DNA of 64,000 nucleotides from Thermodesulfobacteriota bacterium (GTDB taxonomy: Bacteria > Desulfobacterota_D > UBA1144 > Nemesobacterales > UBA2774). The stretch is from assembly GCA_040754335.1 (NCBI GenBank), contig JBFMCV010000002.1:62001-126000 (forward strand), in the 5' to 3' direction. Below are positions 1 through 64,000 of this stretch, one piece after another (the first letter of the stretch is position 1; each line of letters opens with the position of its first letter). Made by a program: the position numbers and the translations under genes. The notes beneath the pieces are model-generated. The model did no database searches, had not been told where the DNA came from, and saw nothing but the letters and a program-made list of their open reading frames with translations.

Positions 1-783
1 AAGACAATGGTGGATTCCGCCCAGATGCGGCAGGTATTTACGAACATCATTCTCAACGCCGAGCAGGCGATGAGCGGAGGGGACATCAGGGGGCGCCTGA
101 GAGCCGTGACCAGGCTCAGGAACGGGAGCGTCATAGAAATCACGTTCGAGGACAACGGCCCCGGAATACCTAAAGACGTGATCGGAAAGATTTTCGACCC
201 GTTCTTCACCACCAAGGAGCCCGGCAAGGGCACGGGCCTCGGTCTCGCCGTTGCATACGGGATAATTAACGAGCACGGCGGGGAGATCCGCGCGGAAAGC
301 GCTCCGGGGCAGGGTGCGGTTTTCGTAGTCAGCCTGCCGGTGTTGGGAGAGGCTGAAGTGCCGGTCGTGCGCAGCGAGGAGCGCGTACGGAGGAGTTCCG
401 TGGGTGCCCATGACAAGAGGATGCTCATAGTCGAGGACGAAGAGCTTGTCGTCGATCTGATAAAAGGCGTACTGGAGAATGACGACATCGCCATAGATAT
501 CGCCAGGGACGGCGAGGAAGCGCTCGCCAAGACCGTTTCCCGCGAATACGATCTGATAGTCTGCGACATCAAGATGCCGGGGATGGGCGGGATCGCGTAT
601 TACAACAGGATCAGGATATTGAACCCGCCGCTCGCGAAGAAGATCATTTTCATAACGGGCGACCCGAGCAGCGAGACGATGGACTTCCTGAAGACGACTG
701 GGAACGAGTATATAACAAAACCGTTCAAGGTCGAGCAATTCAGGTCGCGCGTGTGCGAATTGCTGAACACCGGTCAGGATTGA
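1..783 (+). CDS. Hybrid sensor histidine kinase / response regulator, C-terminal part
   Basis: The frame is open to the left edge, so the sensor and dimerisation parts lie outside the window. What remains, numbered from the Met at base 7, is an HATPase_c domain with the N box (about residues 7-20), the G1 box DNGPGIP (49-55), the F box DPFFTTK (64-70) and the G2 box GKGTGLGLA (73-81). A receiver domain follows from about residue 138, with the acidic pair after MLIVEDE, phospho-acceptor Asp187 (CDIKMPG), Thr217 and Lys239 (TKPF). This is a two-component kinase whose receiver is fused at the C-terminus. It could autophosphorylate on a missing His box and pass phosphate to its own receiver. There is no output domain. 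It converges with the ABC exporter operon downstream. The family call is secure and the signal is unknown. Confidence 0.9.
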   Translation, partial: KTMVDSAQMRQVFTNIILNAEQAMSGGDIRGRLRAVTRLRNGSVIEITFEDNGPGIPKDVIGKIFDPFFTTKEPGKGTGLGLAVAYGIINEHGGEIRAESAPGQGAVFVVSLPVLGEAEVPVVRSEERVRRSSVGAHDKRMLIVEDEELVVDLIKGVLENDDIAIDIARDGEEALAKTVSREYDLIVCDIKMPGMGGIAYYNRIRILNPPLAKKIIFITGDPSSETMDFLKTTGNEYITKPFKVEQFRSRVCELLNTGQD

Positions 784-851
784 GTCCCGCCTGCGTTTTC
801 CGCCGCGGGAGGGCGCCTTTCATCCCGTGTTCATGTCCTCGTTCTCCCGGG

Positions 852-1976
852 TCATGTCTGCGCTGCCGACATCACCTTGCGGAAGCGGATCAGGGCGGAA
901 ATCAAAAATAATACTCCAAGAACGACCACGGCTCCGAAGTCGCGCCAGACTGCGCTTATACCCGCGTCGCGAAAGAGCACGGCCTGCGCGAATCCGACGA
1001 AGTGTGTCGAGGGGGAAAGCTGCATGAATAGCTGGAGCGGAACAGGCATGCTGTCACGGGGGGTATATGCGCCCGAGAGCAGCGACATGACGAGGAAGAC
1101 CGGAATCGCGAGGAGCCCGAACTGCGGCATCGAGCGGGCTATTGTCGCAAGGAATATTCCGAGCGATGTCACGGAAAAGAGATAGGCTATAGTCCCGGCC
1201 ACGAACAACGGAATCGAACCGGCTATCGGGACGCCTAACAGCCACTGGACGACTAAATACAGGGACATTGTGGAAGCGGCCACTATTATTAGTCCGTTCG
1301 ACCAGATCTTGGCGAGCATTATATCGAACGGGCTTAAGGGCATGACCAGCAGGTGCTCGATCGTACCGTGCTCCCGCTCCCTTATCAGCGCGGCTCCGGT
1401 GAGTATTATGGCCATCATCGTGATATTGTTGATTATCTCCATCACGCTCTGAAACCACCTGGATTCGAGATTGGGATTGAATTTCGACCTGATGACTATG
1501 TCGACGGGGGTCTCGTAACTCTCTCCTTTGAGAAACTCCTGCGTCTCTTCGAATATGATGTTCTGGATGTAGGCGGCGCCCCTCCCGGCAATGCTCATGG
1601 CGGTTGCGTCCACGTTAAGCTGTATGTCGGGTGTTTTGCCTGACAGCAGGTCCTTCTGGAAGTCAGGAGGTATGTCTATTACAAAAGCGTATTTCCCCGA
1701 ATCCATGCCTGCGTCGATCTCCCCGACCGTGATCATGACCGGGGGCTTGAAGTATGGATCGAGGAGGGCGTCTCTAAAGCGTCCGGAGAGCGTGGAACTG
1801 TCCTCATCGGCGATCGCAATCGACGCGTTCTCGACGTCGGTGCCGCCGCTCTCCGTAGCCTCGTAGACAGCGAACGTAAAGGCGTACACGATGAGGAACA
1901 CAAGAAAGAGGTCGTAGCGAAAACTGTAGAGCTCCTTAATCCCGAGCCTGTAGATGTTGTCGAGTCTTTTGATCAT
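852..1976 (-). CDS. yhhJ: ABC-2 type exporter permease, YhhJ-like
   Basis: This is a 374-residue inner-membrane permease. An N-terminal membrane segment (about 23-40) precedes a large periplasmic domain and five or so hydrophobic segments in the C-terminal half, the ABC-2 membrane topology. Its length matches the YhhJ family of E. coli (about 375 residues). It is the last gene of a three-gene minus-strand operon. Its ATG overlaps the stop of the fused ATPase/permease by one base (TGATG), which indicates translational coupling. It probably forms the export channel with the permease half of the RbbA-like protein. Substrate is unknown; YhiI/RbbA/YhhJ-type sets are usually annotated as multidrug or small-molecule exporters. 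The gene symbol is by family resemblance, not proven orthology. Confidence 0.85.
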   Translation of the reverse strand: MIKRLDNIYRLGIKELYSFRYDLFLVFLIVYAFTFAVYEATESGGTDVENASIAIADEDSSTLSGRFRDALLDPYFKPPVMITVGEIDAGMDSGKYAFVIDIPPDFQKDLLSGKTPDIQLNVDATAMSIAGRGAAYIQNIIFEETQEFLKGESYETPVDIVIRSKFNPNLESRWFQSVMEIINNITMMAIILTGAALIREREHGTIEHLLVMPLSPFDIMLAKIWSNGLIIVAASTMSLYLVVQWLLGVPIAGSIPLFVAGTIAYLFSVTSLGIFLATIARSMPQFGLLAIPVFLVMSLLSGAYTPRDSMPVPLQLFMQLSPSTHFVGFAQAVLFRDAGISAVWRDFGAVVVLGVLFLISALIRFRKVMSAAQT

Positions 1977-4717
1977 CAGCTCTCCTGTGTCTTAAGCAGT
2001 AAAAATCCGAGGACGGTATACACTAGCACGAACACCGACAGTGCCGCATAGTCGATCGTCAGGTCGGAGAACGCGAGCGCCTTCGAGATTATTCCGGCGC
2101 TGATTTTCTGGAAATAACCGTACGGAAAGAGGAGACCCATTATGTTAGCCCCGCCCGATAGCGAGGAAACCGGGGTCAGGAGGCCCGAGAAGTTTATGGC
2201 GGGCACGGTCGTGATGATCGCCGTTGCGAATATGGCCGTGATCTGGGTCTTCACGAACGTCGATATGACCATTCCGAATCCGGTGGTCGATATCACGTAC
2301 AGAAGGGCGCCGAAGGCGAGCGCCGTAAAGCTGCCCTTGACCGGGACCTTGAACAGTAACAGGGAGAGGAGGACCAGCGTTCCGAAATTAATCAGGCCGA
2401 TAAGCACATAGGGAGACTGCTTCCCGAGCAGGAATTCGAGCCTCGTCACGGGAGTCGCGTAGAAGTTGCTTATCGAGCCCAGCTCCTTCTCGCGTACTAC
2501 GCCCACCGCTGTCATCATAGCGGGTATGAATACCAGGAGCATCATGATAATCCCGGGCACCATTGCGAACACGCTCTCGAAGTCCTGGTTGTACCTGAAT
2601 CTCGTCTCTATGTTCACGGGCAGATGCATCGGCGTCATGCCGGGGCTCCCTCCGGCCAGCTCTTCAAGGTATCTCCTGTGCACGCCCTCGACGTAGCCGC
2701 GGCTGGTCTCGGCCCGGAACGGCATCGCCCCGTCGAGCCACACCCCGACTTCAGGGCTCGCGCCTTGCTTCATGTCCTTTCCGAAACCGGGCGGAATCTC
2801 TATTGCGAGCCTCAGCTCGCCGCTCCTGAGCCTGTTCTCGAGCTCCGCGGGGTCATAGATCGGGGTCTCTTCTCTGAAGTAACGGGACGAGGAGAAGTTA
2901 TCGAGATACTCCCTGCTCTCCGGGGTGCGGTCGAGGTCGAGCGCTGCGTAATTGAGATTCTCGACATCGAACGAAATGCCGTACCCGAAAACGATCATCA
3001 GTATAATCGGTCCCAGAATGGCGAATGCGAGCCGTATGTAATCGCGTTTTATCTCCATGGTCTCGCGGCGCGCGTACGCCCACATGCGCCTCGGGCTGAA
3101 CAGGCGGTCGTCACGGGCCCTCGTGCGGTTATCGTTACCGCTTATCCCGGGCTCCGCCGTTTCTTCGGATCCCGCGCTCACCTCCTTTAGGTAGGAAATA
3201 AAGGTTTCCTCAAGGTTGCCGCAGCCTCTATTACGTATCAGCTCCGCCGGCGCTCCCTGCGCAAGCACCTCACCCGCGTGCATGAGGGATATGCGGTCAC
3301 AGCGCTCCCCTTCGCTCATAAAGTGGGTTGAGATGAATATCGTCACGCCTTCCTTCCGCGAAAGCTCTATCAGGAGCTCCCAGAACCCGTCTCTTGCGAC
3401 CGGATCGACTCCCGACGTAGGCTCGTCCAGAATGAGTATCTCCGGGCCGTGTATAACCGCGACAGCAAGCGACAGCCGCTGCCTGATACCGAGCGGCAGT
3501 TTTTCTGTCAAGACGTTCTCCACGCCTTCGAGTCCGAATCTCTCTATCATCTCCGCAACGCGCCCACGAATATCGTCCCTCCCGATGCTGAAAATCCTCG
3601 CGTGGAGAACGAGGTTCTGTCCCACTGTCAGCTCGTTGTATAGAGAGAAGGATTGAGACATGTACCCGACGCGCATCCTGGTCGCCAAGTCGCCCGAATT
3701 GACGGGCTTTCCGAAAAGGGACGCTTTCCCTTCGGATGGCGGCAGGAGTCCGGTCAGCATCTTCATTGTCGTCGTCTTGCCGCATCCGTTCGAGCCGAGG
3801 AAGCCGAATATCTCGCCCTGCCGGATGCGGAAGCTCACGTGGTCGACCGCCGTGAAATCGCCGAAGCGCTTCGTGAGACCGTTTGCCTCGATGGCGGTCA
3901 TCCCGTCCCGCGTCTCATGTGGAGGGATGACGAGTTCCCGGTGGCTCTTCCGCACTTCCTCAGGCAGCATTCCTATGAACGCTTCTTCCAGGCTCCTGAA
4001 ACCGTTTCGGGTTATAAGCTCTTCCGGAGTGCCTGAAGCGAGTATCCTGCCCGCGTCCATGGCCACGAGCCAGTCGAAGCCCTCCGCCTCCTCCATGTAT
4101 GCGGTGGCTATCAAAATGCTCATGCCCTTACGCCGTGACCTGATGCGGTCTATGAGCTCCCAGAACTGTCTCCGCGAGAGCGGGTCAACGCCGGTCGTGG
4201 GTTCGTCCAGTATGAGGAAGTCCGGGTCGTGGATGAGCGAGCAGCAGAGACCGAGCTTCTGCTTCATGCCGCCCGAGAGCTTGCCTGCGGGGCGGTCGTA
4301 GAAAGGGGCGAGGCCCGTGCCCGTCAGCAGCTCTTCGATCCTCCACTCCCTCTCTTTTCGGGGCTGCCCGAAAAGCCTCCCGAAGAAGTCGATGTTCTCG
4401 TATACCGAAAGGGTAGGGTAAAGGTTTTTCCCGAGTCCCTGCGGCATATATGCGATGAGCGGGCAGACGGCGTTTCTGGCGGAGGCGGCCGACATGTCTC
4501 CGCCGAGGACCTCTACTTTGCCTGACTGTATCTTTCGCACGCCCGCGATAAGGGCGAGCATTGTCGACTTGCCGACGCCGTCGGGACCGATGAGGCCCGC
4601 CTTGCATCCGGCGGGGATGTCGAGCGTGACATTGTCGAGGGCTATGGTCTTACCGTATCTATGACTTACGTTTTCGAGTCTTGCGATTGCGCCGGAGTTG
4701 TCATTTTGAATATTCAT
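1976..4717 (-). CDS. rbbA: Fused ABC ATPase (two NBDs) and ABC-2 permease, RbbA/YhiH-like
   Basis: The protein has 913 residues, the size of E. coli RbbA. NBD1 has Walker A GPDGVGKS (44-51), an LSGGMKQ signature and a DEPTTGVDP Walker B. NBD2 has Walker A GSNGCGKT near 308-316, DEPTSGVDP, and the degenerate signature LPLGIRQ in place of LSGGQ. That degenerate signature is typical of this family and suggests one ATP site is asymmetric. After a linker rich in charged residues (about 510-550) the C-terminal 370 residues form an ABC-2 permease with one N-terminal and about five C-terminal membrane segments. Its ATG lies inside the 3' end of the upstream membrane-fusion gene (17-bp overlap) and its stop overlaps the YhhJ-like start. 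The three genes form one exporter operon. Confidence 0.88.
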
Positions 4718-5702
4718 GCGGCATCTCGGGGAAGCGGTCTAGATATTCGGGCCATACGGCGGCCGGGTCGATCCGGACGTAGGCTACACCGGGCAGTCCT
4801 GCTTTTACCCATGGCTCGTATTCCTTCAGGATTTCCGGATCGATCTGGACCTTTACGCGGAAGGCGAGTTTCTGCCGCTCGTCCGTGGTTTCCACCTCTT
4901 TGGGCGTGAACTGGGCTTTCGACGCGACGTAAGTCACCTTTGCGGGGACCGCGTACTGAGGCGCAGCGTCAACGACAATGCGCGCATCGGCTCCTATGCC
5001 CAGGCTCCCCGCTTCTTCGGTGGAAAGGAAAACGGTCATGTAAACGTCGGTGAGGTCGATAACGGTCAAAACTTTCCCGCCTGCGGGGAGGACTTCGCCC
5101 GGCTCGGCCAAACGGTACTGGACCCTCCCGCTGATCGGGGTCTTGAGTGAGCTGTCCTCCATATCCGTCATAAGCCTGTCTCTATCCGCTACCGCTGCAT
5201 CGATCGCCGCTTCTGCATTGGCCACGTCGGCCTCTGCGGCATCGAGCATGGCATGCGCCGCGTCGTAAGCCGCCCTGTCGCTATCCAGTTTTTCGAGGGG
5301 AATGTTGTCGTTTTCGTAGAGTCTTTCGGAGCGCGCTAAATTTCTTTTCGCTAAATTGAGATCGCTCTTTCGCTGGGCTACCATGGCTATGGCGACGTTT
5401 CTCTGCTTGTTTGCTCCGATTATGTTAGCCTCGGCCTGTCTCAGCTGGGCTTCGAGAGACTTCGTGTCCATACGGGCTACGGTCTGCCCCGCTTCGACCA
5501 TGTCCCCTTCGTCGACGTATATTTCCGATATTCGCCCGTAAAATTTTGTGGCGATATCCACATCGGTAGCTTCGATGCGCCCGTTCCCCGATGCGAAACC
5601 GGTCAATGGCTTGGGCCGGAGATAGAACCACCACACGGCAAACCCGGCTGCGATCAGGAGGACCAAAATCACGATCGGGGTGATTCTCTTCGGCTTGCTC
5701 AT
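4701..5702 (-). CDS. HlyD-family membrane fusion protein, YhiI-like
   Basis: The protein has 333 residues with an N-terminal membrane anchor (about 10-27). It then has the split lipoyl/barrel-sandwich halves separated by an alpha-helical hairpin rich in Ala, Arg and Glu (about 80-180), and a beta-barrel domain. This is the architecture of periplasmic adaptor proteins. It should link the inner-membrane ABC-2 exporter encoded directly downstream to an outer-membrane channel; no channel gene is present here. It is the first gene of the operon. A good -10 hexamer (TATAAT on the minus strand, 5744-5749) lies about 40 bases upstream of the ATG, but no convincing -35 accompanies it. Confidence 0.85.
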
Positions 5703-6042
5703 ATTCGAGATAAGTATTCTAACAGGCGTCCGGTATATGTCACATTATATGCCAATCGGCGCAGAATTAAATTTCCGCAAAAGTCTGCACCCCCACTCCG
5801 AATAATATCTCGAGCAGTGAATGAGGATGATAAAAGAATGCCGGGCTCTCGTCCCTGTTTTTAAATATTATGCAGGAGACGATCCGGGTTCCTGTACTAA
5901 TTTCTGACATTCGACACCTAAGCGTTTCAAAAAGGCAATGATCACGGCGCGGGGATAATTGGCATATTACTTTCAAGCTTATTAGCGGTGGAAAATCGAA
6001 GTTGTAAATATCCGAAAACTAAATCCAAGGAGGTAGGGAGAG
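5703..6042. other. Intergenic region between divergent exporter operon and porin-like gene
   Basis: These 340 bases separate two divergently transcribed units. The only clear signals are a minus-strand TATAAT at 5744-5749 for the exporter operon and a strong Shine-Dalgarno AAGGAGG at about 6027-6033 for the plus-strand gene. A 69-codon minus-strand reading frame here has no recognisable features, and I regard it as chance. Confidence 0.5.
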
Positions 6043-7602
6043 ATGAATAAGGCCAAATGGCTCATTCTGTTCGTGCTGGCTCTTTTTACGGCCGCACCTT
6101 CGTTCGCAGTCAATTTTAGTTTGGGCGGCTTTCCGAGTTACATGCGTACGAGAGCGCGTTACATCGGTAACGCAACCTTTATATCTGCGTTGAGCAGACA
6201 GAACGCGATAGACCTCGGTTTCAACAATAATGATGACAATATATTTTTCGCGGATACTACTCTGCGCCTAACCCCTCAACTCGTTCTCAGCGATTCCGTC
6301 GTCATCAGGGCACAGCTGAACGTGTTTGACAACAACATTTGGGGCGGTTCCACGACAGAGCTTCTGGGCGGACGCAACACTGTCGTCAATTCGAACCTAT
6401 CGTTCAGCGACAGGTTCAGGGGCGCTATCCTGACCGGTCCTTTAGCTATAGACGACCCCGGGTTTTTCGACGTGAGGTTCCTTATGGCGGATATAGTCCT
6501 CCCTCATAACCTCGGATTCGTCAGAGTCGGACGCCAGCCGTTCGACTGGGGTATCGGCATGTATCTGAACGGCGGGTGGGACCCTTATTCGGACCTGGGA
6601 ACCATATTCGACAGGTTCCTCTATCTTAAGTCCTTCGCGGCGGGTTCTTCGTCCATAACCTTCGTATTCGTCTCCGACATACTTTCCGGAGGCAACAGCG
6701 TTGTTACGGGAAACGGAAACGGCTACGACATCGGGGCAGCGGCCCTTATATTCAACAATCCGAACGTCGCGGGCGGCAACCTGACAGTCGCAGGTTTCGT
6801 ATTCCCTTACATCCACCAGGACTCGGTCGGCACTTTCCCGACGAGCGGTACGGACCCGGGGGTTCCGCCTAACGCAGGCGCATCGACCAGCGGTGTTAAC
6901 CTCGACCAGCTTGTACTTTATTCGGGTCTTATCGACTACAAGTCCGACCTCTGGAGACTTGTCGGCGAGATGGACGCGGTCTGGGGAACGCTCCATGTGG
7001 ACGGAGTCGGAGATATCGACATAGACGCTTCCAACATCGTGTTCGCGGCGCGCGCGGAAGTATATCCGGGCTGGCCGATGAAGATAGTAGCGGCCGAATT
7101 CGGATGGGCGAAGGGAGACGACCTGAGCACGGGCTCGATCGAGGGAGGCATAGTATACTTCAACCCCGCCTACAACCTCGACAACCTTCTCTTCAAGAAC
7201 ATGATCCCGAACATCTACCAGGTTGAGAGCAGCGTTTTCAACGCGTACTACGCGAGAGCATGGGGAACTGTGAAGCTCATCGACGAGCTCTCCTTCACTC
7301 CCCAGGTGGTAGTGGCTTTCAACGAAGAAACGGATAACCCCTACCCGGGTGTTGAGAGCCTCGATGCCTACATGGCTACGGAAGTCGAAGGTACGCTTAC
7401 CTGGCACATGTACCCTGGGGTCAACCTCGACCTCATCGGCGGCATAGTGTTCCCGGGAAGCAGCTTGGATACGCTCCTCGAGGCGCAGGCGGCCAATACT
7501 CTCGCGGCCAACCAGATTGAGTCGGACGGCGTGCGTTACAATGAAACGCCTTTTACAGTGCAGGGCAGGCTGATGATCTTCATCGACCAGTTCTTTAAAT
7601 AG
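6043..7602 (+). CDS. Porin-like outer-membrane beta-barrel protein
   Basis: The protein has 519 residues. A Sec signal peptide (Lys-rich start, hydrophobic core, cleavage after about Ala22 in PSFA-VNF) is followed by alternating aromatic/hydrophobic and polar stretches rich in Gly, Asn and Asp with many short amphipathic strands. It ends in a hydrophobic strand closing with FFK. This pattern fits an outer-membrane beta-barrel of porin or alginate-porin type, but I do not recognise the exact family. A strong ribosome site (AAGGAGG, about 10 bases upstream) supports the ATG. It is monocistronic and followed by a long GC-rich hairpin. A 422-codon frame on the opposite strand is a codon-bias shadow. 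Confidence 0.7.
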   Translation: MNKAKWLILFVLALFTAAPSFAVNFSLGGFPSYMRTRARYIGNATFISALSRQNAIDLGFNNNDDNIFFADTTLRLTPQLVLSDSVVIRAQLNVFDNNIWGGSTTELLGGRNTVVNSNLSFSDRFRGAILTGPLAIDDPGFFDVRFLMADIVLPHNLGFVRVGRQPFDWGIGMYLNGGWDPYSDLGTIFDRFLYLKSFAAGSSSITFVFVSDILSGGNSVVTGNGNGYDIGAAALIFNNPNVAGGNLTVAGFVFPYIHQDSVGTFPTSGTDPGVPPNAGASTSGVNLDQLVLYSGLIDYKSDLWRLVGEMDAVWGTLHVDGVGDIDIDASNIVFAARAEVYPGWPMKIVAAEFGWAKGDDLSTGSIEGGIVYFNPAYNLDNLLFKNMIPNIYQVESSVFNAYYARAWGTVKLIDELSFTPQVVVAFNEETDNPYPGVESLDAYMATEVEGTLTWHMYPGVNLDLIGGIVFPGSSLDTLLEAQAANTLAANQIESDGVRYNETPFTVQGRLMIFIDQFFK

Positions 7603-7610
7603 TAAGCAAT

Positions 7611-7653
7611 ACACCGGGGCAGCGGGCGGCAAAACGCCGTCCCTCCCCTGTGT
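7611..7653 (+). terminator. Probable transcription terminator after porin-like gene
   Basis: A long imperfect hairpin starts nine bases after the stop. ACAC pairs with GTGT, GGGG with CCCC, GGG with CCC and CGGC with GCCG around an AAAAC loop. It is followed by AATAAAATATT, which is A/T-rich but lacks a clean U tract, so the efficiency is uncertain. Confidence 0.5.
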
Positions 7654-7800
7654 AATAAAATATTCCCCTTCCCTTATCTCCTTTGTTGGTTTTAAAGTTC
7701 TGATTTGCATATGAGTGAGGGAAGGGGGTTTTATTTCCCGCCGTGTGTAGCTTCTTGATCGGGCAAACAGTTACGCGCCGGGAGTTGAATTCTGTTGAAG

Positions 7801-9573
7801 CTATCGGTTTCCCGAAGACGGGATCAGGACTTCGGCCAGGGAATTGATATTGAGCGAACCCCACCCGCTCGCCATGTCGTAGCGGGGCCCCGCGGTGCAG
7901 CAGCCGACGTCAAAGATGTCGTTGTTCCCGATCACAACGTCCTGAAAAACACCGTCGTAGGCATTGCTGTTCGCGAGTTTGTAGATAATCTCGTAAGTGA
8001 GGTCGAGGGTTGTGCCGTTTTCCTCCGCGGCCTGGAGCACTAGGGCCATGGATGCGGCGAAGAAGGGCGTCGCCGCGCTCGTGCCCCCGTTATCGAACCA
8101 GCCTCTCAGCGAGTCGTTGATGACGTAGCCGGGAAAAGGATCGGCGAAGAATGCGACGTCGGGCGTCGTCCTCCTGAAGCCCTTGATTTTCGTTCCCTTC
8201 TGCCAGAGAGGTCTCGATAGGAACCTGCTTTTGCCGCCACCGCCGGCTCCAAACTTTTTGTTGTAGGGAGCGGGGAAATCCCGGTCGTTCCATACGCCCT
8301 CTCCCTTGATCGTGTTGTCCTCGTTGAGCGCAAGGTTCGTCCCGCCGACGCCTGTGACGTATTGCGACGACGCGGGATACTCGGCGGACTTGGTCTTGGT
8401 CTTCTTATCGTGGTGGTAGCATGTGGAAGAACCGCTGTCGCCCGCGGAGATAAATACGTGAACCCCCGAAGCGGCCGCGTTCATGAATACGTATTCCATC
8501 ATGCTTATTGCAGCGAATCCCCATTTAACCTCGCAGTTGCCGAGGCTCCCCGACATAATCTGCACGGGAACCCCCGCCGTGTGCTTTGTGTTGAGCGGCG
8601 CGGAGAAGAGCGTGACCCAGTCGGCCAGGGAATTGAGCTTCTTTTGAAAAACGTAAAGCCCCGAGAGCTTGGGGGCGATCATAAGAACTATCTCGATATC
8701 GAGAAACGGTTCTCCGTCGGGTTTGAGCTCGTCGCTTCCGAGCTGGACGACTGTCGGAACGACGGGATCGGAAATTCCGAAACAGGATGCGAACTCATCG
8801 ATATTCGATTGCTCGAATCTTGTGCCTTCTACAAGAGCGAAAGTGATTCCCTCTCCCCTGTAGCCCTGCTGATGAAGCTCGTCGATCCCGTAGGCGGTTC
8901 GAAGCTGGTTGGGGGTGAAGCCCTTCCGTTTTAATGCATCCCCGCAGCCTTCGCGGGTCCCTGTGACCACCGGGGAGCCGGGCGTATCTATGACGACGGA
9001 AGGGCTGATGGCCTCGTCGGGATCGTTGGGTTCAGGGACCTCCCATAGAGACGGTTCGGTGCTCAGACCCAGCACCTCTGTCACGAGCCCTCTGAGCTCT
9101 GACGGAAGCGTGGGTGGAGTAAATGGAGCAATGAAAGTGTCTTTGTCTATTTTGTAATAATAAAGCTGTGTGTCGAAGAGCTCGTTCAGCTGCCTGACCG
9201 TTGCCTGGCCGAATAAGAATCCCCCCGTATGATCGACTTCCAGTGAGATGCCTCGTTCATGCAGATAATCCTGAACCCTCTCAATGACGGATTCGTCCGC
9301 TCCGAACTCTTCCGCGATTTCCGATACGTTCCTGAAATCGTGGTAGTACGGAGAGTCGGGGTCGTGGATCTCATCTATTCTCTCAGCCAGAAATTCCTGT
9401 GAACGCTCGAGCCCTAGGACAATATTCAATACGGTACCGTCTTCGACCGGACCTTCAGCGACAGCCGATGGGTCGGGCTCATCGTCACCGAATACGTTGA
9501 ACGTGTTGTCGGAGGAATCGCATGAAACGCAGAAAAGAACGACAAGGATTAGCGGTATAAAGAGTTTTTTCAT
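7801..9573 (-). CDS. Sedolisin (S53, pro-kumamolisin) family serine protease, lipoprotein
   Basis: The protein has 590 residues. It begins with a lipoprotein signal (hydrophobic core, then FCVSC, Cys18), so it is probably outer-membrane or periplasm anchored. Residues about 45-180 look like the pro-kumamolisin activation domain. The catalytic domain carries the sedolisin triad: Glu288 and Asp292 in ExxxD context (GEPFLD), oxyanion Asp379 in SAGDSG and Ser499 in GGTSAATP. A C-terminal Ca-binding segment lies near 555-575 (DVGCC, SGWGS). All key residues are present, so an acid-acting carboxyl-serine peptidase is expected. I chose the ATG at 9573, 41 codons inside the longest frame, because the lipoprotein signal starts there. 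A TATAAT ends six bases upstream of it, which would make the mRNA nearly leaderless. Confidence 0.9.
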   Translation of the reverse strand: MKKLFIPLILVVLFCVSCDSSDNTFNVFGDDEPDPSAVAEGPVEDGTVLNIVLGLERSQEFLAERIDEIHDPDSPYYHDFRNVSEIAEEFGADESVIERVQDYLHERGISLEVDHTGGFLFGQATVRQLNELFDTQLYYYKIDKDTFIAPFTPPTLPSELRGLVTEVLGLSTEPSLWEVPEPNDPDEAISPSVVIDTPGSPVVTGTREGCGDALKRKGFTPNQLRTAYGIDELHQQGYRGEGITFALVEGTRFEQSNIDEFASCFGISDPVVPTVVQLGSDELKPDGEPFLDIEIVLMIAPKLSGLYVFQKKLNSLADWVTLFSAPLNTKHTAGVPVQIMSGSLGNCEVKWGFAAISMMEYVFMNAAASGVHVFISAGDSGSSTCYHHDKKTKTKSAEYPASSQYVTGVGGTNLALNEDNTIKGEGVWNDRDFPAPYNKKFGAGGGGKSRFLSRPLWQKGTKIKGFRRTTPDVAFFADPFPGYVINDSLRGWFDNGGTSAATPFFAASMALVLQAAEENGTTLDLTYEIIYKLANSNAYDGVFQDVVIGNNDIFDVGCCTAGPRYDMASGWGSLNINSLAEVLIPSSGNR

Positions 9574-9803
9574 CCCCGAATTATAATGATATTTTTTGGG
9601 GTATGAAAGACGATATTTAAGTAAGAGAAATAAACGGCATGTCCCGCCTCGCTCCGTGCAGCGGCCGGCATCCGCCGGCATACCAGCGGTAAGCACATGA
9701 TGAGAATTTCCCTTTATAGAGCGGTTGATCGGAATCGTTTATCAGCACGCATTAGCAGTTGGAAAAGTGCAATACTAACCGCAGGCTTATTGCCTTTTCG
9801 GGG

Positions 9804-10202
9804 TTACTTGTTTATCGCCCTGACAGCCTTACTGTTATCCGATGTTTTAAACACGCAGACCGAAGACCTGCCCGTTCCGGTCGTTCCGTACATATAATTG
9901 ATGTTGATGCCTGCGTCGGAGATCTTTTCCGAGACCTTCTGTAATTCACCGATCTTGTTCGGCATTTCCACCACGACGACGTCTTCTTCTTTGGTCTTGA
10001 TTTTTAGTTTGTTGAGCAGCTTCTTTGCCCTTGCATTGCTGTCCGTGCTTAACAGGAAATATGCGGACTTGTCTTGCTCGTATGCGCATATAGCGTTGAT
10101 ATTTGCCTTGGTGCCCGCGACTGCAGTTGCAATCTCCGATAGCAGACCTTTCTTGTTCGGTATGGTAAAGCTAATCTGTTTTACCCTTTTTGCCTTTGAC
10201 AT
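9804..10202 (-). CDS. Tandem ACT-domain protein
   Basis: The protein has 132 residues forming two ACT-like folds in tandem: about 6-70 (ISFTIPNKKGLLSEIATAVA) and 74-130 (VVVEMPNKIGELQKVSEKIS, with INYMYG). The conserved Gly-Leu/Glu turns between strand 1 and helix 1 are present in both. Stand-alone double-ACT proteins usually bind amino acids as small regulators. There is no catalytic domain. A strong ribosome site (GGGGAGGG) precedes the ATG. It is the last recognisable gene before the tRNA-derived repeats and seems to belong to the resident chromosome. Ligand and target are unknown. Confidence 0.85.
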   Translation of the reverse strand: MSKAKRVKQISFTIPNKKGLLSEIATAVAGTKANINAICAYEQDKSAYFLLSTDSNARAKKLLNKLKIKTKEEDVVVVEMPNKIGELQKVSEKISDAGININYMYGTTGTGRSSVCVFKTSDNSKAVRAINK

Positions 10203-10380
10203 GTTTAGCCCTCCCCGTTTACATATAATATAAATTTTACTCTCATTTTATCGATTAATCCAAATGTGATTCTTTACCCTGCTTCGGGAAAAGTGTTCAG
10301 TCCCTCGACATTACTCAGGTCACAGGGTATCGGCTGTGATTGGCCGGCACGCAACGGAGCCACGGAGATATCAGCTATGA

Positions 10381-10397
10381 GCACACATTGTGTGTGC
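10381..10397. repeat. Perfect hairpin GCACACA-TTG-TGTGTGC
   Basis: This is a 7-bp perfect inverted repeat with a 3-base loop, immediately left of and overlapping the first tRNA-tail-like repeat. Its role is unknown. Confidence 0.6.
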
Positions 10398-10657
10398 GTC
10401 CCCGAGAGAACAATTGCGAAGGAGTGAGCAATTGGACGCCTTTGGCAAGGTGCAACATTGTCAATGTGTTTTGGAAGAAGTTGCGTCCCCGAGAGAACAA
10501 TCCCGAGCGGGCGAGGAATTGGTCACCGATGGTAAAGTGCAACACGGTCACTTTTCTTTGGGAAATTAATGCGTCCCCGAGAGAACGGTTGCGACGAACA
10601 GGAGGAACCGGACGCCCTCGAACTAAGGCAGCATGGTCATTAGCTACGGGAAATTAA
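10395..10657 (-). repeat. Three ~88-bp tandem degenerate repeats beginning with the tRNA-Arg tail
   Basis: The 14-mer TGCGTCCCCGAGAG occurs at 10395, 10482, 10570 and again at 10658, where it is the true tRNA-Arg 3' end. The spacing is 87, 88 and 88 bp. After the shared start the first three units diverge in sequence but keep a hairpin in the same place: CAATTGC/GCAATTG in unit 1, CAATCC/GGAATTG with a bulge in unit 2, and CGGTT/AACCG in unit 3. They look like tandemly duplicated, decayed tRNA-tail units or palindromic elements tied to the integration site. The plus-strand reading frame across them is an artefact of the repeat. Confidence 0.75.
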
Positions 10658-10659
10658 TG

Positions 10660-10704
10660 CGTCCCCGAGAGGATTCGAACCTCCGACCCCAGGATTAGGA
10701 ATCC
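10660..10704 (-). other. tRNA-Arg(CCU) 3' fragment: left attachment-site remnant of the island
   Basis: Read on the minus strand, this has a complete tRNA 3' half: anticodon loop TTCCTAA (anticodon CCU at 10697-10699), the 3' side of the anticodon stem, a variable loop, a T arm with TTCGAAT loop, the acceptor 3' strand CGGGGAC and discriminator G at 10660. CCA is not encoded. The 5' half is missing: pairing in the anticodon stem fails after three base pairs and the following bases do not form a D arm or acceptor. This is the usual scar left when an element integrates into a tRNA gene and rebuilds the intact gene at its other end. Composition and gene content change abruptly here. Confidence 0.85.
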
Positions 10705-11110
10705 GTATTGGGGGATTTTCGTAACTTTCTGCGAAGATTTGAATTATTGCAAGTTGCCGCTAAAAAAGGGTTTTCATTGATTCCATATGGTCTACTGATT
10801 CTGTATGGTGCCAAGAATTATGGATGGTTCTTTGGCTATTCTTTGGTAAAGAAAGAGGTGTTGCTTAAAGCAGTTTAACAACCTGAGGGACAATAAACCC
10901 TACCATATTTTATTCCATGAGTTATTCCTTTCAACTAAACGAGTTTGATGCATTTGATTGTTAATGATAAATTTCCTATAACCTTTTGTACACATTTATT
11001 AAAGGATGAGAGCAGTGTGCCAAATGGTTTGGTAAGAGGATGTAGTTGCAAGCATTTATTTCTATTCAATATTAGCAAAATTTAAATGCACACGCCGGGA
11101 GCCTCGAACT
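10705..11110. other. Non-coding left end of the island
   Basis: About 400 bases lie between the tRNA remnant and the first island gene. No coding frame is convincing. It holds the first copy of a ~30-bp direct repeat (10816-10848) and, just before the next gene, a Shine-Dalgarno-like GGGAG. Such ends usually carry integrase and excisionase arm sites, but I cannot define them here. Confidence 0.5.
10816..10848 (+). repeat. Module-boundary direct repeat, copy 1
   Basis: The core ATGGATGGTTCTTTGGCTAT continues into TCTTTGGTA. Related sequences occur at 13717-13746 and 26771-26800 in the same orientation. The three copies lie left of the AAA+ module, between it and the metal block, and between the metal block and the excisionase-bearing element. 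Confidence 0.6.
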
Positions 11111-12346
11111 ATGAATTCATTCGAAGAGATGAGTCAATCAGGCACTGTGGCTCGTGTACGAGCTATTGAAGATGAGGGTCGCAAACTCTACTTGGAGTTT
11201 CCCAACGGGAAAATAGCCACTGTGGATAGCCACTACTCTTTAGAATTCGACAAAGGTTCTGTAGTTCTTGTTTGGCCAGAAGAGAACCGCATTGAGACAG
11301 CACCAGACGAACTATGGTTAGAGGAATCTTGGGTCGGCGTAGTTCGTGTGAAGCTACCTGATACGACAATTGTAGATTCCGGTGTACACTGGAAAATGAT
11401 CCCGACACGCAATGATATAAATTACCAAGAGGGGAATACTGTAGAAGCAAGAGATTCTATTGGCGTGATTCGCGTTCTTGCGGAACAGCCCATAAGGCAC
11501 ATCGACTTTCCAGCTATAGACGACAGCGTTATCGCCAAATTTAAATCGCAGAAAGGTGCTAGACAGGAAACATTCGACGACTTTGGAGGATATCAACACG
11601 TTATTGATCGCGCCCGAGAACTCATTGAAGTGCCGCTTAAGCATAAGGAGGCTTTATCGAAGATCGGGGCCCGTCCCATCAAAGGGGTTCTATTTACTGG
11701 TCCCCCGGGAACGGGTAAGACTATGTTGGCCAGGATCATTGCGAATAGCACAGACTCGGTATTCTATGAAATTAGCGGCCCCGAAGTGTTTAGTAAATGG
11801 TATGGTCAGAGTGAGGAGATACTTCGCTTGTTGTTCGAGGATGCAGCAAAACAAGAGAAAGCGATCATCTTCTTTGATGAGATTGACAGCCTAGCAACTC
11901 AGCGTGCTGATGAATCCCATGAGGTATCACGTCGTGTGGTTGCACAACTACTTACTCTCATGGACGGTTTTACTTCAAGTGATAATGTTATTGTCATCGC
12001 GGCTACAAACCGTCCCCAAGATATTGATGCCGCCCTACGTAGGCCAGGTCGATTTGATTGGGAGGTCAGTTTCTCCCTCCCTGACCGCCGTGACCGTGAG
12101 TCGATCCTTCGAGTATCGGCGAGGCGCTTATCAACCAATGGAACTCTTCCCCATGAATGGGTAGCGGAGAATACAGAATCGTGGTCAGCGGCAGAACTGG
12201 CAGCAATATGGAGCGAGGCTGCATTGCTAGCGGTGGCTGATGGACGGTCGGAAATTATAGCTGAGGACTATATGGGAGGTTTCGAGCAAGTGTCCGCTCA
12301 GAGGCGTCGAGCAGGATGGGTACCACCTGGGGGTAAGTCGAGTTGA
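11111..12346 (+). CDS. AAA+ ATPase (Cdc48/26S-regulatory-like) with N-terminal beta domain
   Basis: The protein has 411 residues. Residues 1-130 are beta-rich (two OB- or double-psi-like segments) and have no motif I know. The AAA domain follows: Walker A GPPGTGKT (197-204), Walker B IIFFDEID (252-259), sensor-1 Asn300 (AATNRP), the second region of homology, Arg fingers near R311/R314 (LRRPGRFD), and a C-terminal four-helix lid. This is a classic-clade AAA unfoldase or remodelling ATPase with a single ring. It is the first gene of a two-gene operon: its TGA overlaps the TTG start of the next gene (TTGA), so the two products are likely made together and act together. Its place at an island edge suggests anti-phage or toxin-type cargo. 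The function is inferred only from context. Confidence 0.85.
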   Translation: MNSFEEMSQSGTVARVRAIEDEGRKLYLEFPNGKIATVDSHYSLEFDKGSVVLVWPEENRIETAPDELWLEESWVGVVRVKLPDTTIVDSGVHWKMIPTRNDINYQEGNTVEARDSIGVIRVLAEQPIRHIDFPAIDDSVIAKFKSQKGARQETFDDFGGYQHVIDRARELIEVPLKHKEALSKIGARPIKGVLFTGPPGTGKTMLARIIANSTDSVFYEISGPEVFSKWYGQSEEILRLLFEDAAKQEKAIIFFDEIDSLATQRADESHEVSRRVVAQLLTLMDGFTSSDNVIVIAATNRPQDIDAALRRPGRFDWEVSFSLPDRRDRESILRVSARRLSTNGTLPHEWVAENTESWSAAELAAIWSEAALLAVADGRSEIIAEDYMGGFEQVSAQRRRAGWVPPGGKSS

Positions 12347-13686
12347 GATTATTTGCCCGTTTTCGAAGATGGATTCGACGATGGCGACGTAAACAAGCAT
12401 CAAAAAGTCAAAAGGCGACTCTCCGCGAATTTGTCTATCTTGACGAAGTAAGCGTATATAGTTTGATAGCATCACGACTAGGCCCGATCGCTACCGAGTT
12501 CACAGAGACTGAGACAGCTTCCTTGAAGGCCGATATAGCTAGTACCATTGGAGGTAGCGTGGAACAAGGTTCACAAGTGTTGCGAAAATCAATCGTACAG
12601 ACCACTTTTAAAGAACTCTACGAACTAGAAATGGAGTCGTTAGTAATACGGCCCATCAACGAACAAGTAAAACTCCCTAATATACATAACCTAAATGACC
12701 TTATAGCTGGGATGGAAACGCTGACAACTGATGGTTGGGTTGTGGACCCTGAGAAGCTTACCCGGGGCCAGTTACTAGAAGCAGAAGTTCAACTAGAAGC
12801 GGAGGATATTTTCCGTGTGAGCGAAGTTGTCTCTGCTGTTCTAGAAATTGTAGAGGAGGACTCTAACCTGTTCGGACTTGATCCCTACGATAAACTTATT
12901 CAGGTGAAATCTATTAATCGTATTCTTACGAAATTGCTCGCTGGTCTTGTTCCGGTACGTGGTTATGTTACAGATTATGGGGTTGTGAATATTAATGGAA
13001 AGGAATTGATTGTACACCGTAGACTTTTGAATCAGTTGCAAATTGCTGAATTCCCCCTCGTTCGTCCATTGTATGTGGTTGGTGTTGCTGAGAAGTCTCT
13101 TTTCTGGAAAGATATTAGGCGAGTCTTGTTTACTCAAGCACGCTGTCGGGTTCTATGCAGGGTAGCACAAAATGGTCTCCATGACTCTTGGACACCGGTA
13201 AAACTAAGTCACGTCCTTAATTCTGTAATCCCAGGTCTTGGGAGCCAAATTAATATAGCGGGATCGGGTGTACTAGCTTCTATGGTCACAGCAAGCAAAA
13301 CTAATCAAAGTATTGACAGAAAGCGAAAGCTCATGCACGACGCATTAGTTTGTTATGCTATATTGTTGGCTCAACACTATGGACATAGCATTACTGAACA
13401 GGATTTGCGGGAATCAAACCTACCTTCGGAAAAGCAGTGCAATTCCTTTGTTAGCCAAAAAGAACGACGTGAGGCGTTTGAAGGCATGGCTACATTCCTC
13501 CTTGAGCGTTTTAAGTTTGATAGAGAACCACTAATAATTGCACAGTACCGTCAAGTTGCGCTTTCGGATGCGGGCCTTGACTTCTCGGGTCAACCTCTGC
13601 CACTGGTGGCGTCCCATAAAGTCCCCCACACATTGACTTCTGAGGAGCGTTTTCTTGATTCAGAGTTTGTAGCCATATATTGGTAA
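12343..13686 (+). CDS. Protein of unknown function, DUF6414-like, partner of AAA+ ATPase
   Basis: The protein has 447 residues from a TTG start that overlaps the ATPase stop by 3 bases. An Arg/Lys-rich N-terminus (RRWIRRWRRK, about 8-17) precedes the segment REFVYLDEVSVYSLIASRLG (about 29-48). That segment resembles the start of DUF6414-type proteins, a family I know only as uncharacterised. There is no signal peptide or clear transmembrane helix and no catalytic motif I can name. The basic N-terminus could bind nucleic acid or membrane. The obligate pairing suggests the ATPase remodels or is regulated by this protein. The family label is tentative. Confidence 0.7.
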   Translation: MRLFARFRRWIRRWRRKQASKSQKATLREFVYLDEVSVYSLIASRLGPIATEFTETETASLKADIASTIGGSVEQGSQVLRKSIVQTTFKELYELEMESLVIRPINEQVKLPNIHNLNDLIAGMETLTTDGWVVDPEKLTRGQLLEAEVQLEAEDIFRVSEVVSAVLEIVEEDSNLFGLDPYDKLIQVKSINRILTKLLAGLVPVRGYVTDYGVVNINGKELIVHRRLLNQLQIAEFPLVRPLYVVGVAEKSLFWKDIRRVLFTQARCRVLCRVAQNGLHDSWTPVKLSHVLNSVIPGLGSQINIAGSGVLASMVTASKTNQSIDRKRKLMHDALVCYAILLAQHYGHSITEQDLRESNLPSEKQCNSFVSQKERREAFEGMATFLLERFKFDREPLIIAQYRQVALSDAGLDFSGQPLPLVASHKVPHTLTSEERFLDSEFVAIYW

Positions 13687-13716
13687 GCACCAACGTCATT
13701 CAAGATCTATAATTTG

Positions 13717-13746
13717 TTTCGTATGATTCTTTGACTATTCTTTGAT
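13717..13746 (+). repeat. Module-boundary direct repeat, copy 2
   Basis: TATGATTCTTTGACTATTCT continuing TTGAT resembles copies 1 and 3. It sits 30 bases after the two-gene AAA+ module, so copies 1 and 2 bracket that module. Confidence 0.55.
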
Positions 13747-13876
13747 CGCATATATCTAAAATTTGATCTTCGTTAGAGTAAATAAATTCTCCCCGATACA
13801 TAAGCTCAAAGATTTACATTCTGAGTTGACTGACTAGTTACTTCATATTAACGAATTTTATTGTTATTCGATTCTG

Positions 13877-14533
13877 TTATTTTGCATATTTGGATAAGTA
13901 GCTGACTATTTCCCCCTTCTCCTCTTCCGTTATTACCGGCTTACCCATCACCTGCATGTTGACCCTCATGCGCTCAACAACTCCCGGCCATTCTTCAGCG
14001 TTATGAAGTTCGGGGTCGGGTAATGCGTGACACTGGGAACATACACTCTTAAAAGCGATTGCACCCGATGATACAGGTGAGGGTAACAAGCCAGGAGCCA
14101 CCGGTTTAAGAGAATTAGACTTTAAGTATGATACTATAATTTCTTGTTCTTCAACGGTTGGCGCTTTCATCCACATCATACCCATCCATTCCTCATTCAT
14201 ACCTGACATCATATTTAACCGAGCGAACATTCTCTGTGCTACTTCCGGCCATTCCCCCGATGTGTGCATAGCGGGACTGGGAAGGTTATGGCATTGTGTA
14301 CAGTAACGTACTAACAGTTTAGCTCCTCTGCTTTCGGGGGCGGGCAGATCCTCCGGCTCGATTCCAGGCGGCAGGCGTCCACCCATCATATCCTGCATCA
14401 TCTCCATATGGTTCTGATTCATCATTCCACAACATTGCTGTTGTGAATGCACGATCTGTGTTGTTATGAAAATGCCTGAGATTAAAACTGAAATGAAAGT
14501 AATAGAAATTATGAATAAGCGAATTCTGCCCAT
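13877..14533 (-). CDS. Diheme c-type cytochrome, Met-rich
   Basis: The protein has 218 residues. An uncleaved or signal-type N-terminal helix (about 5-27) directs it to the periplasm. Two class-I heme sites are visible: CTQCH (78-82) and CSQCH (165-169). Each is followed by a conserved EWPEV/EWPGV helix and a distal Met-rich segment (MNMMSGMNEEWMGMM; VNMQVMGKP), so the protein is a tandem duplication of one cytochrome domain. A CCGMM..HMEMMQDMM segment at 34-50 looks like a copper or soft-metal binding patch. It starts the minus-strand metal block and is downstream of a SHOCT protein. It is likely an electron carrier in metal-linked redox chemistry. Confidence 0.85.
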   Translation of the reverse strand: MGRIRLFIISITFISVLISGIFITTQIVHSQQQCCGMMNQNHMEMMQDMMGGRLPPGIEPEDLPAPESRGAKLLVRYCTQCHNLPSPAMHTSGEWPEVAQRMFARLNMMSGMNEEWMGMMWMKAPTVEEQEIIVSYLKSNSLKPVAPGLLPSPVSSGAIAFKSVCSQCHALPDPELHNAEEWPGVVERMRVNMQVMGKPVITEEEKGEIVSYLSKYAK

Positions 14534-14550
14534 GACTATCCCCCTTCTAA

Positions 14551-14787
14551 CTATGATAAATCTCGCTTCTTTTCTTCATATTCCACTTTGTTGATTTCTC
14601 CACGTGCATAGCGCTTTTTCAAGATATCTAGAGCCGATTCCTCAACCTTCCCACGCTCACCACTTCCTGCCGTGCGGGCAATCCATACCGCAAGCAGAAC
14701 AATGCCAATGATCACGAGAATCCAGAAGACCATATTGAAAAGCATCCAGATACCCATTCCTCCATCCATAACCCAATTTCCTGTCAT
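14551..14787 (-). CDS. Small membrane protein with C-terminal SHOCT domain
   Basis: The protein has 78 residues, with one transmembrane helix (about 12-34) and a C-terminal SHOCT motif (ALDILKKRYARGEINKVEYE, about 53-72). Such proteins are common beside copper and heavy-metal genes in Gram-negative bacteria, usually with unknown function. It sits 17 bases upstream of the diheme cytochrome gene and is probably cotranscribed with it. Confidence 0.85.
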   Translation of the reverse strand: MTGNWVMDGGMGIWMLFNMVFWILVIIGIVLLAVWIARTAGSGERGKVEESALDILKKRYARGEINKVEYEEKKRDLS

Positions 14788-14858
14788 GAATATCTCCTAT
14801 AAAATCATAGTGCTTGACTTAATACTAGGTCATAGCTCATCGCTTATTCGATTAGACC

Positions 14859-15614
14859 TTAATGAACACTATAAACAGCTTTTCTAATCTGGATTATCTT
14901 AATTAGACCGGCGGCTATTATTGCCAGCGACATAAATTGAGCAATGCTGAGTCCTGAAATAGGGCTCGGAGTTGTAACCCGGATAAACTCGATAAAAAAT
15001 CTCTCAAGCCCGATGAGGATAAAACCAATCGAGCTCAACCAGCCAATGGGAGCAGGAACTTTACGTAGTTTCCAGAGTATTATAAAAACTCCTAGCATGA
15101 TAAAGGATTCATATAATTGAGTGGGATGTACCTTGACAGTTGTTGGAAGAACGCCGTCAGGAAATGCCATAGCGAAGGGTAAATTAGATGGGACTCCATA
15201 GTCATCCCCCACTAAAAAACAGCCTATTCTTCCGATACCGTAGCCGATAGCAGTGGCTGGTATTATTGCATCGGCAATGAGCCAAAAACTCACTTTTTTC
15301 AACCATAAAAAAAGTAAAACCACTAAGAGGGCGCCCAAGAATCCGCCAAGAAAAGTAAAACCAGATGCTAGATATGATGTGGGTTGTTGTATGAATTCTA
15401 TTAAAGATACATTCTCCATTAAAAAAAGGATTTTTGCTCCTACCAACCCGCCTATTAAACTGGCGAACAATAACGGCTCTAATAGATTCTTGTTTATACC
15501 CTTTCTTTTAAACTCGAGATCAGAAATCTTGTAAGCCGTTAAAAATGCGATTGCTACCATAACACCCCAGGACGATATGGTAAAATCGCCTATCTTGAGA
15601 AGTGTCGGATACAT
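14859..15614 (-). CDS. lgt: Prolipoprotein diacylglyceryl transferase (island copy)
   Basis: The protein has 251 residues and about seven membrane helices. It transfers diacylglycerol from phosphatidylglycerol to the lipobox Cys of prolipoproteins in the inner membrane. The Lgt signature region is clear: GRIGCFLVGDDYGVPSNLP (about 130-150), with the conserved Arg and Gly/Asn/Asp pattern, plus HPTQLYES (162-169) and ERFFIEFIR (near 205-213). Extra Lgt copies often travel with metal-resistance islands that also encode lipoproteins, as the adaptor here does. The chromosome presumably has its own housekeeping copy elsewhere. Confidence 0.92.
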   Translation of the reverse strand: MYPTLLKIGDFTISSWGVMVAIAFLTAYKISDLEFKRKGINKNLLEPLLFASLIGGLVGAKILFLMENVSLIEFIQQPTSYLASGFTFLGGFLGALLVVLLFLWLKKVSFWLIADAIIPATAIGYGIGRIGCFLVGDDYGVPSNLPFAMAFPDGVLPTTVKVHPTQLYESFIMLGVFIILWKLRKVPAPIGWLSSIGFILIGLERFFIEFIRVTTPSPISGLSIAQFMSLAIIAAGLIKIIQIRKAVYSVH

Positions 15615-15683
15615 ATAAGTGTTCTCCTTATATTGGCCCTTTTAGAATCTTATGCTGAAGTTGTATGGATCTTAGTCAAACCA

Positions 15684-16145
15684 CTACCATCCACAACAGT
15701 CACTTCCGCTCCAGAGTGGATAACCATTTGCGCTCCAGAGTGTAAGGACCTTGTCCCCATTTCTTACTTGGGCCGCCATGATGGCAGGTTGTCCCCCAAA
15801 GGTAATTCTTGAGCCTTTGACTATGACTTTATCATTTGGCTCAATTTTAAAGTCTTGGTTTTCAATGTACCAGGCGGGCCCCAGATGGACGGATAATGTC
15901 TCCTTATCCGTTTTCATCATCATACGTATGCCGCTGCTCATCCCCGGCATTGGTGTAAATTTATCTACACTTACAACTTCACCGCTGATTGTCTCGATAG
16001 TTTGTGTGTTATACATACCACAGTATTGCCCACCCATACCCCAACCACCGCTCCCTTGCCACATCATTCCTTGTTGGGGAAAAGACTCAGTTGTCAGAAA
16101 GCTAAGGATAGAAACTACCGCCAATAAGGTTATGGTTTTCTTCAT
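15684..16145 (-). CDS. Secreted OB-fold-like protein of metal block
   Basis: The protein has 153 residues with a Sec signal peptide (cleavage near SFPQ). A Gly/Trp/Met-rich stretch (about 24-46) follows. The remaining 100 residues have a beta pattern (ISGEVVSVDKF, VHLGPAWYI, KVIVKGSRITF, AAQVRNGDKVLTLW) typical of small periplasmic OB-fold proteins found with metal genes. It ends in a Cys-Cys-Gly-Trp tail that could bind metal. I do not recognise a named family. It is a single gene with its own ribosome site. Confidence 0.65.
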   Translation of the reverse strand: MKKTITLLAVVSILSFLTTESFPQQGMMWQGSGGWGMGGQYCGMYNTQTIETISGEVVSVDKFTPMPGMSSGIRMMMKTDKETLSVHLGPAWYIENQDFKIEPNDKVIVKGSRITFGGQPAIMAAQVRNGDKVLTLWSANGYPLWSGSDCCGW

Positions 16146-16309
16146 TTTTGTTCCCTCCTATTTTTATTAGCCCACCCAATTTTCAGCTAATTTGTCTATA
16201 CGTAAATTGTTAGCTCTTCGTATAACATTTAACACTTTAAAACAATTTTTGTTGCTATCCCCAGGTACTGAAGATCTGAGATAGTTCTCACTCCAGGAGA
16301 GTTCTCCTT

Positions 16310-16675
16310 TTACTGAGGCTGTTGGCTCTGCATCTCCTGAGCCATCTTTTCGTGCTCCTCCGCCATAGCTTTATATTGCTCAGCGGATTGTTTAAATTCC
16401 TTTGACAGATTCTCGCAGTGGTTGGTCATGCCGGTCATCTTTGTTCCCTCGTAAGCCTCAGCCATTGACTCGTGCAGACTTGCCTGCTTTTCCATGATGG
16501 CCCTCTGTTCTTCGTAATATTCTGCGATCTTAATGTGGTCCTCCGGGGTTTTTGCAGTTTTAATCAACTCGGTAATATCCACTTCCTCAGTGGCGCTCGT
16601 CGAAACTTGTCTATTGAGAGAAAGAACGAGCAGGCTTATCATGAGAGCCGCTAAGATTAGCATTGACTTTTTCAT
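16310..16675 (-). CDS. Small periplasmic helical protein
   Basis: The protein has 121 residues. A signal peptide (about 1-27) is followed by a helix-rich, Glu/Lys/Met-rich region with heptad-like spacing (AEDHIKIAEYYEEQ-type repeats, about 38-115). The name of the family is unknown to me. Similar small helical periplasmic proteins are found in metal-efflux islands and may be chaperone- or scavenger-like. It is probably a lone gene. Confidence 0.65.
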   Translation of the reverse strand: MKKSMLILAALMISLLVLSLNRQVSTSATEEVDITELIKTAKTPEDHIKIAEYYEEQRAIMEKQASLHESMAEAYEGTKMTGMTNHCENLSKEFKQSAEQYKAMAEEHEKMAQEMQSQQPQ

Positions 16676-16835
16676 TAGTATCGCCTCCTATTTTAATTCT
16701 GGCTTATACATTTTTCAGCGATTTTTCTATATGCAGACAATTCGCTTTTTTGAAGCACAAATATGCCAAAGGTAGTTTTCTACGGATCGGGATAATATTA
16801 ACCTGACCGACCCTAAAGGTAGGATAGGCAGAGGT

Positions 16836-17270
16836 TTAACAGGTAAGTATTGTGGTTTGTAAAGATTCGAGAGAAGAGTTTATTTTCGGCAGTTCTTTAA
16901 TGAATGCTGTTCTATTCAATGTATAATGATACAGGGATACCGGTAATATGTATGCAGCGAATGTGTGCCTACCGATCTCTAAATCCATTTTGTTCTGAGA
17001 AAGGACATCATCTTGAGTAGCTATCACGGAAGCATGGATATCGAGGCACGAGTCGCACTCACCCGTCATGGAACAACTTTCGGTAAGCATGTGAACCGTG
17101 CTTTTATTAAGTTTATGTACCGCAACCAGCTCGCAACAAAGACCCTTGAAATAATTCTCCACAGAGGCTTTCCCGTCCTTATCTAGACAGAAGGCGACAC
17201 CCGGTATTGATTGCATTACCAGAAGGATAACGATAGCCAAACTCAGTGCACACATATTACGTGAATTCAT
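16836..17270 (-). CDS. Small exported Cys-rich protein, paralogue 1
   Basis: The protein has 144 residues from the ATG at 17270. The longer frame starts at 17315, but only the inner Met is followed by a clean signal peptide and preceded by an AGG. After the signal (about 7-26) come a CxLDKDG segment, a CC pair (LCCELV), two Cys-x-x-Cys-type pairs (GECDSCLDIH), and a distinctive C-terminus ending SLESLQTTILTC. A homologue with the same layout and tail lies at 26106-26564, so the two bracket the metal block. The pattern resembles small metal-responsive exported proteins, but the role is unknown. Confidence 0.65.
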   Translation of the reverse strand: MNSRNMCALSLAIVILLVMQSIPGVAFCLDKDGKASVENYFKGLCCELVAVHKLNKSTVHMLTESCSMTGECDSCLDIHASVIATQDDVLSQNKMDLEIGRHTFAAYILPVSLYHYTLNRTAFIKELPKINSSLESLQTTILTC

Positions 17271-17444
17271 GATTACCTGGACCGCGCTTTCATCGAATAC
17301 TTTATAAATCTGCATTTAAAATTCTAAATTAAGCTTTGTTGAATAGCAAATATTTTTATCTCTGTGTAGGAGCGGCATAGAGCCGTGAGCGTTCAGCAAC
17401 GCCGCGGCATCAATAGCTAATTTTCATTTGGCTAACCCGTGAAT

Positions 17445-19343
17445 TTACTCCCTGATACTTGCAACACGCAGTCCATTTGCTACAGCTATAAGCTCAGAGA
17501 TCTCATGAAAAAATACTGCAATAGCAACTGTCATTATACCTATAAGTGCTGAAGGTATAAGGACAATTAGTATCAACAAAGAAAACACAATATTTTGAAG
17601 ACCTATCTTTTTTGCTCTCTTTCCGAGATGTATTGCATAAGAAACTTTTGTTATGTCATCAGCCATTAACGCCACGTCAGCGGCTTCGATAGCAGCATCA
17701 GTACCTGCGGTCCCCATGGCTATTCCAACGGTTGCGTGCGCCAAAGCCGGAGCATCATTTATCCCGTCACCAATCATAGCCACAGCGCCATATTTTTCTT
17801 CCATATCTTCTATAGCTTTAATCTTGTCTTCGGGCTTGAGGTTTGCCATGAGTTCATCAATACCGAGTTCTTTTGCGATTGCCTCGGCGGTGTTTTGATT
17901 ATCTCCGGTGAGCATTATTATTTTAATTCCCATATTATGCAGATCTCTGATAATCTGTTTTGCTTGAGGTCTTATTTCGTCTCTTAGAGCTATAATCCCA
18001 GAAATTTTGCCTAAAGCTCCTATCAGTATAATGGTTTTTCCCTCCTCCGTCAGTTTCTTAACATCATTCCTTTCGTTATCAAGGTTGAAGCCGAGCTCCT
18101 CAAAAAGAGCTGGCTTCCCTATGTAATAGACTTCGTTATTAAGACTGGCTTTCACTCCTGCACCGGTGAGTGATTCAAAATTTGTGACCTCTAATGATTT
18201 TAATTTCCGTTTTTCAGCTTCCCCTACAATTGCTTGAGCTAACGGATGTTCAGACAGTCTTTCTATGCTATATGCCATTTTTAATACGTGGTCCTGATCC
18301 CCGTTAAGTGCTAGTACATCCGTTACAACGGGCTTCCCTTTTGTTAATGTTCCCGTTTTATCAAATGCAACAGCTTTGATTTTACCGAGGGCTTCCAAAT
18401 ACATACCGCCCTTTATAAGCACACCCTGCCTTCCGGCTGTCCCAATCCCTGCGGCAATTGCAACAGGAGTGGACATAACGAGTGCACATGGAGCTGCTGC
18501 AACTAAAAGCACGACCGCGCGAATCGCCCATTTGTAAACATCCCATCCCAAAAAAAAAGGCACTACAATTAATAACAACGAAGTCAATAGAACCAAGGGG
18601 CTATATTTATTTCCGAATTTCTCAATAAAAAGCTGCGCTTTTCCTTTCTTTTCTTGAGCCTCCTCAACAAGATGGATCATCTTTGAGAGAGTATTATCTT
18701 CAAAAGAAGCAGTTACCTTAATTTGTAGTGCCCCTTCTTGATTAATTGTACCGGCAAATACTTTCATTCCTTCTCTCTTTTCAACAGGAATTGACTCTCC
18801 CGTCACGGGTGCTTCATTTATACTTGATCGTCCTTTTTCGATGAGACCGTCTGTTGGAATAGACTCACCAGGACGAACAAGAAAGACATCGTCTATCTTT
18901 AAGTCTTCTGCCCTTATTGTAGATACATCTCCATTTTTGAGAATTCTGGCCTCTTTTGGTGCAAGATCAAGAAGTTTTCTAATGGAACTTCTCGCCTTCG
19001 CAAAGGTATACTCTTCAATTCCTTCAGCTGATCCGTAGAGAAATACGAGGAAAGCAGCTTCATCCCACATTCCTAATATAGCTGATCCCACAACGGCTCC
19101 CATCATAAGAATCTCGATCCCAATTTCCCTTTCTTCCAATAATTCATCAATCCCTTCTCTTGCCCAGTGGTAGCCGCCTAAGATAATAGCAATAATGTAG
19201 ATTGAGATTTCAAAAGATGGAGGGATCATCCTATCAATATGAGAAATAAGAAATGCAATTCCGGTTATCAGACCTGCAATCAAGGCGTTACGCAAGGGAG
19301 GATGTTCATACCAATTACCTTCAAACATTTCTTTCTTATTCAC
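17445..19343 (-). CDS. P1B-type heavy-metal transporting ATPase (APC motif, no N-terminal HMA)
   Basis: The protein has 632 residues. It exports a soft or transition metal from the cytoplasm using ATP. Actuator TGES is at 181-184, the metal-site loop in TM6 is Ala284-Pro285-Cys286, phospho-acceptor Asp328 is in DKTGT, and TGDN and GDGINDAPAL are present. The usual CPC is replaced by APC; P1B-4 enzymes (Co/Fe/Zn) have SPC. The last helix carries HEISELIAVANGLR, comparable to the HEGGT segment of that subgroup. The N-terminus lacks a Cys-x-x-Cys HMA domain. Substrate could be Co, Zn, Cd or Fe. Family is secure, ion is not. Confidence 0.88.
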   Translation of the reverse strand: MNKKEMFEGNWYEHPPLRNALIAGLITGIAFLISHIDRMIPPSFEISIYIIAIILGGYHWAREGIDELLEEREIGIEILMMGAVVGSAILGMWDEAAFLVFLYGSAEGIEEYTFAKARSSIRKLLDLAPKEARILKNGDVSTIRAEDLKIDDVFLVRPGESIPTDGLIEKGRSSINEAPVTGESIPVEKREGMKVFAGTINQEGALQIKVTASFEDNTLSKMIHLVEEAQEKKGKAQLFIEKFGNKYSPLVLLTSLLLIVVPFFLGWDVYKWAIRAVVLLVAAAPCALVMSTPVAIAAGIGTAGRQGVLIKGGMYLEALGKIKAVAFDKTGTLTKGKPVVTDVLALNGDQDHVLKMAYSIERLSEHPLAQAIVGEAEKRKLKSLEVTNFESLTGAGVKASLNNEVYYIGKPALFEELGFNLDNERNDVKKLTEEGKTIILIGALGKISGIIALRDEIRPQAKQIIRDLHNMGIKIIMLTGDNQNTAEAIAKELGIDELMANLKPEDKIKAIEDMEEKYGAVAMIGDGINDAPALAHATVGIAMGTAGTDAAIEAADVALMADDITKVSYAIHLGKRAKKIGLQNIVFSLLILIVLIPSALIGIMTVAIAVFFHEISELIAVANGLRVASIRE

Positions 19344-19428
19344 AAAATTTACTCCCGTATCAGTCTCATTTTGACTTGTTTGTTCATTTCTAAGGTAATT
19401 TTATCTCAATAGCTGTCTTCTTATGAAT

Positions 19429-19917
19429 TTAATTCTTCTCTTTTTGACCCAGCATAGATAAAATCGTCTTAAAATTTTCTAGACCGATAGCGCTTCTTAT
19501 CTCCGCCAATGCGTCTATCGATATATTAGCCATATCAAGAGCCGTTTCTTCCAGTATTTTCGTTTCTTTCTTAGCTTGAGCGGGATCGAAAGTTGGGTCT
19601 TGCATCAGGTTATTGACCTTCATGCGAGCGATGTCATAATCCGCTTCTTTCTTTCTCAATGGGTAGACATATTTATCTGGAATCATTGATAGTGATTTTT
19701 TTTGCTTTTCCGTAAGTTGAAGAGTGTTAGCATTGATAAGTAGAGCGTCGACAATCTTGCTCATCTTAGGTGCCATTCCACCAGTTAATTCAGATTGCTT
19801 TTCTTTTGAGCTAGTACTATTTTGAAATGCTTCGTCCTGCTGTGGCCTTGCAGGATAGGCATACGAATAAGAAATCATTGACACAACGATCACAAAACAC
19901 ACAATTAATCTACTCAT
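19429..19917 (-). CDS. Periplasmic CpxP/Spy-like (LTxxQ) protein
   Basis: The protein has 162 residues with a signal peptide (cleavage near Ala20). The body is helical with LQLTEKQKKSLSMIPDKY (about 71-88), an LTxxQ-type motif of CpxP/Spy/CnrX-like periplasmic metal or stress sensors, followed by long helices. Such proteins bind metals or act as chaperones and often sit beside RND metal pumps, as here. It is transcribed in the same direction as the ATPase and pump genes. Confidence 0.75.
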   Translation of the reverse strand: MSRLIVCFVIVVSMISYSYAYPARPQQDEAFQNSTSSKEKQSELTGGMAPKMSKIVDALLINANTLQLTEKQKKSLSMIPDKYVYPLRKKEADYDIARMKVNNLMQDPTFDPAQAKKETKILEETALDMANISIDALAEIRSAIGLENFKTILSMLGQKEKN

Positions 19918-19980
19918 AATTAATACCTCCGTTTGATATATTTCCTTCTTACCTCTTAATTATTATTGAGTGGTGTAATG

Positions 19981-20322
19981 CTAAATAGCCCTTTCTCCCC
20001 TTTCTCCCGTCCTTATCTTTACCACTTCGTCAACCGTATACACGAATATCTTTCCGTCACCAGCACGCCCGGTACGCGCATGTGTGGAAATTATGTTTAC
20101 TACTTCATCTGCAATGGCATCCGGTACTACGATTTCCAATTTGATTCTTTTGACATAACCTATCAAGTCCTCAACAATTATATTTTGTGCCCCTTCTGCC
20201 CGCGCCTTACCAAAACCCTTTATCTCCGAGACTGTTACACCCGGTAAATCCTCCCTCTCTTTCAACGCGTTGATGACTTTCGAGAGCATGAATGGCTGTA
20301 TAATTGCTTTGATCTCTTTCAT
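19981..20322 (-). CDS. PII-like signalling protein linked to RND pump
   Basis: The protein has 113 residues from the ATG at 20322, which has a textbook ribosome site (AAGGAGG, 8 bases away). The longer TTG start is less likely. The fold is GlnB-like: MKEIKAIIQPFMLSKVINAL, a short T-loop region, RTGRAGDGKIFVYTVDEVVKIRTGERG (the B-loop and PII signature region near 80-105). The uridylylated Tyr51 of GlnB is absent, so it is not the classical nitrogen sensor. PII-like proteins are common at the end of CusA/CzcA operons and may sense metal or nucleotide. It is 17 bases after the pump gene. Confidence 0.88.
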   Translation of the reverse strand: MKEIKAIIQPFMLSKVINALKEREDLPGVTVSEIKGFGKARAEGAQNIIVEDLIGYVKRIKLEIVVPDAIADEVVNIISTHARTGRAGDGKIFVYTVDEVVKIRTGERGERAI

Positions 20323-20339
20323 AGCCAAACCTCCTTGAA

Positions 20340-23300
20340 TTAAATTTCTACTTCAGCTTTTTCTATTTCCATCCAGCTGTATATTACTGGAAGCACTAAC
20401 AGTGTAAGCAATGTCGATGTAATGAGACCCCCGATCACAACCGTCGCAAGCGGTTTTTGTATCTCTGAACCTGGACCTGTAGCCAGGAGCATAGGAACCA
20501 GCCCGAGACTCGCAACCAGGGCCGTCATAAGAACGGGTCTGAGTCTCAGCTCTGCTCCTCGGATAACAGCTTCTTCCAAAGCTGTCCCTTCATGTCTTAA
20601 CTGGTTAAAGTAGGAAACCATAACAATACCGTTTAGTACCGCTACTCCGAAAAGTGCTATGAACCCGACGGAGGCAGATACGCTCAGATAGAGGCCGGAG
20701 ATAAAAAGCGCGAGTATCCCGCCTATAACGGCGAACGGGATGTTCATGATGATCAGGAGGGCGTTCTTTAAGGAATTAAATGTGCTGAAGAGCAGGATGA
20801 ATATGAGTAGAATCACCAGCGGCACAACGATGTAGAGCCTCGCCATAGCCCTTTGCTGGTTCTCGAATTGTCCTCCCCAGTCGATAAAATACCCTGGTGA
20901 CAGTTCCACCTGGGAAGCTATCTTCTTTTGAGCTTCAGCAACAAATCCCCCTACGTCCCTTCCTTCGACGTTACATTCAATAACGATTCTTCGCTGTCCG
21001 TTCTCTCTGCTTACCTGCGAAGGTCCCTCCTCCAGATAGACTCTGGCAAGCTGCTCAAGAGGAATCCGGGCGCCGTCCGGAGCGCTTACAAGGATATTTT
21101 TTATGGTATTTACGTCTTTTCTCGCATCTCCCGGAAACCTAACGAGGACTCCGAATCTCTTTTGTCCCTCGAACACCTCGGTTGCAACTTTACCGCCTAT
21201 TGCGGTCTCAACTATCTCTTGGATGTCTGAAACGTTGATGCCGTACCTTGCTATTTCGGACCTGTCTATCTCTACCTGCAAGTATTGAAGACCGGATACA
21301 CGCTCAACATTTAAATCTTCGACTCCTTTTATTTTTGATACCACCCTCCTGACCTCCTCGGCTTTGTTTTTCAGCACTTCTATATCCTCGCCGAAGATCT
21401 TTATTGCGATCTGCGATTTTACGCCTGAAATGAGTTCGTCTACCCTAAGGGCTATAGGCTGTGAGAAGCTGAAAGCTACGCCCGGAATTAAAGAGAGCTT
21501 CTCTCTCATTTTCTCAACCAGCTCTTCGTTGGTCTCTGCGGTTTTCCAGTTTCTTTGGGGTGTTAGGTTTACGATAATGTCGCTTATGTCCACACCCATC
21601 GGGTCTGAAGCAATTTCAGCCCGTCCGGTCTTGGAAACCACAGCTTCGACTTCCGGAAATTTCATGAGGGTGCTTTCAATCTGCCCGGAAATCTCAAGGG
21701 ACTCCGTAAGTGAAATACTCGGCAGGCGGAACGCTTGGATGGCAATTGACCCCTCATTTAGCTGCGGTAAAAACTCCGTTCCTATAAAGGGAAAGAGAGC
21801 GAGGCTTAGAACAAGCGCCGATACCGCTCCTCCTACTACGAGCTTTCTACGTCGTAGGGCTTTTTTTAGAATCGGGATGTAAAAGTTTTTAAGAGAAACG
21901 ATAATCCTGTTCGATAATGATTCTAATAAGCTGCTCGCTTTTTTAAAGGATTCTGAGACTCTCGATATGCGGAAAGAGGCATTATCGGATCGGGAGCTTT
22001 TTTCTCCGAATAAGAACGTGCATAATATCGGTATCACGGTTAGAGAAAAGATGAGCGACCCCAGAAGCGCGAAACTTACCGTAAAGGCCATGGGAGAGAA
22101 CATCTTTCCCTCAATTCCTTGAAGCGTGAAGAGCGGCAGAAAAACCACAATGATTATTAGAACTCCAAAGACTATGGGTCTGCCCACCTCTTTAGCAGCG
22201 TCGAGCACCGTGCGGAGTATGTCTCTCCTCGATTCCGGGTTTTCTTCCAGGTGTCGGTATATATTTTCAACCATCACTATTGCACCGTCCACGAGCATTC
22301 CGATGCCTATTGCGAGCCCCCCGAGTGACATGAGATTTGCGGAGAGATTAAACGATCTCATCATGATGAACGTAAAAAGGGCGGAGAGGGGCAAGACGGC
22401 TCCGACAATGATCGCAGAACGGAAATTTCCTAAAAAGATAAGGAGAACCAGGAATATGAAAACAGCCCCTTCTTCAAGCGCTTTAATAACGGTATGTATG
22501 GCTCTTTGCACTAAATCCGTCCTGTCGTAGAAAGGCTCGATGGTAACACCAGTCGGAAGTGTTTTTTGAATCTCCCGTACTTTTTCTTTTACGTTGGTCA
22601 CTACTTCCCTGCCGCTCGCTCCTTTGAGCATCAGCACAATTCCCGTTACAACCTCTCCTTTGCCGTCTTTGGAGACGGCGCCCTGTCTTATTTCAGGGCC
22701 TATAGTTACATCGGCTACATCTCTTACGTATATAGGGGTCCCATCGTGTGAGGTAATGATGATATTTCCCAAATCATCTAGGCTCTTAACCAGGCCCAGT
22801 CCGCGAACTATGTATTGCTCGGAGTTATGCTCAATGAAGTTTCCTCCTGCGTTTGCGTTATTGCTTTCCACAGCTTCAAAAACTTCACGGAGCGTAAGGT
22901 TATGGCTAATGAGTTTTTCGGGATCAATGAAAACCTGGTACTGCTTTACGAATCCGCCGAAGCTGTTGACATCGGTTGCTCCGGGAACTGTGCGTAGAAT
23001 CGGCCTTATAATCCAATCCTGTATCGTTCTGAGTTCCATAGGGCTCAAGCCGTCGCCTTCAACCACGTACTGATAAATCTCTCCAAGGCCGGTAGAGATG
23101 GGCCCCATCTCGGCGTCGACCCCCGGAGGAAGGTTCTCTTTAGCCTGCTGGAGCCTCTCAAACACGAGCTGACGTGCGAAATAGGTATCCATATCATCTT
23201 CAAAGACCACGGTAACCAAGGAAAGCCCGAACTTTGACAGAGACCTTACCTCCGTTACTTTAGGAAGTCCGGTCATAGTCACTTCAATCGGAAAGCTCAC

Positions 23301-23492
23301 CAGTTTTTCAACCTCCGTAGGGGCCATCCCCTCGGCTCGGCTTATTATCTGTACCTGAATATTTGTAACGTCGGGGAAGGCATCGATAGGGAGTTTCCTT
23401 GCCGAGTAAACCCCGAGACCGATGAGAAGAATCGTAAAAACTATGACGAGGAACCTCTGCTGGAGGGCGAACGTTATAATTCTGTCTATCAT
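20340..23492 (-). CDS. Heavy-metal RND efflux pump inner-membrane subunit (CusA/CzcA family)
   Basis: The protein has 1050 residues and 12 predicted membrane helices in the RND 1+5 / 1+5 layout. TM4 carries the proton-relay motif DGAIVMVENIYRH, typical of heavy-metal (HME) RND pumps. Large periplasmic loops follow TM1 and TM7. It exports metal ions using the proton gradient, together with the adaptor and outer-membrane channel encoded upstream. I chose the ATG at 23492: it lies just past the adaptor stop and has GGAAG about 7 bases upstream, while the longer GTG start would overlap the adaptor. Cu(I)/Ag(I) versus Co/Zn/Cd specificity cannot be set by eye. Confidence 0.93.
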   Translation of the reverse strand: MIDRIITFALQQRFLVIVFTILLIGLGVYSARKLPIDAFPDVTNIQVQIISRAEGMAPTEVEKLVSFPIEVTMTGLPKVTEVRSLSKFGLSLVTVVFEDDMDTYFARQLVFERLQQAKENLPPGVDAEMGPISTGLGEIYQYVVEGDGLSPMELRTIQDWIIRPILRTVPGATDVNSFGGFVKQYQVFIDPEKLISHNLTLREVFEAVESNNANAGGNFIEHNSEQYIVRGLGLVKSLDDLGNIIITSHDGTPIYVRDVADVTIGPEIRQGAVSKDGKGEVVTGIVLMLKGASGREVVTNVKEKVREIQKTLPTGVTIEPFYDRTDLVQRAIHTVIKALEEGAVFIFLVLLIFLGNFRSAIIVGAVLPLSALFTFIMMRSFNLSANLMSLGGLAIGIGMLVDGAIVMVENIYRHLEENPESRRDILRTVLDAAKEVGRPIVFGVLIIIVVFLPLFTLQGIEGKMFSPMAFTVSFALLGSLIFSLTVIPILCTFLFGEKSSRSDNASFRISRVSESFKKASSLLESLSNRIIVSLKNFYIPILKKALRRRKLVVGGAVSALVLSLALFPFIGTEFLPQLNEGSIAIQAFRLPSISLTESLEISGQIESTLMKFPEVEAVVSKTGRAEIASDPMGVDISDIIVNLTPQRNWKTAETNEELVEKMREKLSLIPGVAFSFSQPIALRVDELISGVKSQIAIKIFGEDIEVLKNKAEEVRRVVSKIKGVEDLNVERVSGLQYLQVEIDRSEIARYGINVSDIQEIVETAIGGKVATEVFEGQKRFGVLVRFPGDARKDVNTIKNILVSAPDGARIPLEQLARVYLEEGPSQVSRENGQRRIVIECNVEGRDVGGFVAEAQKKIASQVELSPGYFIDWGGQFENQQRAMARLYIVVPLVILLIFILLFSTFNSLKNALLIIMNIPFAVIGGILALFISGLYLSVSASVGFIALFGVAVLNGIVMVSYFNQLRHEGTALEEAVIRGAELRLRPVLMTALVASLGLVPMLLATGPGSEIQKPLATVVIGGLITSTLLTLLVLPVIYSWMEIEKAEVEI

Positions 23493-23493
23493 G

Positions 23494-24684
23494 TTATTCT
23501 TCCACCAATTCACTCTTCTGGGCTTCGGATTTGAGCAGAAAACTTCCTTTTGTAACTATCTTCTCACCCGTCGTAACACCATCGATTACTTGATAAAAGC
23601 CGTCGATTTGTCTTCCCAGAGAAACCTCTCTTTTCTCAAACCTACCATTTCCCTTGTCAAGAAACACGATTATTTTATTCCCATCCGTTTGAACCGCTTC
23701 TCCGGGAATCGCGAGGACATCCGAAACAACTTCCGTAGTTATGAAAATCGTGGCGAACATTTCAGGCTTGAGTTTTCCTAAAGAATTATCTACCTCTGCT
23801 CTCGCCTTTACGGTGCGCGTTGAAGGGTCAACCTGGTCTCCTACATAAGTGAGATTTCCTTTAAATACATCATCGGGATACGGGGAAACTTTTATTTCTA
23901 CGGGGAGCCCGATCTTAACCCGGGAGATATCTTTTTCAGGTACGTCAGCGATAACCCAAAGTGTTGACAGGTCTGCGATTGTAAATAGCTTTGTTGCCGG
24001 TTCGATAACTTCACCGAGGGTTGCATGCCTTTCAACAACTGTACCGGAAAAGGGAGCCCTGACTGCAACTTGAGAATTGATTATGTGCTCACCCCCAATT
24101 TGTTTTACCTCGGCTTCACTTAATCCTAAAAGATGAAGCGTGTCCTCCGCGGCTTTGAATTCCGCTCTCACGGTCATGTATTCCGCTTCGCGTTTTTGGT
24201 ACTCGCCGAGGGATATAGCCTTACCTTCTAGGAGTTTTTTTGCTCTTGCGTATGATTTCTCTTGCGCCTGGAGATTTGCCTTTGCTTTTAGATACTCTGA
24301 TTGGGTCGTTCCTAATTCTGTGCTGTCTATTACGGTTAGGCTGTCGCCCTCGTTCACTTTGTCTCCTAAATTGGCTCTGACCTCGATGATTCTTCCAGGG
24401 ACGCGGGAGCCGACATGGGCAAGCTTGTTTTCATTGAACTGAACTTCCCCCGGCAATTGCAGGATGCTCTTAAGGGACTTTAAAGAGACCTCTTCAATCT
24501 CAAGATTCGCTTCTTCCATTGATTTGAGTTGAATTAGATTTGTGGGCGTCTCTTCGTTTGCTTCATTTCCGTTGCCGGTTTCACCATCTTTGTTGCACGA
24601 GGCTAAGTAAATCAAAAAAAACGAAAACAGAACACTCAAGAGTGCATATTTAGTTCTTGATTTTAGAAATGTTGTTACAGTCAT
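23494..24684 (-). CDS. RND efflux periplasmic adaptor (CusB/CzcB family), lipoprotein
   Basis: The protein has 396 residues with a lipoprotein signal ending LASC (Cys30), so it is anchored to the inner membrane. It has the adaptor order: barrel-sandwich half, helical hairpin (about 125-205), second lipoyl half (IINSQVAVRAPFSGTV), beta-barrel and membrane-proximal domain. It joins the RND pump to the TolC-type channel. Its ATG overlaps the channel gene stop (TAATG), so the order channel-adaptor-pump-PII is one operon. Confidence 0.92.
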   Translation of the reverse strand: MTVTTFLKSRTKYALLSVLFSFFLIYLASCNKDGETGNGNEANEETPTNLIQLKSMEEANLEIEEVSLKSLKSILQLPGEVQFNENKLAHVGSRVPGRIIEVRANLGDKVNEGDSLTVIDSTELGTTQSEYLKAKANLQAQEKSYARAKKLLEGKAISLGEYQKREAEYMTVRAEFKAAEDTLHLLGLSEAEVKQIGGEHIINSQVAVRAPFSGTVVERHATLGEVIEPATKLFTIADLSTLWVIADVPEKDISRVKIGLPVEIKVSPYPDDVFKGNLTYVGDQVDPSTRTVKARAEVDNSLGKLKPEMFATIFITTEVVSDVLAIPGEAVQTDGNKIIVFLDKGNGRFEKREVSLGRQIDGFYQVIDGVTTGEKIVTKGSFLLKSEAQKSELVEE

Positions 24685-26009
24685 TACAGATTACCCCCTG
24701 CAATCTTTTCTAATGTGATTTCCGTTACATAAAACTCGTAGAGGACCTGATAGTATTCCCTGAGTGTATCGCGGTATGTTCTAAGAGCGTCGAGAACATC
24801 CAAGAGTTCTGTTTCGCCTTGTTCGTAGCTGAACTCGGCTATCTCGAGCGAGCGTTTTGCCTGGCTTAATAACTCTTCCGAGAATATTTTTGACTGCTCA
24901 AAAGCGATTTTATAATTCTTGTATTCATCGTCTATAAGGTTTCCGGTTTCAATCTCGAGAAGTCTCAGGTCTGAAGCCGCCTTTCGTTCCTCGGCCTTTG
25001 CGCTTTGTATCCCTCCCTGATTCTGGTACCAGAACGGAATACTTATCCCGATGCCCCCTCCCAGGTCGGTCTTGTCGATTTCTTTATCGTAAAAACCCTG
25101 AAGGAAAATATCAGGGACTATCATATGTTTTTGCTCCAGTATTGAAAACCCCGCGCGCTTGACTTCAGCTTCTTGGGCCTTTAGTTGAGGATTAAAAGTG
25201 GAAACTTTCTCAGCTATCTCATCAATGCTGTATATTGTAGAAGGAGGCAAAAGCTCTCCCTCAACATCAAAATTCTTTTCCAGGGACCCTCCGAGAAATC
25301 TGATTAAAATTGCCTTTACAGCACCTAGGTTCGACTCTGCACGAATTAGCTCTCTCTCGAATTTTAAGGTCTCAACTTTAGCTTTAATTAAATCTAACTC
25401 TCTGGATTCGCCAAACTCGACTTTGCGCTCAATAATGGAAAGTAGAGACTTACTCGTATCCAGATTCTGTTTTGAGATTTCAACATCTTTTTTAGCAAGG
25501 AGAATCGAATAGAAAAGCTCTTTAGTGGTAAAAATAAGCTCAGTCTGAACTGCATCTTTTTCAAATTCGGTGACCTTTATTTCCTCCTCGGCGACTTTTC
25601 CTCTGTAGCGACGTTTGAGAGGCCATTCCACGGGCTGTGTTACTGCAATGCCGTACTCCGCGTCCGTATTATTGTTCTCTCGAGACCTGCCTCTATCTAA
25701 AAAGAATTCAACCTCCGGGTTTGGATAAGCCCTTGAGGCTCTAAGATCCCCCTTTGCGATATCGATACTGGAGATAGCCGAGGATAAAGACGGATTCTTA
25801 TCAATCGCCATCTCCGTTAATTCGTCGATGCTGTATTTTCTCTGAGCTTTGTTCTCCTGAGCTATGGCATGAGAACCCCAAAGAATTATTATGATTGTAA
25901 TATGATATAGGATTAACGTGATGGTCTTGACGTTCTTGCTTGATCTCAATAAATCTTCACGCACAATCATCCCAAATGCTTCTGCCAACATGTGATTTCT
26001 CCTCGACAA
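24684..26009 (-). CDS. TolC-family outer-membrane efflux protein (CzcC-like)
   Basis: The protein has 441 residues. A signal or anchor (about 30-50, ending HAIAQ) precedes two long helical OEP repeats (about 60-240 and 260-435) with coiled-coil Glu/Lys patterns. It forms the outer-membrane duct of the metal pump. It is the first gene of the four-gene operon. An inner start is possible because about 30 residues precede the signal peptide. Confidence 0.88.
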   Translation of the reverse strand: MSRRNHMLAEAFGMIVREDLLRSSKNVKTITLILYHITIIIILWGSHAIAQENKAQRKYSIDELTEMAIDKNPSLSSAISSIDIAKGDLRASRAYPNPEVEFFLDRGRSRENNNTDAEYGIAVTQPVEWPLKRRYRGKVAEEEIKVTEFEKDAVQTELIFTTKELFYSILLAKKDVEISKQNLDTSKSLLSIIERKVEFGESRELDLIKAKVETLKFERELIRAESNLGAVKAILIRFLGGSLEKNFDVEGELLPPSTIYSIDEIAEKVSTFNPQLKAQEAEVKRAGFSILEQKHMIVPDIFLQGFYDKEIDKTDLGGGIGISIPFWYQNQGGIQSAKAEERKAASDLRLLEIETGNLIDDEYKNYKIAFEQSKIFSEELLSQAKRSLEIAEFSYEQGETELLDVLDALRTYRDTLREYYQVLYEFYVTEITLEKIAGGNL

Positions 26010-26105
26010 ATTGAAGAACTAAGACCCGGATATGCCGGCTTATCGGGCGCACAATTGTCGGACCCGCTTGCCGAGCTGGGGAAAAGGTAAAAAACTTGTG
26101 AGGAT

Positions 26106-26564
26106 TTAACAGATAAGAATTGTGGTTTGGAGTGAATCCAGACTTGGATTAGTTTTGGGAGATTCTTGAATTAGAGTTTTTTTCATTGAAGTTTCTTCAA
26201 ACATAGGTAGCGACAATACATATACCACAAAAGCATATATGCCTATATGTGATTCTAACTCATTTGAAGAAACAACCTTTTTTCCTGAACTATTTTCGGA
26301 AATGCGGATATCAGTACAATCGCCACAGTGAGTGGATTCTGAGTAGCCTATGGTTTTTAAATCAGATTGTTGAGTATTCATAGAAATTGAAATAGATCCG
26401 CAGCAATAGCCCACATTTTTATTCTCTAAGGCTATATGCCCATCAGCACCAAAACATAATACGATCCCTGGAAGGGTTATTTGGAATAATAAAAGTAATG
26501 GGATTAGGATATTATAATAATGACGCAAGTGTACGTAGTCTCGTTTGCGGTTCATGAAATTCAA
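26106..26564 (-). CDS. Small exported Cys-rich protein, paralogue 2
   Basis: The protein has 152 residues and is homologous to the protein at 16836-17270. It has the same layout: signal peptide (about 17-36), CFGADGH, a CC pair (GYCCGS), a C-x-x-C pair (HCGDCTDI), and the same tail, SLDSLQTTILIC. The downstream DNA of the two genes is also alike (TTTAACAG.TAAG.ATTGTGG), so a block was duplicated rather than two genes acquired separately. It lies just upstream of the efflux operon and may be the metal-induced lead gene. Function is unknown. Confidence 0.65.
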   Translation of the reverse strand: MNFMNRKRDYVHLRHYYNILIPLLLLFQITLPGIVLCFGADGHIALENKNVGYCCGSISISMNTQQSDLKTIGYSESTHCGDCTDIRISENSSGKKVVSSNELESHIGIYAFVVYVLSLPMFEETSMKKTLIQESPKTNPSLDSLQTTILIC

Positions 26565-26693
26565 AAGTTTACCCTACTATCGAAACTGATGTTTCCGTTG
26601 TTGATTACCATCAGTATAATTTGAACATTATATCATTACCTGTTTCTTGAGCTTATTATTTTTCATTACATTTTCTCGAGTATGCTCGTTTAC

Positions 26694-26721
26694 AAAATAC
26701 ATACTAGCCCGCAAATGTCAA
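26694..26721 (-). promoter_or_regulatory. Candidate sigma70 promoter for paralogue 2 / efflux operon
   Basis: On the minus strand TTGACA (26716-26721) is followed 16 bases later by TATTTT (26694-26699). The -10 is imperfect. It would give a leader of about 120 bases. Confidence 0.4.
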
Positions 26722-26770
26722 TTCCGTACTGAACACTAATGGGCGGGGCATTATTACCATATCTTGAAAA

Positions 26771-26800
26771 ATTACGGATGGTTATTTGCTATTCCTTGAT
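26771..26800 (+). repeat. Module-boundary direct repeat, copy 3
   Basis: ATTACGGATGGTTATTTGCT continuing ATTCCTTGAT matches copy 1 at about 27 of 32 positions with one gap. It sits between the metal block and the excisionase-bearing element. Confidence 0.6.
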
Positions 26801-26807
26801 AATAAAA

Positions 26808-26826
26808 GGGGCTACCAAGTAGCCCC
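26808..26826 (-). terminator. Rho-independent terminator after excisionase-like gene
   Basis: GGGGCTAC and GTAGCCCC form a perfect 8-bp stem with a 3-base loop. On the minus strand it is followed by TTTTATTAT. It lies about 40 bases after the stop of the excisionase-like gene. Confidence 0.8.
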
Positions 26827-26864
26827 GTGTTTGTTGGGATTATAAATCTTCGGGAAAATGCTTC

Positions 26865-27074
26865 TTAAATATTATCTAATTTGCCATAAGGCACATTCAA
26901 CAACTTGGCCTTATTCTTATTCATCCATTCTTCAATCTCACTAAGCTTGAATCGAATCAGCCTGCCGACCCTGTAGTGAGGTATATTCAGGGTGGCTACA
27001 ATGTGATATGCGGTTTGTTTCTTCACTTTTAAAAATTGCGCAAGGTCAACAACATCAACAAACGGCTCTTGCAT
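26865..27074 (-). CDS. Excisionase-family (MerR-like helix-turn-helix) DNA-binding protein
   Basis: The protein has 69 residues from the ATG at 27074; a GTG five codons earlier is possible. It has the Xis/AlpA winged helix: DVVDLAQFLKVKKQTAYHIV (about 8-27), then YRVGRLIRFKLSEIEEWM (34-52). Proteins of this family bend DNA for excision or switch on mobile-element genes. It is at the edge of the replication/transfer element and has its own terminator, which fits a role in directionality of excision or as an activator. Confidence 0.8.
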   Translation of the reverse strand: MQEPFVDVVDLAQFLKVKKQTAYHIVATLNIPHYRVGRLIRFKLSEIEEWMNKNKAKLLNVPYGKLDNI

Positions 27075-27496
27075 GAAATCCCATATCACCTCCCCGCAAA
27101 TTTATTGCGAATTACTTTTTTAATTAGTCACCTCCTACGTATGAATTTAATAACCTATAGAAATATTACGTAATTATTCGAAAAGTTCAATTCATAGTAT
27201 TTAAAACTCTACTTGACTCGAATTCTAAGTACGTGCTAATATTATAATAACAAATAAAGGATGGTGATAATATATGTGTGGTCCCAGTGGGCCTATAGAA
27301 CCTGTGTGATAGCAAATAACCAGTGTTCTGATAACAAATATTTTGGAAGTTTTGCACCATAAAGGTCGAATTTAGCTTTGATTGATTCTTTCAATTATAA
27401 GGGAATCTAGCTTTTCAATCTTAGAACAATTTTCCCCATTAAACTTATGGTTAAGTTTACATACAAAAAAGGACCAAGGGGTCCTATAGAACCTGT
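27075..27496. other. Non-coding region with duplicated TATAGAACCTGT segments
   Basis: No gene is supported here. The segment CCTATAGAACCTGT occurs at 27292-27305 and again at 27483-27496, each time after a GC-rich hairpin (GGTCCCAGTGGGCC; GGACC-AAGG-GGTCC). Only the second hairpin is followed by a U tract on the minus strand. The first may be a decayed duplicate of the terminator. Confidence 0.5.
27465..27484 (-). terminator. Rho-independent terminator after metallophosphoesterase gene
   Basis: GGACC/GGTCC stem with a 4-base loop (27471-27484) is followed on the minus strand by six T (27470-27465). It sits 13 bases after the stop. Confidence 0.8.
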
Positions 27497-28915
27497 TTAA
27501 ATTGATACTTTGTAATCAATAATTGTGTTTTTCTTAACTTCGTTGAAGCTAAAGGAAGCGATGTTTCCATTTATATTAAGAGACTCTGGTTTTGGATGAA
27601 ACACCTTAATATCCTTTAGCTTTCCAAATTTTTCATTGAGATTGATTTTAATTGTAAGACGACCAATATCTCTACGCGGATCTCTGTAACCGCATTTAGA
27701 AACTCCGTCTTTTACTAAATCATTCCACCCCCCAGGCCATTTCCAATGAAATTTTATCAATTCGGGCATTTCTTTAATACCTTCACCTTTTACCAACCTC
27801 GCCACAAATCTTCTTGTAAAATCTGACTGATGAATTTTAGTTGTTTCTAACTCCTCATTTTTTCTTTTAACACTGAGTCCCAATTCAGAATCATCATTAA
27901 TAGTTGGACATCTATCTGTTACTCCTATATATACATGTAGCTCATTTATTTCACAGTTAAGGTTGCTTGCTATTTTTTCTTCTCCATCACAAAGCAAATC
28001 CCCATTAGCAGCAACTGTGTATTTCAGTTCAAGATCATATACTTTATAAGGGTTGATGCCTCTCTTCCTTACAAACTCTTTTGTTCTCTTAAATTTATTC
28101 ACATCATAGAAATAATTCTTTTTGTCAACTATGTAAAAGTCTTTATAAAGACTTATAACATAATAACTTGACTTGGTACCCATTCTCCATGCATTACTAT
28201 CGTTTTCCTTCCTCATGCTCGTACCTGCAGACAAAATAACTAGCTCCTCTCCTTCACCACCAACATTGTAACTAAGCAATTGTTCAATTGGATCATGTTT
28301 ATGCCCATGTAGAACAAGGTCAAAGCCCTCATCTACTAAGAAGGCCAAAAATTTGCCTGATTCTTTCAGATAAAGAATTCCCTCAGATTTGTCGTCTTTT
28401 GTAGGCAGCGGATGATGATGTAAAAGAAAAATCTTATAGCTACTATTAAACCTAGATTCTCCTTTATCCTGTTTTACCATATTGATTATATTCTCAACTG
28501 ATTCCCAATCGCTTTTCCTTATTTTCCCCTTTGTCGTGAAAAAGTTCCAAATATCAGAAGTGTCAATGCCTGCTATGAATAGATCCATATGATTAATCGT
28601 TATAAACCTACCGAATGTACCGGCTTCACCAAAGCTACTTTTAAACTTTCTTTTCAATAAAGGTATTCTCGTTAAATCATGATTACCCGGAACGCAAAAC
28701 ACATTATTCCCAGTTATACTCACTAGCTTATTATAAAAATCTTGTGCGCTCTTATAAAAACTAGAATAAGGGAAGTCAAGAATATCTCCAGTAATTACTA
28801 TAATATCAGGGCTTTCCTCATGTAGGTCTTCTAAAATGCTTGCTTTTTTATCCTCATCTTCTCTGCCAAAGTGTAGATCAGATAAATGGACAAGTTTTAT
28901 AACTTCTTGCTTCAT
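27497..28915 (-). CDS. Calcineurin-like metallophosphoesterase with unknown C-terminal domain
   Basis: The protein has 472 residues from the ATG at 28915, chosen because a GGGGGG ribosome site lies 8 bases upstream; a longer frame reaches 28957. The N-terminal 260 residues have the five metallophosphoesterase blocks: DLHFG, GDILD, GNHD, HHHP and GHKH, so the dimetal site is complete. The 200-residue C-terminal part is beta-rich and contains a sandwich-like domain I do not recognise. It could act on nucleic acid, nucleotides or a phosphoprotein. It stands alone between the excisionase-like gene and the transfer-type genes, with its own terminator, and may be defence or maintenance cargo. Confidence 0.85.
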   Translation of the reverse strand: MKQEVIKLVHLSDLHFGREDEDKKASILEDLHEESPDIIVITGDILDFPYSSFYKSAQDFYNKLVSITGNNVFCVPGNHDLTRIPLLKRKFKSSFGEAGTFGRFITINHMDLFIAGIDTSDIWNFFTTKGKIRKSDWESVENIINMVKQDKGESRFNSSYKIFLLHHHPLPTKDDKSEGILYLKESGKFLAFLVDEGFDLVLHGHKHDPIEQLLSYNVGGEGEELVILSAGTSMRKENDSNAWRMGTKSSYYVISLYKDFYIVDKKNYFYDVNKFKRTKEFVRKRGINPYKVYDLELKYTVAANGDLLCDGEEKIASNLNCEINELHVYIGVTDRCPTINDDSELGLSVKRKNEELETTKIHQSDFTRRFVARLVKGEGIKEMPELIKFHWKWPGGWNDLVKDGVSKCGYRDPRRDIGRLTIKINLNEKFGKLKDIKVFHPKPESLNINGNIASFSFNEVKKNTIIDYKVSI

Positions 28916-29031
28916 TTTAACATCCCCCCCTTTGAAAATATTTATCGACTCTATCAACTGCTTAAAAAGATTTCTTGCTTGACACGCTAGTCTCGAAGGA
29001 CTTTAGATTAAAAGCATAATCAATGTAAGCA

Positions 29032-29895
29032 TTAGATTGCCATTAGCTCTTCTGGTGCATCACCCCTTATCCATACTTCTCCTAAGATCTTTTCGGGACT
29101 AATCAAATTGGAAGTAGTAAACCAATACATTATCCCTAACCCTAGTTCGCCTGTAACTTTGATGAGAGACTTCAGCCTCGTATTATTTGTAGTTACAATG
29201 AGTACTCTGAAATTTTTGCCACTAAACCTATCCCTAAAAAGCCCCCGTTCAAGGTACATCTTATAACCCTTCATCTTCCGTTTAAATACTTTAGATGCTG
29301 TCTCCGTATACCTGTCAACCTCAAGGAAAAAGTGTGCGGTTCCCTTTGGAGTTTGTAACACAAAATAAGCATCAGGAATGAGAATGATGTTTTTTCCTCT
29401 TTCCCGGACCTTTTCTCCATATGAGATGTTTCCTTTTTTATATTTGAGCTCCTCCTTGTTCCTCCATTCCATGAGCGAATAGCCTTCGTTATTCTTGCAG
29501 GCCTCCTCTATCGTTAACCTGAATCGTGTTACTTCGAGCTCATGTTCGAGGAACTCCCCACGTACCCGGTTTTTGCTCTTTGACCATCCAAGCTCTTGCC
29601 TGGACATATTGAGCTTTTTGGAGAGCACCCGTGCTCCTTCGGTCCAGAGCGAGTAGAGAAGCTCGCTTTTCCCTTCGGTCACGGGCCTCTGAATTCTATC
29701 CAGGAACCCGTGATCGTATAGCTTCCGTAAGCGCCTGTCCGCAAAGCTCTTTGAAGAAAAAAACATCTTTGCAAGCTGTGTCGAGGTTAAAAAGCGATAG
29801 GTGTATAGTGATCGTAATATCTCTAAGTCCCTTGGACTCAGCTCAAGCCTTTCCTCCGGCACTCTTTCAGTCCACGCTCTTCTCCTTTCCTTCAT
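29032..29895 (-). CDS. Replication-relaxation family protein
   Basis: The protein has 287 residues. The N-terminal winged helix (LSPRDLEILRSLYTYRFLTS, about 18-37, then LRKLYDHGFLDRI) and a following alpha/beta nuclease-like domain match the replication-relaxation family (PF13814) of mobile elements. It is usually encoded beside a TraD/VirD4-like ATPase, exactly as here: the ATPase stop lies 4 bases before this ATG. I chose the ATG at 29895, which has AGGAA/AGGGG upstream, over the one at 29922. It likely binds the element's origin or transfer region. Confidence 0.82.
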   Translation of the reverse strand: MKERRRAWTERVPEERLELSPRDLEILRSLYTYRFLTSTQLAKMFFSSKSFADRRLRKLYDHGFLDRIQRPVTEGKSELLYSLWTEGARVLSKKLNMSRQELGWSKSKNRVRGEFLEHELEVTRFRLTIEEACKNNEGYSLMEWRNKEELKYKKGNISYGEKVRERGKNIILIPDAYFVLQTPKGTAHFFLEVDRYTETASKVFKRKMKGYKMYLERGLFRDRFSGKNFRVLIVTTNNTRLKSLIKVTGELGLGIMYWFTTSNLISPEKILGEVWIRGDAPEELMAI

Positions 29896-29899
29896 ACCC

Positions 29900-32437
29900 C
29901 TATTCCTTCTCGTAAAAATCATCTATGTCTTTGGGCACATGCCATTCTTGTTGCCGTTGATCTTTGAGCTCTCTTTCTATATCCTCGCGTTTTGTAGCGT
30001 ATGTATTCCGTGACATCTGACGTATGATTTCTTTTCTTGCCTTGGCAATGTCATCCGAGGGCATCTCGGGGGGAGGAAATGTAGAGAGGTTAAAATCGTA
30101 TTCTGCCCTATCAATCCTGGCTACCGCCTCCCCTATGCTTAAATTCTGAAGGTCTTTCGCATCAAATGATGAAAATCCTTCAGACAGTTTTCGTGCATCA
30201 GAGTCCCCGAGTCTGAAGCACACTCGTGTAAATGGGTTTGAGATAACAGAGGATGCCACCTCCCTGTCTTTTCCCCAGATTTGCATGAGCTCCTGATGGG
30301 CTAATATTAGACCAAGTCTGTATTTCCGTGCGCCTGAAAGGATGGATTCCATGGATTTAGTGATGAAATTTTGAAACTCATCGATATAGAGGTAGAAATT
30401 TCTTCGCTCTGCTTCTTCCACCTCCTGCCGTGTCATTACGGTATGCTGGAGCTTTGAGACAAGGAGCGCCCCAAGGGTGTATGCGTTCTCTTCCCCGATA
30501 CCCCCGTGAGAAAGCCTGCAGAGGAGTATCTTCCCTTCATCCATGATCGATCTGAAATCAAGCCTGTTCGCTTTCTGAGATACGATATTGCGTATGATCT
30601 TGGGTCTCAGGAACGTATCGAGCCTTGTAAGAACTGAGCCTTCCGGCCTCCCCGCAAGAAGGGGAAATTCTCTTCTCCAATAGAACACTATCTCTTCATC
30701 CTGTACCGTATCAAGATACTCCTCCCTGAAATCCTCATCCACCAGAAACCTCCTCAGGTCTCGCAATGTTCCTCCTTTAGGACTCTCAATCAACGCGAGT
30801 ATTGCATTTGAAAGGACAGAGTTCATCTGATCGCCCCAGCTCGACGAAAACCTTCGCAATATAGAAGTGAGGTCTGAAGCCAAGAGGGTCTTTTCATGTT
30901 CCGTATGGGCATGGAGTATGTTAAAGCCGATAGGGTAATCCTCGTCAGACGGGTCAAACAGTATCACGTCTTTGAACCTGTCTTCCGGTATTCGCGGAAG
31001 AATCTGCTGATCGATAAGGTCTCCGTGCGGGTCAAGAACTGCCACACCCTCACCATTCTGAATATCTTGAACTATCATATTGAGAATGAGATTGGTTTTC
31101 CCCGTTCCTGACGCACCTATCACATACATATGTTTACTTCTGTGATCGGGATGCAAGGTAACGGTCTTTTTCTCTCCCCGATGAAGATTCTCCCCAAGAA
31201 CGAGCTTGTGTCCGAGGGCAATATCAGGACATGCTTTGGTTCGGGTTGTTACCTCTTCAAGCTTTTCTGAGTGGACGGCGCTCGATGGAAGATGAACAAG
31301 TGATACAAGCTCTTCAGCGTTGAGGAGCATGCCGAACCTACGGCTCGCGCGGTTTCTAACACAATCAATAAGCTCACCGGGATCGTAGAGCAAATACCCG
31401 GGGAATCTCTCAAACCTCTGAAATGTGGTTGAGAACTGGTTTAAGAATCCTTCAAGCCTTTGGGCTATATGGTCATTAGACGCGATCACATTCAAACAGA
31501 TTGCAAACAAGGGGGATTTGGTCTTCTGCTTTGCCATCTCGAGAATATTAGGCTCAGCTATTGAGGGCTGCGACGGGTTAAATTCGTGCCGAGCAGCCGT
31601 AAGAATATTAAGCGCCCAGTTATGCCTTACAGGAACCAAAATGATCTGAAGGGCTCCGAATTCATCTTCACCAAGTTCTTCAAATGCCCCCATGACCACG
31701 CCAAGCGGGTCTATGTTAAAGTTCTGGAGCACCTTTAAAGAGCAGAAATGGGTATTTGAAAGAATGTATTCCCTTATCATGCATCCATTTTTGTCTTCTT
31801 TTGGGGGAGAAGCGAATCCAGGGAAGATGTCAGATAATAGATCGGTTGATTCTACGAAGTTCGTATGCGGGAAGTGAGTGAGGAGCTGACCAATGAGATG
31901 CTTGAAGTGCGGGGACCTGCAATAGAACTGCATCAAGATATTCTCATGAGATCCTACAATCTCAAAGCTTGTTGGATGAAAGTCTTCCCGCAATGAAAGA
32001 AGGAATTGCATAGATATCCCCTGGCTTATTTCTTCATCTTTCGAGCGAAAAATCCGTATGAATTTCTCCTCCCCCTCAGGGATGTAATACTCAGGAACAA
32101 AAGGATTGACATACTCTCTATTTCGATTGAGCCATCTATAAAGCGGGCTTGGCTCAAAGGGCTTTGAAATTCCCATGAGGTAGAGATCGGCTGGGGTGAG
32201 CTCTCCATACGTATATTTTGAAAACGGAGGCTCCAATGACACGAAATCGTTGAAGATAATGCTGCCGCCCATTCCACGGGTCATCTCTGCTTCAAGTTTT
32301 AATTCTTTTGCCTGTGAGACGGTCTTTATCTCAACCGTTTTTGGCGGGGTGTAGAGCTCATCACCAATTCTAAGAGGGAGGTATTCTTGCTTTACAAGTT
32401 TTCTCCCTGGTATGTCTATATCGTTCTCAGATGTCAA
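29900..32437 (-). CDS. VirD4/TraD-like DNA-transfer ATPase (coupling-protein type)
   Basis: The protein has 845 residues. The N-terminal half (about 1-410) is specific to this group and has no motif I know. The motor domain follows: Walker A GASGTGKTN near 443, VLDPHGDLI, and Walker B LYIDEFQNF near 685, with a sensor region AHQELMQIWG. This is a hexameric FtsK/HerA-superfamily pump of the conjugative coupling-protein class (TraG/TraD C-terminal family). No N-terminal membrane helices are obvious, but the next two genes encode small membrane proteins that could provide the anchor. Its motor domain is paralogous to the protein at 54188-55363. Confidence 0.87.
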   Translation of the reverse strand: MTSENDIDIPGRKLVKQEYLPLRIGDELYTPPKTVEIKTVSQAKELKLEAEMTRGMGGSIIFNDFVSLEPPFSKYTYGELTPADLYLMGISKPFEPSPLYRWLNRNREYVNPFVPEYYIPEGEEKFIRIFRSKDEEISQGISMQFLLSLREDFHPTSFEIVGSHENILMQFYCRSPHFKHLIGQLLTHFPHTNFVESTDLLSDIFPGFASPPKEDKNGCMIREYILSNTHFCSLKVLQNFNIDPLGVVMGAFEELGEDEFGALQIILVPVRHNWALNILTAARHEFNPSQPSIAEPNILEMAKQKTKSPLFAICLNVIASNDHIAQRLEGFLNQFSTTFQRFERFPGYLLYDPGELIDCVRNRASRRFGMLLNAEELVSLVHLPSSAVHSEKLEEVTTRTKACPDIALGHKLVLGENLHRGEKKTVTLHPDHRSKHMYVIGASGTGKTNLILNMIVQDIQNGEGVAVLDPHGDLIDQQILPRIPEDRFKDVILFDPSDEDYPIGFNILHAHTEHEKTLLASDLTSILRRFSSSWGDQMNSVLSNAILALIESPKGGTLRDLRRFLVDEDFREEYLDTVQDEEIVFYWRREFPLLAGRPEGSVLTRLDTFLRPKIIRNIVSQKANRLDFRSIMDEGKILLCRLSHGGIGEENAYTLGALLVSKLQHTVMTRQEVEEAERRNFYLYIDEFQNFITKSMESILSGARKYRLGLILAHQELMQIWGKDREVASSVISNPFTRVCFRLGDSDARKLSEGFSSFDAKDLQNLSIGEAVARIDRAEYDFNLSTFPPPEMPSDDIAKARKEIIRQMSRNTYATKREDIERELKDQRQQEWHVPKDIDDFYEKE

Positions 32438-32777
32438 TTGCTACCTCGCACTTAGGGCATGGGATGTACCAGAAAGACCCTTTGCAATTCTTGCACGTAT
32501 CAAACGCATGCCGGGGCGATACATATCCGCAGGTGCATTTCCATTTGCCATAAAGGTCAAGCATGGTCCCGCAGTGAGAACATTTGGCAACGGCTATCAG
32601 TGACCTGTGAAGGGAGCGGATGATCCAGCGAGAGGCTATCAGGTTGATAAGAATAAGAAAGCCAAAGAATACCCATGCGCCATCGTTCCCAATTACCGAG
32701 GCAATGATGATCAAGAGCAAGGTCGAGCCGAGAATATAGCCAAAGGCAATAACTCTTTTTTTACCCCGGATACCCAC
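32427..32777 (-). CDS. Small membrane protein with C-terminal double zinc ribbon
   Basis: The protein has 116 residues. Two transmembrane helices (about 10-28 and 31-52) are followed by two zinc ribbons: C-x2-C (CSHCG, 65-69) with a C-x-C (CTCG), and C-x2-C twice (CKNCKG; CPKCE). It overlaps the start of the coupling-type ATPase by 11 bases and is probably the membrane partner of it. Family is unknown. Confidence 0.75.
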   Translation of the reverse strand: MGIRGKKRVIAFGYILGSTLLLIIIASVIGNDGAWVFFGFLILINLIASRWIIRSLHRSLIAVAKCSHCGTMLDLYGKWKCTCGYVSPRHAFDTCKNCKGSFWYIPCPKCEVAIDI

Positions 32778-32813
32778 TAATTCCTCCCATGCATGACAAG
32801 GACGTCTGCCGCC

Positions 32814-33092
32814 CTATTCCAGTTTCTCAGGCTTTTGAGGCTGCATTTGAGTCGCGAAAACCCGGTTAATCCTTTGAGCCCCGGTGTAAGCTGTAATGAC
32901 GGCGATGACCCAGACTATAGCGTATAAGAAGTAGCCTACGAGAATGAATATGAGAGGGATTGAGACCAGGCCTAGGGCAATATAGAGGATTCCCATCCCT
33001 GTTTGACCGTTATAGAGCTGACCGAGTCCGGGGATTAAAGCGGACATAAATGCGGCAAATAAAGGGCTTTTTATCTGAACGGGTTTTTCCAT
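32814..33092 (-). CDS. Small TM2/DUF5683-like membrane protein
   Basis: The protein has 92 residues. After a short polar start comes the segment SALIPGLGQLYNGQTGMGIL (about 14-33), typical of small TM2-like membrane proteins, and three hydrophobic stretches. It heads the operon with the zinc-ribbon protein, the ATPase and the replication-relaxation gene. Function is unknown. Confidence 0.8.
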   Translation of the reverse strand: MEKPVQIKSPLFAAFMSALIPGLGQLYNGQTGMGILYIALGLVSIPLIFILVGYFLYAIVWVIAVITAYTGAQRINRVFATQMQPQKPEKLE

Positions 33093-33438
33093 GCTTGCCT
33101 CCCAAAGATAGGAATTGGGAGAGTGGGTTTTAGGGGTGGCTGAGGCAGAAAAAGAAAAATAATTGGAGTAGAAAAGGTGAGTGCTGAATAATATTTTCTG
33201 CTTAACTTTCTGTCATTATTAGTTATTTTGTATTAGCTTGTGCATTCCTCTGTCGTTATCATAAACACCCTTTAAAATACTACCCCCTCTCTTAATTAAT
33301 AATAAATCTTTCTACTCCTTTCCGCAGAAAATGTCAATGGGTTTATTTTAAGCGTAGCGATAATGATAGGGAGCTAAGGTAGAAAAATAGCGGAATCCGT
33401 ATACGGCACGCAAAGTAGAAACGGATGTTTCTACATTT
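33093..33438. other. Intergenic region, 346 bases
   Basis: No gene is supported. A possible minus-strand -35 (TTGACA at 33329-33334) has only a weak -10. A palindrome CCGTATACGG (33396-33405) is of unknown use. The region ends with a hairpin at 33415-33434. Confidence 0.45.
33415..33434 (-). terminator. Hairpin terminator after FG-GAP lipoprotein gene
   Basis: GTAGAAAC/GTTTCTAC is a perfect 8-bp stem with a 4-base loop. It has ATTTTTATT on the plus side and TTTG on the minus side. It lies just beyond the stop of the minus-strand gene. The minus-strand U tract is short. Confidence 0.6.
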
Positions 33439-34683
33439 TTATTGGATAGTTTTATTCCAAAATATAATTACCCCTAAATCCGGGACCTCGGTCGCCGTCA
33501 TCAAATCCAGATCGCCATCTAAATCAAAGTCGTATAGGAGTATATTGTCGTCTTTCGCCCCTAATGGGTTAATCGGGTGATAATCCCATTCGCTCGTATA
33601 TATATCAGTATCTCTTTGTGTTAAGTAATAAACCCCCTTCCCCCTATTCTTTTGGTCTCCTGGTGTAGCTGCAATGTCCAACCTTCCATCAAGATCAATA
33701 TCACCAACTGCAACGTCTTTTGGAAATCCACCGAACTTCCCAACCGGAATCCTTATTATGTCCCAATTCAGACCACTTTCGTCTAAGCGGAGCGCAATAA
33801 TGATTTCTGGTGGCTTCTTTGCGGCTATGACGACGTCCTCAATGCCGTTACCATCTATGTCATGAACATCAATCATTCGGACTTCTTTTCGCAAGATGAT
33901 GTCATGTCTGGGCCAGAGTTCTTGTGTATTACCTGGCCCCGGATTTTCAAACCACGAAACTCCGGCATGCGAGTGGGTCCCGCGATCAGGAACTATGACA
34001 TCGAAATCGCCGTCGCCTTCCATATCTCTTACGGTAACCCCCATCTCCCAGCGCATATCCTTCTTATCCACTATCGGGGAAAACGTCCATGCATCGAGAT
34101 TCAAGGGGTCCTCCGGTGATTTAAACCAACCGAAGATTCCTTTATCTCCACCAGCGATAATGTCCGGGCGGCCGTCTAGATCAACATCCACATAAGCAGC
34201 GTCATCCCATTCCTGGCGCATACTGTCTGCCACTGAGATGGGGATAACATGTGTTTGCCACATCTCTGGGTTTAAATAATCCTCTTTCCTCGGAGCGACA
34301 TGAAGATGAATCCCGCCCTTTCCGCAGGAAATAACATCAAAAATACCGTCATTGAAAATGCTTGCAAAAAATGCAAATTCGGGGCTCTCGTTCTCCCCAA
34401 CGGTTACACAGTCCCAATAATCGCGTACTAGGTCAACAGTGCTACGGCACGCTCGTATTGCATTGCTATCCTGCCACGCTGTTGCGACATTATATGTTCT
34501 GTCTGTATCAATGACGAGATCAACCCCGTCAGCTCCGCTTTCACCGCTTGTGAAAAGGTCATCGACATAACTGTATGGCCAGAAATCCTTTTCGTCCGGA
34601 AGCGGGACATCCGTTCCGTCGTCCCCTTCAATACAGCCTATAAATAAAAAAAGCAGCACCAACGCTGCTCTACACAGTCTCAT
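33439..34683 (-). CDS. FG-GAP/VCBS-repeat lipoprotein
   Basis: The protein has 414 residues. A lipoprotein signal ends IGC (Cys17). Repeated calcium-binding-like blades follow: DVDLDGRPDIIAGG, DMEGDGDFDVIVPD, DIDGNGIEDVVIAA, DIDLDGRLDIAATP, DFDLDGDLDLMTAT. These are FG-GAP/VCBS repeats of a seven-bladed propeller on the cell surface or in the periplasm. A perfect ribosome site (AAGGAGG) lies upstream. The gene starts inside the end of the HTH gene, so a surface propeller protein is cotranscribed with a phage-type repressor, which is an unusual pairing. It may be surface-exclusion or adhesion cargo. Confidence 0.85.
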   Translation of the reverse strand: MRLCRAALVLLFLFIGCIEGDDGTDVPLPDEKDFWPYSYVDDLFTSGESGADGVDLVIDTDRTYNVATAWQDSNAIRACRSTVDLVRDYWDCVTVGENESPEFAFFASIFNDGIFDVISCGKGGIHLHVAPRKEDYLNPEMWQTHVIPISVADSMRQEWDDAAYVDVDLDGRPDIIAGGDKGIFGWFKSPEDPLNLDAWTFSPIVDKKDMRWEMGVTVRDMEGDGDFDVIVPDRGTHSHAGVSWFENPGPGNTQELWPRHDIILRKEVRMIDVHDIDGNGIEDVVIAAKKPPEIIIALRLDESGLNWDIIRIPVGKFGGFPKDVAVGDIDLDGRLDIAATPGDQKNRGKGVYYLTQRDTDIYTSEWDYHPINPLGAKDDNILLYDFDLDGDLDLMTATEVPDLGVIIFWNKTIQ

Positions 34684-34888
34684 CGCTTTCCTCCTTATGA
34701 ATTTCCGGAATATCGAGGTAATTGGAGATCTTATTGAGAATCCGGACCGCTACTTTTCCCCTCCGTTTACCCCATTTGCCGTGCAGGACATCGAATACCG
34801 AGTTGTAATGTTCCTCAATGGCTTCGGCAAGGTCTTTAACAGTCATACCACGCAGCGCGAGTTTGCTCTTGACTACCCGGTCGATCAA
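34670..34888 (-). CDS. Small helix-turn-helix regulator of the repressor switch
   Basis: The protein has 72 residues from a TTG at 34888 (ribosome site AAGGGG, about 9 bases upstream). The frame is open to 34978, but the consensus promoter at 34937-34965 would start transcription near 34930, so longer versions would not be made from it. The core GMTVKDLAEAIEEHYNSVFD is a helix-turn-helix of XRE type, followed by a basic stretch GKWGKRRGK. It is divergent from another XRE gene with palindromic operators between them, the layout of a phage or ICE genetic switch. Its end overlaps the FG-GAP gene. Confidence 0.65.
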   Translation of the reverse strand: MIDRVVKSKLALRGMTVKDLAEAIEEHYNSVFDVLHGKWGKRRGKVAVRILNKISNYLDIPEIHKEESDETV

Positions 34889-34936
34889 AAGTAGTATCCC
34901 CTTGTTTTCCAAATTTAATTTGGAATCTCCAGAATT

Positions 34937-34988
34937 ATTATATACAACTCTGTTGTAGTTGTCAAACTTATTTATCAACTGTGTTGAT
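34937..34988. promoter_or_regulatory. Consensus promoter with two palindromic operators between divergent regulators
   Basis: On the minus strand TTGACA (34960-34965) and TATAAT (34937-34942) are separated by exactly 17 bases. The spacer holds operator O1, TACAAC-TCT-GTTGTA (34943-34957), a perfect 6+3+6 palindrome. A second palindrome O2, ATCAAC-TGT-GTTGAT (34974-34988), ends directly at the ATG of the plus-strand regulator. O1 and O2 share the form nnCAAC-N3-GTTGnn and their centres are 31 bases apart, about three helical turns, so dimers would bind the same face of the DNA. Confidence 0.8.
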
Positions 34989-35312
34989 ATGAAAGATAGA
35001 ATACGTTCTGTACGGAATGATGTGGGTAAGACTCAAAAGGAATTTGCGAAAGAGCTTGGTGTTACACATACCTACATAGCGGAAATTGAAGGAGGAAGGA
35101 GAGTTCCATCTAATCTTTTTCTCCTTGCAATGGAGTATCGGTTTGGGGTGCGGAAACAATGGATTGAAGAGGGAAAGGGAGAGAAATACATAACGGAGAA
35201 GATTCTTTTAACCGATAAAGAGGCTGAATTAATAAAGTCATTTCGAGAAATGCCTGATGAAAGCAAAAAAATATTTGAAGCTCTAATTCATAAATTGAAA
35301 AGGGGTTCCTAA
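34989..35312 (+). CDS. XRE-family phage-type repressor
   Basis: The protein has 107 residues from the ATG at 34989. Helix-turn-helix: VGKTQKEFAKELGVTHTYIA (about 12-31) then EIEGGRRVPS; the C-terminal helices (about 75-105) may dimerise. There is no peptidase domain, so it is not a self-cleaving CI type. It is divergent from the small HTH gene at 34670-34888, and a palindrome abuts its start codon, so it probably represses itself and its neighbour. It is likely to control the element's replication or transfer genes. Confidence 0.8.
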   Translation: MKDRIRSVRNDVGKTQKEFAKELGVTHTYIAEIEGGRRVPSNLFLLAMEYRFGVRKQWIEEGKGEKYITEKILLTDKEAELIKSFREMPDESKKIFEALIHKLKRGS

Positions 35313-35771
35313 AAGCTATTCCATGAAAATTTAGTTTTACGGTTTTATTTCTAACTTTACGATTATATTTATGAAATGATAGTTGCATTCTGGAGACCTC
35401 CCTCCCCATAATAAGAAACGGCTTTTTTTGTTAATGAGCTTGTTACGTCATTCAATTACCCGGGTTTGTCAGAAGCTGGCCGCGCCTCTGGAATATTATT
35501 TGTTATTTGCCGTCTATGATTCTCTGCTCCAGGCAGAGCTTATGGGGAGGGAGGTTCCCGGAAAGCATTTTTCATCATGCGAACCCCCTTGGGGGCCCCT
35601 GCAAAGTTCACAACGTTCACATGTTCACAAACCCTTCATTGAAGCCAATATTCAGGGTTTGCCTAATAACCTGCCACCCCTCAAAAATCCTTATTTAAAG
35701 CCATCGGTGAACTTGTGAACATTGTGAACATACAACAAGGTAGGCTGTGGGTTTTAAGACCGGATTCTCGT
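35313..35771. other. Non-coding region carrying inverted iterons
   Basis: About 460 bases lie between the repressor and the 3' end of the primase-helicase gene. A 111-codon plus-strand frame runs through the repeats and I do not believe it is real. Besides the iterons it has CCCCC-TT-GGGGG at 35584-35595. The region is a good candidate origin for the element. Confidence 0.55.
35606..35729. repeat. Two inverted arrays of three GTTCAC iterons (candidate replication origin)
   Basis: Left array: GTTCAC at 35606, 35615 and 35623. Right array, inverted: GTGAAC at 35707, 35715 and 35724. The spacings are 9 and 8 on the left and 8 and 9 on the right, so the arrays mirror each other exactly around a 76-base AT-rich centre. 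Iterons near a primase-helicase gene are typical of replication origins; operator clusters for a regulator are the alternative. Confidence 0.7.
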
Positions 35772-38108
35772 CTAAAATCCTGCCTCGCTGAACATAGTTG
35801 TATCTTTCATTCTGGTTTCTTCCGCAATGCCATACTTTTCATATAATCTCATAAGCTTTGGCTCCTCCGATTTTGGTATTACAAAGCCTTCCCTTGTTTT
35901 CTCGGTTTTAAGCTTGAGCTTCTTTCGTATAACGCTGCCTATCCACTTGGGGGTTATCTGCCTTGTGTAATCTTCCGCGTATTTTTCGATAAACTCCCTT
36001 GTTATGTCCTTTATAGAAGGCTCTTCATCCGATTCACTAAGGCTCCGAATACACTCAAGCACCTGGGCTTCCATCTCCATCCCGCGCTCAGTTACGATCT
36101 GCTTATGGTAGTCCCTGGCAATGCTTTTCAAATCCAACCGGGTTTTTTCATCCTCAATAACACTCAAGAGCGGAACAAATACCTGGTTCAGCCTCGGCTC
36201 GATAGTCCTGTCGACGAGCTCCGGATTCACTTTCCTTTTCCCCAGATTTCTAAACCGAAACATCAGGAGCTTATTTCGCAGACGCTCCGCCCTCTCTTTA
36301 TGCTCGTCAGTAAGGTTAATAGGAATGTCCTCTCTCAGTCTCCTCTGGCCCATCTCTTCAGTAATGCAGCGGGACTCTAAGGCTCTGTCCTCAAAAAACC
36401 CTCTCGTTGCCACTATCTTGGGACCGAATACCTGGTAAGCCTTCGGGCTGAACTCCTTTCCATTTATGGATTCGCTCCGCAGGACCGGGAAACCCTTCGC
36501 GTTTCCGTTGTTAAGAATTTTCACTATCTCTGCCTTTTCATCGCTCATCCTGAAATCTCCCTCGTCTATGATTAATGTACCTTTGAATATATTGAGTATT
36601 CGAAAGATTGGTGAGACGGTGGAAGCTCCGCTTGCAAATATCGGCTTATAGCAAAGAGAGCCTAGTGTTAATAGGAATCTTGTCTTTCCACTTCCCGCGT
36701 CTCCTATGACCCTCAGGTATGGGAGCTCTTTGAAGTCGTCATATATCCAGCTGAAAAGAACGTAGTATGAGGAGATGTTTTCAAACAATGGAGAGAGGTC
36801 AACATAATCGTGAATAAATGCCCTAATCTCTTCAATGAGCTTTTCCTCGGATTCGTACTCATCCGCTCCGGAGGGGAAAAGAATCACCTCGTTTTTGATG
36901 AGATTGTTTCGCGGAGAATAGGGAGAAAGATGAAGTTTATTTCCCATCGACAATCTGCTTTCGTAGCTGATCTCGCCTTCGTTAAAAACCGCAAATCCGG
37001 TTTCTTTCTTGTAAGGATCGTACACCATTTCGGCTATTCGTCCGTCTCCGAGGATTGCGGAGGGAATGTACACCGTAGAATCCTTCCCTTTGGATATAGC
37101 CTCGCTTTGGAAAGAAGGCGTTGTTACCCTTTTCGCATTCCCGACAAACTTCCTTGCATTTTCTATGGATTTCATCAAATATTGCTTTTTTCTGTTCCCC
37201 TTTTCTCTGTACTTTCCCGTCGTGGGATACTTCTCAAACACACCTACAATTTCATCTTCCCCGTAACCTTTGCTCAAAAGTGATGCAATTATGGCTTCGT
37301 CAGCTTCGGAACGGGAACGATAGGAGACGACTTCTCCTGTTCCGGGGTCCTTTACTTCCAAACTGTTATCCGGTCCCCGAAAAAAGTCTCCTGCTATCAG
37401 CTTTCTCACCCTTTCGCTTATGCCTAAGCTGTATACGTTTACAACCAGTATCTCTCCGTTAGTTTCACTCGATACAACCGGCATTTCGGGGAGCTCCTCA
37501 AGTACGGCTTCAACGATATCAGGGGTGATTAACGAGCTCTTGCCCAGACGCAGAAATTCGGAGAGCGGGATCGGCGTGAGACTCTTGCCGTCAAGAATCA
37601 CCCTTCGCTCAGGGGTATTCCTCAGACCTCCGAAATATGGAAGGTTTATATAGTTTCCGATTTCTCGTTCCTTCAGGTAATCCTGTTTAGGAAATACTTC
37701 CAGGGCAACCTTTAGCTTCAACAGGACGGAATTCAATACGTGTCTGATTTTTCGAGCTTCAACAGGCTCGGAGAAGAAAACCCAGATATGATACCCTTTT
37801 GACTTGGAGCGTTCGATGAATGTTGGCTTAAGACCAACATTCCACAGCTCTTCCCTGATATGATGGACTAATTCCAAATCATCCCTATCAATGTCTATGG
37901 CCCCGAACCGGCAAGTGCCGTTATCGAGCAGCGGATAAACGCCCAGGGAAACCTTTCCGATCAAATGCAGAAAATAGCTCCTTTGCGAAACCGGCTCTCT
38001 TACACACTCTCCGTGTACAGCGCCCCAGGCGTCTCTTCTTCCTGTGAAGAGCCTTTCAAATCTGTCCGTTATATTCCTGAGTTGGTCTCGTGTATAGTGG
38101 TTACTCAT
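35772..38108 (-). CDS. Primase-helicase: TOTE-type archaeo-eukaryotic primase fused to P-loop ATPase
   Basis: The protein has 778 residues. The N-terminal domain (about 1-190) is an archaeo-eukaryotic primase of the TOTE-conflict-system type: RFGAIDIDRD gives the metal ligands Asp72 and Asp74, and SKGYHIWVFF gives the nucleotide-binding His107. A central region (about 200-420) precedes an ATPase with Walker A GDAGSGKT (near 478), Walker B TLIIDEGDF and a C-terminal winged-helix part. It is built like a replicative primase-helicase of plasmids and integrative elements, able to prime and unwind. Its start overlaps the CHC2-type gene by 4 bases (ATGA). It points to autonomous replication of this element. 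Confidence 0.85.
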   Translation of the reverse strand: MSNHYTRDQLRNITDRFERLFTGRRDAWGAVHGECVREPVSQRSYFLHLIGKVSLGVYPLLDNGTCRFGAIDIDRDDLELVHHIREELWNVGLKPTFIERSKSKGYHIWVFFSEPVEARKIRHVLNSVLLKLKVALEVFPKQDYLKEREIGNYINLPYFGGLRNTPERRVILDGKSLTPIPLSEFLRLGKSSLITPDIVEAVLEELPEMPVVSSETNGEILVVNVYSLGISERVRKLIAGDFFRGPDNSLEVKDPGTGEVVSYRSRSEADEAIIASLLSKGYGEDEIVGVFEKYPTTGKYREKGNRKKQYLMKSIENARKFVGNAKRVTTPSFQSEAISKGKDSTVYIPSAILGDGRIAEMVYDPYKKETGFAVFNEGEISYESRLSMGNKLHLSPYSPRNNLIKNEVILFPSGADEYESEEKLIEEIRAFIHDYVDLSPLFENISSYYVLFSWIYDDFKELPYLRVIGDAGSGKTRFLLTLGSLCYKPIFASGASTVSPIFRILNIFKGTLIIDEGDFRMSDEKAEIVKILNNGNAKGFPVLRSESINGKEFSPKAYQVFGPKIVATRGFFEDRALESRCITEEMGQRRLREDIPINLTDEHKERAERLRNKLLMFRFRNLGKRKVNPELVDRTIEPRLNQVFVPLLSVIEDEKTRLDLKSIARDYHKQIVTERGMEMEAQVLECIRSLSESDEEPSIKDITREFIEKYAEDYTRQITPKWIGSVIRKKLKLKTEKTREGFVIPKSEEPKLMRLYEKYGIAEETRMKDTTMFSEAGF

Positions 38109-38416
38109 AGCCCTGCGTAGCGGCTAAGGATAACTTTGATCGTTTCTCTGAGGGTTAGGTTCTCGATGTCCATGATGAATCCCAGCACATCTCCATTCCT
38201 CTCACAGCTATCGCAATGGAAGTAAGAATTGATGCTGTTCACAACTATAGAGCCGTTGCATCCAATAAAGGGGCATTGCCCTATAAGCCCGTTTCCTGAA
38301 TCGAATAAGAGGGCATATTCATTCACCGCTCCTTCCAGTGATAAATTCGTCTTAATAGTTTCTATAATTGCAGGCAACAGATTATTGGGTTGGTATTCTT
38401 CAGAAAACCCCGTCAT
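38105..38416 (-). CDS. Stand-alone CHC2-like zinc-finger protein
   Basis: The protein has 103 residues. The segment GQCPFIGCNGSIVV..YFHCDSCERNGDVLGFIM has four Cys (48, 53, 68, 71) in the spacing and context of the DnaG CHC2 zinc finger (CPFH..., yHCFGCg.GGDvi.F), with Cys in place of His. In DnaG this domain recognises primer template. Here it is a separate gene translationally coupled to the AEP primase (4-bp overlap) and to the RuvC-like gene, so it probably serves as the template-reading subunit of the primase. Confidence 0.85.
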   Translation of the reverse strand: MTGFSEEYQPNNLLPAIIETIKTNLSLEGAVNEYALLFDSGNGLIGQCPFIGCNGSIVVNSINSYFHCDSCERNGDVLGFIMDIENLTLRETIKVILSRYAGL

Positions 38417-38970
38417 ATTGTTTTGTTATTAAAGTTTAAGTAGGTAGCGGCAGCTTTTCTCCTCTTTCTTTTTTGAAGATAAGCGAGAGCAAGCGTTAAC
38501 GCATCGAACATGTTCATCCAGTATTTATCCTTTTGAGTCCAGAGAATCCTTCCCTTGTGGGGAAGGCGCGCAGAGAGTTCGGGATATGTTGCAGCAACAA
38601 GGACGGCGGTGTTCATTTTTGTTGGTCTTCTGTCTTTAACGAGAAACTTTCTTGCGGTTGAGGATTCAATTTCATGGACCACGGTACCTTGTTTCCGGGC
38701 AAATTGGATAATGCGGTTTGCAAGTTTTTTAAGCATTGGATTTCCTATTCTTTCTGGGTGAGACAGTTTTCCCAAGATTACTACATCGGGCTTATAGGTT
38801 TTGACGAGATCAATCCCCGGAACTGTTGGCTTCCTCTGTTTTTCCGTTCTCTTCTTAAAATTCCGCACCCCGTAACGCATAAGCATATCGTCTTCAAGCA
38901 GGGCATAGCCTATTTCTTTAGTTCCAAGATCGAGCGCGAGTATGCGAATTTGTCTGGGAGCGGAGGACAT
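38413..38970 (-). CDS. RuvC-like Holliday-junction resolvase
   Basis: The protein has 185 residues with an RNase H-like fold. The pattern is Asp14 in ILALDLGTKEIGYAL, Glu100/Glu102 in VHEIESS and Asp156 in NMFDALTLALAYL, that is, the three or four acidic residues of RuvC-type resolvases. The intervening region is short. It would resolve branched DNA formed in replication or recombination. It overlaps the CHC2-type gene by 4 bases, so nuclease, zinc protein and primase-helicase form one replication operon. Confidence 0.82.
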   Translation of the reverse strand: MSSAPRQIRILALDLGTKEIGYALLEDDMLMRYGVRNFKKRTEKQRKPTVPGIDLVKTYKPDVVILGKLSHPERIGNPMLKKLANRIIQFARKQGTVVHEIESSTARKFLVKDRRPTKMNTAVLVAATYPELSARLPHKGRILWTQKDKYWMNMFDALTLALAYLQKRKRRKAAATYLNFNNKTI

Positions 38971-38992
38971 ACTAAAAACTGCTTATAAATTC

Positions 38993-39265
38993 TTACGACC
39001 TTTTAGCTCCTCCGAAGAGTGCTTTCTCCTTCTTTTCCAGATCCCTTCCGAGATCCCTGTACAAGTTCCCAAAAAGGTGCTCGACCGGAACATCGAGTAT
39101 GTAGGCAAGCTTCAGGGCATTCTCGAGACTGGGGAGAATCTTCCCGCTTTCCCACTTTGAAAACTGCGTCGAACAAGTATGTCCGAGTAGATAGGCTATG
39201 CGTTTTTGTCCTAGCCTCTTCCGTTTTCTGTATTTCCAGATGTGGTTAAGCGAACTAATCTCCAT
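38993..39265 (-). CDS. XRE-family transcriptional regulator
   Basis: The protein has 90 residues from the ATG at 39265. An upstream extension to 39355 would be rich in odd residues, and I reject it. Helix-turn-helix: GQKRIAYLLGHTCSTQFSKW (about 19-38), then ESGKILPSLENALKLAYILD. It is the likely master regulator of the replication operon that follows 23 bases downstream. A consensus promoter lies at 39516-39544, and a perfect palindrome (39338-39357) is in its leader. Similar palindromes recur at four other sites in this element, so this protein is a candidate for binding all of them. Confidence 0.78.
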   Translation of the reverse strand: MEISSLNHIWKYRKRKRLGQKRIAYLLGHTCSTQFSKWESGKILPSLENALKLAYILDVPVEHLFGNLYRDLGRDLEKKEKALFGGAKRS

Positions 39266-39337
39266 GACTTGAAACACTCTCCAAAGAAACGTATGGGTGA
39301 AGAATATCAGCCTCCGCGAATTCAGGGAGTCTGGGAA

Positions 39338-39357
39338 AGTTGCCTGAACAGGCAACT
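39338..39357. promoter_or_regulatory. Palindrome AGTTGCCTG-AA-CAGGCAACT (site 1 of 5)
   Basis: This is a perfect 9+2+9 inverted repeat in the leader of the XRE gene. It is the best copy of a motif with consensus TTGCCT-N4-AGGCAA found five times between 39.3 and 54.1 kb. Confidence 0.75.
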
Positions 39358-39416
39358 ATGAGGGGATATAAAAAAACTGCATAGAGCAGTCTGTTTTATT
39401 GAGCGAAGTTAAAAAT

Positions 39417-39440
39417 AAAGAGGAATTTCTTCCTCTTTTT
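39417..39440. terminator. Bidirectional hairpin terminator
   Basis: AAAGAGGAA/TTCCTCTTT is a 9-bp stem. It is followed by TT on the plus side and ATTTTT on the minus side. On the minus strand it lies between the promoter at 39.5 kb and the XRE gene, so it may attenuate that transcript. Confidence 0.6.
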
Positions 39441-39515
39441 GATCGACTCTTAGCTTCTTATGGGATTGTTAATTAAGTGTTTTTGGATTGATTATATGGC
39501 TAAAGAATTGAGCTT

Positions 39516-39544
39516 ATAATAACACATAGTAGATATTATGTCAA
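39516..39544 (-). promoter_or_regulatory. Promoter of XRE-replication operon
   Basis: TTGACA (39539-39544) and TATTAT (39516-39521) are spaced 17 bases on the minus strand. The 16 bases just upstream (39542-39557) match those upstream of the promoter at 51.3 kb in 15 of 16 positions. The leader to the ATG is about 240 bases. Confidence 0.7.
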
Positions 39545-39572
39545 TAGTAACAGAGGGTTATAACATTCTAGT

Positions 39573-39588
39573 TTGCTTCAATAGGCAA
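39573..39588. promoter_or_regulatory. TTGCC-type palindrome (site 2 of 5)
   Basis: TTGCTT-CAAT-AGGCAA pairs at five of six positions. Read on the minus strand, GGAAACTTGCCTATT aligns with the sequences at sites 3 and 4. It lies between the divergent XRE gene and the small gene before the recombinase. Confidence 0.65.
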
Positions 39589-39635
39589 GTTTCCCTCCCT
39601 ACCCATATTTCATCTTGTAGGCCATTGTGTAGGCA

Positions 39636-39809
39636 ATGACATCAACTAATGAAACTACCGAGAATACAAAAAGGAACCCGCGGAAAGGCAATAGCAATAA
39701 TAAAAATATAGAAAATGCCCTAAAACTTAGATTCCTGGCCTCAGATTTATCTGATGAAGAAAAAGAGGGGCTCTTATTTAGGGTATTTGATATTTTGCTT
39801 TATGAATGA
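39636..39809 (+). CDS. Small hypothetical protein upstream of serine recombinase
   Basis: This is a 57-codon frame, polar and Asn/Thr/Lys-rich at the N-terminus, with a helical C-terminus (ALKLRFLASDLSDEEKEGLL). It sits about 210 bases before the recombinase and 50 bases after a TTGCC-type palindrome. The ribosome site is weak (AGG too near the ATG). It could be a small partner such as a recombination directionality factor, but nothing proves it is expressed. Confidence 0.45.
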   Translation: MTSTNETTENTKRNPRKGNSNNKNIENALKLRFLASDLSDEEKEGLLFRVFDILLYE

Positions 39810-39900
39810 CCGGCTGTAATCAGATAAGAAAGATAACTTAATCGTTTAGCTTTCTAAAAGCGTATTTGTCACTTTATACAGTTTTGCTAATATGAGAAAA

Positions 39901-39969
39901 GGCAGACTAGAAGGCATAATCTATATTAATTGCCTATAAAAGTGGGGTAACAGTGCCTTCTAGTCTGCC
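39901..39969. repeat. 16-bp perfect inverted repeat upstream of serine recombinase
   Basis: GGCAGACTAGAAGGCA (39901-39916) and its exact complement (39954-39969) flank 37 bases, 51 bases before the recombinase ATG. Large serine recombinase attachment sites are imperfect palindromes next to the gene, so this is a candidate att site; a regulatory hairpin is the alternative. Confidence 0.6.
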
Positions 39970-40020
39970 GACAAAGAAGCGAATACTGTTGCCCCTCTTT
40001 TGTTATAACTTAACCCAATT

Positions 40021-41859
40021 ATGGATCTTCATAAGCAAATTAAAAAACTTAGAGCAGCCATATATATCAGAGTGTCAACCGATGATCAACTCAAAGGCTT
40101 CAGTCCCGAATTCCAGCTCGAAGACTGTAGACGTGCCGCCGTGGAAAGGGATGATTGTACACTGAAAGGTGTGCATATTTTTGATGATAGCAAGTCAGGA
40201 TCAAGCGATGACCGGCCGGGCTGGAAAAAGCTCATGGAGACCGCAAAGCAGGGAGAAATAGACGTTATCTACTTTTGGAAGCTGGATAGAATGATGCGCA
40301 GCGAACGCCATTTTTATAAAAATGAAGAGGAGCTAGAGAAATTAAATATACAACTTAGGTTTGCTACACAGAACTTGGATGATCCATTTACCCGAGCTAT
40401 CCAGGTCGCAGTCGCTGCGGAAGAAAGAAGAAAAATATTGGAGCGTACGCGGCGAGGTAGGGAAATGGCTGTAAGAGCAGGGAAATGGGTTATGGGCACT
40501 CCCCCGTATGGATATAAATACAACGGAAAGACTAAAAAGCTTGATATAAATGAGGAACAAGCGCAGTGGGTTAAAAAATTCTACGAATGGTTAGTCAACG
40601 AAAAGTGCTCTCTTAAAGAAATCGCACGACGTGCGAACGCTTTTGGGGTACCTACTTGGACCCAAAGCATAAAGACAAAGAGAAAGACATCAAAAATATG
40701 GTGGCCGAGGACATTGGGCAGAATACTCACAAACGAAACTTATACAGGAAAAGCGTATTTTAGGAAATACAAGAGAAATCATAAGGGTTTGAAAACGTAT
40801 GAGAATGAAGATTATATGAGGGCTAAAACTGAATGGATACCCATAGAAGTTCCTCAAATTATCTCGAAGAATCTTTTCGACAAAACCATTGTTCAACTGA
40901 GAAAAAATAGTGAATTCGCAAAAAGAAAGAAAATACGTTCCTACATGTTTAGCGGACTTGTTTATTGTTCAAAATGTGGCTTCAAGCTAAAGGGAAACTA
41001 TGCTAACCCAAGTAGTCGCTCCGCCAAGGGTTCGCGCTGTTATGTTGGTTATGTCCCGAAAAATCATGTAGGTAACACACGCAGATGCCGTTATTGCGGC
41101 GCTATAGCAGAAACCAGACTTATGCCAATTTGGAATACTTTAGAAAACATTCTAATGAGCCCGGACACAATTTATGACAAACTCGATAAATACACCGGAG
41201 AGAACAAAAAAGATGGGTTATTAAATAAAATCGTTCTAATTGATAAGGAATTGAAATCATTGAATGAGGAACAAGAAAGAACAAATATAGCATTTCTAGA
41301 AATTTGCTCCATAGATGAAAATGAATACAAGCAACGTATTAAATCTATCAAGAGTAGGCAGGTGACACTGGAGCATGAGAGAAGAAAATATAATGATTAC
41401 ATCATTTCTGAAGAAGAAAGAATTAAACGGGTAGATACTATTACTAACTTATACCAAAAAATCAAATATAAAATTACTCATGCGTCTTATGAAACGAAAT
41501 CAAAAATACTTCACATATTTGTAGATAGAATTGATTTGAATCTTGATACGAGCGCAGCATTAGTTAAATTCAATATTCCTATGGATGTACATCATAATTT
41601 TGAAGGACAATTGTTGGGACGGCAGTCTCTCAAAAAAGAGGAAATCACCTCCGATAAATGGCTTAACGACAACAATGAGACTAAAGATTTCGGCAACTTT
41701 TACCTAGATGTACAGGTCCCACTTATTTCCTTTAAAGAGATCCAGAAGGTCACCACTCCTTCACACTCCAGATACTATAAGGGTGAAAAAGACATGCCGC
41801 TTTTAAAACTAACCCGCAAGAAAGCCGAGGATAAGGAATTAAGGGCTTATTTTCAATAA
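40021..41859 (+). CDS. Large serine recombinase (resolvase/integrase family)
   Basis: The protein has 612 residues. Catalytic domain: RAAIYIRVSTDDQ with nucleophile Ser19, WKLDRMMR and the conserved Arg cluster (EERRKILERTRRG near 138-150). Then come the recombinase domain (GTPPYGYKY, GRILTNETYTGKA), a zinc ribbon (YCSKCGFKL ... CRYCGA, about 318-360) and a long coiled coil (about 395-490). The last 80 residues (from about LLGRQSLKK) are an extension that recurs as separate copies at 44.8 and 48.0 kb. It is probably the integrase of this element or of the cargo array. Confidence 0.93.
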   Translation: MDLHKQIKKLRAAIYIRVSTDDQLKGFSPEFQLEDCRRAAVERDDCTLKGVHIFDDSKSGSSDDRPGWKKLMETAKQGEIDVIYFWKLDRMMRSERHFYKNEEELEKLNIQLRFATQNLDDPFTRAIQVAVAAEERRKILERTRRGREMAVRAGKWVMGTPPYGYKYNGKTKKLDINEEQAQWVKKFYEWLVNEKCSLKEIARRANAFGVPTWTQSIKTKRKTSKIWWPRTLGRILTNETYTGKAYFRKYKRNHKGLKTYENEDYMRAKTEWIPIEVPQIISKNLFDKTIVQLRKNSEFAKRKKIRSYMFSGLVYCSKCGFKLKGNYANPSSRSAKGSRCYVGYVPKNHVGNTRRCRYCGAIAETRLMPIWNTLENILMSPDTIYDKLDKYTGENKKDGLLNKIVLIDKELKSLNEEQERTNIAFLEICSIDENEYKQRIKSIKSRQVTLEHERRKYNDYIISEEERIKRVDTITNLYQKIKYKITHASYETKSKILHIFVDRIDLNLDTSAALVKFNIPMDVHHNFEGQLLGRQSLKKEEITSDKWLNDNNETKDFGNFYLDVQVPLISFKEIQKVTTPSHSRYYKGEKDMPLLKLTRKKAEDKELRAYFQ

Positions 41860-42043
41860 GACATAAGTATTTTTGATAAGATAAAAATAACAAGAACACA
41901 ACTCATCGTTTCAAGCAAGGTTGATAATAGGAATATTGGGCTTATATACTTTCATATAAGCTGGAATTGAGGAGTTAATGATTATAGGGACTTATGGCCC
42001 ATCTTCCGGCTAATATGGGTAAGACTTTAATCATAACGCCTTT

Positions 42044-43840
42044 ATGACAGGCACAGCTCAGAAAACAACAGAATGTCAGAACTGTGGGGAGAGTGCTAAC
42101 CGGCACTTTCCCTATAATGCAAAGCTTTTTAGGAAAAATATAAGCAATATAGAAAATGGAGAGATATTAGTATGTGAGTCCTGCAGAGATTATTTTGAAA
42201 GAAGAAAAGCCTATTCAGAAAATGTACTTACCTCCAAATCTGACAAAAGACTTATAGTAGCCGGACCTGGCACAGGAAAAACATATACTTTTCAGGAAGT
42301 ATTAAAAACTATCCCAAGGGGACAGAAAGCTATTGTATTCACTTTGATAAACAACTTGGCAAATGATTTGAGAGAAGATTTATCTACTTTAGAAAACGAC
42401 TTAATTAAGGTGTCCACTTTTCACGGATTCTGTAGAGAATTATTACATTCAAAAATTGGTCTACAAGACATAACTAAAGATTTTAGATACTTTCCCTTAC
42501 TTCCTTTTTTGATTGAACAAGATGCACTCATACTAGACTTTGAATTCGGTCGTCCAGACTTTCACGCGAGCTTTGCAAATCTAAACCAAAATGCAGCTCA
42601 GGAATTTTATCTGTCTAGAGCGAGTTACTACAATTCTGCTAGCCATGATGATGCAGTTTATCGAGTTTTTAAGTATTATGAGCGAAATCAAAACCGCATC
42701 CCTTCTTTTGGAATAGTGATTGCTGATGAATATCAAGATTTTAACCGACTTGAGTCTTCGTTTATATCATTACTTACGAATAGGAACAAAGCTCTTATTG
42801 CGGGAGATGACGATCAAGCACTTTATGGTTTTCGGCACGCATCAAAAGATTATATTAGACAACTTTATTCCGATGCAACATACGAAATACTTGAGTTACC
42901 GTTTTGTAGCCGTTGTACACCTGCAATTGTAGAGGCGACTAATTATTTTGTTAAAGCAGCCCAGGGTCTCGGACTATTAGATAAAAGGATACCTCGGGAG
43001 TTTGAGTGTTACTTGCCGGACAAACATCGCGAACACAAAGCATATCCAGAGATTGAAGTCGCTCACTGTTCGCGCCCGGAAACGAGCTTTAAGTATATAA
43101 AAGATCGGATAGTTGATTTAACCGCGAGCGAAAATCTTACTTCTTATGCGGGTAAAGATATACCCTTTCTAATAATGGGGGCGGAATCTGGATACCGAAT
43201 TAAGAAAGTTGCCGAATATCTACAAGAGAATCTAGATGAGGAAATATATTCAATAGAGACCCCTGAAGAGAGGGACCAACTGGAAATTGAACATGGATAT
43301 AAAATCTTACACAAGGGAGTAAATACGAATTTAGGTTGGCGTATAGTAATGCACTTTGATCCGCCCGAGGATATAAAGAGCATAATTTCAAAGACATATG
43401 AAAGCGATATTGCAATTGAAGAAATGCTAACTCAAGAATATATTACTAGACACGGAGACGAAATACGTACTTTATTTGAAAATCAAGAGAAACCAGTGAA
43501 AACAGAAGAGTCTGAAGCGGAGCCAAACAAAATACGAATAAGACTTACTAATTTTTACGGTTCAAAAGGGTTATCAGCACTGCATACCTTTATTATCGAT
43601 CTTAACAATTATTCTTTTCCTGCGAACCCAGATGTAATAACGGATGATGAAATATGTAAGTTTCTCGTGGCACTTACAAGAGCAAAAAATTCATGCACAC
43701 TAGTCGTATTCAAAGTGTTCGACAAGACAATTGGAAAGACAGTAGATAGACCCTCTAGATTTATAGAGATGTTACCGGCCCATATCTTAAGACATAAATA
43801 TTTTAAAGTTCAAAAAGGCAACTTGGTAGAAAAAGGCTAA
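42044..43840 (+). CDS. UvrD/Rep-like superfamily 1 helicase with N-terminal zinc ribbon
   Basis: The protein has 598 residues. A zinc ribbon-like start (CQNCGES ... CESCRDYF, about 8-50) precedes SF1 helicase motifs: Walker A AGPGTGKTYTF (near 74-84), motif Ia, motif II as IADEYQDFN, motif III GDDDQALYGFR, and motif VI near VALTRAKNS. It translocates on DNA with ATP. No nuclease domain is seen. It is the first cargo gene after the recombinase and converges with the TIGR02391-type gene. Stand-alone SF1 helicases of this size are common defence partners; the partner here is not proven. Confidence 0.85.
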   Translation: MTGTAQKTTECQNCGESANRHFPYNAKLFRKNISNIENGEILVCESCRDYFERRKAYSENVLTSKSDKRLIVAGPGTGKTYTFQEVLKTIPRGQKAIVFTLINNLANDLREDLSTLENDLIKVSTFHGFCRELLHSKIGLQDITKDFRYFPLLPFLIEQDALILDFEFGRPDFHASFANLNQNAAQEFYLSRASYYNSASHDDAVYRVFKYYERNQNRIPSFGIVIADEYQDFNRLESSFISLLTNRNKALIAGDDDQALYGFRHASKDYIRQLYSDATYEILELPFCSRCTPAIVEATNYFVKAAQGLGLLDKRIPREFECYLPDKHREHKAYPEIEVAHCSRPETSFKYIKDRIVDLTASENLTSYAGKDIPFLIMGAESGYRIKKVAEYLQENLDEEIYSIETPEERDQLEIEHGYKILHKGVNTNLGWRIVMHFDPPEDIKSIISKTYESDIAIEEMLTQEYITRHGDEIRTLFENQEKPVKTEESEAEPNKIRIRLTNFYGSKGLSALHTFIIDLNNYSFPANPDVITDDEICKFLVALTRAKNSCTLVVFKVFDKTIGKTVDRPSRFIEMLPAHILRHKYFKVQKGNLVEKG

Positions 43841-43886
43841 TTATCAAATTTTTAATGTGTTAGTCCAACAATGAACAGTCCTGCCC

Positions 43887-44693
43887 TCAATAGCCTGTTC
43901 TTATGGCACCATCAAGCTTTCTATGAGCAAAGGAAGCCATGGTTAATAGTTCTAAAGCGTCACGTTCCTCGATTTTCCATTTTATCTTAGGTGCATGCGC
44001 TGTAGTATTTCTAAACATGCCGAATATGCCTTTTAATAGATTTGCAAAGCCAACTTGCTCCATCTTTTCAGTTTCTGTGCGAAGACTGTTGATTGCTAGT
44101 ACCGGCTTCTGCCCAACCAAAGTAGCTTCAACCAACTGGGTCCCGTCTTTATCTTGACCAGACATTTCTCTCAATCTATCAGCGATGCTCTTAGTCGCCT
44201 CAAACACTGCATGAAAGTAATTTTCTTGTAAAAACTCCGCACGGCAGAAATTTAATACGTAATAATGAACTCCTCTATCCGATAATTTCTTTTGAAGCGC
44301 ATTAGCTCTCAGATGCGCATCATCTAAAGTACTAACGAGTGTCGCTTGTACAATCTTCCCATCTGCTCTCAACTCATATCCCTGTAAAGCAAGGATGACA
44401 TTCAATTGGTCCTTTGATCGATTAAAATATTCCCTATTATGTACATATCTAACGGGGTCCATCACATTCTGAATAAACGCAAACACATTATTTGAGCATC
44501 GATCTTTTTCTTGCTTATTCTTTAACGCGGAAAACAATCTATGTCTTTTAGTAATAGTGGGCTCCATATCCTCAATACCTGAAGAATTTAGTAACTTCCC
44601 AATCTCTGTACCAGTAAGCCCAGAATCGGTGTCTCCAAAAAGATCACAGATTGCCTGAAGAGCATTATCGCTTAACTTTGGGATACTTGCCAT
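43887..44693 (-). CDS. TIGR02391-family (Ymh-like) protein with HEPN-type motif
   Basis: The protein has 268 residues from the ATG at 44693; a longer TTG start is possible. The C-terminal half has the TIGR02391 pattern (FHAVFEATKSIADRLREMSG ... LLKGIFGMFRNTTAHAPKI). FRNTTAH matches the R-x4-6-H motif of HEPN RNases, so it may be an abortive-infection-type ribonuclease. The N-terminal part is a helical region (ALQAICDLFGD). It is transcribed toward the helicase gene with a 46-base gap, so the two may be independent cargo or an antagonistic pair. Confidence 0.78.
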   Translation of the reverse strand: MASIPKLSDNALQAICDLFGDTDSGLTGTEIGKLLNSSGIEDMEPTITKRHRLFSALKNKQEKDRCSNNVFAFIQNVMDPVRYVHNREYFNRSKDQLNVILALQGYELRADGKIVQATLVSTLDDAHLRANALQKKLSDRGVHYYVLNFCRAEFLQENYFHAVFEATKSIADRLREMSGQDKDGTQLVEATLVGQKPVLAINSLRTETEKMEQVGFANLLKGIFGMFRNTTAHAPKIKWKIEERDALELLTMASFAHRKLDGAIRTGY

Positions 44694-44794
44694 ACACTTA
44701 ATTATATACAAATTCTAATTATCCAATCAGATGTGGTAGTTATCAGGAATTAGCATACCCACACCTTATCACAATAGAGCAAAGTATTGGAAAC

Positions 44795-44810
44795 TTGCCC
44801 ATCTAGGCAA
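44795..44810. promoter_or_regulatory. TTGCC-type palindrome (site 3 of 5)
   Basis: TTGCCC-ATCT-AGGCAA pairs at five of six positions. It lies 9 bases before the start of the recombinase-tail reading frame copy B and is embedded in the longer shared sequence GAAACTTGCCCAT. Confidence 0.65.
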
Positions 44811-44819
44811 CTCTATCCG

Positions 44820-45065
44820 ATGGAACGGCAGTCTTTCAAAAATCAGGATAACACCCACGAAAAACGGCTTAACCACAATAATGAGGGTAAAGATTTAGGT
44901 AGTTTTTCGCTTGATGTTAGGGTGCCGTTAATATCTTTTGAAGAGGTCCGGGAGGTAACCAACCCTACACGGTCGAAGCATTATAGAGGAGCAAAAGACT
45001 TACCTCTAAGGAAGCTCATTGCCAAGAAAGCTGAAGATAGGAGCTTTAGGGCTTATTACCAATGA
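44820..45065 (+). pseudogene. Serine recombinase C-terminal tail, copy B (81 codons)
   Basis: The frame matches the last 81 residues of the recombinase at 40021-41859 along its whole length and ends at the same point (RAYYQ versus RAYFQ). Shared cores include RQSxKxxx, LDVxVPLISFxExxxVT and KKAEDxxxRAY. The homology begins at GGAACGGCAGTCT, close to the recombinase GGGACGGCAGTCT. The frame is intact with an ATG, and a palindrome sits just upstream, so it could be a small gene rather than a dead remnant. It marks the boundary between two cargo modules. Confidence 0.75.
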
Positions 45066-45141
45066 CATTTGTGACTTAGAGACTATATCCCCAATGAAGG
45101 ATACTAGACTAATGGTGTTGACAATCTCACAAGCAGTTCGG

Positions 45142-47814
45142 TCACCATCCAGCTCTTGCCGATTTCTTTGCATCCTTGCGAGCTTCCCTTTCTTTCCGGG
45201 CAGCCTTTTGAGAGGATCTAAGCTCCTTTTCCAATTCGTCAAATTCGTTCCGTAGTGCAGATAAGTCGTCTAATTTGGGAGGGCTTTCTCTCTGCAAGTC
45301 ACTTCTATTATGAGCGATGATCATTTCCGATAGTTTGCCATGCATATTTACAATCCTAAGAGCCAAAGACTGATCATATATCGCTTCTTCAAGATTCTGC
45401 ACTTTAATATGATCGTCGTATCTTTGAACCGTTCCTGCAAAAAGTACATCTTCAATCAATGCCTCACAAGCACTACGTAAATAACTAAATGCTGTATCTA
45501 GTGCGTGTTCCTGATCTTTGGCACCGAGAGATTCATAATCTTTTACTGCTGCTTGAGAATCGTCTTTCAAACTCTTTAAGTCGGATATTTTGGGGCTAGT
45601 ATTATCTTCCATACATCCTGGTATGCCATTTATTTGCCTCATCCAATGCGCAACAACAGGAATATTGTTTTTCTCCGCATGTTTAGTCAACTGACTCATA
45701 AAGACAATATCATGTGTAAGAACTACGACCTGCCGATGTCCAGCCTCAATTGCCAATCTTTGAGCTATCTTATCCTTCCGCTCATGATCTAATGAAGTCA
45801 CCGGATCATCGAATATAATCCCGCAATTATTTTTATCAAGCTGAACCTCTGTCAAAAAGTCCGCAATTGAACACGCATTTTGCTCACCTTCACTCAGTAT
45901 CTGGCTTGGATTGTAGTCCTCAGCGAAATCAAGCCTATATTCTTTTACAGTAGTGCCATGCTCCCCACTGGCATTCATAATCAGATTAAAATCACATCCC
46001 AGCATTGCAAGTTCCTGATTAAATACGCCTTTGTAATCTTGAGCTACACCCACCAGAAATGACTCGGTTCTCTTTTTTGTTGTGGCCATCTTTATACCGG
46101 CAAAACTAACTCCATTGGCTTTAGATAACCAATGTAGAAATGCAATATATTCTAATCCAGCATCCTTAACAGCTGTAACCTGTTTTTTATGCTTGAGGGC
46201 ATTTAATTGAGCGATAAGCGTTGCGATTTCACCGCTTGGGTCAACAAGTCTTGACTCCTCGGTTGTTTTTGAATTGACGAGAGTATCGATTTTGGTAAGG
46301 TCAACATCAGGTACATCGTCACGATTTATCTCCTGCAGGTTACCTAATTTAGAGGTCCAGTCATCCAACACATTCGCTAGTGTAGAGAACTGATCTTTTA
46401 TTTGTGCTAAATATTTAGGATCGTCTTCACTAATTACTTTAACGCCTGCATCTGTTGCAAGGAATTTTGGATACATCATCTTTATATATTGCAAATTCTG
46501 TAATAAGGCAGATTGGTTTCGAGTTAATTCGGATAGTTCGCTCTCAGCTCTACTTTCAAGGAACTTCCAATATTTATGAAAGAGTTCATTGGCATTTTTC
46601 TTAAGTTTCTGATGACATAACATACAATGAGTCGGCTCTTTATTTTCATTTATTGCCTTCTCTTTTTCATAAAGAGTTTTAGCTGCACTAATCAATGCTT
46701 TCCACTCAGCACTTCCGATTGTTTTCACAATGCCATCGTCAAAACTCTTAACACTTAGACCTTCTATTATCATTTTCTTTTCCAATATTTCTTTAAGAAG
46801 TTGGTTAGCTTCCTCCTTTTTTGCCTCAGTAAATTGGTCTGTTACGTTTTTCAATAGCGCTTTAAATGCTTGTAGATTTTGGCGATCAGTAGCTAGTTGC
46901 GATTTCTTTTTGGGAATATCTAGTTTTTTCTTTGCCTCGATGAGCTCTTGGAGTTCAGTTATTTTTTGACCATCAACATTGGCATCGAAGTTTGCATGCA
47001 ATAGAAAATCAACCTCTTTGGTGTGGCCGGCAATCGCCTGGCAGAATATTGCGGTAGAAGAAGTTGCGTCATCAAGGAACATTGACTGAAATGGATTATC
47101 TTTTTTCTTTGCATTCTTTTCGTTATTAAGTTTTTCTTCTAGCTGTGAAATAGTAACAGCAACCTTATCGAATATCTTGATTTGGGCTGGAGTGAAATTT
47201 ACATTGTTTGATTGGTCAAGGTGTATCAAAACACTTTCTGAGTCAAAGACAGAAAAGCGTTTGAGGTCGTCATAATTTTCACCAAGTGAATATTCGATCT
47301 CGTTTACGTTGCCCAAACCATCATCCACAACGAAAGTCGCTTTTGCTTCTGAATCTAACACGGAAGTAGTTCGTACGTTCGGTAATATCTCACGTTCTCC
47401 TCGCGAGAAACACGCATTACATAAAAGACGACCAACTCCACTCTTACCGCTACCGTTGCCCCCGTAAACAAGAGTTAGGTTGGGTCCAAACTTTACTGAA
47501 CAATCTTTTGAAAGAGCATTGACGTCTACAAAGTCCTTAACCTCTAATATTTTCATTTTTCTCATACCGCCAGGTACTTCCGGAGCAACAACGATCTCAT
47601 TCTTAAAGGATATATCGCGCTTATTCGGCAAAGAATCAATCAAGCCGAGGTATTCAGAAAGGTACTGATAGCACTGATCAATATCCTCATCGGTCAATGA
47701 ATCTTTTTCGAGATTGATCTTCCAAACGTATTGTTCCCAGTATGGCTTATTGGATAGCCAGGCTTCCAAAGTTTCGATTGGCGTGCCTTTATCACTTGTC
47801 ATAATATTTTCCAC
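45142..47814 (-). CDS. AAA ATPase with zinc-hook motif, RloC/PrrC-like
   Basis: The protein has 890 residues. Walker A is GGNGSGKS (118-125), the signature is LSEGEQ (640-645), Walker B is GIIFDDP with the D-loop SLDHE (665-678), and a His switch follows at VVVLTHD. Two long coiled coils (about 225-390 and 410-600) flank CMLC (Cys397, Cys400), a Rad50-type zinc hook. This is the layout of RloC. The C-terminal part has YLRSACEALIED (Arg780, Glu784), compatible with the Arg-x3-Glu of the PrrC/RloC anticodon nuclease, with several His downstream. Other AAA defence ATPases share this fold, so tRNA cleavage is inference. It is a single cargo gene between tail copies B and C. Confidence 0.8.
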   Translation of the reverse strand: MENIMTSDKGTPIETLEAWLSNKPYWEQYVWKINLEKDSLTDEDIDQCYQYLSEYLGLIDSLPNKRDISFKNEIVVAPEVPGGMRKMKILEVKDFVDVNALSKDCSVKFGPNLTLVYGGNGSGKSGVGRLLCNACFSRGEREILPNVRTTSVLDSEAKATFVVDDGLGNVNEIEYSLGENYDDLKRFSVFDSESVLIHLDQSNNVNFTPAQIKIFDKVAVTISQLEEKLNNEKNAKKKDNPFQSMFLDDATSSTAIFCQAIAGHTKEVDFLLHANFDANVDGQKITELQELIEAKKKLDIPKKKSQLATDRQNLQAFKALLKNVTDQFTEAKKEEANQLLKEILEKKMIIEGLSVKSFDDGIVKTIGSAEWKALISAAKTLYEKEKAINENKEPTHCMLCHQKLKKNANELFHKYWKFLESRAESELSELTRNQSALLQNLQYIKMMYPKFLATDAGVKVISEDDPKYLAQIKDQFSTLANVLDDWTSKLGNLQEINRDDVPDVDLTKIDTLVNSKTTEESRLVDPSGEIATLIAQLNALKHKKQVTAVKDAGLEYIAFLHWLSKANGVSFAGIKMATTKKRTESFLVGVAQDYKGVFNQELAMLGCDFNLIMNASGEHGTTVKEYRLDFAEDYNPSQILSEGEQNACSIADFLTEVQLDKNNCGIIFDDPVTSLDHERKDKIAQRLAIEAGHRQVVVLTHDIVFMSQLTKHAEKNNIPVVAHWMRQINGIPGCMEDNTSPKISDLKSLKDDSQAAVKDYESLGAKDQEHALDTAFSYLRSACEALIEDVLFAGTVQRYDDHIKVQNLEEAIYDQSLALRIVNMHGKLSEMIIAHNRSDLQRESPPKLDDLSALRNEFDELEKELRSSQKAARKEREARKDAKKSARAGW

Positions 47815-47972
47815 TATCCCACATAGTTAATGATATTGATATAACTACCACAAACTAACGTAATTTTAAAGACCACAATTTTGATTAATATTTTAGTAAG
47901 ATATCACCTAACTACATGGGATCATTACAAATATGAATCAAATGCTCAGCGCGAGTACTCTTTACATAGTCA

Positions 47973-48209
47973 GTGAAACTTGCCCATAAACACAACTCTT
48001 ACCGAGGAGGCGGTTGTCTTTCAAAAAAACGAGAAAACAACCCTGAAAAATGGCTTAACAACAATGATCGCTCTGAGAATTTGAGCAGTTTTTCGCTTGA
48101 TGTGAGGGTTCTAATAATTAGCTTTGAGGAGCTCCGCCTCTGTTTCTGCAGTGGTTACAAAGCAACTGTTTATACCGACGTCCCTTTGTATAAGCTCCCT
48201 AAAAAGTAG
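47973..48209 (+). pseudogene. Serine recombinase C-terminal tail, copy C (degenerate)
   Basis: This is the third copy of the recombinase tail. KWLNNNDRSENLSSFSLDVR matches copies A and B, but after FEELR the sequence drifts and rejoins only at VPLYKLPKK before an earlier stop. Its upstream DNA (GAAACTTGCCCAT...CAACTCT) aligns with copy B, not with copy A, so B and C share a more recent common form. It lies between the RloC-like and the sigma-54-activator-like genes. Confidence 0.7.
47980..47995. promoter_or_regulatory. Decayed TTGCC-type palindrome (site 4 of 5)
   Basis: TTGCCC-ATAA-ACACAA keeps the left half only. The flanks align with site 3. Confidence 0.5.
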
Positions 48210-48271
48210 ACAAGCGATTGTTCTGGAAGATATACAATCATAAAAATAGAACTTGGCCTATAATTATAAGT

Positions 48272-50359
48272 TTAAGCATTCAAAAGTCCGCGGTTTATAA
48301 GACAATCAAGTATTTCTTCGTAGGTAATTTTTTCATACGATTCTTGTTTACTATCTTTTAGTTCTTTCAATCTGCAGAGATCATTAATGAAACTATCTAA
48401 TGCTCTAATGTTATAGTCCCATCTCAGGTTCATTAGTAGCTTTAAACCTTTGATATCGATATATCTAATTATTCTCGGGGATTCCTTTTTTTTCTTTGCT
48501 TCCACTTTCTTCTTTTTGTTATGTTCTCTAAGGAAATGATTAATGAGAAGAGGAATATCTTCTTTTCTTTCTCTTAATGGAGGAATAGGGAAATAGAAAC
48601 GATCTACTCTGGAAATAAAGGCGCTGCTGAATCCATCACGTTCTAGCTCATCAAGCGATTTATTGCTCGCAAACACTAACAATAAATTAACTTTTATAGG
48701 ACTTAGACCTTTTTTAGGATATATTTCCCGTGGTGATTCAAGAACGCGCAACAACTGATCAACTAATTCTTTTTGAATCTTATCTATTTCATCTAGAAAA
48801 AGAGTGCCAAAAAACATGTGCGCCTTCATAAATTCACCTGGATTAGTATCGTCGCCCCAGAGAATTTCTTCAGTTATTTGTGCACAGTTCAAGGTCCTGA
48901 AGTTAAACCGTAATTTGTTTTTATTCCAATCCCTCGATTTGATCTTATCACCGTGATTTAATATGTCGCATTCATTATAAAAACTAAGATAAGACTGATA
49001 ATCCTTTTGAACTTGGAGCTTAGAATCTTTAATCTGTTTATTAATCGCCTTTGCGTTCCATGAACGAGGACTAATCAGGTGACATATTTTGGCAAGCTTC
49101 TCTTTCCCGCTTCCAGGCTTACTATAGAAAAATATAATCCCCGGTTCTTGGTCCTTTGGAATTACATTTTTAATTCGAACTAATATATCTAAAATATCTG
49201 GATCAGCTGTGCAGAAATTTTCATATATATCGTTAATCTCTTTGTCAATATATTTCCTTCCCTTTTTAATATGTTTTTCTAGCTTATCTTCAAGATTGTC
49301 TCTGCATTCACTCAACTCTATCGGAGGTTCCTCTTGAATTTCCGAACATAAACGAATCAGATTTTCTAGTACGGCTATATTAATACGGCGTGGTGTTTTA
49401 ATGCTGACCCATTCTAGTTCAAGCAGTCTTGCTGATATTTGTCGGAATATATATTCGAGACGTCGAACATTATAATCAATTACAGGTTCCTCAAATGCCC
49501 CACAATAAGTTGAAATTTTGTTTAAAAATCGCTTTGTTGGGAAATTCGTTAAATTTATAGGAATGATTAAATGACAAAACGCTTTAGGATTTTCATGAGC
49601 ATCTTGTTTTTTTCGCATTATAGAATAACAATATGTGAGCAGAAAAACCCTTAATAAAATTGATTTATCTTCCAGCCTCAACCTTCGTAATTCCTTTTCT
49701 TTGGTAACCAACGAATTATTTGTCAAATGATTACTAAATTCTTCAAGAAGACTGTTATAATCTTTAACAAATTCGCCCAATTTTTCTGCATCTTTACCAA
49801 TTATAATTTCAACGAAGTTCTCCTTATTGTATTCTCCGCGAAGCTTTGCTTCTAATCCTTTCCAGATGCTGTGACTAATATTGAAAATCGATTTAGAATT
49901 ATTATTACCTTTGTCAGAGCCAAAATGAACTTGGAGGGAACCCCTAAGATCATCGCAATATAATAGGCTTAATTCACGCAAGGCAACGCGGTCAGTCCGC
50001 AAGTTCTCTATATTTGCTTCTTCGACTCCCGACAAATTAAAATCAGGGTGACCAGCTTTAAAGGGGTTGTTTTCCTCTGGATATCTACATCTCATATAGT
50101 CCCCGAAATTTGGGCTTATGTATTGAAAGGACGAAGCAAGGTGCTTTGTTTCTTTTAGAATGATCTGAATAGAGTTATTATGCGATAATAACATGTATAT
50201 CCGTTCTCTAACCAAATTCTCATATGCATATCTATCCTTCTTGTACAAATATTCTTGAGCTTCTTTCTGGAAATCGGGATCATCTATAAGTTTACTTGTC
50301 CGTTCAAGTAACGTTAGAAAGTCTTTATCTTTCTCTAATTCTTTATCCCCGGGTTCCAT
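48272..50359 (-). CDS. AAA+ ATPase resembling sigma-54 activators, unusual N-terminus
   Basis: The protein has 695 residues from the ATG at 50359. A start at 50386 falls inside a hairpin. The N-terminal 390 residues are helical and unfamiliar. The C-terminal AAA+ domain looks like a bacterial enhancer-binding protein: Walker A-like FYSKPGSGKEK, GTLFLDEIDKIQKELVDQLLRVLE, SRVDRFYFPIPPLRERKEDI. The GAFTGA loop that contacts sigma-54 is not present; the matching place reads GDDTNPGEF. No C-terminal Fis-type HTH is obvious. It probably does not activate sigma-54 promoters. Related proteins occur in defence islands, so it may be a sensor ATPase. It is preceded by an operator and a terminator-like hairpin. 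Confidence 0.75.
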   Translation of the reverse strand: MEPGDKELEKDKDFLTLLERTSKLIDDPDFQKEAQEYLYKKDRYAYENLVRERIYMLLSHNNSIQIILKETKHLASSFQYISPNFGDYMRCRYPEENNPFKAGHPDFNLSGVEEANIENLRTDRVALRELSLLYCDDLRGSLQVHFGSDKGNNNSKSIFNISHSIWKGLEAKLRGEYNKENFVEIIIGKDAEKLGEFVKDYNSLLEEFSNHLTNNSLVTKEKELRRLRLEDKSILLRVFLLTYCYSIMRKKQDAHENPKAFCHLIIPINLTNFPTKRFLNKISTYCGAFEEPVIDYNVRRLEYIFRQISARLLELEWVSIKTPRRINIAVLENLIRLCSEIQEEPPIELSECRDNLEDKLEKHIKKGRKYIDKEINDIYENFCTADPDILDILVRIKNVIPKDQEPGIIFFYSKPGSGKEKLAKICHLISPRSWNAKAINKQIKDSKLQVQKDYQSYLSFYNECDILNHGDKIKSRDWNKNKLRFNFRTLNCAQITEEILWGDDTNPGEFMKAHMFFGTLFLDEIDKIQKELVDQLLRVLESPREIYPKKGLSPIKVNLLLVFASNKSLDELERDGFSSAFISRVDRFYFPIPPLRERKEDIPLLINHFLREHNKKKKVEAKKKKESPRIIRYIDIKGLKLLMNLRWDYNIRALDSFINDLCRLKELKDSKQESYEKITYEEILDCLINRGLLNA

Positions 50360-50371
50360 AACAAAAATAAT

Positions 50372-50394
50372 CCCCTGATTGAACATATCAGGGG
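50372..50394 (-). terminator. Terminator-like hairpin in the leader of the AAA+ gene
   Basis: CCCCTGAT/ATCAGGGG is a perfect 8-bp stem with a 7-base loop. On the minus strand it is followed by ATTATTTTTGTT and then, 12 bases after the stem, the ATG at 50359. It would act as an attenuator or as a block to read-through from 50.5 kb. Confidence 0.6.
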
Positions 50395-50400
50395 TAAATT

Positions 50401-50452
50401 TATTGTTGGTACAACAATATAATTGTATATTTAATCATGAATTGGTTATCAA
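50401..50452 (-). promoter_or_regulatory. Promoter and downstream palindromic operator of the AAA+ gene
   Basis: On the minus strand TTGATA (50447-50452) and TATACA (50424-50429) are 17 bases apart. A perfect 8+3+8 palindrome, TATTGTTG-GTA-CAACAATA (50401-50419), covers the expected start point. It has GTTG-N3-CAAC, the reverse order of the operators at 34.9 kb. Confidence 0.65.
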
Positions 50453-50514
50453 ATCAAGGGGGTAATATAGCGTTAACAACTCGGGTAAAGTATAATGGGT
50501 TGTATTATCAGATT

Positions 50515-51153
50515 TCAAAAATCATTCCTTAACACCGGTGCTAATCCTAAGTCTTTACTGCGATCGTTCAGTTTAACTTGAGAGATGACTAAGCCTACAT
50601 TGTTAAAGCTACCGGCCGTCACTATTCTTCCGTCCCAGCCCGCATCCTTACAAAGGACTTCCGAAGATTCAAAAAGTCGCTTCCCATCACTTACAAAGTA
50701 ATAGAGAAAAGTCATATATACAATTTCAACTGCACTAGGTAGCTCTTCATCACCTCTAAGTAGGCGTATCTGCTCATGATAAGATTTAGTGCGTGAATTC
50801 GGTAATATAGATTTTCTAATCAAGTACCAACGAAGCGAGCAAGTCTTTTTACTTGCGAAGTTCTCATCAATATACCAATAATCAACATAGGAAAAGCACG
50901 GTTGTTCATCAAAATCAACACCAAATGTTTCCCGTATACTTGCAATAGTAATAAGGTTTCCAGAATTATCTTCGGGTACTCCAGGAAAAAGAATGTGGCT
51001 CTTTTTACATGTTTGAAGCGTACCATCAGAGTAAGGGATATGCTGAAGTGCATATCGGGCTTTTCTAGAGATAGATACCGATAAAATTCTGGCAACATCG
51101 TCTATTGCAATGAAATTTTTACCCATTATTTCTCTGGCTTCTCTTTGTGTCAT
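50515..51153 (-). CDS. Protein of unknown function
   Basis: The protein has 212 residues, soluble. The first 30 residues (FIAIDDVARILSVSISRKAR) have a helix-turn-helix flavour like phage or ICE regulatory proteins. The rest is a mixed alpha/beta domain with several aromatic clusters (FSYVDYWYID; YMTFLYYFVSDGKRLFES). I do not recognise a family. Its expression seems tightly controlled: a promoter with a 21-bp palindrome in the spacer lies at 51275-51303, and a structured 115-base leader hides the ribosome site. Confidence 0.65.
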   Translation of the reverse strand: MTQREAREIMGKNFIAIDDVARILSVSISRKARYALQHIPYSDGTLQTCKKSHILFPGVPEDNSGNLITIASIRETFGVDFDEQPCFSYVDYWYIDENFASKKTCSLRWYLIRKSILPNSRTKSYHEQIRLLRGDEELPSAVEIVYMTFLYYFVSDGKRLFESSEVLCKDAGWDGRIVTAGSFNNVGLVISQVKLNDRSKDLGLAPVLRNDF

Positions 51154-51268
51154 GTTGTGCCCTCTAATGAAGAGGAAGCTGTAATACAGCTATTTTGAGA
51201 GCACGAATCCGATGCCCTCATAAATGCTGTAGGCATCAGACTCCTCATAAAATTGATTTTTAACGTCT
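51154..51268 (-). promoter_or_regulatory. Structured 5' leader sequestering the ribosome site
   Basis: Three hairpins precede the start: GATGCC/GGCATC (51211-51237), AGCTGTA/TACAGCT (51177-51191, one-base loop) and CCTCT/AGAGG (51161-51175). The last stem contains the Shine-Dalgarno AGAGG, 7 bases before the ATG. Translation is therefore likely to be regulated. It does not match a riboswitch class I know. Confidence 0.6.
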
Positions 51269-51274
51269 TACCTA

Positions 51275-51303
51275 TATATAGCATATATACCATATATATG
51301 CAA
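51275..51303 (-). promoter_or_regulatory. Promoter with 21-bp palindromic operator in its spacer
   Basis: On the minus strand TTGCAT (51298-51303) and TATATA (51275-51280) are 17 bases apart. The spacer is nearly all operator: GCATATATA-CCA-TATATATGC (51281-51301), a perfect 9+3+9 palindrome. The upstream 16-mer (51301-51316) is almost identical to that at 39542-39557. Confidence 0.7.
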
Positions 51304-51359
51304 TAATAACAGAGGGATACGATCTTCTGAATATGGATCTTAGAATTAAGGTATAAAAC

Positions 51360-51382
51360 AGGACGGTATTAATTACCGTCCT
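51360..51382 (-). terminator. Terminator at end of the 51.4-54.1 kb operon
   Basis: AGGACGGTA/TACCGTCCT is a 9-bp perfect stem with a 5-base loop. On the minus strand TGTTTTAT follows. On the plus side TTAGTTTTATTTTT follows, so it may work both ways. Confidence 0.75.
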
Positions 51383-51425
51383 TTAGTTTTATTTTTAGGT
51401 ATATTTAGTTGTTAAAGATCCTTTC

Positions 51426-51713
51426 TTAAGCTGTACTCTTCTTCCACATTCCCAAAAGCTCAGCCAAGATGACCATCAGGATGTGCTTGCAGATATTTTC
51501 GTGCACAAACCTGTCAGGGCAGGAGCAAAAATATTTCCCTGAGCCGTTGATCCCTACTGCATACTCTTTCGTCTCATTTAAAACATACGCCCTTGTCTCG
51601 TGTGCCTCTCGTTTAAGGATATTTATCTTATACCTTCCTTCCATCACGGCCTGCAGTGCCCTTCCCACACGAGCTTCCTCCGCTTTGAGAATAAGCTCAC
51701 ATTCTGTTTTCAA
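51426..51713 (-). CDS. SWIM zinc-finger protein
   Basis: The protein has 95 residues. The SWIM motif C-x-C-x(n)-C-x-H is visible as YFCSCPDRFVHENICKHIL (about 64-82). Upstream is a short beta segment (YAVGINGSGKYF). SWIM fingers bind DNA or proteins. It overlaps the end of the coiled-coil gene by 17 bases and is the last gene of an operon with the coiled-coil, SSB-like and DUF932-type genes. It probably helps DNA replication or recombination of the element. Confidence 0.85.
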   Translation of the reverse strand: MKTECELILKAEEARVGRALQAVMEGRYKINILKREAHETRAYVLNETKEYAVGINGSGKYFCSCPDRFVHENICKHILMVILAELLGMWKKSTA

Positions 51714-52140
51714 GGTGTATCACCTCGCCATCGGATGAGTTGACTAAACAACTCTCAATTCTCACGAGCGTTACGATCTGCTCAAGAACTCTAAGTTTCT
51801 TTTCCAGGAGCTCGACCTCAACCCTCATAAATCTTTCCTGTTTCTCAAGATGATTGTACTGCACCTTGAGTGTCCAATATTCAGAATTAATTTTCAGTCT
51901 TTTTTGCAGTTCAGCATTTCTCAAAGTTTCGTTTGAATATGCTTTCTTTCCATTGCCGTCGGATTCGGTTGAAACGTCGTATGCAACGTCAGATTCAATT
52001 TCCTTCATCTTCTCCATGATCAACAGTTTCTCTTCAAAGAGAATTACGAAGTCCATTTTCTTTCTCTGAAAAGATTCAATAAACTCCTTCAGCTCATTCT
52101 TTAACCCAACCGCTTCAGAAATGATATGCTCTCTATACAT
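51697..52140 (-). CDS. Coiled-coil hypothetical protein
   Basis: The protein has 147 residues, almost wholly helical with heptads (about 5-50 and 75-135). It has no Cys and no known domain. It is located between the SSB-like and SWIM genes, 11 bases after the former, and its end overlaps the SWIM gene. It is probably a structural or bridging subunit in the same DNA-handling operon. Confidence 0.7.
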   Translation of the reverse strand: MYREHIISEAVGLKNELKEFIESFQRKKMDFVILFEEKLLIMEKMKEIESDVAYDVSTESDGNGKKAYSNETLRNAELQKRLKINSEYWTLKVQYNHLEKQERFMRVEVELLEKKLRVLEQIVTLVRIESCLVNSSDGEVIHLENRM

Positions 52141-52151
52141 AGCATCCTCCG

Positions 52152-52547
52152 TTAGAAGGGAATATCCTGTTGTATGTCTTCATCTTCAGATTTGGGAATT
52201 GGTTCATACACATACTTCTCCAGTTTCCTGGCCGCAGCTTCTACTTCAGCTGTGCTAATCATATTCCCGTTGGTCTTTAACATCTCAACTGCCGAGCTTA
52301 TAAGGGATAGCCTCGTGATTCGGACATCCTTAGCAGTAATGTTTTCCTTGACCGCTTCCTCCGGGCTTATGAACCTCAACTCCTTAATCCACTTCCCGTT
52401 CTTTCCGTCTACTTTGATTTCTACCGCGTCTCCTTCTTTGGGTTCTTCTACAGGATCATATTGGGAAAAATTGAACCAATTACCTCCTATATTGATTCCC
52501 TTTTCGTTAACTGTTTCTACAATACCCCTAACTGTCTTTGTCTTCAT
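52152..52547 (-). CDS. SSB-like protein with C-terminal DIPF tip
   Basis: The protein has 131 residues from the ATG at 52547, which has a textbook ribosome site (AAGGAGG). The longer frame is rejected because it runs through a GC-rich intergenic segment. The N-terminal 60 residues have small OB-fold-like beta strands (RGIVETVNEKGINIGGNWFN, then GDAVEIKVDG). A helical middle is followed by an acidic tail that ends EDEDIQQDIPF. The last four residues are the DIPF tip of bacterial SSB proteins, which docks helicases, primases and exonucleases. I infer an element-encoded ssDNA-binding or SSB-mimicking protein. Confidence 0.72.
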   Translation of the reverse strand: MKTKTVRGIVETVNEKGINIGGNWFNFSQYDPVEEPKEGDAVEIKVDGKNGKWIKELRFISPEEAVKENITAKDVRITRLSLISSAVEMLKTNGNMISTAEVEAAARKLEKYVYEPIPKSEDEDIQQDIPF

Positions 52548-52575
52548 GCAGACCTCCTTATTTATGAAATTTATA

Positions 52576-52735
52576 GGCGGGAGGGGGGGGTGAACCTCCC
52601 GCCCTGAGAGTACGCTTCCTTCCCTGCTTACCGGAGACACCCCTGCCATCTATCCCCTATGGACTGGACTCATTCCGGCGAGAGCGCAGTGGGCCCGCTA
52701 GGACCAGAACTCTGGCAGGAGAAAACAGGAAGGTG
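52576..52735 (-). other. GC-rich structured intergenic segment, possible leader or ncRNA
   Basis: A hairpin GGCGGGAGG/CCTCCCGCC (52576-52603) and a second CCAGA-AC-TCTGG (52704-52715) lie in a 160-base non-coding stretch that is far more GC-rich than its neighbours. It sits inside an operon between the DUF932-type and SSB-like genes. It may be a structured leader or small RNA. No known RNA family was recognised. Confidence 0.45.
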
Positions 52736-53854
52736 TCAGTGGATTGCGTACTGGAATTGAGACGCTTCCCAGTTCGAAAAGTCAATCTGAGGAGCAAGGT
52801 TATCCAGATCCCAGTGCTTCTTGAACATGAGTTCGCCTGCATGAATCAGGACATTAAGCCTTTCCTTTTCCGGGATATGGGTGTAATGGGACCCGATTTC
52901 TGTAAGGTGATTGAACACCTGATAAGCAGTCACAGGAGTCCTCGCGGACGATTTCCAGGAAAGCGAGGAAGGTATGGCATCAGTATTCTCATAGCCGTAT
53001 GCCCTTGCAACCAGCGCAAGCGGAATCCTTCTTTCAAGATCGGCAACAAGCATTTCGCCGCCTTCGTCTTTAAGGCGGGCTATATAGGAATATGAATTCT
53101 CAAGCTCCCAATACGAAAGCTTCTTTTGGGTCAACAGAGATAGAGCTTCCGGATAGCGAGAGATGCGGTCAGGATCGTCCAACAGCAATCCAACCGCGTT
53201 TAAAATCCTTTCCAAATTCCTGCTCTTGAAGCTCATGCCTCCGTGAGCCGGGGCATAGGTCATGTTCGTACAGATAAGCCGTAAAAGCGACTCAGATATT
53301 GAAGGAGAATACATCTCAAGACTCGAAGCCGAGAATCCTATTCCGTATCTAAACAGGTCTTCGCTCTCGGACTTAATAGGAGAAAACGTGCCCGAAGTAT
53401 AGAAAAATGCCGTTGATGATACGTCATTAACATCAACAACCAAATTCTCTACGCCTGCTTTTTCAGACACCTTTAGATAGATGTCCTCAGTCATCTCAAG
53501 AAACTTCTTGAGAGACACGAAATCGCTTCGTCTCGGGAAAAGACCGATTACCGTGAATGATGTATCATCCACCTTGAAAGTAATTTCCTTCGGCGATCCC
53601 GTGGTTATCCTGCCCGAAAGCTCCTTCCACAAATCGGGCATTTGTGACGACATAGAGCGCGCGAAGTAATATGGTACTCCAAGCACCCGGCACAACTGGC
53701 CTGCAGACCTTTCGGAAAGAACGTATTCCCTGAAGTTCAGGGCTATCTTCCCTATCTCGGACGTTGGAACAATATCCGAAAGCCGCGCATGTACATACGA
53801 CTCGTCGAGCGAGTCATTCAAATTCCTAACCTCTTCGATTGAGGTTAAGCGCAT
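52736..53854 (-). CDS. DUF932-like (phage/plasmid) protein
   Basis: The protein has 372 residues. Its pattern (VLGVPYYFARSMSSQMPDLW near 58-77, DVNDVSSTAFFY, MTYAPAHGGMSFK, YQVFNHLTEIGSH) resembles the DUF932 family of plasmid and phage proteins, whose function is not known. It is soluble, with no known catalytic motif. It is the lead gene of the DNA-handling operon: DUF932-type, structured spacer, SSB-like, coiled coil, SWIM. DUF932 genes often sit near replication or anti-restriction genes. Confidence 0.75.
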   Translation of the reverse strand: MRLTSIEEVRNLNDSLDESYVHARLSDIVPTSEIGKIALNFREYVLSERSAGQLCRVLGVPYYFARSMSSQMPDLWKELSGRITTGSPKEITFKVDDTSFTVIGLFPRRSDFVSLKKFLEMTEDIYLKVSEKAGVENLVVDVNDVSSTAFFYTSGTFSPIKSESEDLFRYGIGFSASSLEMYSPSISESLLRLICTNMTYAPAHGGMSFKSRNLERILNAVGLLLDDPDRISRYPEALSLLTQKKLSYWELENSYSYIARLKDEGGEMLVADLERRIPLALVARAYGYENTDAIPSSLSWKSSARTPVTAYQVFNHLTEIGSHYTHIPEKERLNVLIHAGELMFKKHWDLDNLAPQIDFSNWEASQFQYAIH

Positions 53855-53906
53855 AGATACACCTCCTTATGTGGATTTTTTAAAGAACTTCTGACAATTT
53901 CCTTTC

Positions 53907-54071
53907 CTACAGGGACGGGCCGTTAAATAAAGCCCTCACAAGCTCAACGATGAAGTTCCCTCCGGCTACAATAAGGCCGAGGAAAACCTCAACACTAAAG
54001 CCCTGGTTGACTCCGATCCCAAGCAAGATGAGGAGAATTGCCAGCGACACTATGAAGCTTAAAATGCTCAT
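53907..54071 (-). CDS. Small two-helix membrane protein
   Basis: The protein has 54 residues: two hydrophobic helices (about 4-20 and 27-42) joined by a short polar turn, ending GNFIVELVRALFNGPSL. A clear ribosome site (GGGGAG, 5 bases before the ATG) supports expression. The size recalls holin-like or VirB2-like small proteins, but there is no sequence proof. It is upstream of the DUF932-type gene. Confidence 0.65.
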   Translation of the reverse strand: MSILSFIVSLAILLILLGIGVNQGFSVEVFLGLIVAGGNFIVELVRALFNGPSL

Positions 54072-54119
54072 ATGCTCCCCATCTTATGGGATATGGATAA
54101 GTGTCATAGGGTGGATTTC

Positions 54120-54135
54120 TTGCCTGTATAGGCAA
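54120..54135. promoter_or_regulatory. TTGCC-type palindrome (site 5 of 5)
   Basis: TTGCCT-GTAT-AGGCAA is a perfect 6+4+6 palindrome, 52 bases before the ATG of the second VirD4-like gene. It is also just upstream of the divergent minus-strand small membrane gene, so it may control both. Confidence 0.75.
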
Positions 54136-54187
54136 CTCCAATTTCCCATCCTGTTTTCTATCTACCTTGACTTTTAGACTGATAAGG

Positions 54188-55363
54188 ATGAATGAGCAAA
54201 GGGAAAACGAGGTGTTCTATATCGGCGAGACTAATTATAGGAATAAAAGGCAAAGATTTGGGATTAAGAGAAAAGACAGGCGGTCGCACATGTATGTGAT
54301 TGGAAAGACCGGAACTGGTAAGTCAACGCTTATAAAAAATCTGATTATCCAGGACATGCAGAAAGGAGACGGGCTTGCGCTCCTCGATCCTCATGGCGAC
54401 CTGGTTGAGAGCATTGAGAGCTTGGTTCCGGAAGAGAGAAAAGAAGACGTTATTTATATAAATCCTTCGGATAGTAAAAACTCGATAGGTTTCAATGTCT
54501 TGGAAGGGGTTAACTCTATAGAGGGGAGGTATTTAATCGCTTCGGGACTCATTAGCATATTCAAGAAGCTCTGGGCCGACTCCTGGGGCCAGAGAACAGA
54601 GCACATTTTGAGAAACCTTATTTTGACGTTAACAGAGTATCCGGGGTCAACCCTACTTGATCTGAACAAACTGCTTGTGGACTCGAGTTTCAGGAAAACA
54701 GTACTCCTCTATGTGAAAGATGAGAAGGTAAACGAATTCTGGGGAAAGGAGTTTGATAAGTGGCCTCTAAAGTTCAGAGCAGAGGCAGTTGCACCCATTC
54801 AGAACAAAGCTGGGGCTTTCCTCAGCAGCCCGTTTATACGGAATATAATAGGTAAGAAGAAGAGCTCTTTTAACATGAGGGAGGCGATGGACACAGGAAG
54901 GGTGCTCCTGGTAAATCTAGCGAAGGGAAGAATTGGGGAGGATACGTCAATGCTTTTGGGGTCGTTGTTTGTGATAAAGATATACCTTTCTGCGTTGAAC
55001 AGAACTGACATCCCCGAGGAGAAAAGACGGGATTTTTATCTTTATTTAGACGAGCTTCAGAGCTTTGCTGCAGGGAGCTATGCGGACATGCTGCCGGAGG
55101 CGCGTAAGTACAGGCTTTGCCTTAACTTGGTTCATCAATACCTTGATCAGATTGACCAAAAGACAATCTCGGCAATTCTTGGTAATGTAGGAACGATAAT
55201 ATCATTCAGGGTAAGCGCCAGGGATGCCGAGTATCTTGAAAAAGAATTCTACCCCAACTTCAGGATGGGAGACTTGGTACATCTTCCTGGATTCCATATT
55301 TACCTTAGGCTTATGATCGATGGAGTTAGTTCGAAGGCGTTTAGCGCGGTGACATTCCAGTAG
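54188..55363 (+). CDS. Second VirD4/TraD-like ATPase, minimal motor only
   Basis: The protein has 391 residues, consisting only of the motor: Walker A GKTGTGKST (near 37-45), LLDPHGDLVE, Walker B FYLYLDELQSF and a sensor region NLVHQYLDQI. It is paralogous to the C-terminal half of the protein at 29900-32437 (HMYVIG, DPHGDL, YLYxDExQxF) but lacks the N-terminal 400 residues. The start is uncertain (ATG 54188, or a TTG at 54167). A TTGCC-type palindrome is upstream. No relaxase or VirB4 gene was found in the window, so it may pump DNA of this element in another way. Confidence 0.85.
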   Translation: MNEQRENEVFYIGETNYRNKRQRFGIKRKDRRSHMYVIGKTGTGKSTLIKNLIIQDMQKGDGLALLDPHGDLVESIESLVPEERKEDVIYINPSDSKNSIGFNVLEGVNSIEGRYLIASGLISIFKKLWADSWGQRTEHILRNLILTLTEYPGSTLLDLNKLLVDSSFRKTVLLYVKDEKVNEFWGKEFDKWPLKFRAEAVAPIQNKAGAFLSSPFIRNIIGKKKSSFNMREAMDTGRVLLVNLAKGRIGEDTSMLLGSLFVIKIYLSALNRTDIPEEKRRDFYLYLDELQSFAAGSYADMLPEARKYRLCLNLVHQYLDQIDQKTISAILGNVGTIISFRVSARDAEYLEKEFYPNFRMGDLVHLPGFHIYLRLMIDGVSSKAFSAVTFQ

Positions 55364-55419
55364 AAGCCGATCGAATCGTAGAAACTTGAGATAACCCTAA
55401 ATAACTTTTACATCACTGC

Positions 55420-55451
55420 TTGACCTTGTACCTAAGTACAACCATTATAAT
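55420..55451 (+). promoter_or_regulatory. MerR-type promoter with 20-bp spacer and dyad
   Basis: TTGACC (55420-55425) and TATAAT (55446-55451) are 20 bases apart. The dyad TTGTAC-CTAA-GTACAA fills 55426-55441. A long spacer with a dyad is the target of MerR-family untwisting activators. The merR ATG is only 8 bases after the -10, so the transcript is predicted to be leaderless. Confidence 0.85.
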
Positions 55452-55458
55452 TAAAAAT

Positions 55459-55905
55459 ATGGACACAAAAACTTATGCGAAAAAGAACGATTTCCTGACT
55501 ATAGGTCAGGCATCTAAGCTCGCCGGAGTAAACCGTGAAACCCTTCGCTATTATGAGCGTGAAGGGATTATTGAACCGCCGGAGAGAAAAGACTCGGGTT
55601 ACCGGATTTATCCGCCGACTATCGTTAAGCGCTTACGCTTTATAAAACGCGCCCAGGGACTCGGATTTTCGCTGAAAGAGATTAGTAAATTAATGGCACT
55701 ACGGAATGATGCTCAAGTCGCTAAGTGCAGTGAAGTAAAACAATATGCGCAAAATAAGGTTGAGAGCATTGAAAATAAACTAAAAGATTTAAAGCGAATT
55801 CGAAAGAGACTCATGGAATTGATCGCAGTTTGCGACGAAGAAAACCCGTTAAACATTTGTCCGATACTGGATGCATTTGAGGAGGAATCAAGCGATGAAA
55901 ATTGA
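55459..55905 (+). CDS. merR: Mercury-type MerR transcriptional regulator
   Basis: The protein has 148 residues. The N-terminal winged helix (TIGQASKLAGVNRETLRYYE, about 14-33) binds the dyad just upstream. The metal site is complete: Cys90, Cys125 and Cys134. Their spacings of 35 and 9 are identical to Cys82/Cys117/Cys126 of Tn501 MerR, so it should sense Hg(II). The start at 55459 replaces a longer TTG frame that overlaps the promoter. It regulates itself and the downstream transporter gene, whose start overlaps its 3' end. Confidence 0.9.
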   Translation: MDTKTYAKKNDFLTIGQASKLAGVNRETLRYYEREGIIEPPERKDSGYRIYPPTIVKRLRFIKRAQGLGFSLKEISKLMALRNDAQVAKCSEVKQYAQNKVESIENKLKDLKRIRKRLMELIAVCDEENPLNICPILDAFEEESSDEN

Positions 55906-56620
55906 ATTCGTCTATGATTCAGATTGCCCGAATGCGGAGCGATCAAGGGAAAATATCCGCCTGGCACTTAGACAAATCGGCATTAAAACCAGCTGGGATG
56001 AATGGGAACGGAATGATCCCGATCTTCCCGAACGCTTGATGGATTACGGCTCTCCCACGATTTTAATTGATGGAGTAGATATAATTGCGGGTTTATCGGA
56101 GTCGCACGGTGATAGCTGCCGTTTGTACAAGGATTCCAAGGGCATCATGGGAGGCGTCCCTTCTGTTGAGGCAATTATTAAAGCACTAGCTGACAGTAGA
56201 AAGACACAAGATTTGCGCTCGGACCGCACGGGATTCATTGCCGGTTTGGGCGCTGTCGGGGCTGTTTTTTTGCCAAAATTTATTTGCCCTGCCTGCTGGC
56301 CGGTTTATGCGGGGATTTTAAGCACCATGGGGCTGGGCTTTTTATTGCACGGTGTAAGCCTCTTGATCCTTTCGGTGACCCTGCTCGGGCTTGCGTTGCT
56401 CGTATTCGCGTTACGCGGGAGGAAGCGCGGGAGCTTCCTCCCTTTTTGGATCGGGCTTGTCGGGGTTTCGCTGGTACTCACTGGAAAGTTCTTCTGGATT
56501 AACAATTTTTCAGCCTATGCAGGTGCTGCGTTTCTCATGCTGGCCGTAATTGTCGACGTAAGACCACTAAGAAGAGTACAAAGCTGTCAGGTGTGTAATG
56601 AAAAAAATGGCAGGAGGTGA
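55895..56620 (+). CDS. Thioredoxin-like / MerC-type membrane fusion protein (mercury transport)
   Basis: The protein has 241 residues from the ATG at 55895 (GAGGAGG, 9 bases upstream); it overlaps merR by 11 bases. The N-terminal 90 residues form a thioredoxin-like fold (IEFVYDSDCPNAERSRENIR ... SPTILIDG). The second part has four membrane helices with FICPACWPVYAG, the Cys-x-x-Cys site of MerC-type mercury transporters. The fusion would pass Hg(II) from a thiol domain to a membrane importer or exporter. The C-terminal QSCQVCNEK adds another Cys pair. Confidence 0.83.
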   Translation: MKIEFVYDSDCPNAERSRENIRLALRQIGIKTSWDEWERNDPDLPERLMDYGSPTILIDGVDIIAGLSESHGDSCRLYKDSKGIMGGVPSVEAIIKALADSRKTQDLRSDRTGFIAGLGAVGAVFLPKFICPACWPVYAGILSTMGLGFLLHGVSLLILSVTLLGLALLVFALRGRKRGSFLPFWIGLVGVSLVLTGKFFWINNFSAYAGAAFLMLAVIVDVRPLRRVQSCQVCNEKNGRR

Positions 56621-56624
56621 TTAA

Positions 56625-56900
56625 ATGGCATCAAAAAGGAAAGTAGAAGTATTTACAGCCGGTTGTCCGGTCTGTGAACCGACGGTCGATCTCGTGAACA
56701 AACTGGCATGTCCGTCATGCGGGGTCACCGTTTATGACCTCCGCGAAGGCTGCATAACAAATGAATGCCGTGACAAGGTAGAACTCCACGGCATAACCCG
56801 TTTACCTGCAGTGGCAGTCAATGGCAGTTTGCTTGATTGCTGCAAAGTCGGACAAATTTCCGAAAGCGACCTTCGTGCTGCTGGTATAGGTTCTGTTTAG
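56625..56900 (+). CDS. Small thioredoxin-fold protein with CPVC motif
   Basis: The protein has 91 residues. KVEVFTAGCPVCEPTVDLVN (about 6-25) gives a redox CxxC; further Cys lie at CPSC, CITNEC and DCC. It follows the transporter by 4 bases with its own ribosome site (AGGAGG). Probably a cytoplasmic thiol carrier that hands Hg(II) or reduces disulfides. No mercuric reductase (merA) gene follows: a strong terminator comes next. Confidence 0.85.
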   Translation: MASKRKVEVFTAGCPVCEPTVDLVNKLACPSCGVTVYDLREGCITNECRDKVELHGITRLPAVAVNGSLLDCCKVGQISESDLRAAGIGSV

Positions 56901-56907
56901 TTGCAAG

Positions 56908-56944
56908 AAAGAAAAGAAGGGCACATAAGGCCCTTCTTTTCTTT
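56908..56944 (+). terminator. Strong rho-independent terminator after mer-type operon
   Basis: AAAGAAAAGAAGGGC and GCCCTTCTTTTCTTT form a perfect 15-bp stem with a 7-base loop, its 3' arm ending in T-rich DNA. It starts eight bases after the stop. Confidence 0.9.
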
Positions 56945-56989
56945 ACTCTCCGAAACTATTATTCCACGGATCTCCCTTTAAATGAGATA

Positions 56990-57018
56990 TTGACTATTAC
57001 ACAATGTAATGTAATACT
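56990..57018 (+). promoter_or_regulatory. ArsR-type promoter with operator in the spacer
   Basis: TTGACT (56990-56995) is followed by the perfect palindrome ATTACA-CAA-TGTAAT (56996-57010) and a candidate -10 AATACT (57013-57018). ArsR/SmtB proteins bind 12-2-12-like palindromes overlapping their own promoters. Confidence 0.65.
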
Positions 57019-57050
57019 ATCGTTGCATGAAGGACGAATCCGGAGGTTTC

Positions 57051-57458
57051 ATGAAAACCTGTAAACCAAGCTTACAATATTTGAGCACCCATAAATTAAT
57101 CTCAGCCGAGCTCGCCGCTGAATTAATGAAATTATTCAAGATCGTTACGAGTGAAACGAGACTACGTTTAATTCATGCTCTCATTATGGCCGAAGAATTA
57201 TCGGTAGGTGAGTTGGCAAAGATAGTCGGAATGACACCACAAGCCGTTTCTAATCAACTTCAACGACTCGTTGACAGAAACATTGTGGCTTCAAGAAGAA
57301 ACGGAAATCAAATCATTTACCGGATTCATGATCCATGCGTAATCAGTTTATTAGAGCTAGGGTTGTGTTTGTTGGAAGAGTCAAAGAAAAAACGACCGCG
57401 GATGAAAGAACTTGAGACAGCTAACGTGATCGCCGACTTAATAGAAAAGAATCTTTAA
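57051..57458 (+). CDS. ArsR/SmtB-family metal-sensing repressor
   Basis: The protein has 135 residues. ATG at 57051 with GGAGG 5 bases upstream; a longer frame starts at 57027. The winged helix is ITSETRLRLIHALIMAEELS region to LAKIVGMTPQAVSNQLQRLV (about 35-80). Cys4 and the C-terminal Cys pair (DPCVISLLELGLCL, about 102-115) could be metal ligands similar to CmtR (Cd/Pb). It probably senses soft metal (Cd, Pb, As or Hg) and derepresses the MtrA-type operon. It is 18 bases from the next gene. Confidence 0.85.
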   Translation: MKTCKPSLQYLSTHKLISAELAAELMKLFKIVTSETRLRLIHALIMAEELSVGELAKIVGMTPQAVSNQLQRLVDRNIVASRRNGNQIIYRIHDPCVISLLELGLCLLEESKKKRPRMKELETANVIADLIEKNL

Positions 57459-57476
57459 ACACAGAGAAAAATTGGA

Positions 57477-58646
57477 ATGCTTTATAAAACAATTGACAAA
57501 GTTTTAACGCACCTTGAAAACGGCATTAAATTTAAAAAGTGCTGGAAATGTGGGTGTCAGCAAGGGGCTATTAAAGCTCTTGAAAATCAACTACAAAATT
57601 TAAAATCAGAAGATAAGGAATTAATCGAGCCTCTGCTTAGAAAATCCGAAGAAACCTTTGAAGCAGTCCAATACGATTGTTTAGGATGCAAAGTCTGTTT
57701 TCCGGCATTGGCCGTAAATGCCTTGGTGGAGGCGTATCCCGAAATTGAGTTAGAGTCAAATGGCTGCGCCTCCGATGACATTATTGTTGAGGAACGGTTG
57801 GGTTGGCCTCCTCTGCCTGGGAAATACAAAGTCAACCGATTTGAGGCTCCTATTGCTATATGCACTTTAAATTCAAATGATCTTATGGAAGAAGTCATTA
57901 ATGCTCAACACTCACAGGTTAGCATCGTTGGCTCAATGAACACAGAAAACCTCGGCATTGAAAGACTTATAAAAAACGTAACCACGAATCCTAATATCCG
58001 TTTTCTAATTCTCTGCGGAGAGGATTCCAAGCAAGTTATCGGTCACCTACCCGGACAATCTCTCGTGAGTCTATTTGAAAACGGGATTGATCCACAGAAA
58101 AAACGAATTATTGGAGCGAAAGGAAAACGGCCCATCTTGAAAAATATAAGTCTCGAAAGCATTGAGCATATTAAAAGGCAGGTCCGGCTTGTTAACATGA
58201 TTGGATGTTCTGATTTGGCTGATATTACAGAAACTATTGATGAGTGTGCAAGCGAGAAGATTATTCCATTTGAGGGAGGTTTTAATATGAACGTAAACAT
58301 CGAAAAGATTCAAGCAAAAATGCCACCGCCACTTAGACTAGATCCCTGCGGTTATTTTGTTATTTTCCCCGATCAGGATAAAAACATCATTGCCGTCGAG
58401 CATTATCATAATAATGGCGCACTTAATAAGATCGTCGAGGGTGAGGATATTAGCGCAATTTACATGACGATTATAGAAAACAAACTAATCAGCAAATTGG
58501 ATCATGCTTGTTATCTGGGGAAGGAACTTGCAAGAGCCGAAGAATCTTTAAGAACAAGGACTCCCTATGTACAGGACAAAGCCCAAGACAGTCAGAAAGA
58601 AGTTGGTAAGCAAAGTTCCTGCTGTGATTCTAATAATTGTTGTTGA
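57477..58646 (+). CDS. MtrA-like (corrinoid-binding type) plus DUF4346 protein, Cys-rich ends
   Basis: The protein has 389 residues. An N-terminal Cys domain (CWKCGCQQ, CLGCKVCFP, about 20-80) precedes a domain that follows methanogen tetrahydromethanopterin S-methyltransferase subunit A (MtrA): WPPLPGKYKV (110-119), TENLGIERLIKNVTTNPNIR (156-175), LCGEDSKQVIGHLPGQS (179-195) and IIGAKGKRP (211-219). His190 in GHLPGQS corresponds to the corrinoid-ligand His of MtrA. A DUF4346-like region (about 283-360) and a soft-metal tail CCDSNNCC follow. Bacterial MtrA-type proteins in metal operons are rarely discussed. A role in corrinoid-linked methyl or metal chemistry is inference. Confidence 0.8.
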   Translation: MLYKTIDKVLTHLENGIKFKKCWKCGCQQGAIKALENQLQNLKSEDKELIEPLLRKSEETFEAVQYDCLGCKVCFPALAVNALVEAYPEIELESNGCASDDIIVEERLGWPPLPGKYKVNRFEAPIAICTLNSNDLMEEVINAQHSQVSIVGSMNTENLGIERLIKNVTTNPNIRFLILCGEDSKQVIGHLPGQSLVSLFENGIDPQKKRIIGAKGKRPILKNISLESIEHIKRQVRLVNMIGCSDLADITETIDECASEKIIPFEGGFNMNVNIEKIQAKMPPPLRLDPCGYFVIFPDQDKNIIAVEHYHNNGALNKIVEGEDISAIYMTIIENKLISKLDHACYLGKELARAEESLRTRTPYVQDKAQDSQKEVGKQSSCCDSNNCC

Positions 58647-58660
58647 CTAAGAGGATAGCT

Positions 58661-59080
58661 ATGAAAAAGAATATAATAATTGTCTCCATAGTCTTAACGG
58701 CAGTATCATTTACACTTTGGCTTAAACCGTCTTCCTCGACAAACTCTGGTTCAAATGTATTAGAACCTGATAAAGCTCATGCTGACAATAAGATATTGCT
58801 CTTTGCCGACCCGAGAGAAGCTGACTCTAGCTGCGGCTGTGCGGAGGTGATTAGTGTAGCCCGAAGTGCGGCCGGTGTCCCGGGTGTGGCCTATGCGGAA
58901 TTTGACATTAACAATAGTCGGGAGGAGGCAAGAAAGTACTCAGTCCGTATTTCTCCCACGGTCATATTCTTGAATAAAGATAATACAGAAAAAGCACGCT
59001 TTGAGGGTGAATCCTCAAGCGTAATCAAGGAACTTCGCGGAACTGTAGGCTCCCTGAAAAACGAAATAGAACAGGAGTAG
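58661..59080 (+). CDS. Membrane-anchored thioredoxin-like protein (CGC motif)
   Basis: The protein has 139 residues. An N-terminal membrane anchor (about 5-21) precedes a thioredoxin fold with SSCGCAEV in place of the usual CxxC, cis-Pro in RISPTVIFL and a beta-alpha end. It is a periplasmic or outer-face thiol protein of the ArsR operon, 14 bases after the MtrA-like gene and 14 bases before the CcdA-like gene. It likely receives electrons from CcdA. Confidence 0.85.
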   Translation: MKKNIIIVSIVLTAVSFTLWLKPSSSTNSGSNVLEPDKAHADNKILLFADPREADSSCGCAEVISVARSAAGVPGVAYAEFDINNSREEARKYSVRISPTVIFLNKDNTEKARFEGESSSVIKELRGTVGSLKNEIEQE

Positions 59081-59094
59081 CTGAGAGAGATCTT

Positions 59095-59793
59095 TTGGAA
59101 TTTATAGATACGATTTGGACGAATAGCTCTGCCTTTATATCAGGCTCTATTGATTACAGGAGTATTTTTGCAGTGCCATTGGCCCTCTTTGCCGGTGTCA
59201 TAGCCGGTCTAAATCCATGCTGTCTTCCAATTTACCCGGCAGCGGCGGGCTGCTGTGCGGCACTTAGACGGGAAACCGTTCGTGGAAATTTATGGATTGC
59301 CACACTCTTTATTTTGGGCGGTAGTGTTGTTACAACCATTCTTGGAGTAATCTCGGCTCTAGCGGGCAAAGTATTTGGTCAATTAGGTTCTTGGCCTTTT
59401 TATGCTATTTCAATTTTTCCAATAATATTCGGGTTGTATTTACTTAAGGTTATCCCTCTGCGGTTGCCTACGTTTTCGGGCATGAGTTTAAAAGTAAACG
59501 GTCATTTTGGAGCTTTCGTTGTGGGTGGATTGTTGGGAGTGGTGATTACTCCCTGTGCAACACCAATTCTTGCCGGTTTACTTTCCTATGTAGCAGCCAC
59601 GGGTGATCCGCTTTGGGGTGGAATGCTCCTTTTTATCTATGGCATTGGTTTGGGTATTCCTATCATATTGGTAGGAACAACTTTCGCTTCGCTACTCTCT
59701 CGACTTTCCAGCGATAAAGCCCGCCGCTGGTCCGATAACGTAACCGGTGTGCTTCTGTTAGGTGTTGGGCTTTACTTGATCTGGATTGCGTAA
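59095..59793 (+). CDS. ccdA: CcdA/DsbD-type thiol-disulfide transporter
   Basis: The protein has 232 residues from a TTG, with six membrane helices. NPCCLPIYPAAAGCC (about 41-55) and TPCATPI (about 152-158) carry the two Cys that move reducing power across the membrane, as in CcdA. It would reduce the thioredoxin-like protein encoded just before it. Extra Cys in the first motif may bind metal. It ends the ArsR operon, whose terminator includes its stop codon. Confidence 0.87.
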   Translation: MEFIDTIWTNSSAFISGSIDYRSIFAVPLALFAGVIAGLNPCCLPIYPAAAGCCAALRRETVRGNLWIATLFILGGSVVTTILGVISALAGKVFGQLGSWPFYAISIFPIIFGLYLLKVIPLRLPTFSGMSLKVNGHFGAFVVGGLLGVVITPCATPILAGLLSYVAATGDPLWGGMLLFIYGIGLGIPIILVGTTFASLLSRLSSDKARRWSDNVTGVLLLGVGLYLIWIA

Positions 59794-59810
59794 TCCAGAT
59801 GCGGGTTTTT
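59779..59810 (+). terminator. Rho-independent terminator overlapping ccdA stop
   Basis: ATCTGGATT/AATCCAGAT is a perfect 9-bp stem with a 4-base loop and contains the stop codon. GCGGGTTTTT follows. Confidence 0.85.
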
Positions 59811-60326
59811 ACACGGACTTGAACATAGTGTTTAAGGGAGAATCTCCACAAACTACCTTATTACTATTGAATAAATTTCCTATTTTGAATTCACTCGTTT
59901 ACAAGTCTTTATTCAGCATTAAAAAAATGAGTTCCACCTATATCCACACACAGTCGACCTTTCCTTCTAACTATAGCGGGTGACGGTAGCAAACCCATTT
60001 ATCTGTTTGCCGCCACATGCTGGATACAATCTTCACTAATTCATATCCTCTAGCCAGAATGAGCTTGCGTCATACCCGGCTCCAAGAGGACCCCTTGCTG
60101 GTCATCAAGCCCAAAGCGGCTTTGCAAAGCGTCCTTATCAGTTGAGCGCGCAAATCTACCGCACATCCAGTTTGTACCTATTTGTTATTGAAAATCCCCA
60201 CCCAATGGTAACTCTATGTGATAAGTCTAACATGGAGGGAGAAAAGGATACTAGATACTATTTTGCATATATATTGTTTTATTATTCAAAATATAATAGT
60301 ATGTTTTCTTTGAGGAGAGATTCGTA
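59811..60326. other. Intergenic region, 516 bases, with possible decayed coding DNA
   Basis: No intact gene is supported. The minus strand from about 59990 to 60140 reads like a broken protein fragment (RKLILARGYELVKI...). I do not recognise its family. Near the right end a TATAAT (60293-60298) and GAGGAGA (60311-60317) serve the next operon. Confidence 0.45.
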
Positions 60327-60977
60327 ATGAATTTCACATTGCGGATTATATGGATTGCTATTCTTCCTTTGTATATAACGGCTTGCGCTCCAAAAATAGT
60401 ATCTTTTCAAGCAAGTCCGGGGAGACTCTGTAAAGGCCAAAATACGGTGGTTTCATGGAGTGTGGTAGGCGGCGCATTACTACTAGCCACACCTTTAACT
60501 AGCGGCACAGGAGTTGTCCCTTCATCTGGGTCAAAAAGCTTTACTCCCCTAAAACCGACTAAATTCACGATAATAGCTATGCGTAGCGGCAAAGACGTAT
60601 TTGCCGAACAAGAAGTTGTTGTGGTTGAGAGTGGAAATACTCAATCGCTTGTTATAGAAACTCAACCTGATGGTGCACATGGTTTAATCGCGAAAGAAAC
60701 TCTCAAGCCCCAAATTTGGGATGACATGATGAGGATTGATACTATCTCAGGGCAATCCAACCGAGCGCTTAGAGTGTTTCATGAGGGTCATGAGATTATT
60801 CTGCCAGCCGATGGAACACCATCTGATCAAATGCGCGGTGCAAAAATAAGTGGACTCTGGGAAATTCGTGCTAACCTTCTCTCTGGTGAAGTGATGGGAG
60901 ACCCCACACATGCTCCCCCTGATCGATTGCGTGTTCTTGTTAATCTTACCTGTAGAAGTCAAGGGGGTACTATGTAG
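60327..60977 (+). CDS. Lipoprotein of PLC-TIR operon
   Basis: The protein has 216 residues with a lipoprotein signal ending ITAC (Cys20). The first part (about 24-110) is an Ig-like beta sandwich (KIVSFQASPG, NTVVSWSVVG, KPTKFTIIAM), a form common in surface lipoproteins. The second part (about 115-215) is a separate beta-rich domain that I cannot name. Its stop overlaps the phosphoesterase start by one base, so lipoprotein and phosphoesterase are coupled, and the TIR gene follows 38 bases later. Confidence 0.72.
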   Translation: MNFTLRIIWIAILPLYITACAPKIVSFQASPGRLCKGQNTVVSWSVVGGALLLATPLTSGTGVVPSSGSKSFTPLKPTKFTIIAMRSGKDVFAEQEVVVVESGNTQSLVIETQPDGAHGLIAKETLKPQIWDDMMRIDTISGQSNRALRVFHEGHEIILPADGTPSDQMRGAKISGLWEIRANLLSGEVMGDPTHAPPDRLRVLVNLTCRSQGGTM

Positions 60978-62332
60978 TGTCTGATATAAATCTCATAGAA
61001 ACAATTGTAATTGTGATGATGGAAAACAGGTCATTCGATAATATGCTTGGCCATCTGAGTTGTCAAAAGTATGATAACAGAACAGAGGTGGATGGACTCC
61101 GCTGTCCATTAAAAAAAGAGGAATATGAAAACATATTCGAGGGGTTGCAATATTATCCTTTTGAAATGCAAGACCGAATTCTACCGAGTGATCTCCCGCA
61201 TGATCGAGATGAAATTACGGTCCAAATCGCTCACTCTCTCGTAAAAGGTACCTATGCTATGAGTGGATTTGTAAGAGCGTACTATGAGCTTACGCCAGTG
61301 AATAGAATAGAACATCCTGAACCGATGGGTTTCTACCCACCGGATCAAGTACCAATAACTAACTTTCTAGCTAATAATTTCGCTGTTTGCGATCGATGGT
61401 TTTCACCACTTCCCACAAGCACTGTTCCCAATAGATTAATGTCTTTAAGCGGTGAAAGTAGGGTTGATTTTACGGGTCTTTTCCCAAAAGAAGGACGGAT
61501 AATATTAGACTGGCTCAATGATCATAGTATTCGTTGGAGAGTCTATCATGCTGGACTTTCGTTTTTTACATTGCTTGGGAGGTTCACTCAGGTGTTTGGC
61601 TTAAACTTTCGAAGAGTTGAGAATTTAGAAAGCGACGTGAGATTAGAGTCATCAGAGGACTTTCCTCAAGTTATTATAATCGAACCGTCGTATTATGATG
61701 CTCTACATTTTGGTGCTGACATTCCTAATGATAACCATGCACCGTTGGCTGTGGGCTATGGGGAAGTATTATTACGTCAAATCTATCAGGCTCTAACAAG
61801 CAATCCTGAAAGGTGGAAGAGGACCGTTATGATATTGACTTACGATGAACATGGCGGATTCTTTGATCATGTGCCTCCATTACCAATACCATATAGTCCA
61901 CCAAACAAGGAATATATTCCCTTTGAATCTACTGGCGTTAGGGTACCTTCAATAGTTATTTCTCCTTTTGTTGCTCCACGAACCGTGTATAAAAACAATC
62001 TAGATCATACATCTATCCTTCAGTTTATTGCAGAGCGGTTTGCACCGGAGGACAATGGGTATTCCGAAGCTGTTAATAAACGGAGAGATCGGGGTATAAA
62101 TAGTGTTTCTCAGGTTCTGAATCTTGATACACCGCGAACAGATATTCCAGATGTGCCAATTACTGAGATTCATCTCCCATCAGTGATTGACCTTGAAGAA
62201 ATAGGTGGGAAACGGGGTCACATGCAGGCTGCTTTTGAGGAAGTTTCGTCAATAATGGTCGAGAAGTGGCCTTCTAATACTGAAAGAATTTATCCAGAAC
62301 TTTATCGTGGATTACTGGCTAGGCGAGGATGA
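60977..62332 (+). CDS. Phospholipase C-like phosphoesterase (PF04185 family)
   Basis: The protein has 451 residues from a GTG. Family motifs: IVIVMMENRSFDNMLG (10-25), PNRLMSLSG (151-159), NDNHAPLAVG (251-260) and the metal site TYDEHGGFFDHVPP (288-301, Asp290, Glu291, His292). This is the non-specific phospholipase C / acid phosphatase superfamily, which cleaves phosphate esters, often of phospholipids. There is no signal peptide, so it is cytoplasmic, unlike secreted PLC enzymes. A cytoplasmic phospholipase next to a TIR protein would fit a membrane-damaging effector, but this is inference. Confidence 0.87.
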   Translation: MSDINLIETIVIVMMENRSFDNMLGHLSCQKYDNRTEVDGLRCPLKKEEYENIFEGLQYYPFEMQDRILPSDLPHDRDEITVQIAHSLVKGTYAMSGFVRAYYELTPVNRIEHPEPMGFYPPDQVPITNFLANNFAVCDRWFSPLPTSTVPNRLMSLSGESRVDFTGLFPKEGRIILDWLNDHSIRWRVYHAGLSFFTLLGRFTQVFGLNFRRVENLESDVRLESSEDFPQVIIIEPSYYDALHFGADIPNDNHAPLAVGYGEVLLRQIYQALTSNPERWKRTVMILTYDEHGGFFDHVPPLPIPYSPPNKEYIPFESTGVRVPSIVISPFVAPRTVYKNNLDHTSILQFIAERFAPEDNGYSEAVNKRRDRGINSVSQVLNLDTPRTDIPDVPITEIHLPSVIDLEEIGGKRGHMQAAFEEVSSIMVEKWPSNTERIYPELYRGLLARRG

Positions 62333-62370
62333 TTTCTTAATATCCAAGAAATAAATACAGGGGGTTCACT

Positions 62371-63348
62371 TTGAATTCTCACGGAAAACCTAAAGCATTT
62401 CTGTGTCATTCTTCAGATGACCACGAACTTGTATTGAGACTAGGGAAAGACCTGCGTTTTAATGGGATTGATACATGGGTCGATGAATGGGAAATAAAGC
62501 CAGGTGACAGTTTAAGGAGGAAAATCGATGAAGGGATAGGAAATGCTGACTACTTTTTAGCGATTCTCACGAAGAGCAGTCTTGGTTCAGAGTGGGTGGC
62601 TACCGAGCTTGATGCAGCATTAGTTATGAAAATATCTGGTGAATGCACATTAGTTCCTATCCCCATTGGCATTCCGGATAATGAGGTACCCACAACACTT
62701 AGAGGTCTTCTTTATGTACGTCTTGATGATTATGAGGAAGGTGTTAGAAAGTTAGTAGGATTGTGTCACGGAGTTTCTGAAAAGCCCCCACTAGGTGAAA
62801 TACCATCTTGGGCACAGAGAACTGTAAATCTTTCTTCTTTGAGGCTGTCACCTCATGCCGAGAAATTGGCTGTTCTACTGAATGAAAAATCAATTAATGG
62901 TATTAAGTATGAACCTCGAATTACCCCAAAAGAAATAATTGATGAATTAGGCTTAAATGAAACTGAGATCGCGCTTGCAGCTAGTGAATTAGAAGAACTT
63001 GGCTGGGTTCATTTAACAACATCTATAACAATGGGGGAAATTGGTTTTATATATATTTCTCCACTTCCCTCATTATTTATAGAAACTGACTCATACATAA
63101 AGGGGTGGAATCCATACGATGATGCAGTTTCTCTTGCATCTGCTTTGGTCAATACCGGCCACAGTTCAATTAATATAAAACAGGTAGACGATATTCTTGG
63201 ATGGGGACCAAGGAGAATAAATCCAGCATTATATATATTAGATTTAAAAGGTGTTATCAACACCTCAAAAACTCTGGACTCAACCTACGCCTTTCCAGCT
63301 GTAATAATTACGCCGAGGACTAAACTATTTGTCAGTCAAAGGATATAG
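62371..63348 (+). CDS. TIR-domain protein with C-terminal helical/winged domain
   Basis: The protein has 325 residues from a TTG (AGGGGG upstream). Residues 7-140 form a TIR domain: KAFLCHSSDDHELVLRL, GIDTWVDEWEIKPGDSL, and LGSEWVATEL with Glu79 at the place of the catalytic Glu of NAD-cleaving TIRs. Residues about 160-325 are winged-helix-like (ITPKEIIDELGLNETEIALA) and may be the sensor. It ends the operon beside the island integrase. As a defence protein it could make an NAD-derived signal or deplete NAD. It may control the phosphoesterase. Confidence 0.85.
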   Translation: MNSHGKPKAFLCHSSDDHELVLRLGKDLRFNGIDTWVDEWEIKPGDSLRRKIDEGIGNADYFLAILTKSSLGSEWVATELDAALVMKISGECTLVPIPIGIPDNEVPTTLRGLLYVRLDDYEEGVRKLVGLCHGVSEKPPLGEIPSWAQRTVNLSSLRLSPHAEKLAVLLNEKSINGIKYEPRITPKEIIDELGLNETEIALAASELEELGWVHLTTSITMGEIGFIYISPLPSLFIETDSYIKGWNPYDDAVSLASALVNTGHSSINIKQVDDILGWGPRRINPALYILDLKGVINTSKTLDSTYAFPAVIITPRTKLFVSQRI

Positions 63349-63367
63349 AGGTATGGTCATACCTCTA
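63346..63367. repeat. Perfect 22-bp palindrome between TIR gene and integrase
   Basis: TAGAGGTATG-GT-CATACCTCTA overlaps the TIR stop codon. The 10-bp arms are perfect. No U tract follows on either strand, so it is not a classical terminator; it may be a two-way transcription block or a protein site. Confidence 0.7.
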
Positions 63368-63379
63368 AAAAATCATGCA

Positions 63380-64000
63380 TCAATTAGAAGTGTTATCCCA
63401 ATTCAACCTCTCCACACCCCTCGCCAAATGATCCTCCGTAAGATGGGAATAGATCAATGTAGTACTTATACTCGTATGCCCCAAGAGCCGCTGAACCGTA
63501 TTTAAATCGACTCCGCTCATAACCAAGTGGGACGCAAAGGTGTGTCTCAGTGTGTGGGGGGTAACCCCCTTTAACCCTGCCTTCTTACAGGCGTTCGCAA
63601 GAGCCTTCTTGATTTTAAGGACCGGGGAACCGTCTTCGTTACAAAATACGTATTCCTTCTGATGGGGCTTCCTCTCAGAGGTTACATAGGAATTAAGTGA
63701 TATAAAATTATCCTTTAGCCGTAACAGAGTCTCTTTCACTTCCTTATTCATTGGAATTGCCCTGTAGCTCTTTGTTTTAGGGGAATGGATTAAGATTCTG
63801 TTCTTGTTAAAATCAATGTCTTTAAATCTCAATTTTGTTCTCTCACCCTCTCTAATTCCTGTATTTAGCATTACGACGAGGATAGGGCGTAGCCAATTTG
63901 ATGCATGATCTAACAGTTTTTGCACTTCGTCCTTTGCCAGGAACCGCGGCGGCTTCTTTTGAAAGGTAAGCTGTCTAATCCCTTTATAAGGAGAATCCGA
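63380..64000 (-). CDS. Tyrosine recombinase / integrase, C-terminal part
   Basis: The frame is open to the right edge, so the N-terminus is outside the window; 207 residues are visible. The catalytic domain is complete: first Arg in TGIREGE, Lys in SPKTKSY, HTLRHTF with His-x-x-Arg, GHTSISTT with His, and the nucleophile Tyr in LIYSHL. This is a phage/ICE-type integrase. Its place next to the expected right end and the tRNA-Arg scar at the left end suggest that it integrated this island. Confidence 0.92.
   Translation of the reverse strand, partial: SDSPYKGIRQLTFQKKPPRFLAKDEVQKLLDHASNWLRPILVVMLNTGIREGERTKLRFKDIDFNKNRILIHSPKTKSYRAIPMNKEVKETLLRLKDNFISLNSYVTSERKPHQKEYVFCNEDGSPVLKIKKALANACKKAGLKGVTPHTLRHTFASHLVMSGVDLNTVQRLLGHTSISTTLIYSHLTEDHLARGVERLNWDNTSN

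Follow-up and report, generated by a model that had tools for sequence, protein, structure and literature searches.

Integrative elements and phages carry operators for master regulators of their own, such as ImmR of ICEBs1, SetR of SXT and RstR of the CTX phage, and comparable sites are bound by KorA/KorB in RK2. ICEs and IMEs are also known to accrete in tandem, which gives stacked modules separated by repeated site sequences. In the SCCmec/ECC cassette chromosome elements, large serine recombinases are found together with att-bounded modular cargo and tandem remnants (PMC6222049). Here we describe a palindrome, TTGCCT-N4-AGGCAA, that occurs five times in a putative mobile element of a Thermodesulfobacteriota bacterium. 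Positions are those of the window, the whole 64,000-nt stretch of DNA that was analysed, unless a contig is named.

The palindrome and the element that carries it

The five copies announced by an earlier, sequence-only reading could be read directly from the window sequence (sites X, Y, B, C and D in the table), and the set withstood counting: four copies with at most one mismatch were found against 0.13 expected, a number reached in 0 of 100 shuffles, while the fifth, at 47980, is decayed yet belongs to the same set. Allowing two mismatches, the window count is 4 against 2.9 expected, that is, not above chance, and specificity is therefore claimed at one mismatch or less. In the whole 3.26-Mb genome this stricter threshold returned seven places, four of them, including both exact copies, within these 15 kb. 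A chromosomal regulon outside the element was sought across the genome with the palindrome and with the directional pattern given below, and was not found. One perfect match in another genome (G012, C6:32694), which has a tyrosine recombinase gene nearby and lacks the long arm described below, was treated as chance.

The sites sit in a plasmid-like core comprising Replic_Relax, two VirD4/TrwB-like ATPases, an AEP-type primase and an XRE gene. The primase (35772-38108, minus strand), of the TOTE-type AEP family, comes immediately after two ORFs, one of DnaG-type zinc ribbon and one RuvX-like, and forms one operon with the XRE gene. A low-GC island (GC ~0.42 vs 0.55) runs from ~10.3 kb of the window (~10300) to ~129 kb of the contig (C2, ~129000) and additionally encodes an RND efflux system, a P-type ATPase and a TIR-domain gene. 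The best explanation is a mobile element of the integrated-plasmid or IME type. When 58 genomes of the phylum were searched, the only one besides this genome to have the XRE gene and the core was G006, which belongs to the same family and to another genus. Backbone proteins of the two elements are 60-91% identical. The zone from 39.6 to 51.35 kb is wholly different from G006 except for one short match of a site plus a tail, and identity breaks off precisely where the arm of site Y has its outer edge (12 of 12 bases, then background). Both genomes with the XRE gene carry the sites, and no other genome tested showed the clustered motif; the palindrome and the XRE gene thus co-occur in both elements, a comparison that the sequence-only reading had proposed. 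Searches of viral contigs and plasmids with the XRE protein brought no further element; a backbone protein had no match in viral contigs and plasmids, nor did the recombinase tail, the G006 recombinase or the site pattern in viral contigs. On the Sulfitobacter plasmid L065 (NZ_CP081110.1, 22128-26182), a large serine recombinase lies ~2 kb from a close relative (43%) of the second VirD4-like ATPase; the palindrome is absent from that locus.

Comparison of ten sites, five of this window and five of the G006 element, set in a common orientation, showed that bases outside the palindrome are conserved on a single side only, as far as +20, and that the other side stops at ~-10. Positions +10, +11, +14 and +15 are conserved in at least 9 of the 10 sites and +19 and +20 in all ten, the consensus of this arm being R-TTT-CCC-N3-CT. 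Every site consists of one short and one long arm. At X, Y, B, C, D and the G006 site g6_2, the long arm faces the nearest start codon, ~36-166 bp away; inspection by eye revealed no fixed spacing of promoters downstream of the sites. With at most three mismatches, the directional pattern matched four element sites and one other place in this genome, D falling outside the pattern, and five element sites and three other places in G006, in both cases with the other places at control level. Moreover, a matrix from the five G006 sites, run over 124 kb of this genome, returned the reported five as the top five (20.9-30.3 bits; next 15.7), and after reverse training, with a matrix from the sites of this window, those of G006 came out on top. 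The matrix scan of window and relative, which had been proposed as a check, thus recovered with each element's matrix exactly the five sites of the other. Site C is by itself non-significant, as many 3-mismatch matches exist; it was counted in the family because it forms, with site B, parts of one 162-nt repeat (72% identity) and because it ranks fourth in the scan with the matrix trained on G006 sites only. A longer dyad (54097-54145) has site D as its core, and in this dyad an outer motif, TTTCCC-TCC, is offset by ~5 bp between the arms, most clearly in G006.

Table. Sites, genes and gene fragments around the palindrome copies (positions in the window)
Feature	Positions	Strand	Remarks
XRE-family regulator, 90 aa	38993..39265	-	Pfam HTH_19 E 1.2e-5, HTH_3 1.3e-4; best candidate binder
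Site X	39340-39355; 9+2+9 palindrome 39338..39357	-	TTGCCTGAACAGGCAA, perfect; in XRE leader; long arm towards XRE
Two hairpin/T-run structures between promoter and X	39438-39417, 39392-39374	-	both kept in G006
Promoter-like TTGACA-17-TATTAT upstream of XRE	39516..39544	-	same feature in G006
Site Y	39573-39588; with arm 39573..39600	+	TTGCTTCAATAGGCAA, 1 mismatch; long arm GTTTCCCTCCCT points right; left edge of exchanged cargo zone
Small ORF, 57 aa	39636..39809	+	upstream of recombinase; a small ORF precedes the recombinase in G006 as well
Large serine recombinase, 612 aa	40021..41859	+	Resolvase + Recombinase Pfam; XisF, CcrB/CcrC models below cut-off
Tail A, 3' end of the 612-aa recombinase gene	41615-41857	+	
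UvrD/GajB-like helicase, cargo	42044..43840	+	Pfam / PADLOC
PD-Lambda-3_B / Hypoth_ymh defence-type gene, cargo	43887..44711	-	Pfam PF09509; PADLOC E 1.2e-89
Site B	44795-44810; feature 44790..44820	-	TTGCCCATCTAGGCAA, 1 mismatch; long arm left, towards minus-strand cargo gene
Tail B, recombinase gene 3' fragment	44821..45063	+	71% identical to 41615-41857; frame open, ~82 codons
AAA ATPase, PDC-S06 type (candidate defence), cargo	45142..47814	-	PADLOC E 1.2e-128
Site C	47980-47995; feature 47975..48005	-	TTGCCCATAAACACAA, 3 mismatches; decayed
Tail C, decayed recombinase 3' fragment	48024..48136	+	with stops
RtcR-like AAA protein, cargo	48272..50386	-	no site upstream (matrix scan)
Backbone protein, 372 aa	52736..53854	-	82% identical in G006, 51% in G022; operon starting left of D
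Site D	54120-54135; feature 54119..54138	-	TTGCCTGTATAGGCAA, 0 mismatches, 6+4+6; divergent gap, backbone operon / second VirD4-like gene
Second VirD4/TrwB-like ATPase, backbone	54197..55363	+	Pfam TrwB_AAD_bind 1.3e-14; 91% identical in G006

The XRE gene and the backbone sites X and D

Site X indeed lies in the leader of the XRE gene itself, as originally claimed, and its orthologue in G006 is perfect (C7:27237). This leader is that of the XRE-primase operon, and the site stands downstream of the conserved promoter and the two hairpin/T-runs. Site D was rightly placed upstream of the second VirD4-like gene, in the gap that this gene shares with a divergent backbone operon, and has a counterpart in G006 with one mismatch (C7:43680). 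The positions of X and D are thus conserved in the two elements compared, and both sites are free of recombinase remnants. The promoter region of the XRE gene recurs (~74%; 39515-39570 vs 51273-51328) where the cargo zone ends on the right, upstream of a minus-strand gene (50515-51153). A candidate small RNA (39516-39417, minus strand) would start at the XRE promoter and end before the XRE gene, at a T-run hairpin ~80-100 nt further on; both features are conserved in G006.

The HTH_19 and HTH_3 matches of the XRE protein are just under the Pfam gathering scores, a match to the RstR family is below the cut-off, and the nearest solved sequence is CylR2 (E 1.6e-5). Its only orthologue among the genomes searched, in G006, is 83% identical. 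Since the matrices interchange between the elements though the recombinases are only 20% identical, the binder should be encoded by the backbone, which makes the XRE protein the leading and natural candidate binder of the sites. This part could also be played by a different DNA-binding protein of the backbone, such as the Replic_Relax/MarR-like protein at 29032-29922.

Recombinase fragments and defence cargo

The cargo of both elements (window 42044-51153; L026:1-10900) is largely of defence type by PADLOC, so that the finding concerns a defence-cargo zone within a mobile element. Cargo types are PD-Lambda-3_B, PDC-S06, GajB-like and RtcR/CARF-like in this window, and an OLD/AriA-like ATPase and SbcC-like proteins in G006. 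The sequence-only reading had argued that tails B and C are, or were, expressed units and had assigned the sites upstream to them. Neither point was borne out: both tails are 3' fragments of a recombinase gene, C being broken, and the arms of the sites at 44795 and 47980 point left, to minus-strand cargo genes. Tail B was coding for much of its past, because its frame is open and the changes between tails A and B are mostly synonymous (NG86 dN 0.27, dS 1.02).

In the cargo zones of both elements, all four recombinase fragments (at B, C, g6_2 and g6_3) adjoin a site, and none of the six fragment-free cargo genes or operons has one by matrix scan (the RtcR-like and 212-aa genes here; the OLD-like, HD, DnaJ-domain and SbcCD-like ones in G006); these counts overstate independence, B, C and g6_3 being related by descent and two elements being known. 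As sites occur in the cargo zones with recombinase fragments and nowhere else, the evidence favours reading B and C as module junctions rather than as cargo promoters. Sequence identity breaks at the outer edge of Y and at the cargo side of B, C and g6_3, the last three having the site plus tail in common and not the cargo side. X, D, Y, B and C all lie upstream of genes, as in a regulon; g6_3 has no adjacent gene start.

G006 has another recombinase, of 598 aa, whose alignable part is 20% identical. One of the sites g6_2 and g6_3 is followed there by a 3' fragment of G006's own recombinase and the other by a piece of the type found in this window, so that two unrelated recombinases have each left joints made of a site and their own 3' end. 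No obvious copy of the site was seen inside the intact recombinase genes. We considered that the right half of site B might be coded within the recombinase gene, as an att site in a gene; the aligned DNA gave support not beyond chance. Other large serine recombinases of the phylum showed no site-linked duplicated 3' ends, and a scan of the genome contigs with the recombinase returned one relative (41%), without a tail. One large serine recombinase of G012 has a 79% tail copy elsewhere. A perfect 16-bp inverted repeat, GGCAGACTAGAAGGCA, occupies 39901-39969, with 37 nt between its arms, ~50 bp upstream of the recombinase gene of this window.

A proposed regulator site and joint

The motif is real, confined to the element, directional, conserved in a second element and linked to recombinase fragments. 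What it does is a matter of reading. The claim of a regulon under one regulator may be kept for X and D, which lie in backbone control regions kept in G006; it is not supported for B and C in the cargo zone, where the sites track recombinase fragments. We favour a combined reading, to which we give an even chance: the motif would be the regulator site of the element, copied with the ends of recombinase genes where defence modules were joined. X and D would most likely be bound by a regulator that the element itself encodes, the leading candidate being the 90-aa XRE protein; it would control the XRE-primase operon and the pair formed by the divergent operon and the VirD4-like gene, with a sign of regulation that we infer. 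At Y, B, C and their G006 counterparts, the site may be the joint at which recombinase-borne defence modules were added or exchanged, moving as a unit with the 3'-end fragment of the recombinase gene by a joining reaction that we likewise infer. Cargo may thereby also fall under the control of the regulator. Four points speak against this combination: the long arm extends past the needs of a simple XRE dimer, an obvious copy of the site is absent from the intact recombinase genes, independent events are few (two elements; B, C and g6_3 share descent), and the binder could be another DNA-binding protein of the backbone.

Recombination could also be the only function, all copies being att sites of large serine recombinases (attL/attR-like hybrids that join a short arm to a long one) and X and D old or unused. 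The sites do mark module edges, each pairs one short with one long arm, and the recombinase module is flanked by Y and a right-hand site, which face one another. However, serine integrases require matching central dinucleotides in partner sites, and those of Y, B and C differ (AA, TC and TA on the plus strand), assuming that crossover takes place at the centre of the palindrome. The two elements have recombinases that are 20% identical, and yet their motifs can be interchanged, so specificity fails to follow the recombinase, and X and D occupy promoter gaps without a recombinase remnant. The ~5 bp offset of TTTCCC-TCC in the arms of D does resemble that of the ZD motif, which in serine integrases is shifted between the half-sites of attB and those of attP (PMC3783163). 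On balance we consider a purely recombinational role somewhat unlikely. A plain regulon, in which each of the five units, also those of the cargo, has an XRE operator upstream, appears distinctly unlikely: the long arms face the nearest start codons and the XRE gene and sites co-occur in both elements, but the six fragment-free cargo genes or operons do without a site, g6_3 has no neighbouring gene start, and tails B and C are pieces of a gene rather than units.

The palindrome might finally act in structured RNA or as a single-strand element, by forming a hairpin in the leaders of downstream genes. The ten sites depart 12 times from perfect pairing, in 10 cases by a G-U pair on the gene strand and in no case by the opposite kind, and folds of the XRE leader RNA beat shuffles (z -5.1 and -3.0). 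Yet the changes amount to only ~six independent ones, the sites have no common upstream promoter, the bases of the long arm are unpaired, the leader z-scores owe much to the two other hairpins, and Rfam gave no match at E<=1 in window 26000-57000; we hold such a role to be highly doubtful.

Returning to a site that is both operator and joint, this would explain how the element keeps newly gained anti-phage genes under its own control, and would leave a readable record of past module insertions, with recombinase ends left at each joint. It is also conceivable, if unlikely, that recombinase-borne modules land on the element's own operator palindrome, that insertion rebuilds the operator on both sides, and that two unrelated recombinase families have converged on this operator; a new module would then arrive already wired to the regulator, and what stays behind as a fossil would be the end of the recombinase gene that was there before. 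The short motif could also be used to find this type of element in poorly studied bacteria.

Like the ImmR, SetR, RstR and KorA-KorB systems, the element has a small HTH regulator and palindromes, confined to the element, in the regulator's own leader and in other backbone control regions, binding being here a prediction; unlike them, it carries the motif also at cargo joints, beside recombinase fragments and with a one-sided conserved arm. With SCCmec/ECC (PMC6222049) it shares a large serine recombinase, modular cargo and tandem remnants, att function being putative here; the displaced gene ends are those of the recombinase gene itself, whereas in SCCmec/ECC they belong to a host gene such as rlmH. 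As in the tandem accretion of ICEs and IMEs, modules are stacked with repeated site sequences between them; in contrast to these, each module consists of one defence gene or a pair, and what is repeated is a site plus a 3' fragment of the recombinase gene.

Follow-up and report, generated by a model that had tools for sequence, protein, structure and literature searches.

Repeated 3' ends of a large serine recombinase gene point to a cargo hotspot, possibly built by insertion at that gene, in an ICE-like element

In integrons, cargo is arrayed beside the recombinase gene, the newest module is expected nearest to it, the attC sites fold as single strands, and insertion preserves the types of recombination site. 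In serine integrase systems attP recombines with attB, while the attL x attR reaction requires a directionality factor. The staphylococcal cassette chromosome (SCC) region behind orfX/rlmH is partitioned by 15-bp repeats of the gene end, which start in the codons encoding EAYHK (PMC4723332). For genomic islands in tRNA and tmRNA genes, the Islander description takes a restored target end together with a displaced fragment as the marks of the island borders (PMC4383910). In phage Mx8, attP lies inside int, and the integrase gene acquires a new 3' end when recombination takes place within it (PMC6070905). Engineered integrase-RDF fusions (PMC5737554) offer a comparison for a change at the C-terminus that could affect activity or directionality.

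The locus described here lies in a window of 64,000 nucleotides (the whole stretch of DNA analysed). It contains a large serine recombinase gene, the 3' end of which recurs downstream:

40021-41859, plus strand: large serine recombinase with Resolvase and Recombinase domains (PF00239/PF07508); residues ~531-612 are tail A
41614-41859, plus strand: tail A, the recombinase 3' end, in frame
44820-45065, plus strand: displaced tail B, frame intact, stop as in A
48006-48209, plus strand: displaced tail C, degenerate; similarity between B and C starts at 47975

The presence of three tails had been claimed by a sequence-only reading of this DNA, and was confirmed by an unbiased direct-repeat scan of the window, by alignments and by a genome-wide protein search. 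The last ~82 codons of the recombinase are found again at 44820-45065 and, incompletely, at 47975-48209. The alignment of tails A and B is gap-free over 243 nt (71% nucleotide and 57% amino acid identity); their local alignment begins at 41615/44821, and both frames share the end stop. Tail C resembles B from 47975 to ~48137 and contains a stop within the aligned frame. At the DNA level, the limits of the homology, which the sequence-only reading had left to be aligned, are thus the starts at 41614/44820, the shared stop, and a fading of C after ~160 nt. Against the 3.26-Mb genome the tail protein gave exactly three matches, A, B and C, with E values of 4e-51, 9e-27 and 9e-9, which excludes chance. 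The tail had no Pfam or PADLOC domain match, and its AlphaFold model was uninformative (pLDDT 57).

The copies form a decay gradient: A is intact and fused to the gene, B is an intact orphan and C is degenerate. Comparison of A with B gives a dN/dS of 0.28, with 18/20/35 differences by codon position, indicating that these two tails diverged while protein-coding. Such constraint is what would be expected if each tail had once completed a working recombinase. A small open reading frame upstream of the recombinase gene (39633-39809, plus strand), spotted by eye, is a candidate directionality factor.

Cargo genes follow each of the tails:

42044-43840, plus strand: module A, SF1 (UvrD/GajB-like) helicase, by profile matches
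43887-44711, minus strand: module A, TIGR02391/PD-Lambda-3_B-like protein (TIGR02391 6.6e-35; PADLOC PD-Lambda-3_B 1.2e-89)
45142-47814, minus strand: module B, PDC-S06-like SMC/AAA ATPase (PADLOC PDC-S06 1.2e-128)
48272-50386, minus strand: module C, sigma-54-activator/RtcR-like AAA ATPase, by AAA domain match

Most of the cargo names proposed earlier hold: the profile searches returned TIGR02391, a UvrD/GajB-like SF1 helicase and a sigma-54-activator/RtcR-like AAA domain. The ATPase previously called 'RloC-like' has its best match in PADLOC PDC-S06. A protein 65% identical to this ATPase is encoded at 11675-14368 of locus L123, in a genome of a distant lineage (G097). The 15.9-kb contig there carries no tail, H-bearing DNA (see below) or recombinase, and its homology to the island is limited to the PDC-S06-like gene. 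This cargo is therefore not tied permanently to the tail and can travel by other routes; judged by its sequence, the 65%-identical copy points to a recent horizontal transfer of the PDC-S06-like defence candidate. Relatives with the same cargo and no tail had been named as evidence against a modular array, and this one counts in part only, since the copy is distant. Near both island ends (39542-39560 and 51301-51319) lies a direct repeat, CAATARTAACAGAGGGWTA, with exactly two copies in the genome; it overlaps minus-strand promoter-like sites at both positions. As a candidate mark of the island ends it was not seen at the right island edge in the related element of genome G006.

The earlier remark that B and C have common upstream DNA without counterpart at A was also correct: similarity between them reaches ~30 nt further 5' (44790/47975). 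Within this DNA we found a 21-nt motif, H, with the consensus AANTTGCCYNNNNAGGCAACT and a palindromic core (TTGCC..GGCAA). It precedes tails B and C and does not precede A. The H sites in the window are:

44792-44812, plus strand: before tail B, candidate left half-site
47977-47997, plus strand: before tail C, motif match
39571-39591, minus strand: inverted, at the left island boundary; homology to the G006 backbone ends at 39601
39337-39357, plus strand: conserved backbone, in the leader of the XRE-RuvC-primase operon
54117-54137, plus strand: conserved backbone, upstream of a coupling-protein-like gene (54167-55363)

A narrower pattern, GAAACTTGCCYATNNANNCAA, has three exact matches in the genome, namely both H-tail sites and the inverted copy at 39573; with two mismatches it occurs at window position 16602. 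The pattern TTGCCTNNNNAGGCAACT is found in its own genome in this element only, and in three of 242 other genomes, G006 among them.

Relatives of the element were sought with the backbone protein encoded at 52736-53854, which matched at 82% in G006 and at 51% in G022 (short contig). The G006 backbone corresponds to window positions 26875-39600 and 51355-55347, mostly at 72-81% nucleotide identity, and flanks a different 13.4-kb island. Three H positions are conserved between the two elements: in the XRE-RuvC-primase leader, 5' of the coupling-protein-like gene, and inverted at the left island edge. The serine recombinase of the G006 island is unrelated to that of the window, and a search at E 1e-20 did not detect it in any other genome of the phylum. 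About 0.6 kb downstream, immediately behind an H, the 3' tail of this recombinase reappears (91% over 66 nt). A further H lies 62 nt past this copy and leads into the beginning of a window-type tail, which then decays. The remainder of the island carries OLD/AriA-like, HD-nucleotidase-like, DnaJ-domain, Rad50-like and Mre11/SbcD-like genes. Since tails of both families are displaced behind H in G006, two recombinase families have used this hotspot, and because the pattern recurs there with another recombinase, a one-off duplication is unlikely. The G006 recombinase also has a small frame upstream, differing from that at 39633-39809 in the window.

In tail B the homology opens with an ATG, and the frame of 81 codons is intact. 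This would suit a tail that began as a small gene in its own right, perhaps for a directionality factor, and became joined to the recombinase at A. Such an origin is very improbable: a start codon is absent at the tail start in C and in both displaced copies of G006, which speaks against it despite the ATG of B. Moreover, the tail was not found separately, or at all, in 57 other genomes of the phylum, plasmids, phages or IMG/VR. On the same evidence the mobile small gene, one of the two origins offered by the sequence-only reading, does not stand. The search in IMG/VR, plasmids, phages and up to 387 genomes likewise gave no tail relatives elsewhere, and only weak recombinase relatives except for locus L008 (42% identity, aligned over residues 11-517 only). 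As for the element, IMG/VR gave a distant match only. The neighbours of the L008 recombinase are XRE, RuvC-like and Toprim-like genes; those in the window are XRE, RuvC-like and primase genes (partly assigned by eye).

How specifically H marks the displaced tails was assessed with a matrix trained on the six conserved backbone H sites of the window and G006 only. The next-best places were those before tails B and C (22.1 and 20.5 bits) and before the displaced tails of G006 (22.6 and 17.3 bits, the latter scoring 18.8 bits on the opposite strand), and the next unrelated places in the two elements reached 13.8 and 11.6 bits. The best control scores were 18.4 in 60 recombinase loci and 20.6 in 20 shuffled windows; one of the four H scores lies inside this range, so the weakest H rests on its position, not on its score. 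For each of the four displaced copies, H and the tail start are ~12 bp apart or less. Its distance to the first shared tail base is ~8-10 bp in the recombinase family of the window and 3-4 bp in that of G006, and this difference indicates that the crossover is not at one fixed position.

For a recombinase half-site it is odd that H is common to two unrelated recombinases. Given that it precedes gene starts across the whole element, H might act as an operator, in addition to any role in recombination or in place of it. Taken further, H would be the operator of a regulator (e.g. the XRE protein of the element) at minus-strand cargo promoters, its closeness to the tails would be secondary, and the tails would stem from duplication or homologous exchange. 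The palindromic core fits an operator, as does the location of H upstream of the XRE operon, the coupling-protein gene and the starts of the TIGR02391 and PDC-S06 genes. Nevertheless we judge this explanation unlikely, as the close spacing to the tail start in four of four copies includes the one at G006 position 20349, which has no adjacent minus-strand gene start, and tails of two unrelated recombinases both start at H. The leader of the XRE operon (39544-39265, minus strand) has a promoter-like site, two terminator-like hairpins (39438-39417 and 39392-39374) and H 5' of the start codon, an arrangement that could be attenuation control. A promoter-like match (9/12) at 44839-44810 (minus strand) spans the start of tail B and H and faces the TIGR02391 gene; chance alone would give a similar number of such matches.

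Our main reading, to which we give a probability of roughly 0.56, is that the island is a hotspot for cargo within an ICE-like mobile element and grew as modules were inserted site-specifically at the resident recombinase gene, at its 3' end. The evidence base consists of two loci, the window and G006, both in one host family. According to this model the crossover would take place inside the recombinase gene, around 41605-41614, and the site of an incoming module would consist of H and a replacement tail. The product would be the recombinase body with a new tail, then the cargo, then H with the old tail. The recombinase would thereby remain full length, and old tails would be left as boundary marks, the older ones further from the gene. 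We infer catalysis by this recombinase, a circular module intermediate and the order of insertion, and it is plausible that the serine recombinase drives the array. Against the model counts that two sites with the same right half would have to recombine, which departs from the standard attP x attB reaction. In its favour we count a 34-nt dyad (94% match) at 5204-5237 of L008, within the recombinase gene 3' end (residues 527-538), which lies close to the residues aligning with the proposed crossover. Stepwise addition at the recombinase 3' end, the other origin offered by the sequence-only reading, is largely supported by the decay from A over B to C, by the independent pattern in G006 and by the H before each displaced tail.

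Alternatively, whole elements may have been stacked, each module bringing its own recombinase through ordinary attP x attB integration; later deletion of the older recombinase bodies would have left the tails. Such elements do pile up at one site in SCC regions (PMC4723332), and use of the G006 hotspot by two recombinase families is consistent with stacking. We nevertheless regard it as rather unlikely: in this region the recombinase protein matches nothing but the tails, so that no remnants of recombinase bodies were found, the gaps between cargo and H are merely 80 and 160 bp, and the deletions would have had to end beside H four times. We also considered whether the H-tail joints arose by inversion of the segment from the inverted H at 39571 to the A site, and rejected this because at B and C the sequence left of H belongs to the cargo side and is not recombinase sequence in inverted orientation.

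Recurrence of the recombinase tail was tested in 55 recombinase ORFs from 54 loci and was found in six: the window, G006, L101, L085, L092 and L077. In each of the other four an RNA gene lies in or beside the recombinase 3' end (tRNA-Ser in L101, tmRNA in L085, tRNA-Ala in L092 and tRNA-Ile in L077). L101 is the classical case, with a displaced tRNA fragment as the direct repeat; in L085, L092 and L077 the main repeats are inverted. L085 and L092 have 96-nt identical inverted copies of the recombinase 3' part upstream of the gene. The island in the window (39000-52000) gave no tRNA, tmRNA or Rfam match. A shared motif followed by a long protein-coding tail is thus not the usual arrangement.

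If insertion at the recombinase gene is correct, the locus shows the ordered collection of defence modules by a mobile element, with past insertions still readable. It would also be a testable case of cargo capture exchanging the C-terminus of the recombinase that possibly performs it. A bolder version, which we hold to be possible though doubtful, is an integron-like system with the 3' end of the large serine recombinase gene itself as insertion site. Each captured module would rewrite the C-terminal ~80 residues, so that uptake could alter activity or directionality.

Among known systems, SCC likewise has large serine recombinases and modules stacked at the 3' end of a gene that stays intact, and partitioning of modules by repeats of the target gene end is found both in the window and in G006. 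However, the insertion is not at the 3' end of orfX/rlmH; here the recombinase gene's own end is replaced and repeated. The repeat is 15 bp in SCC and ~80 codons here, and the cargo here is anti-phage-like. Islands in tRNA and tmRNA genes are alike in the restored end and the displaced fragment, as in the control L101 (serine recombinase, tRNA-Ser), whereas the repeat in the window is not of an RNA gene but protein-coding and under constraint. In Mx8 the end is swapped upon prophage integration, while here several module borders carry the recombinase end. Integrons likewise array cargo modules beside a recombinase gene, but their IntI is a tyrosine recombinase and the enzyme here a serine recombinase (PF00239/PF07508); moreover, the site lies inside the recombinase gene and the cargo is mostly on the opposite strand. 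On our main reading this locus would work like SCC arrays, tRNA islands and Mx8, and what appears to set this locus apart is the recombinase gene itself as the target.
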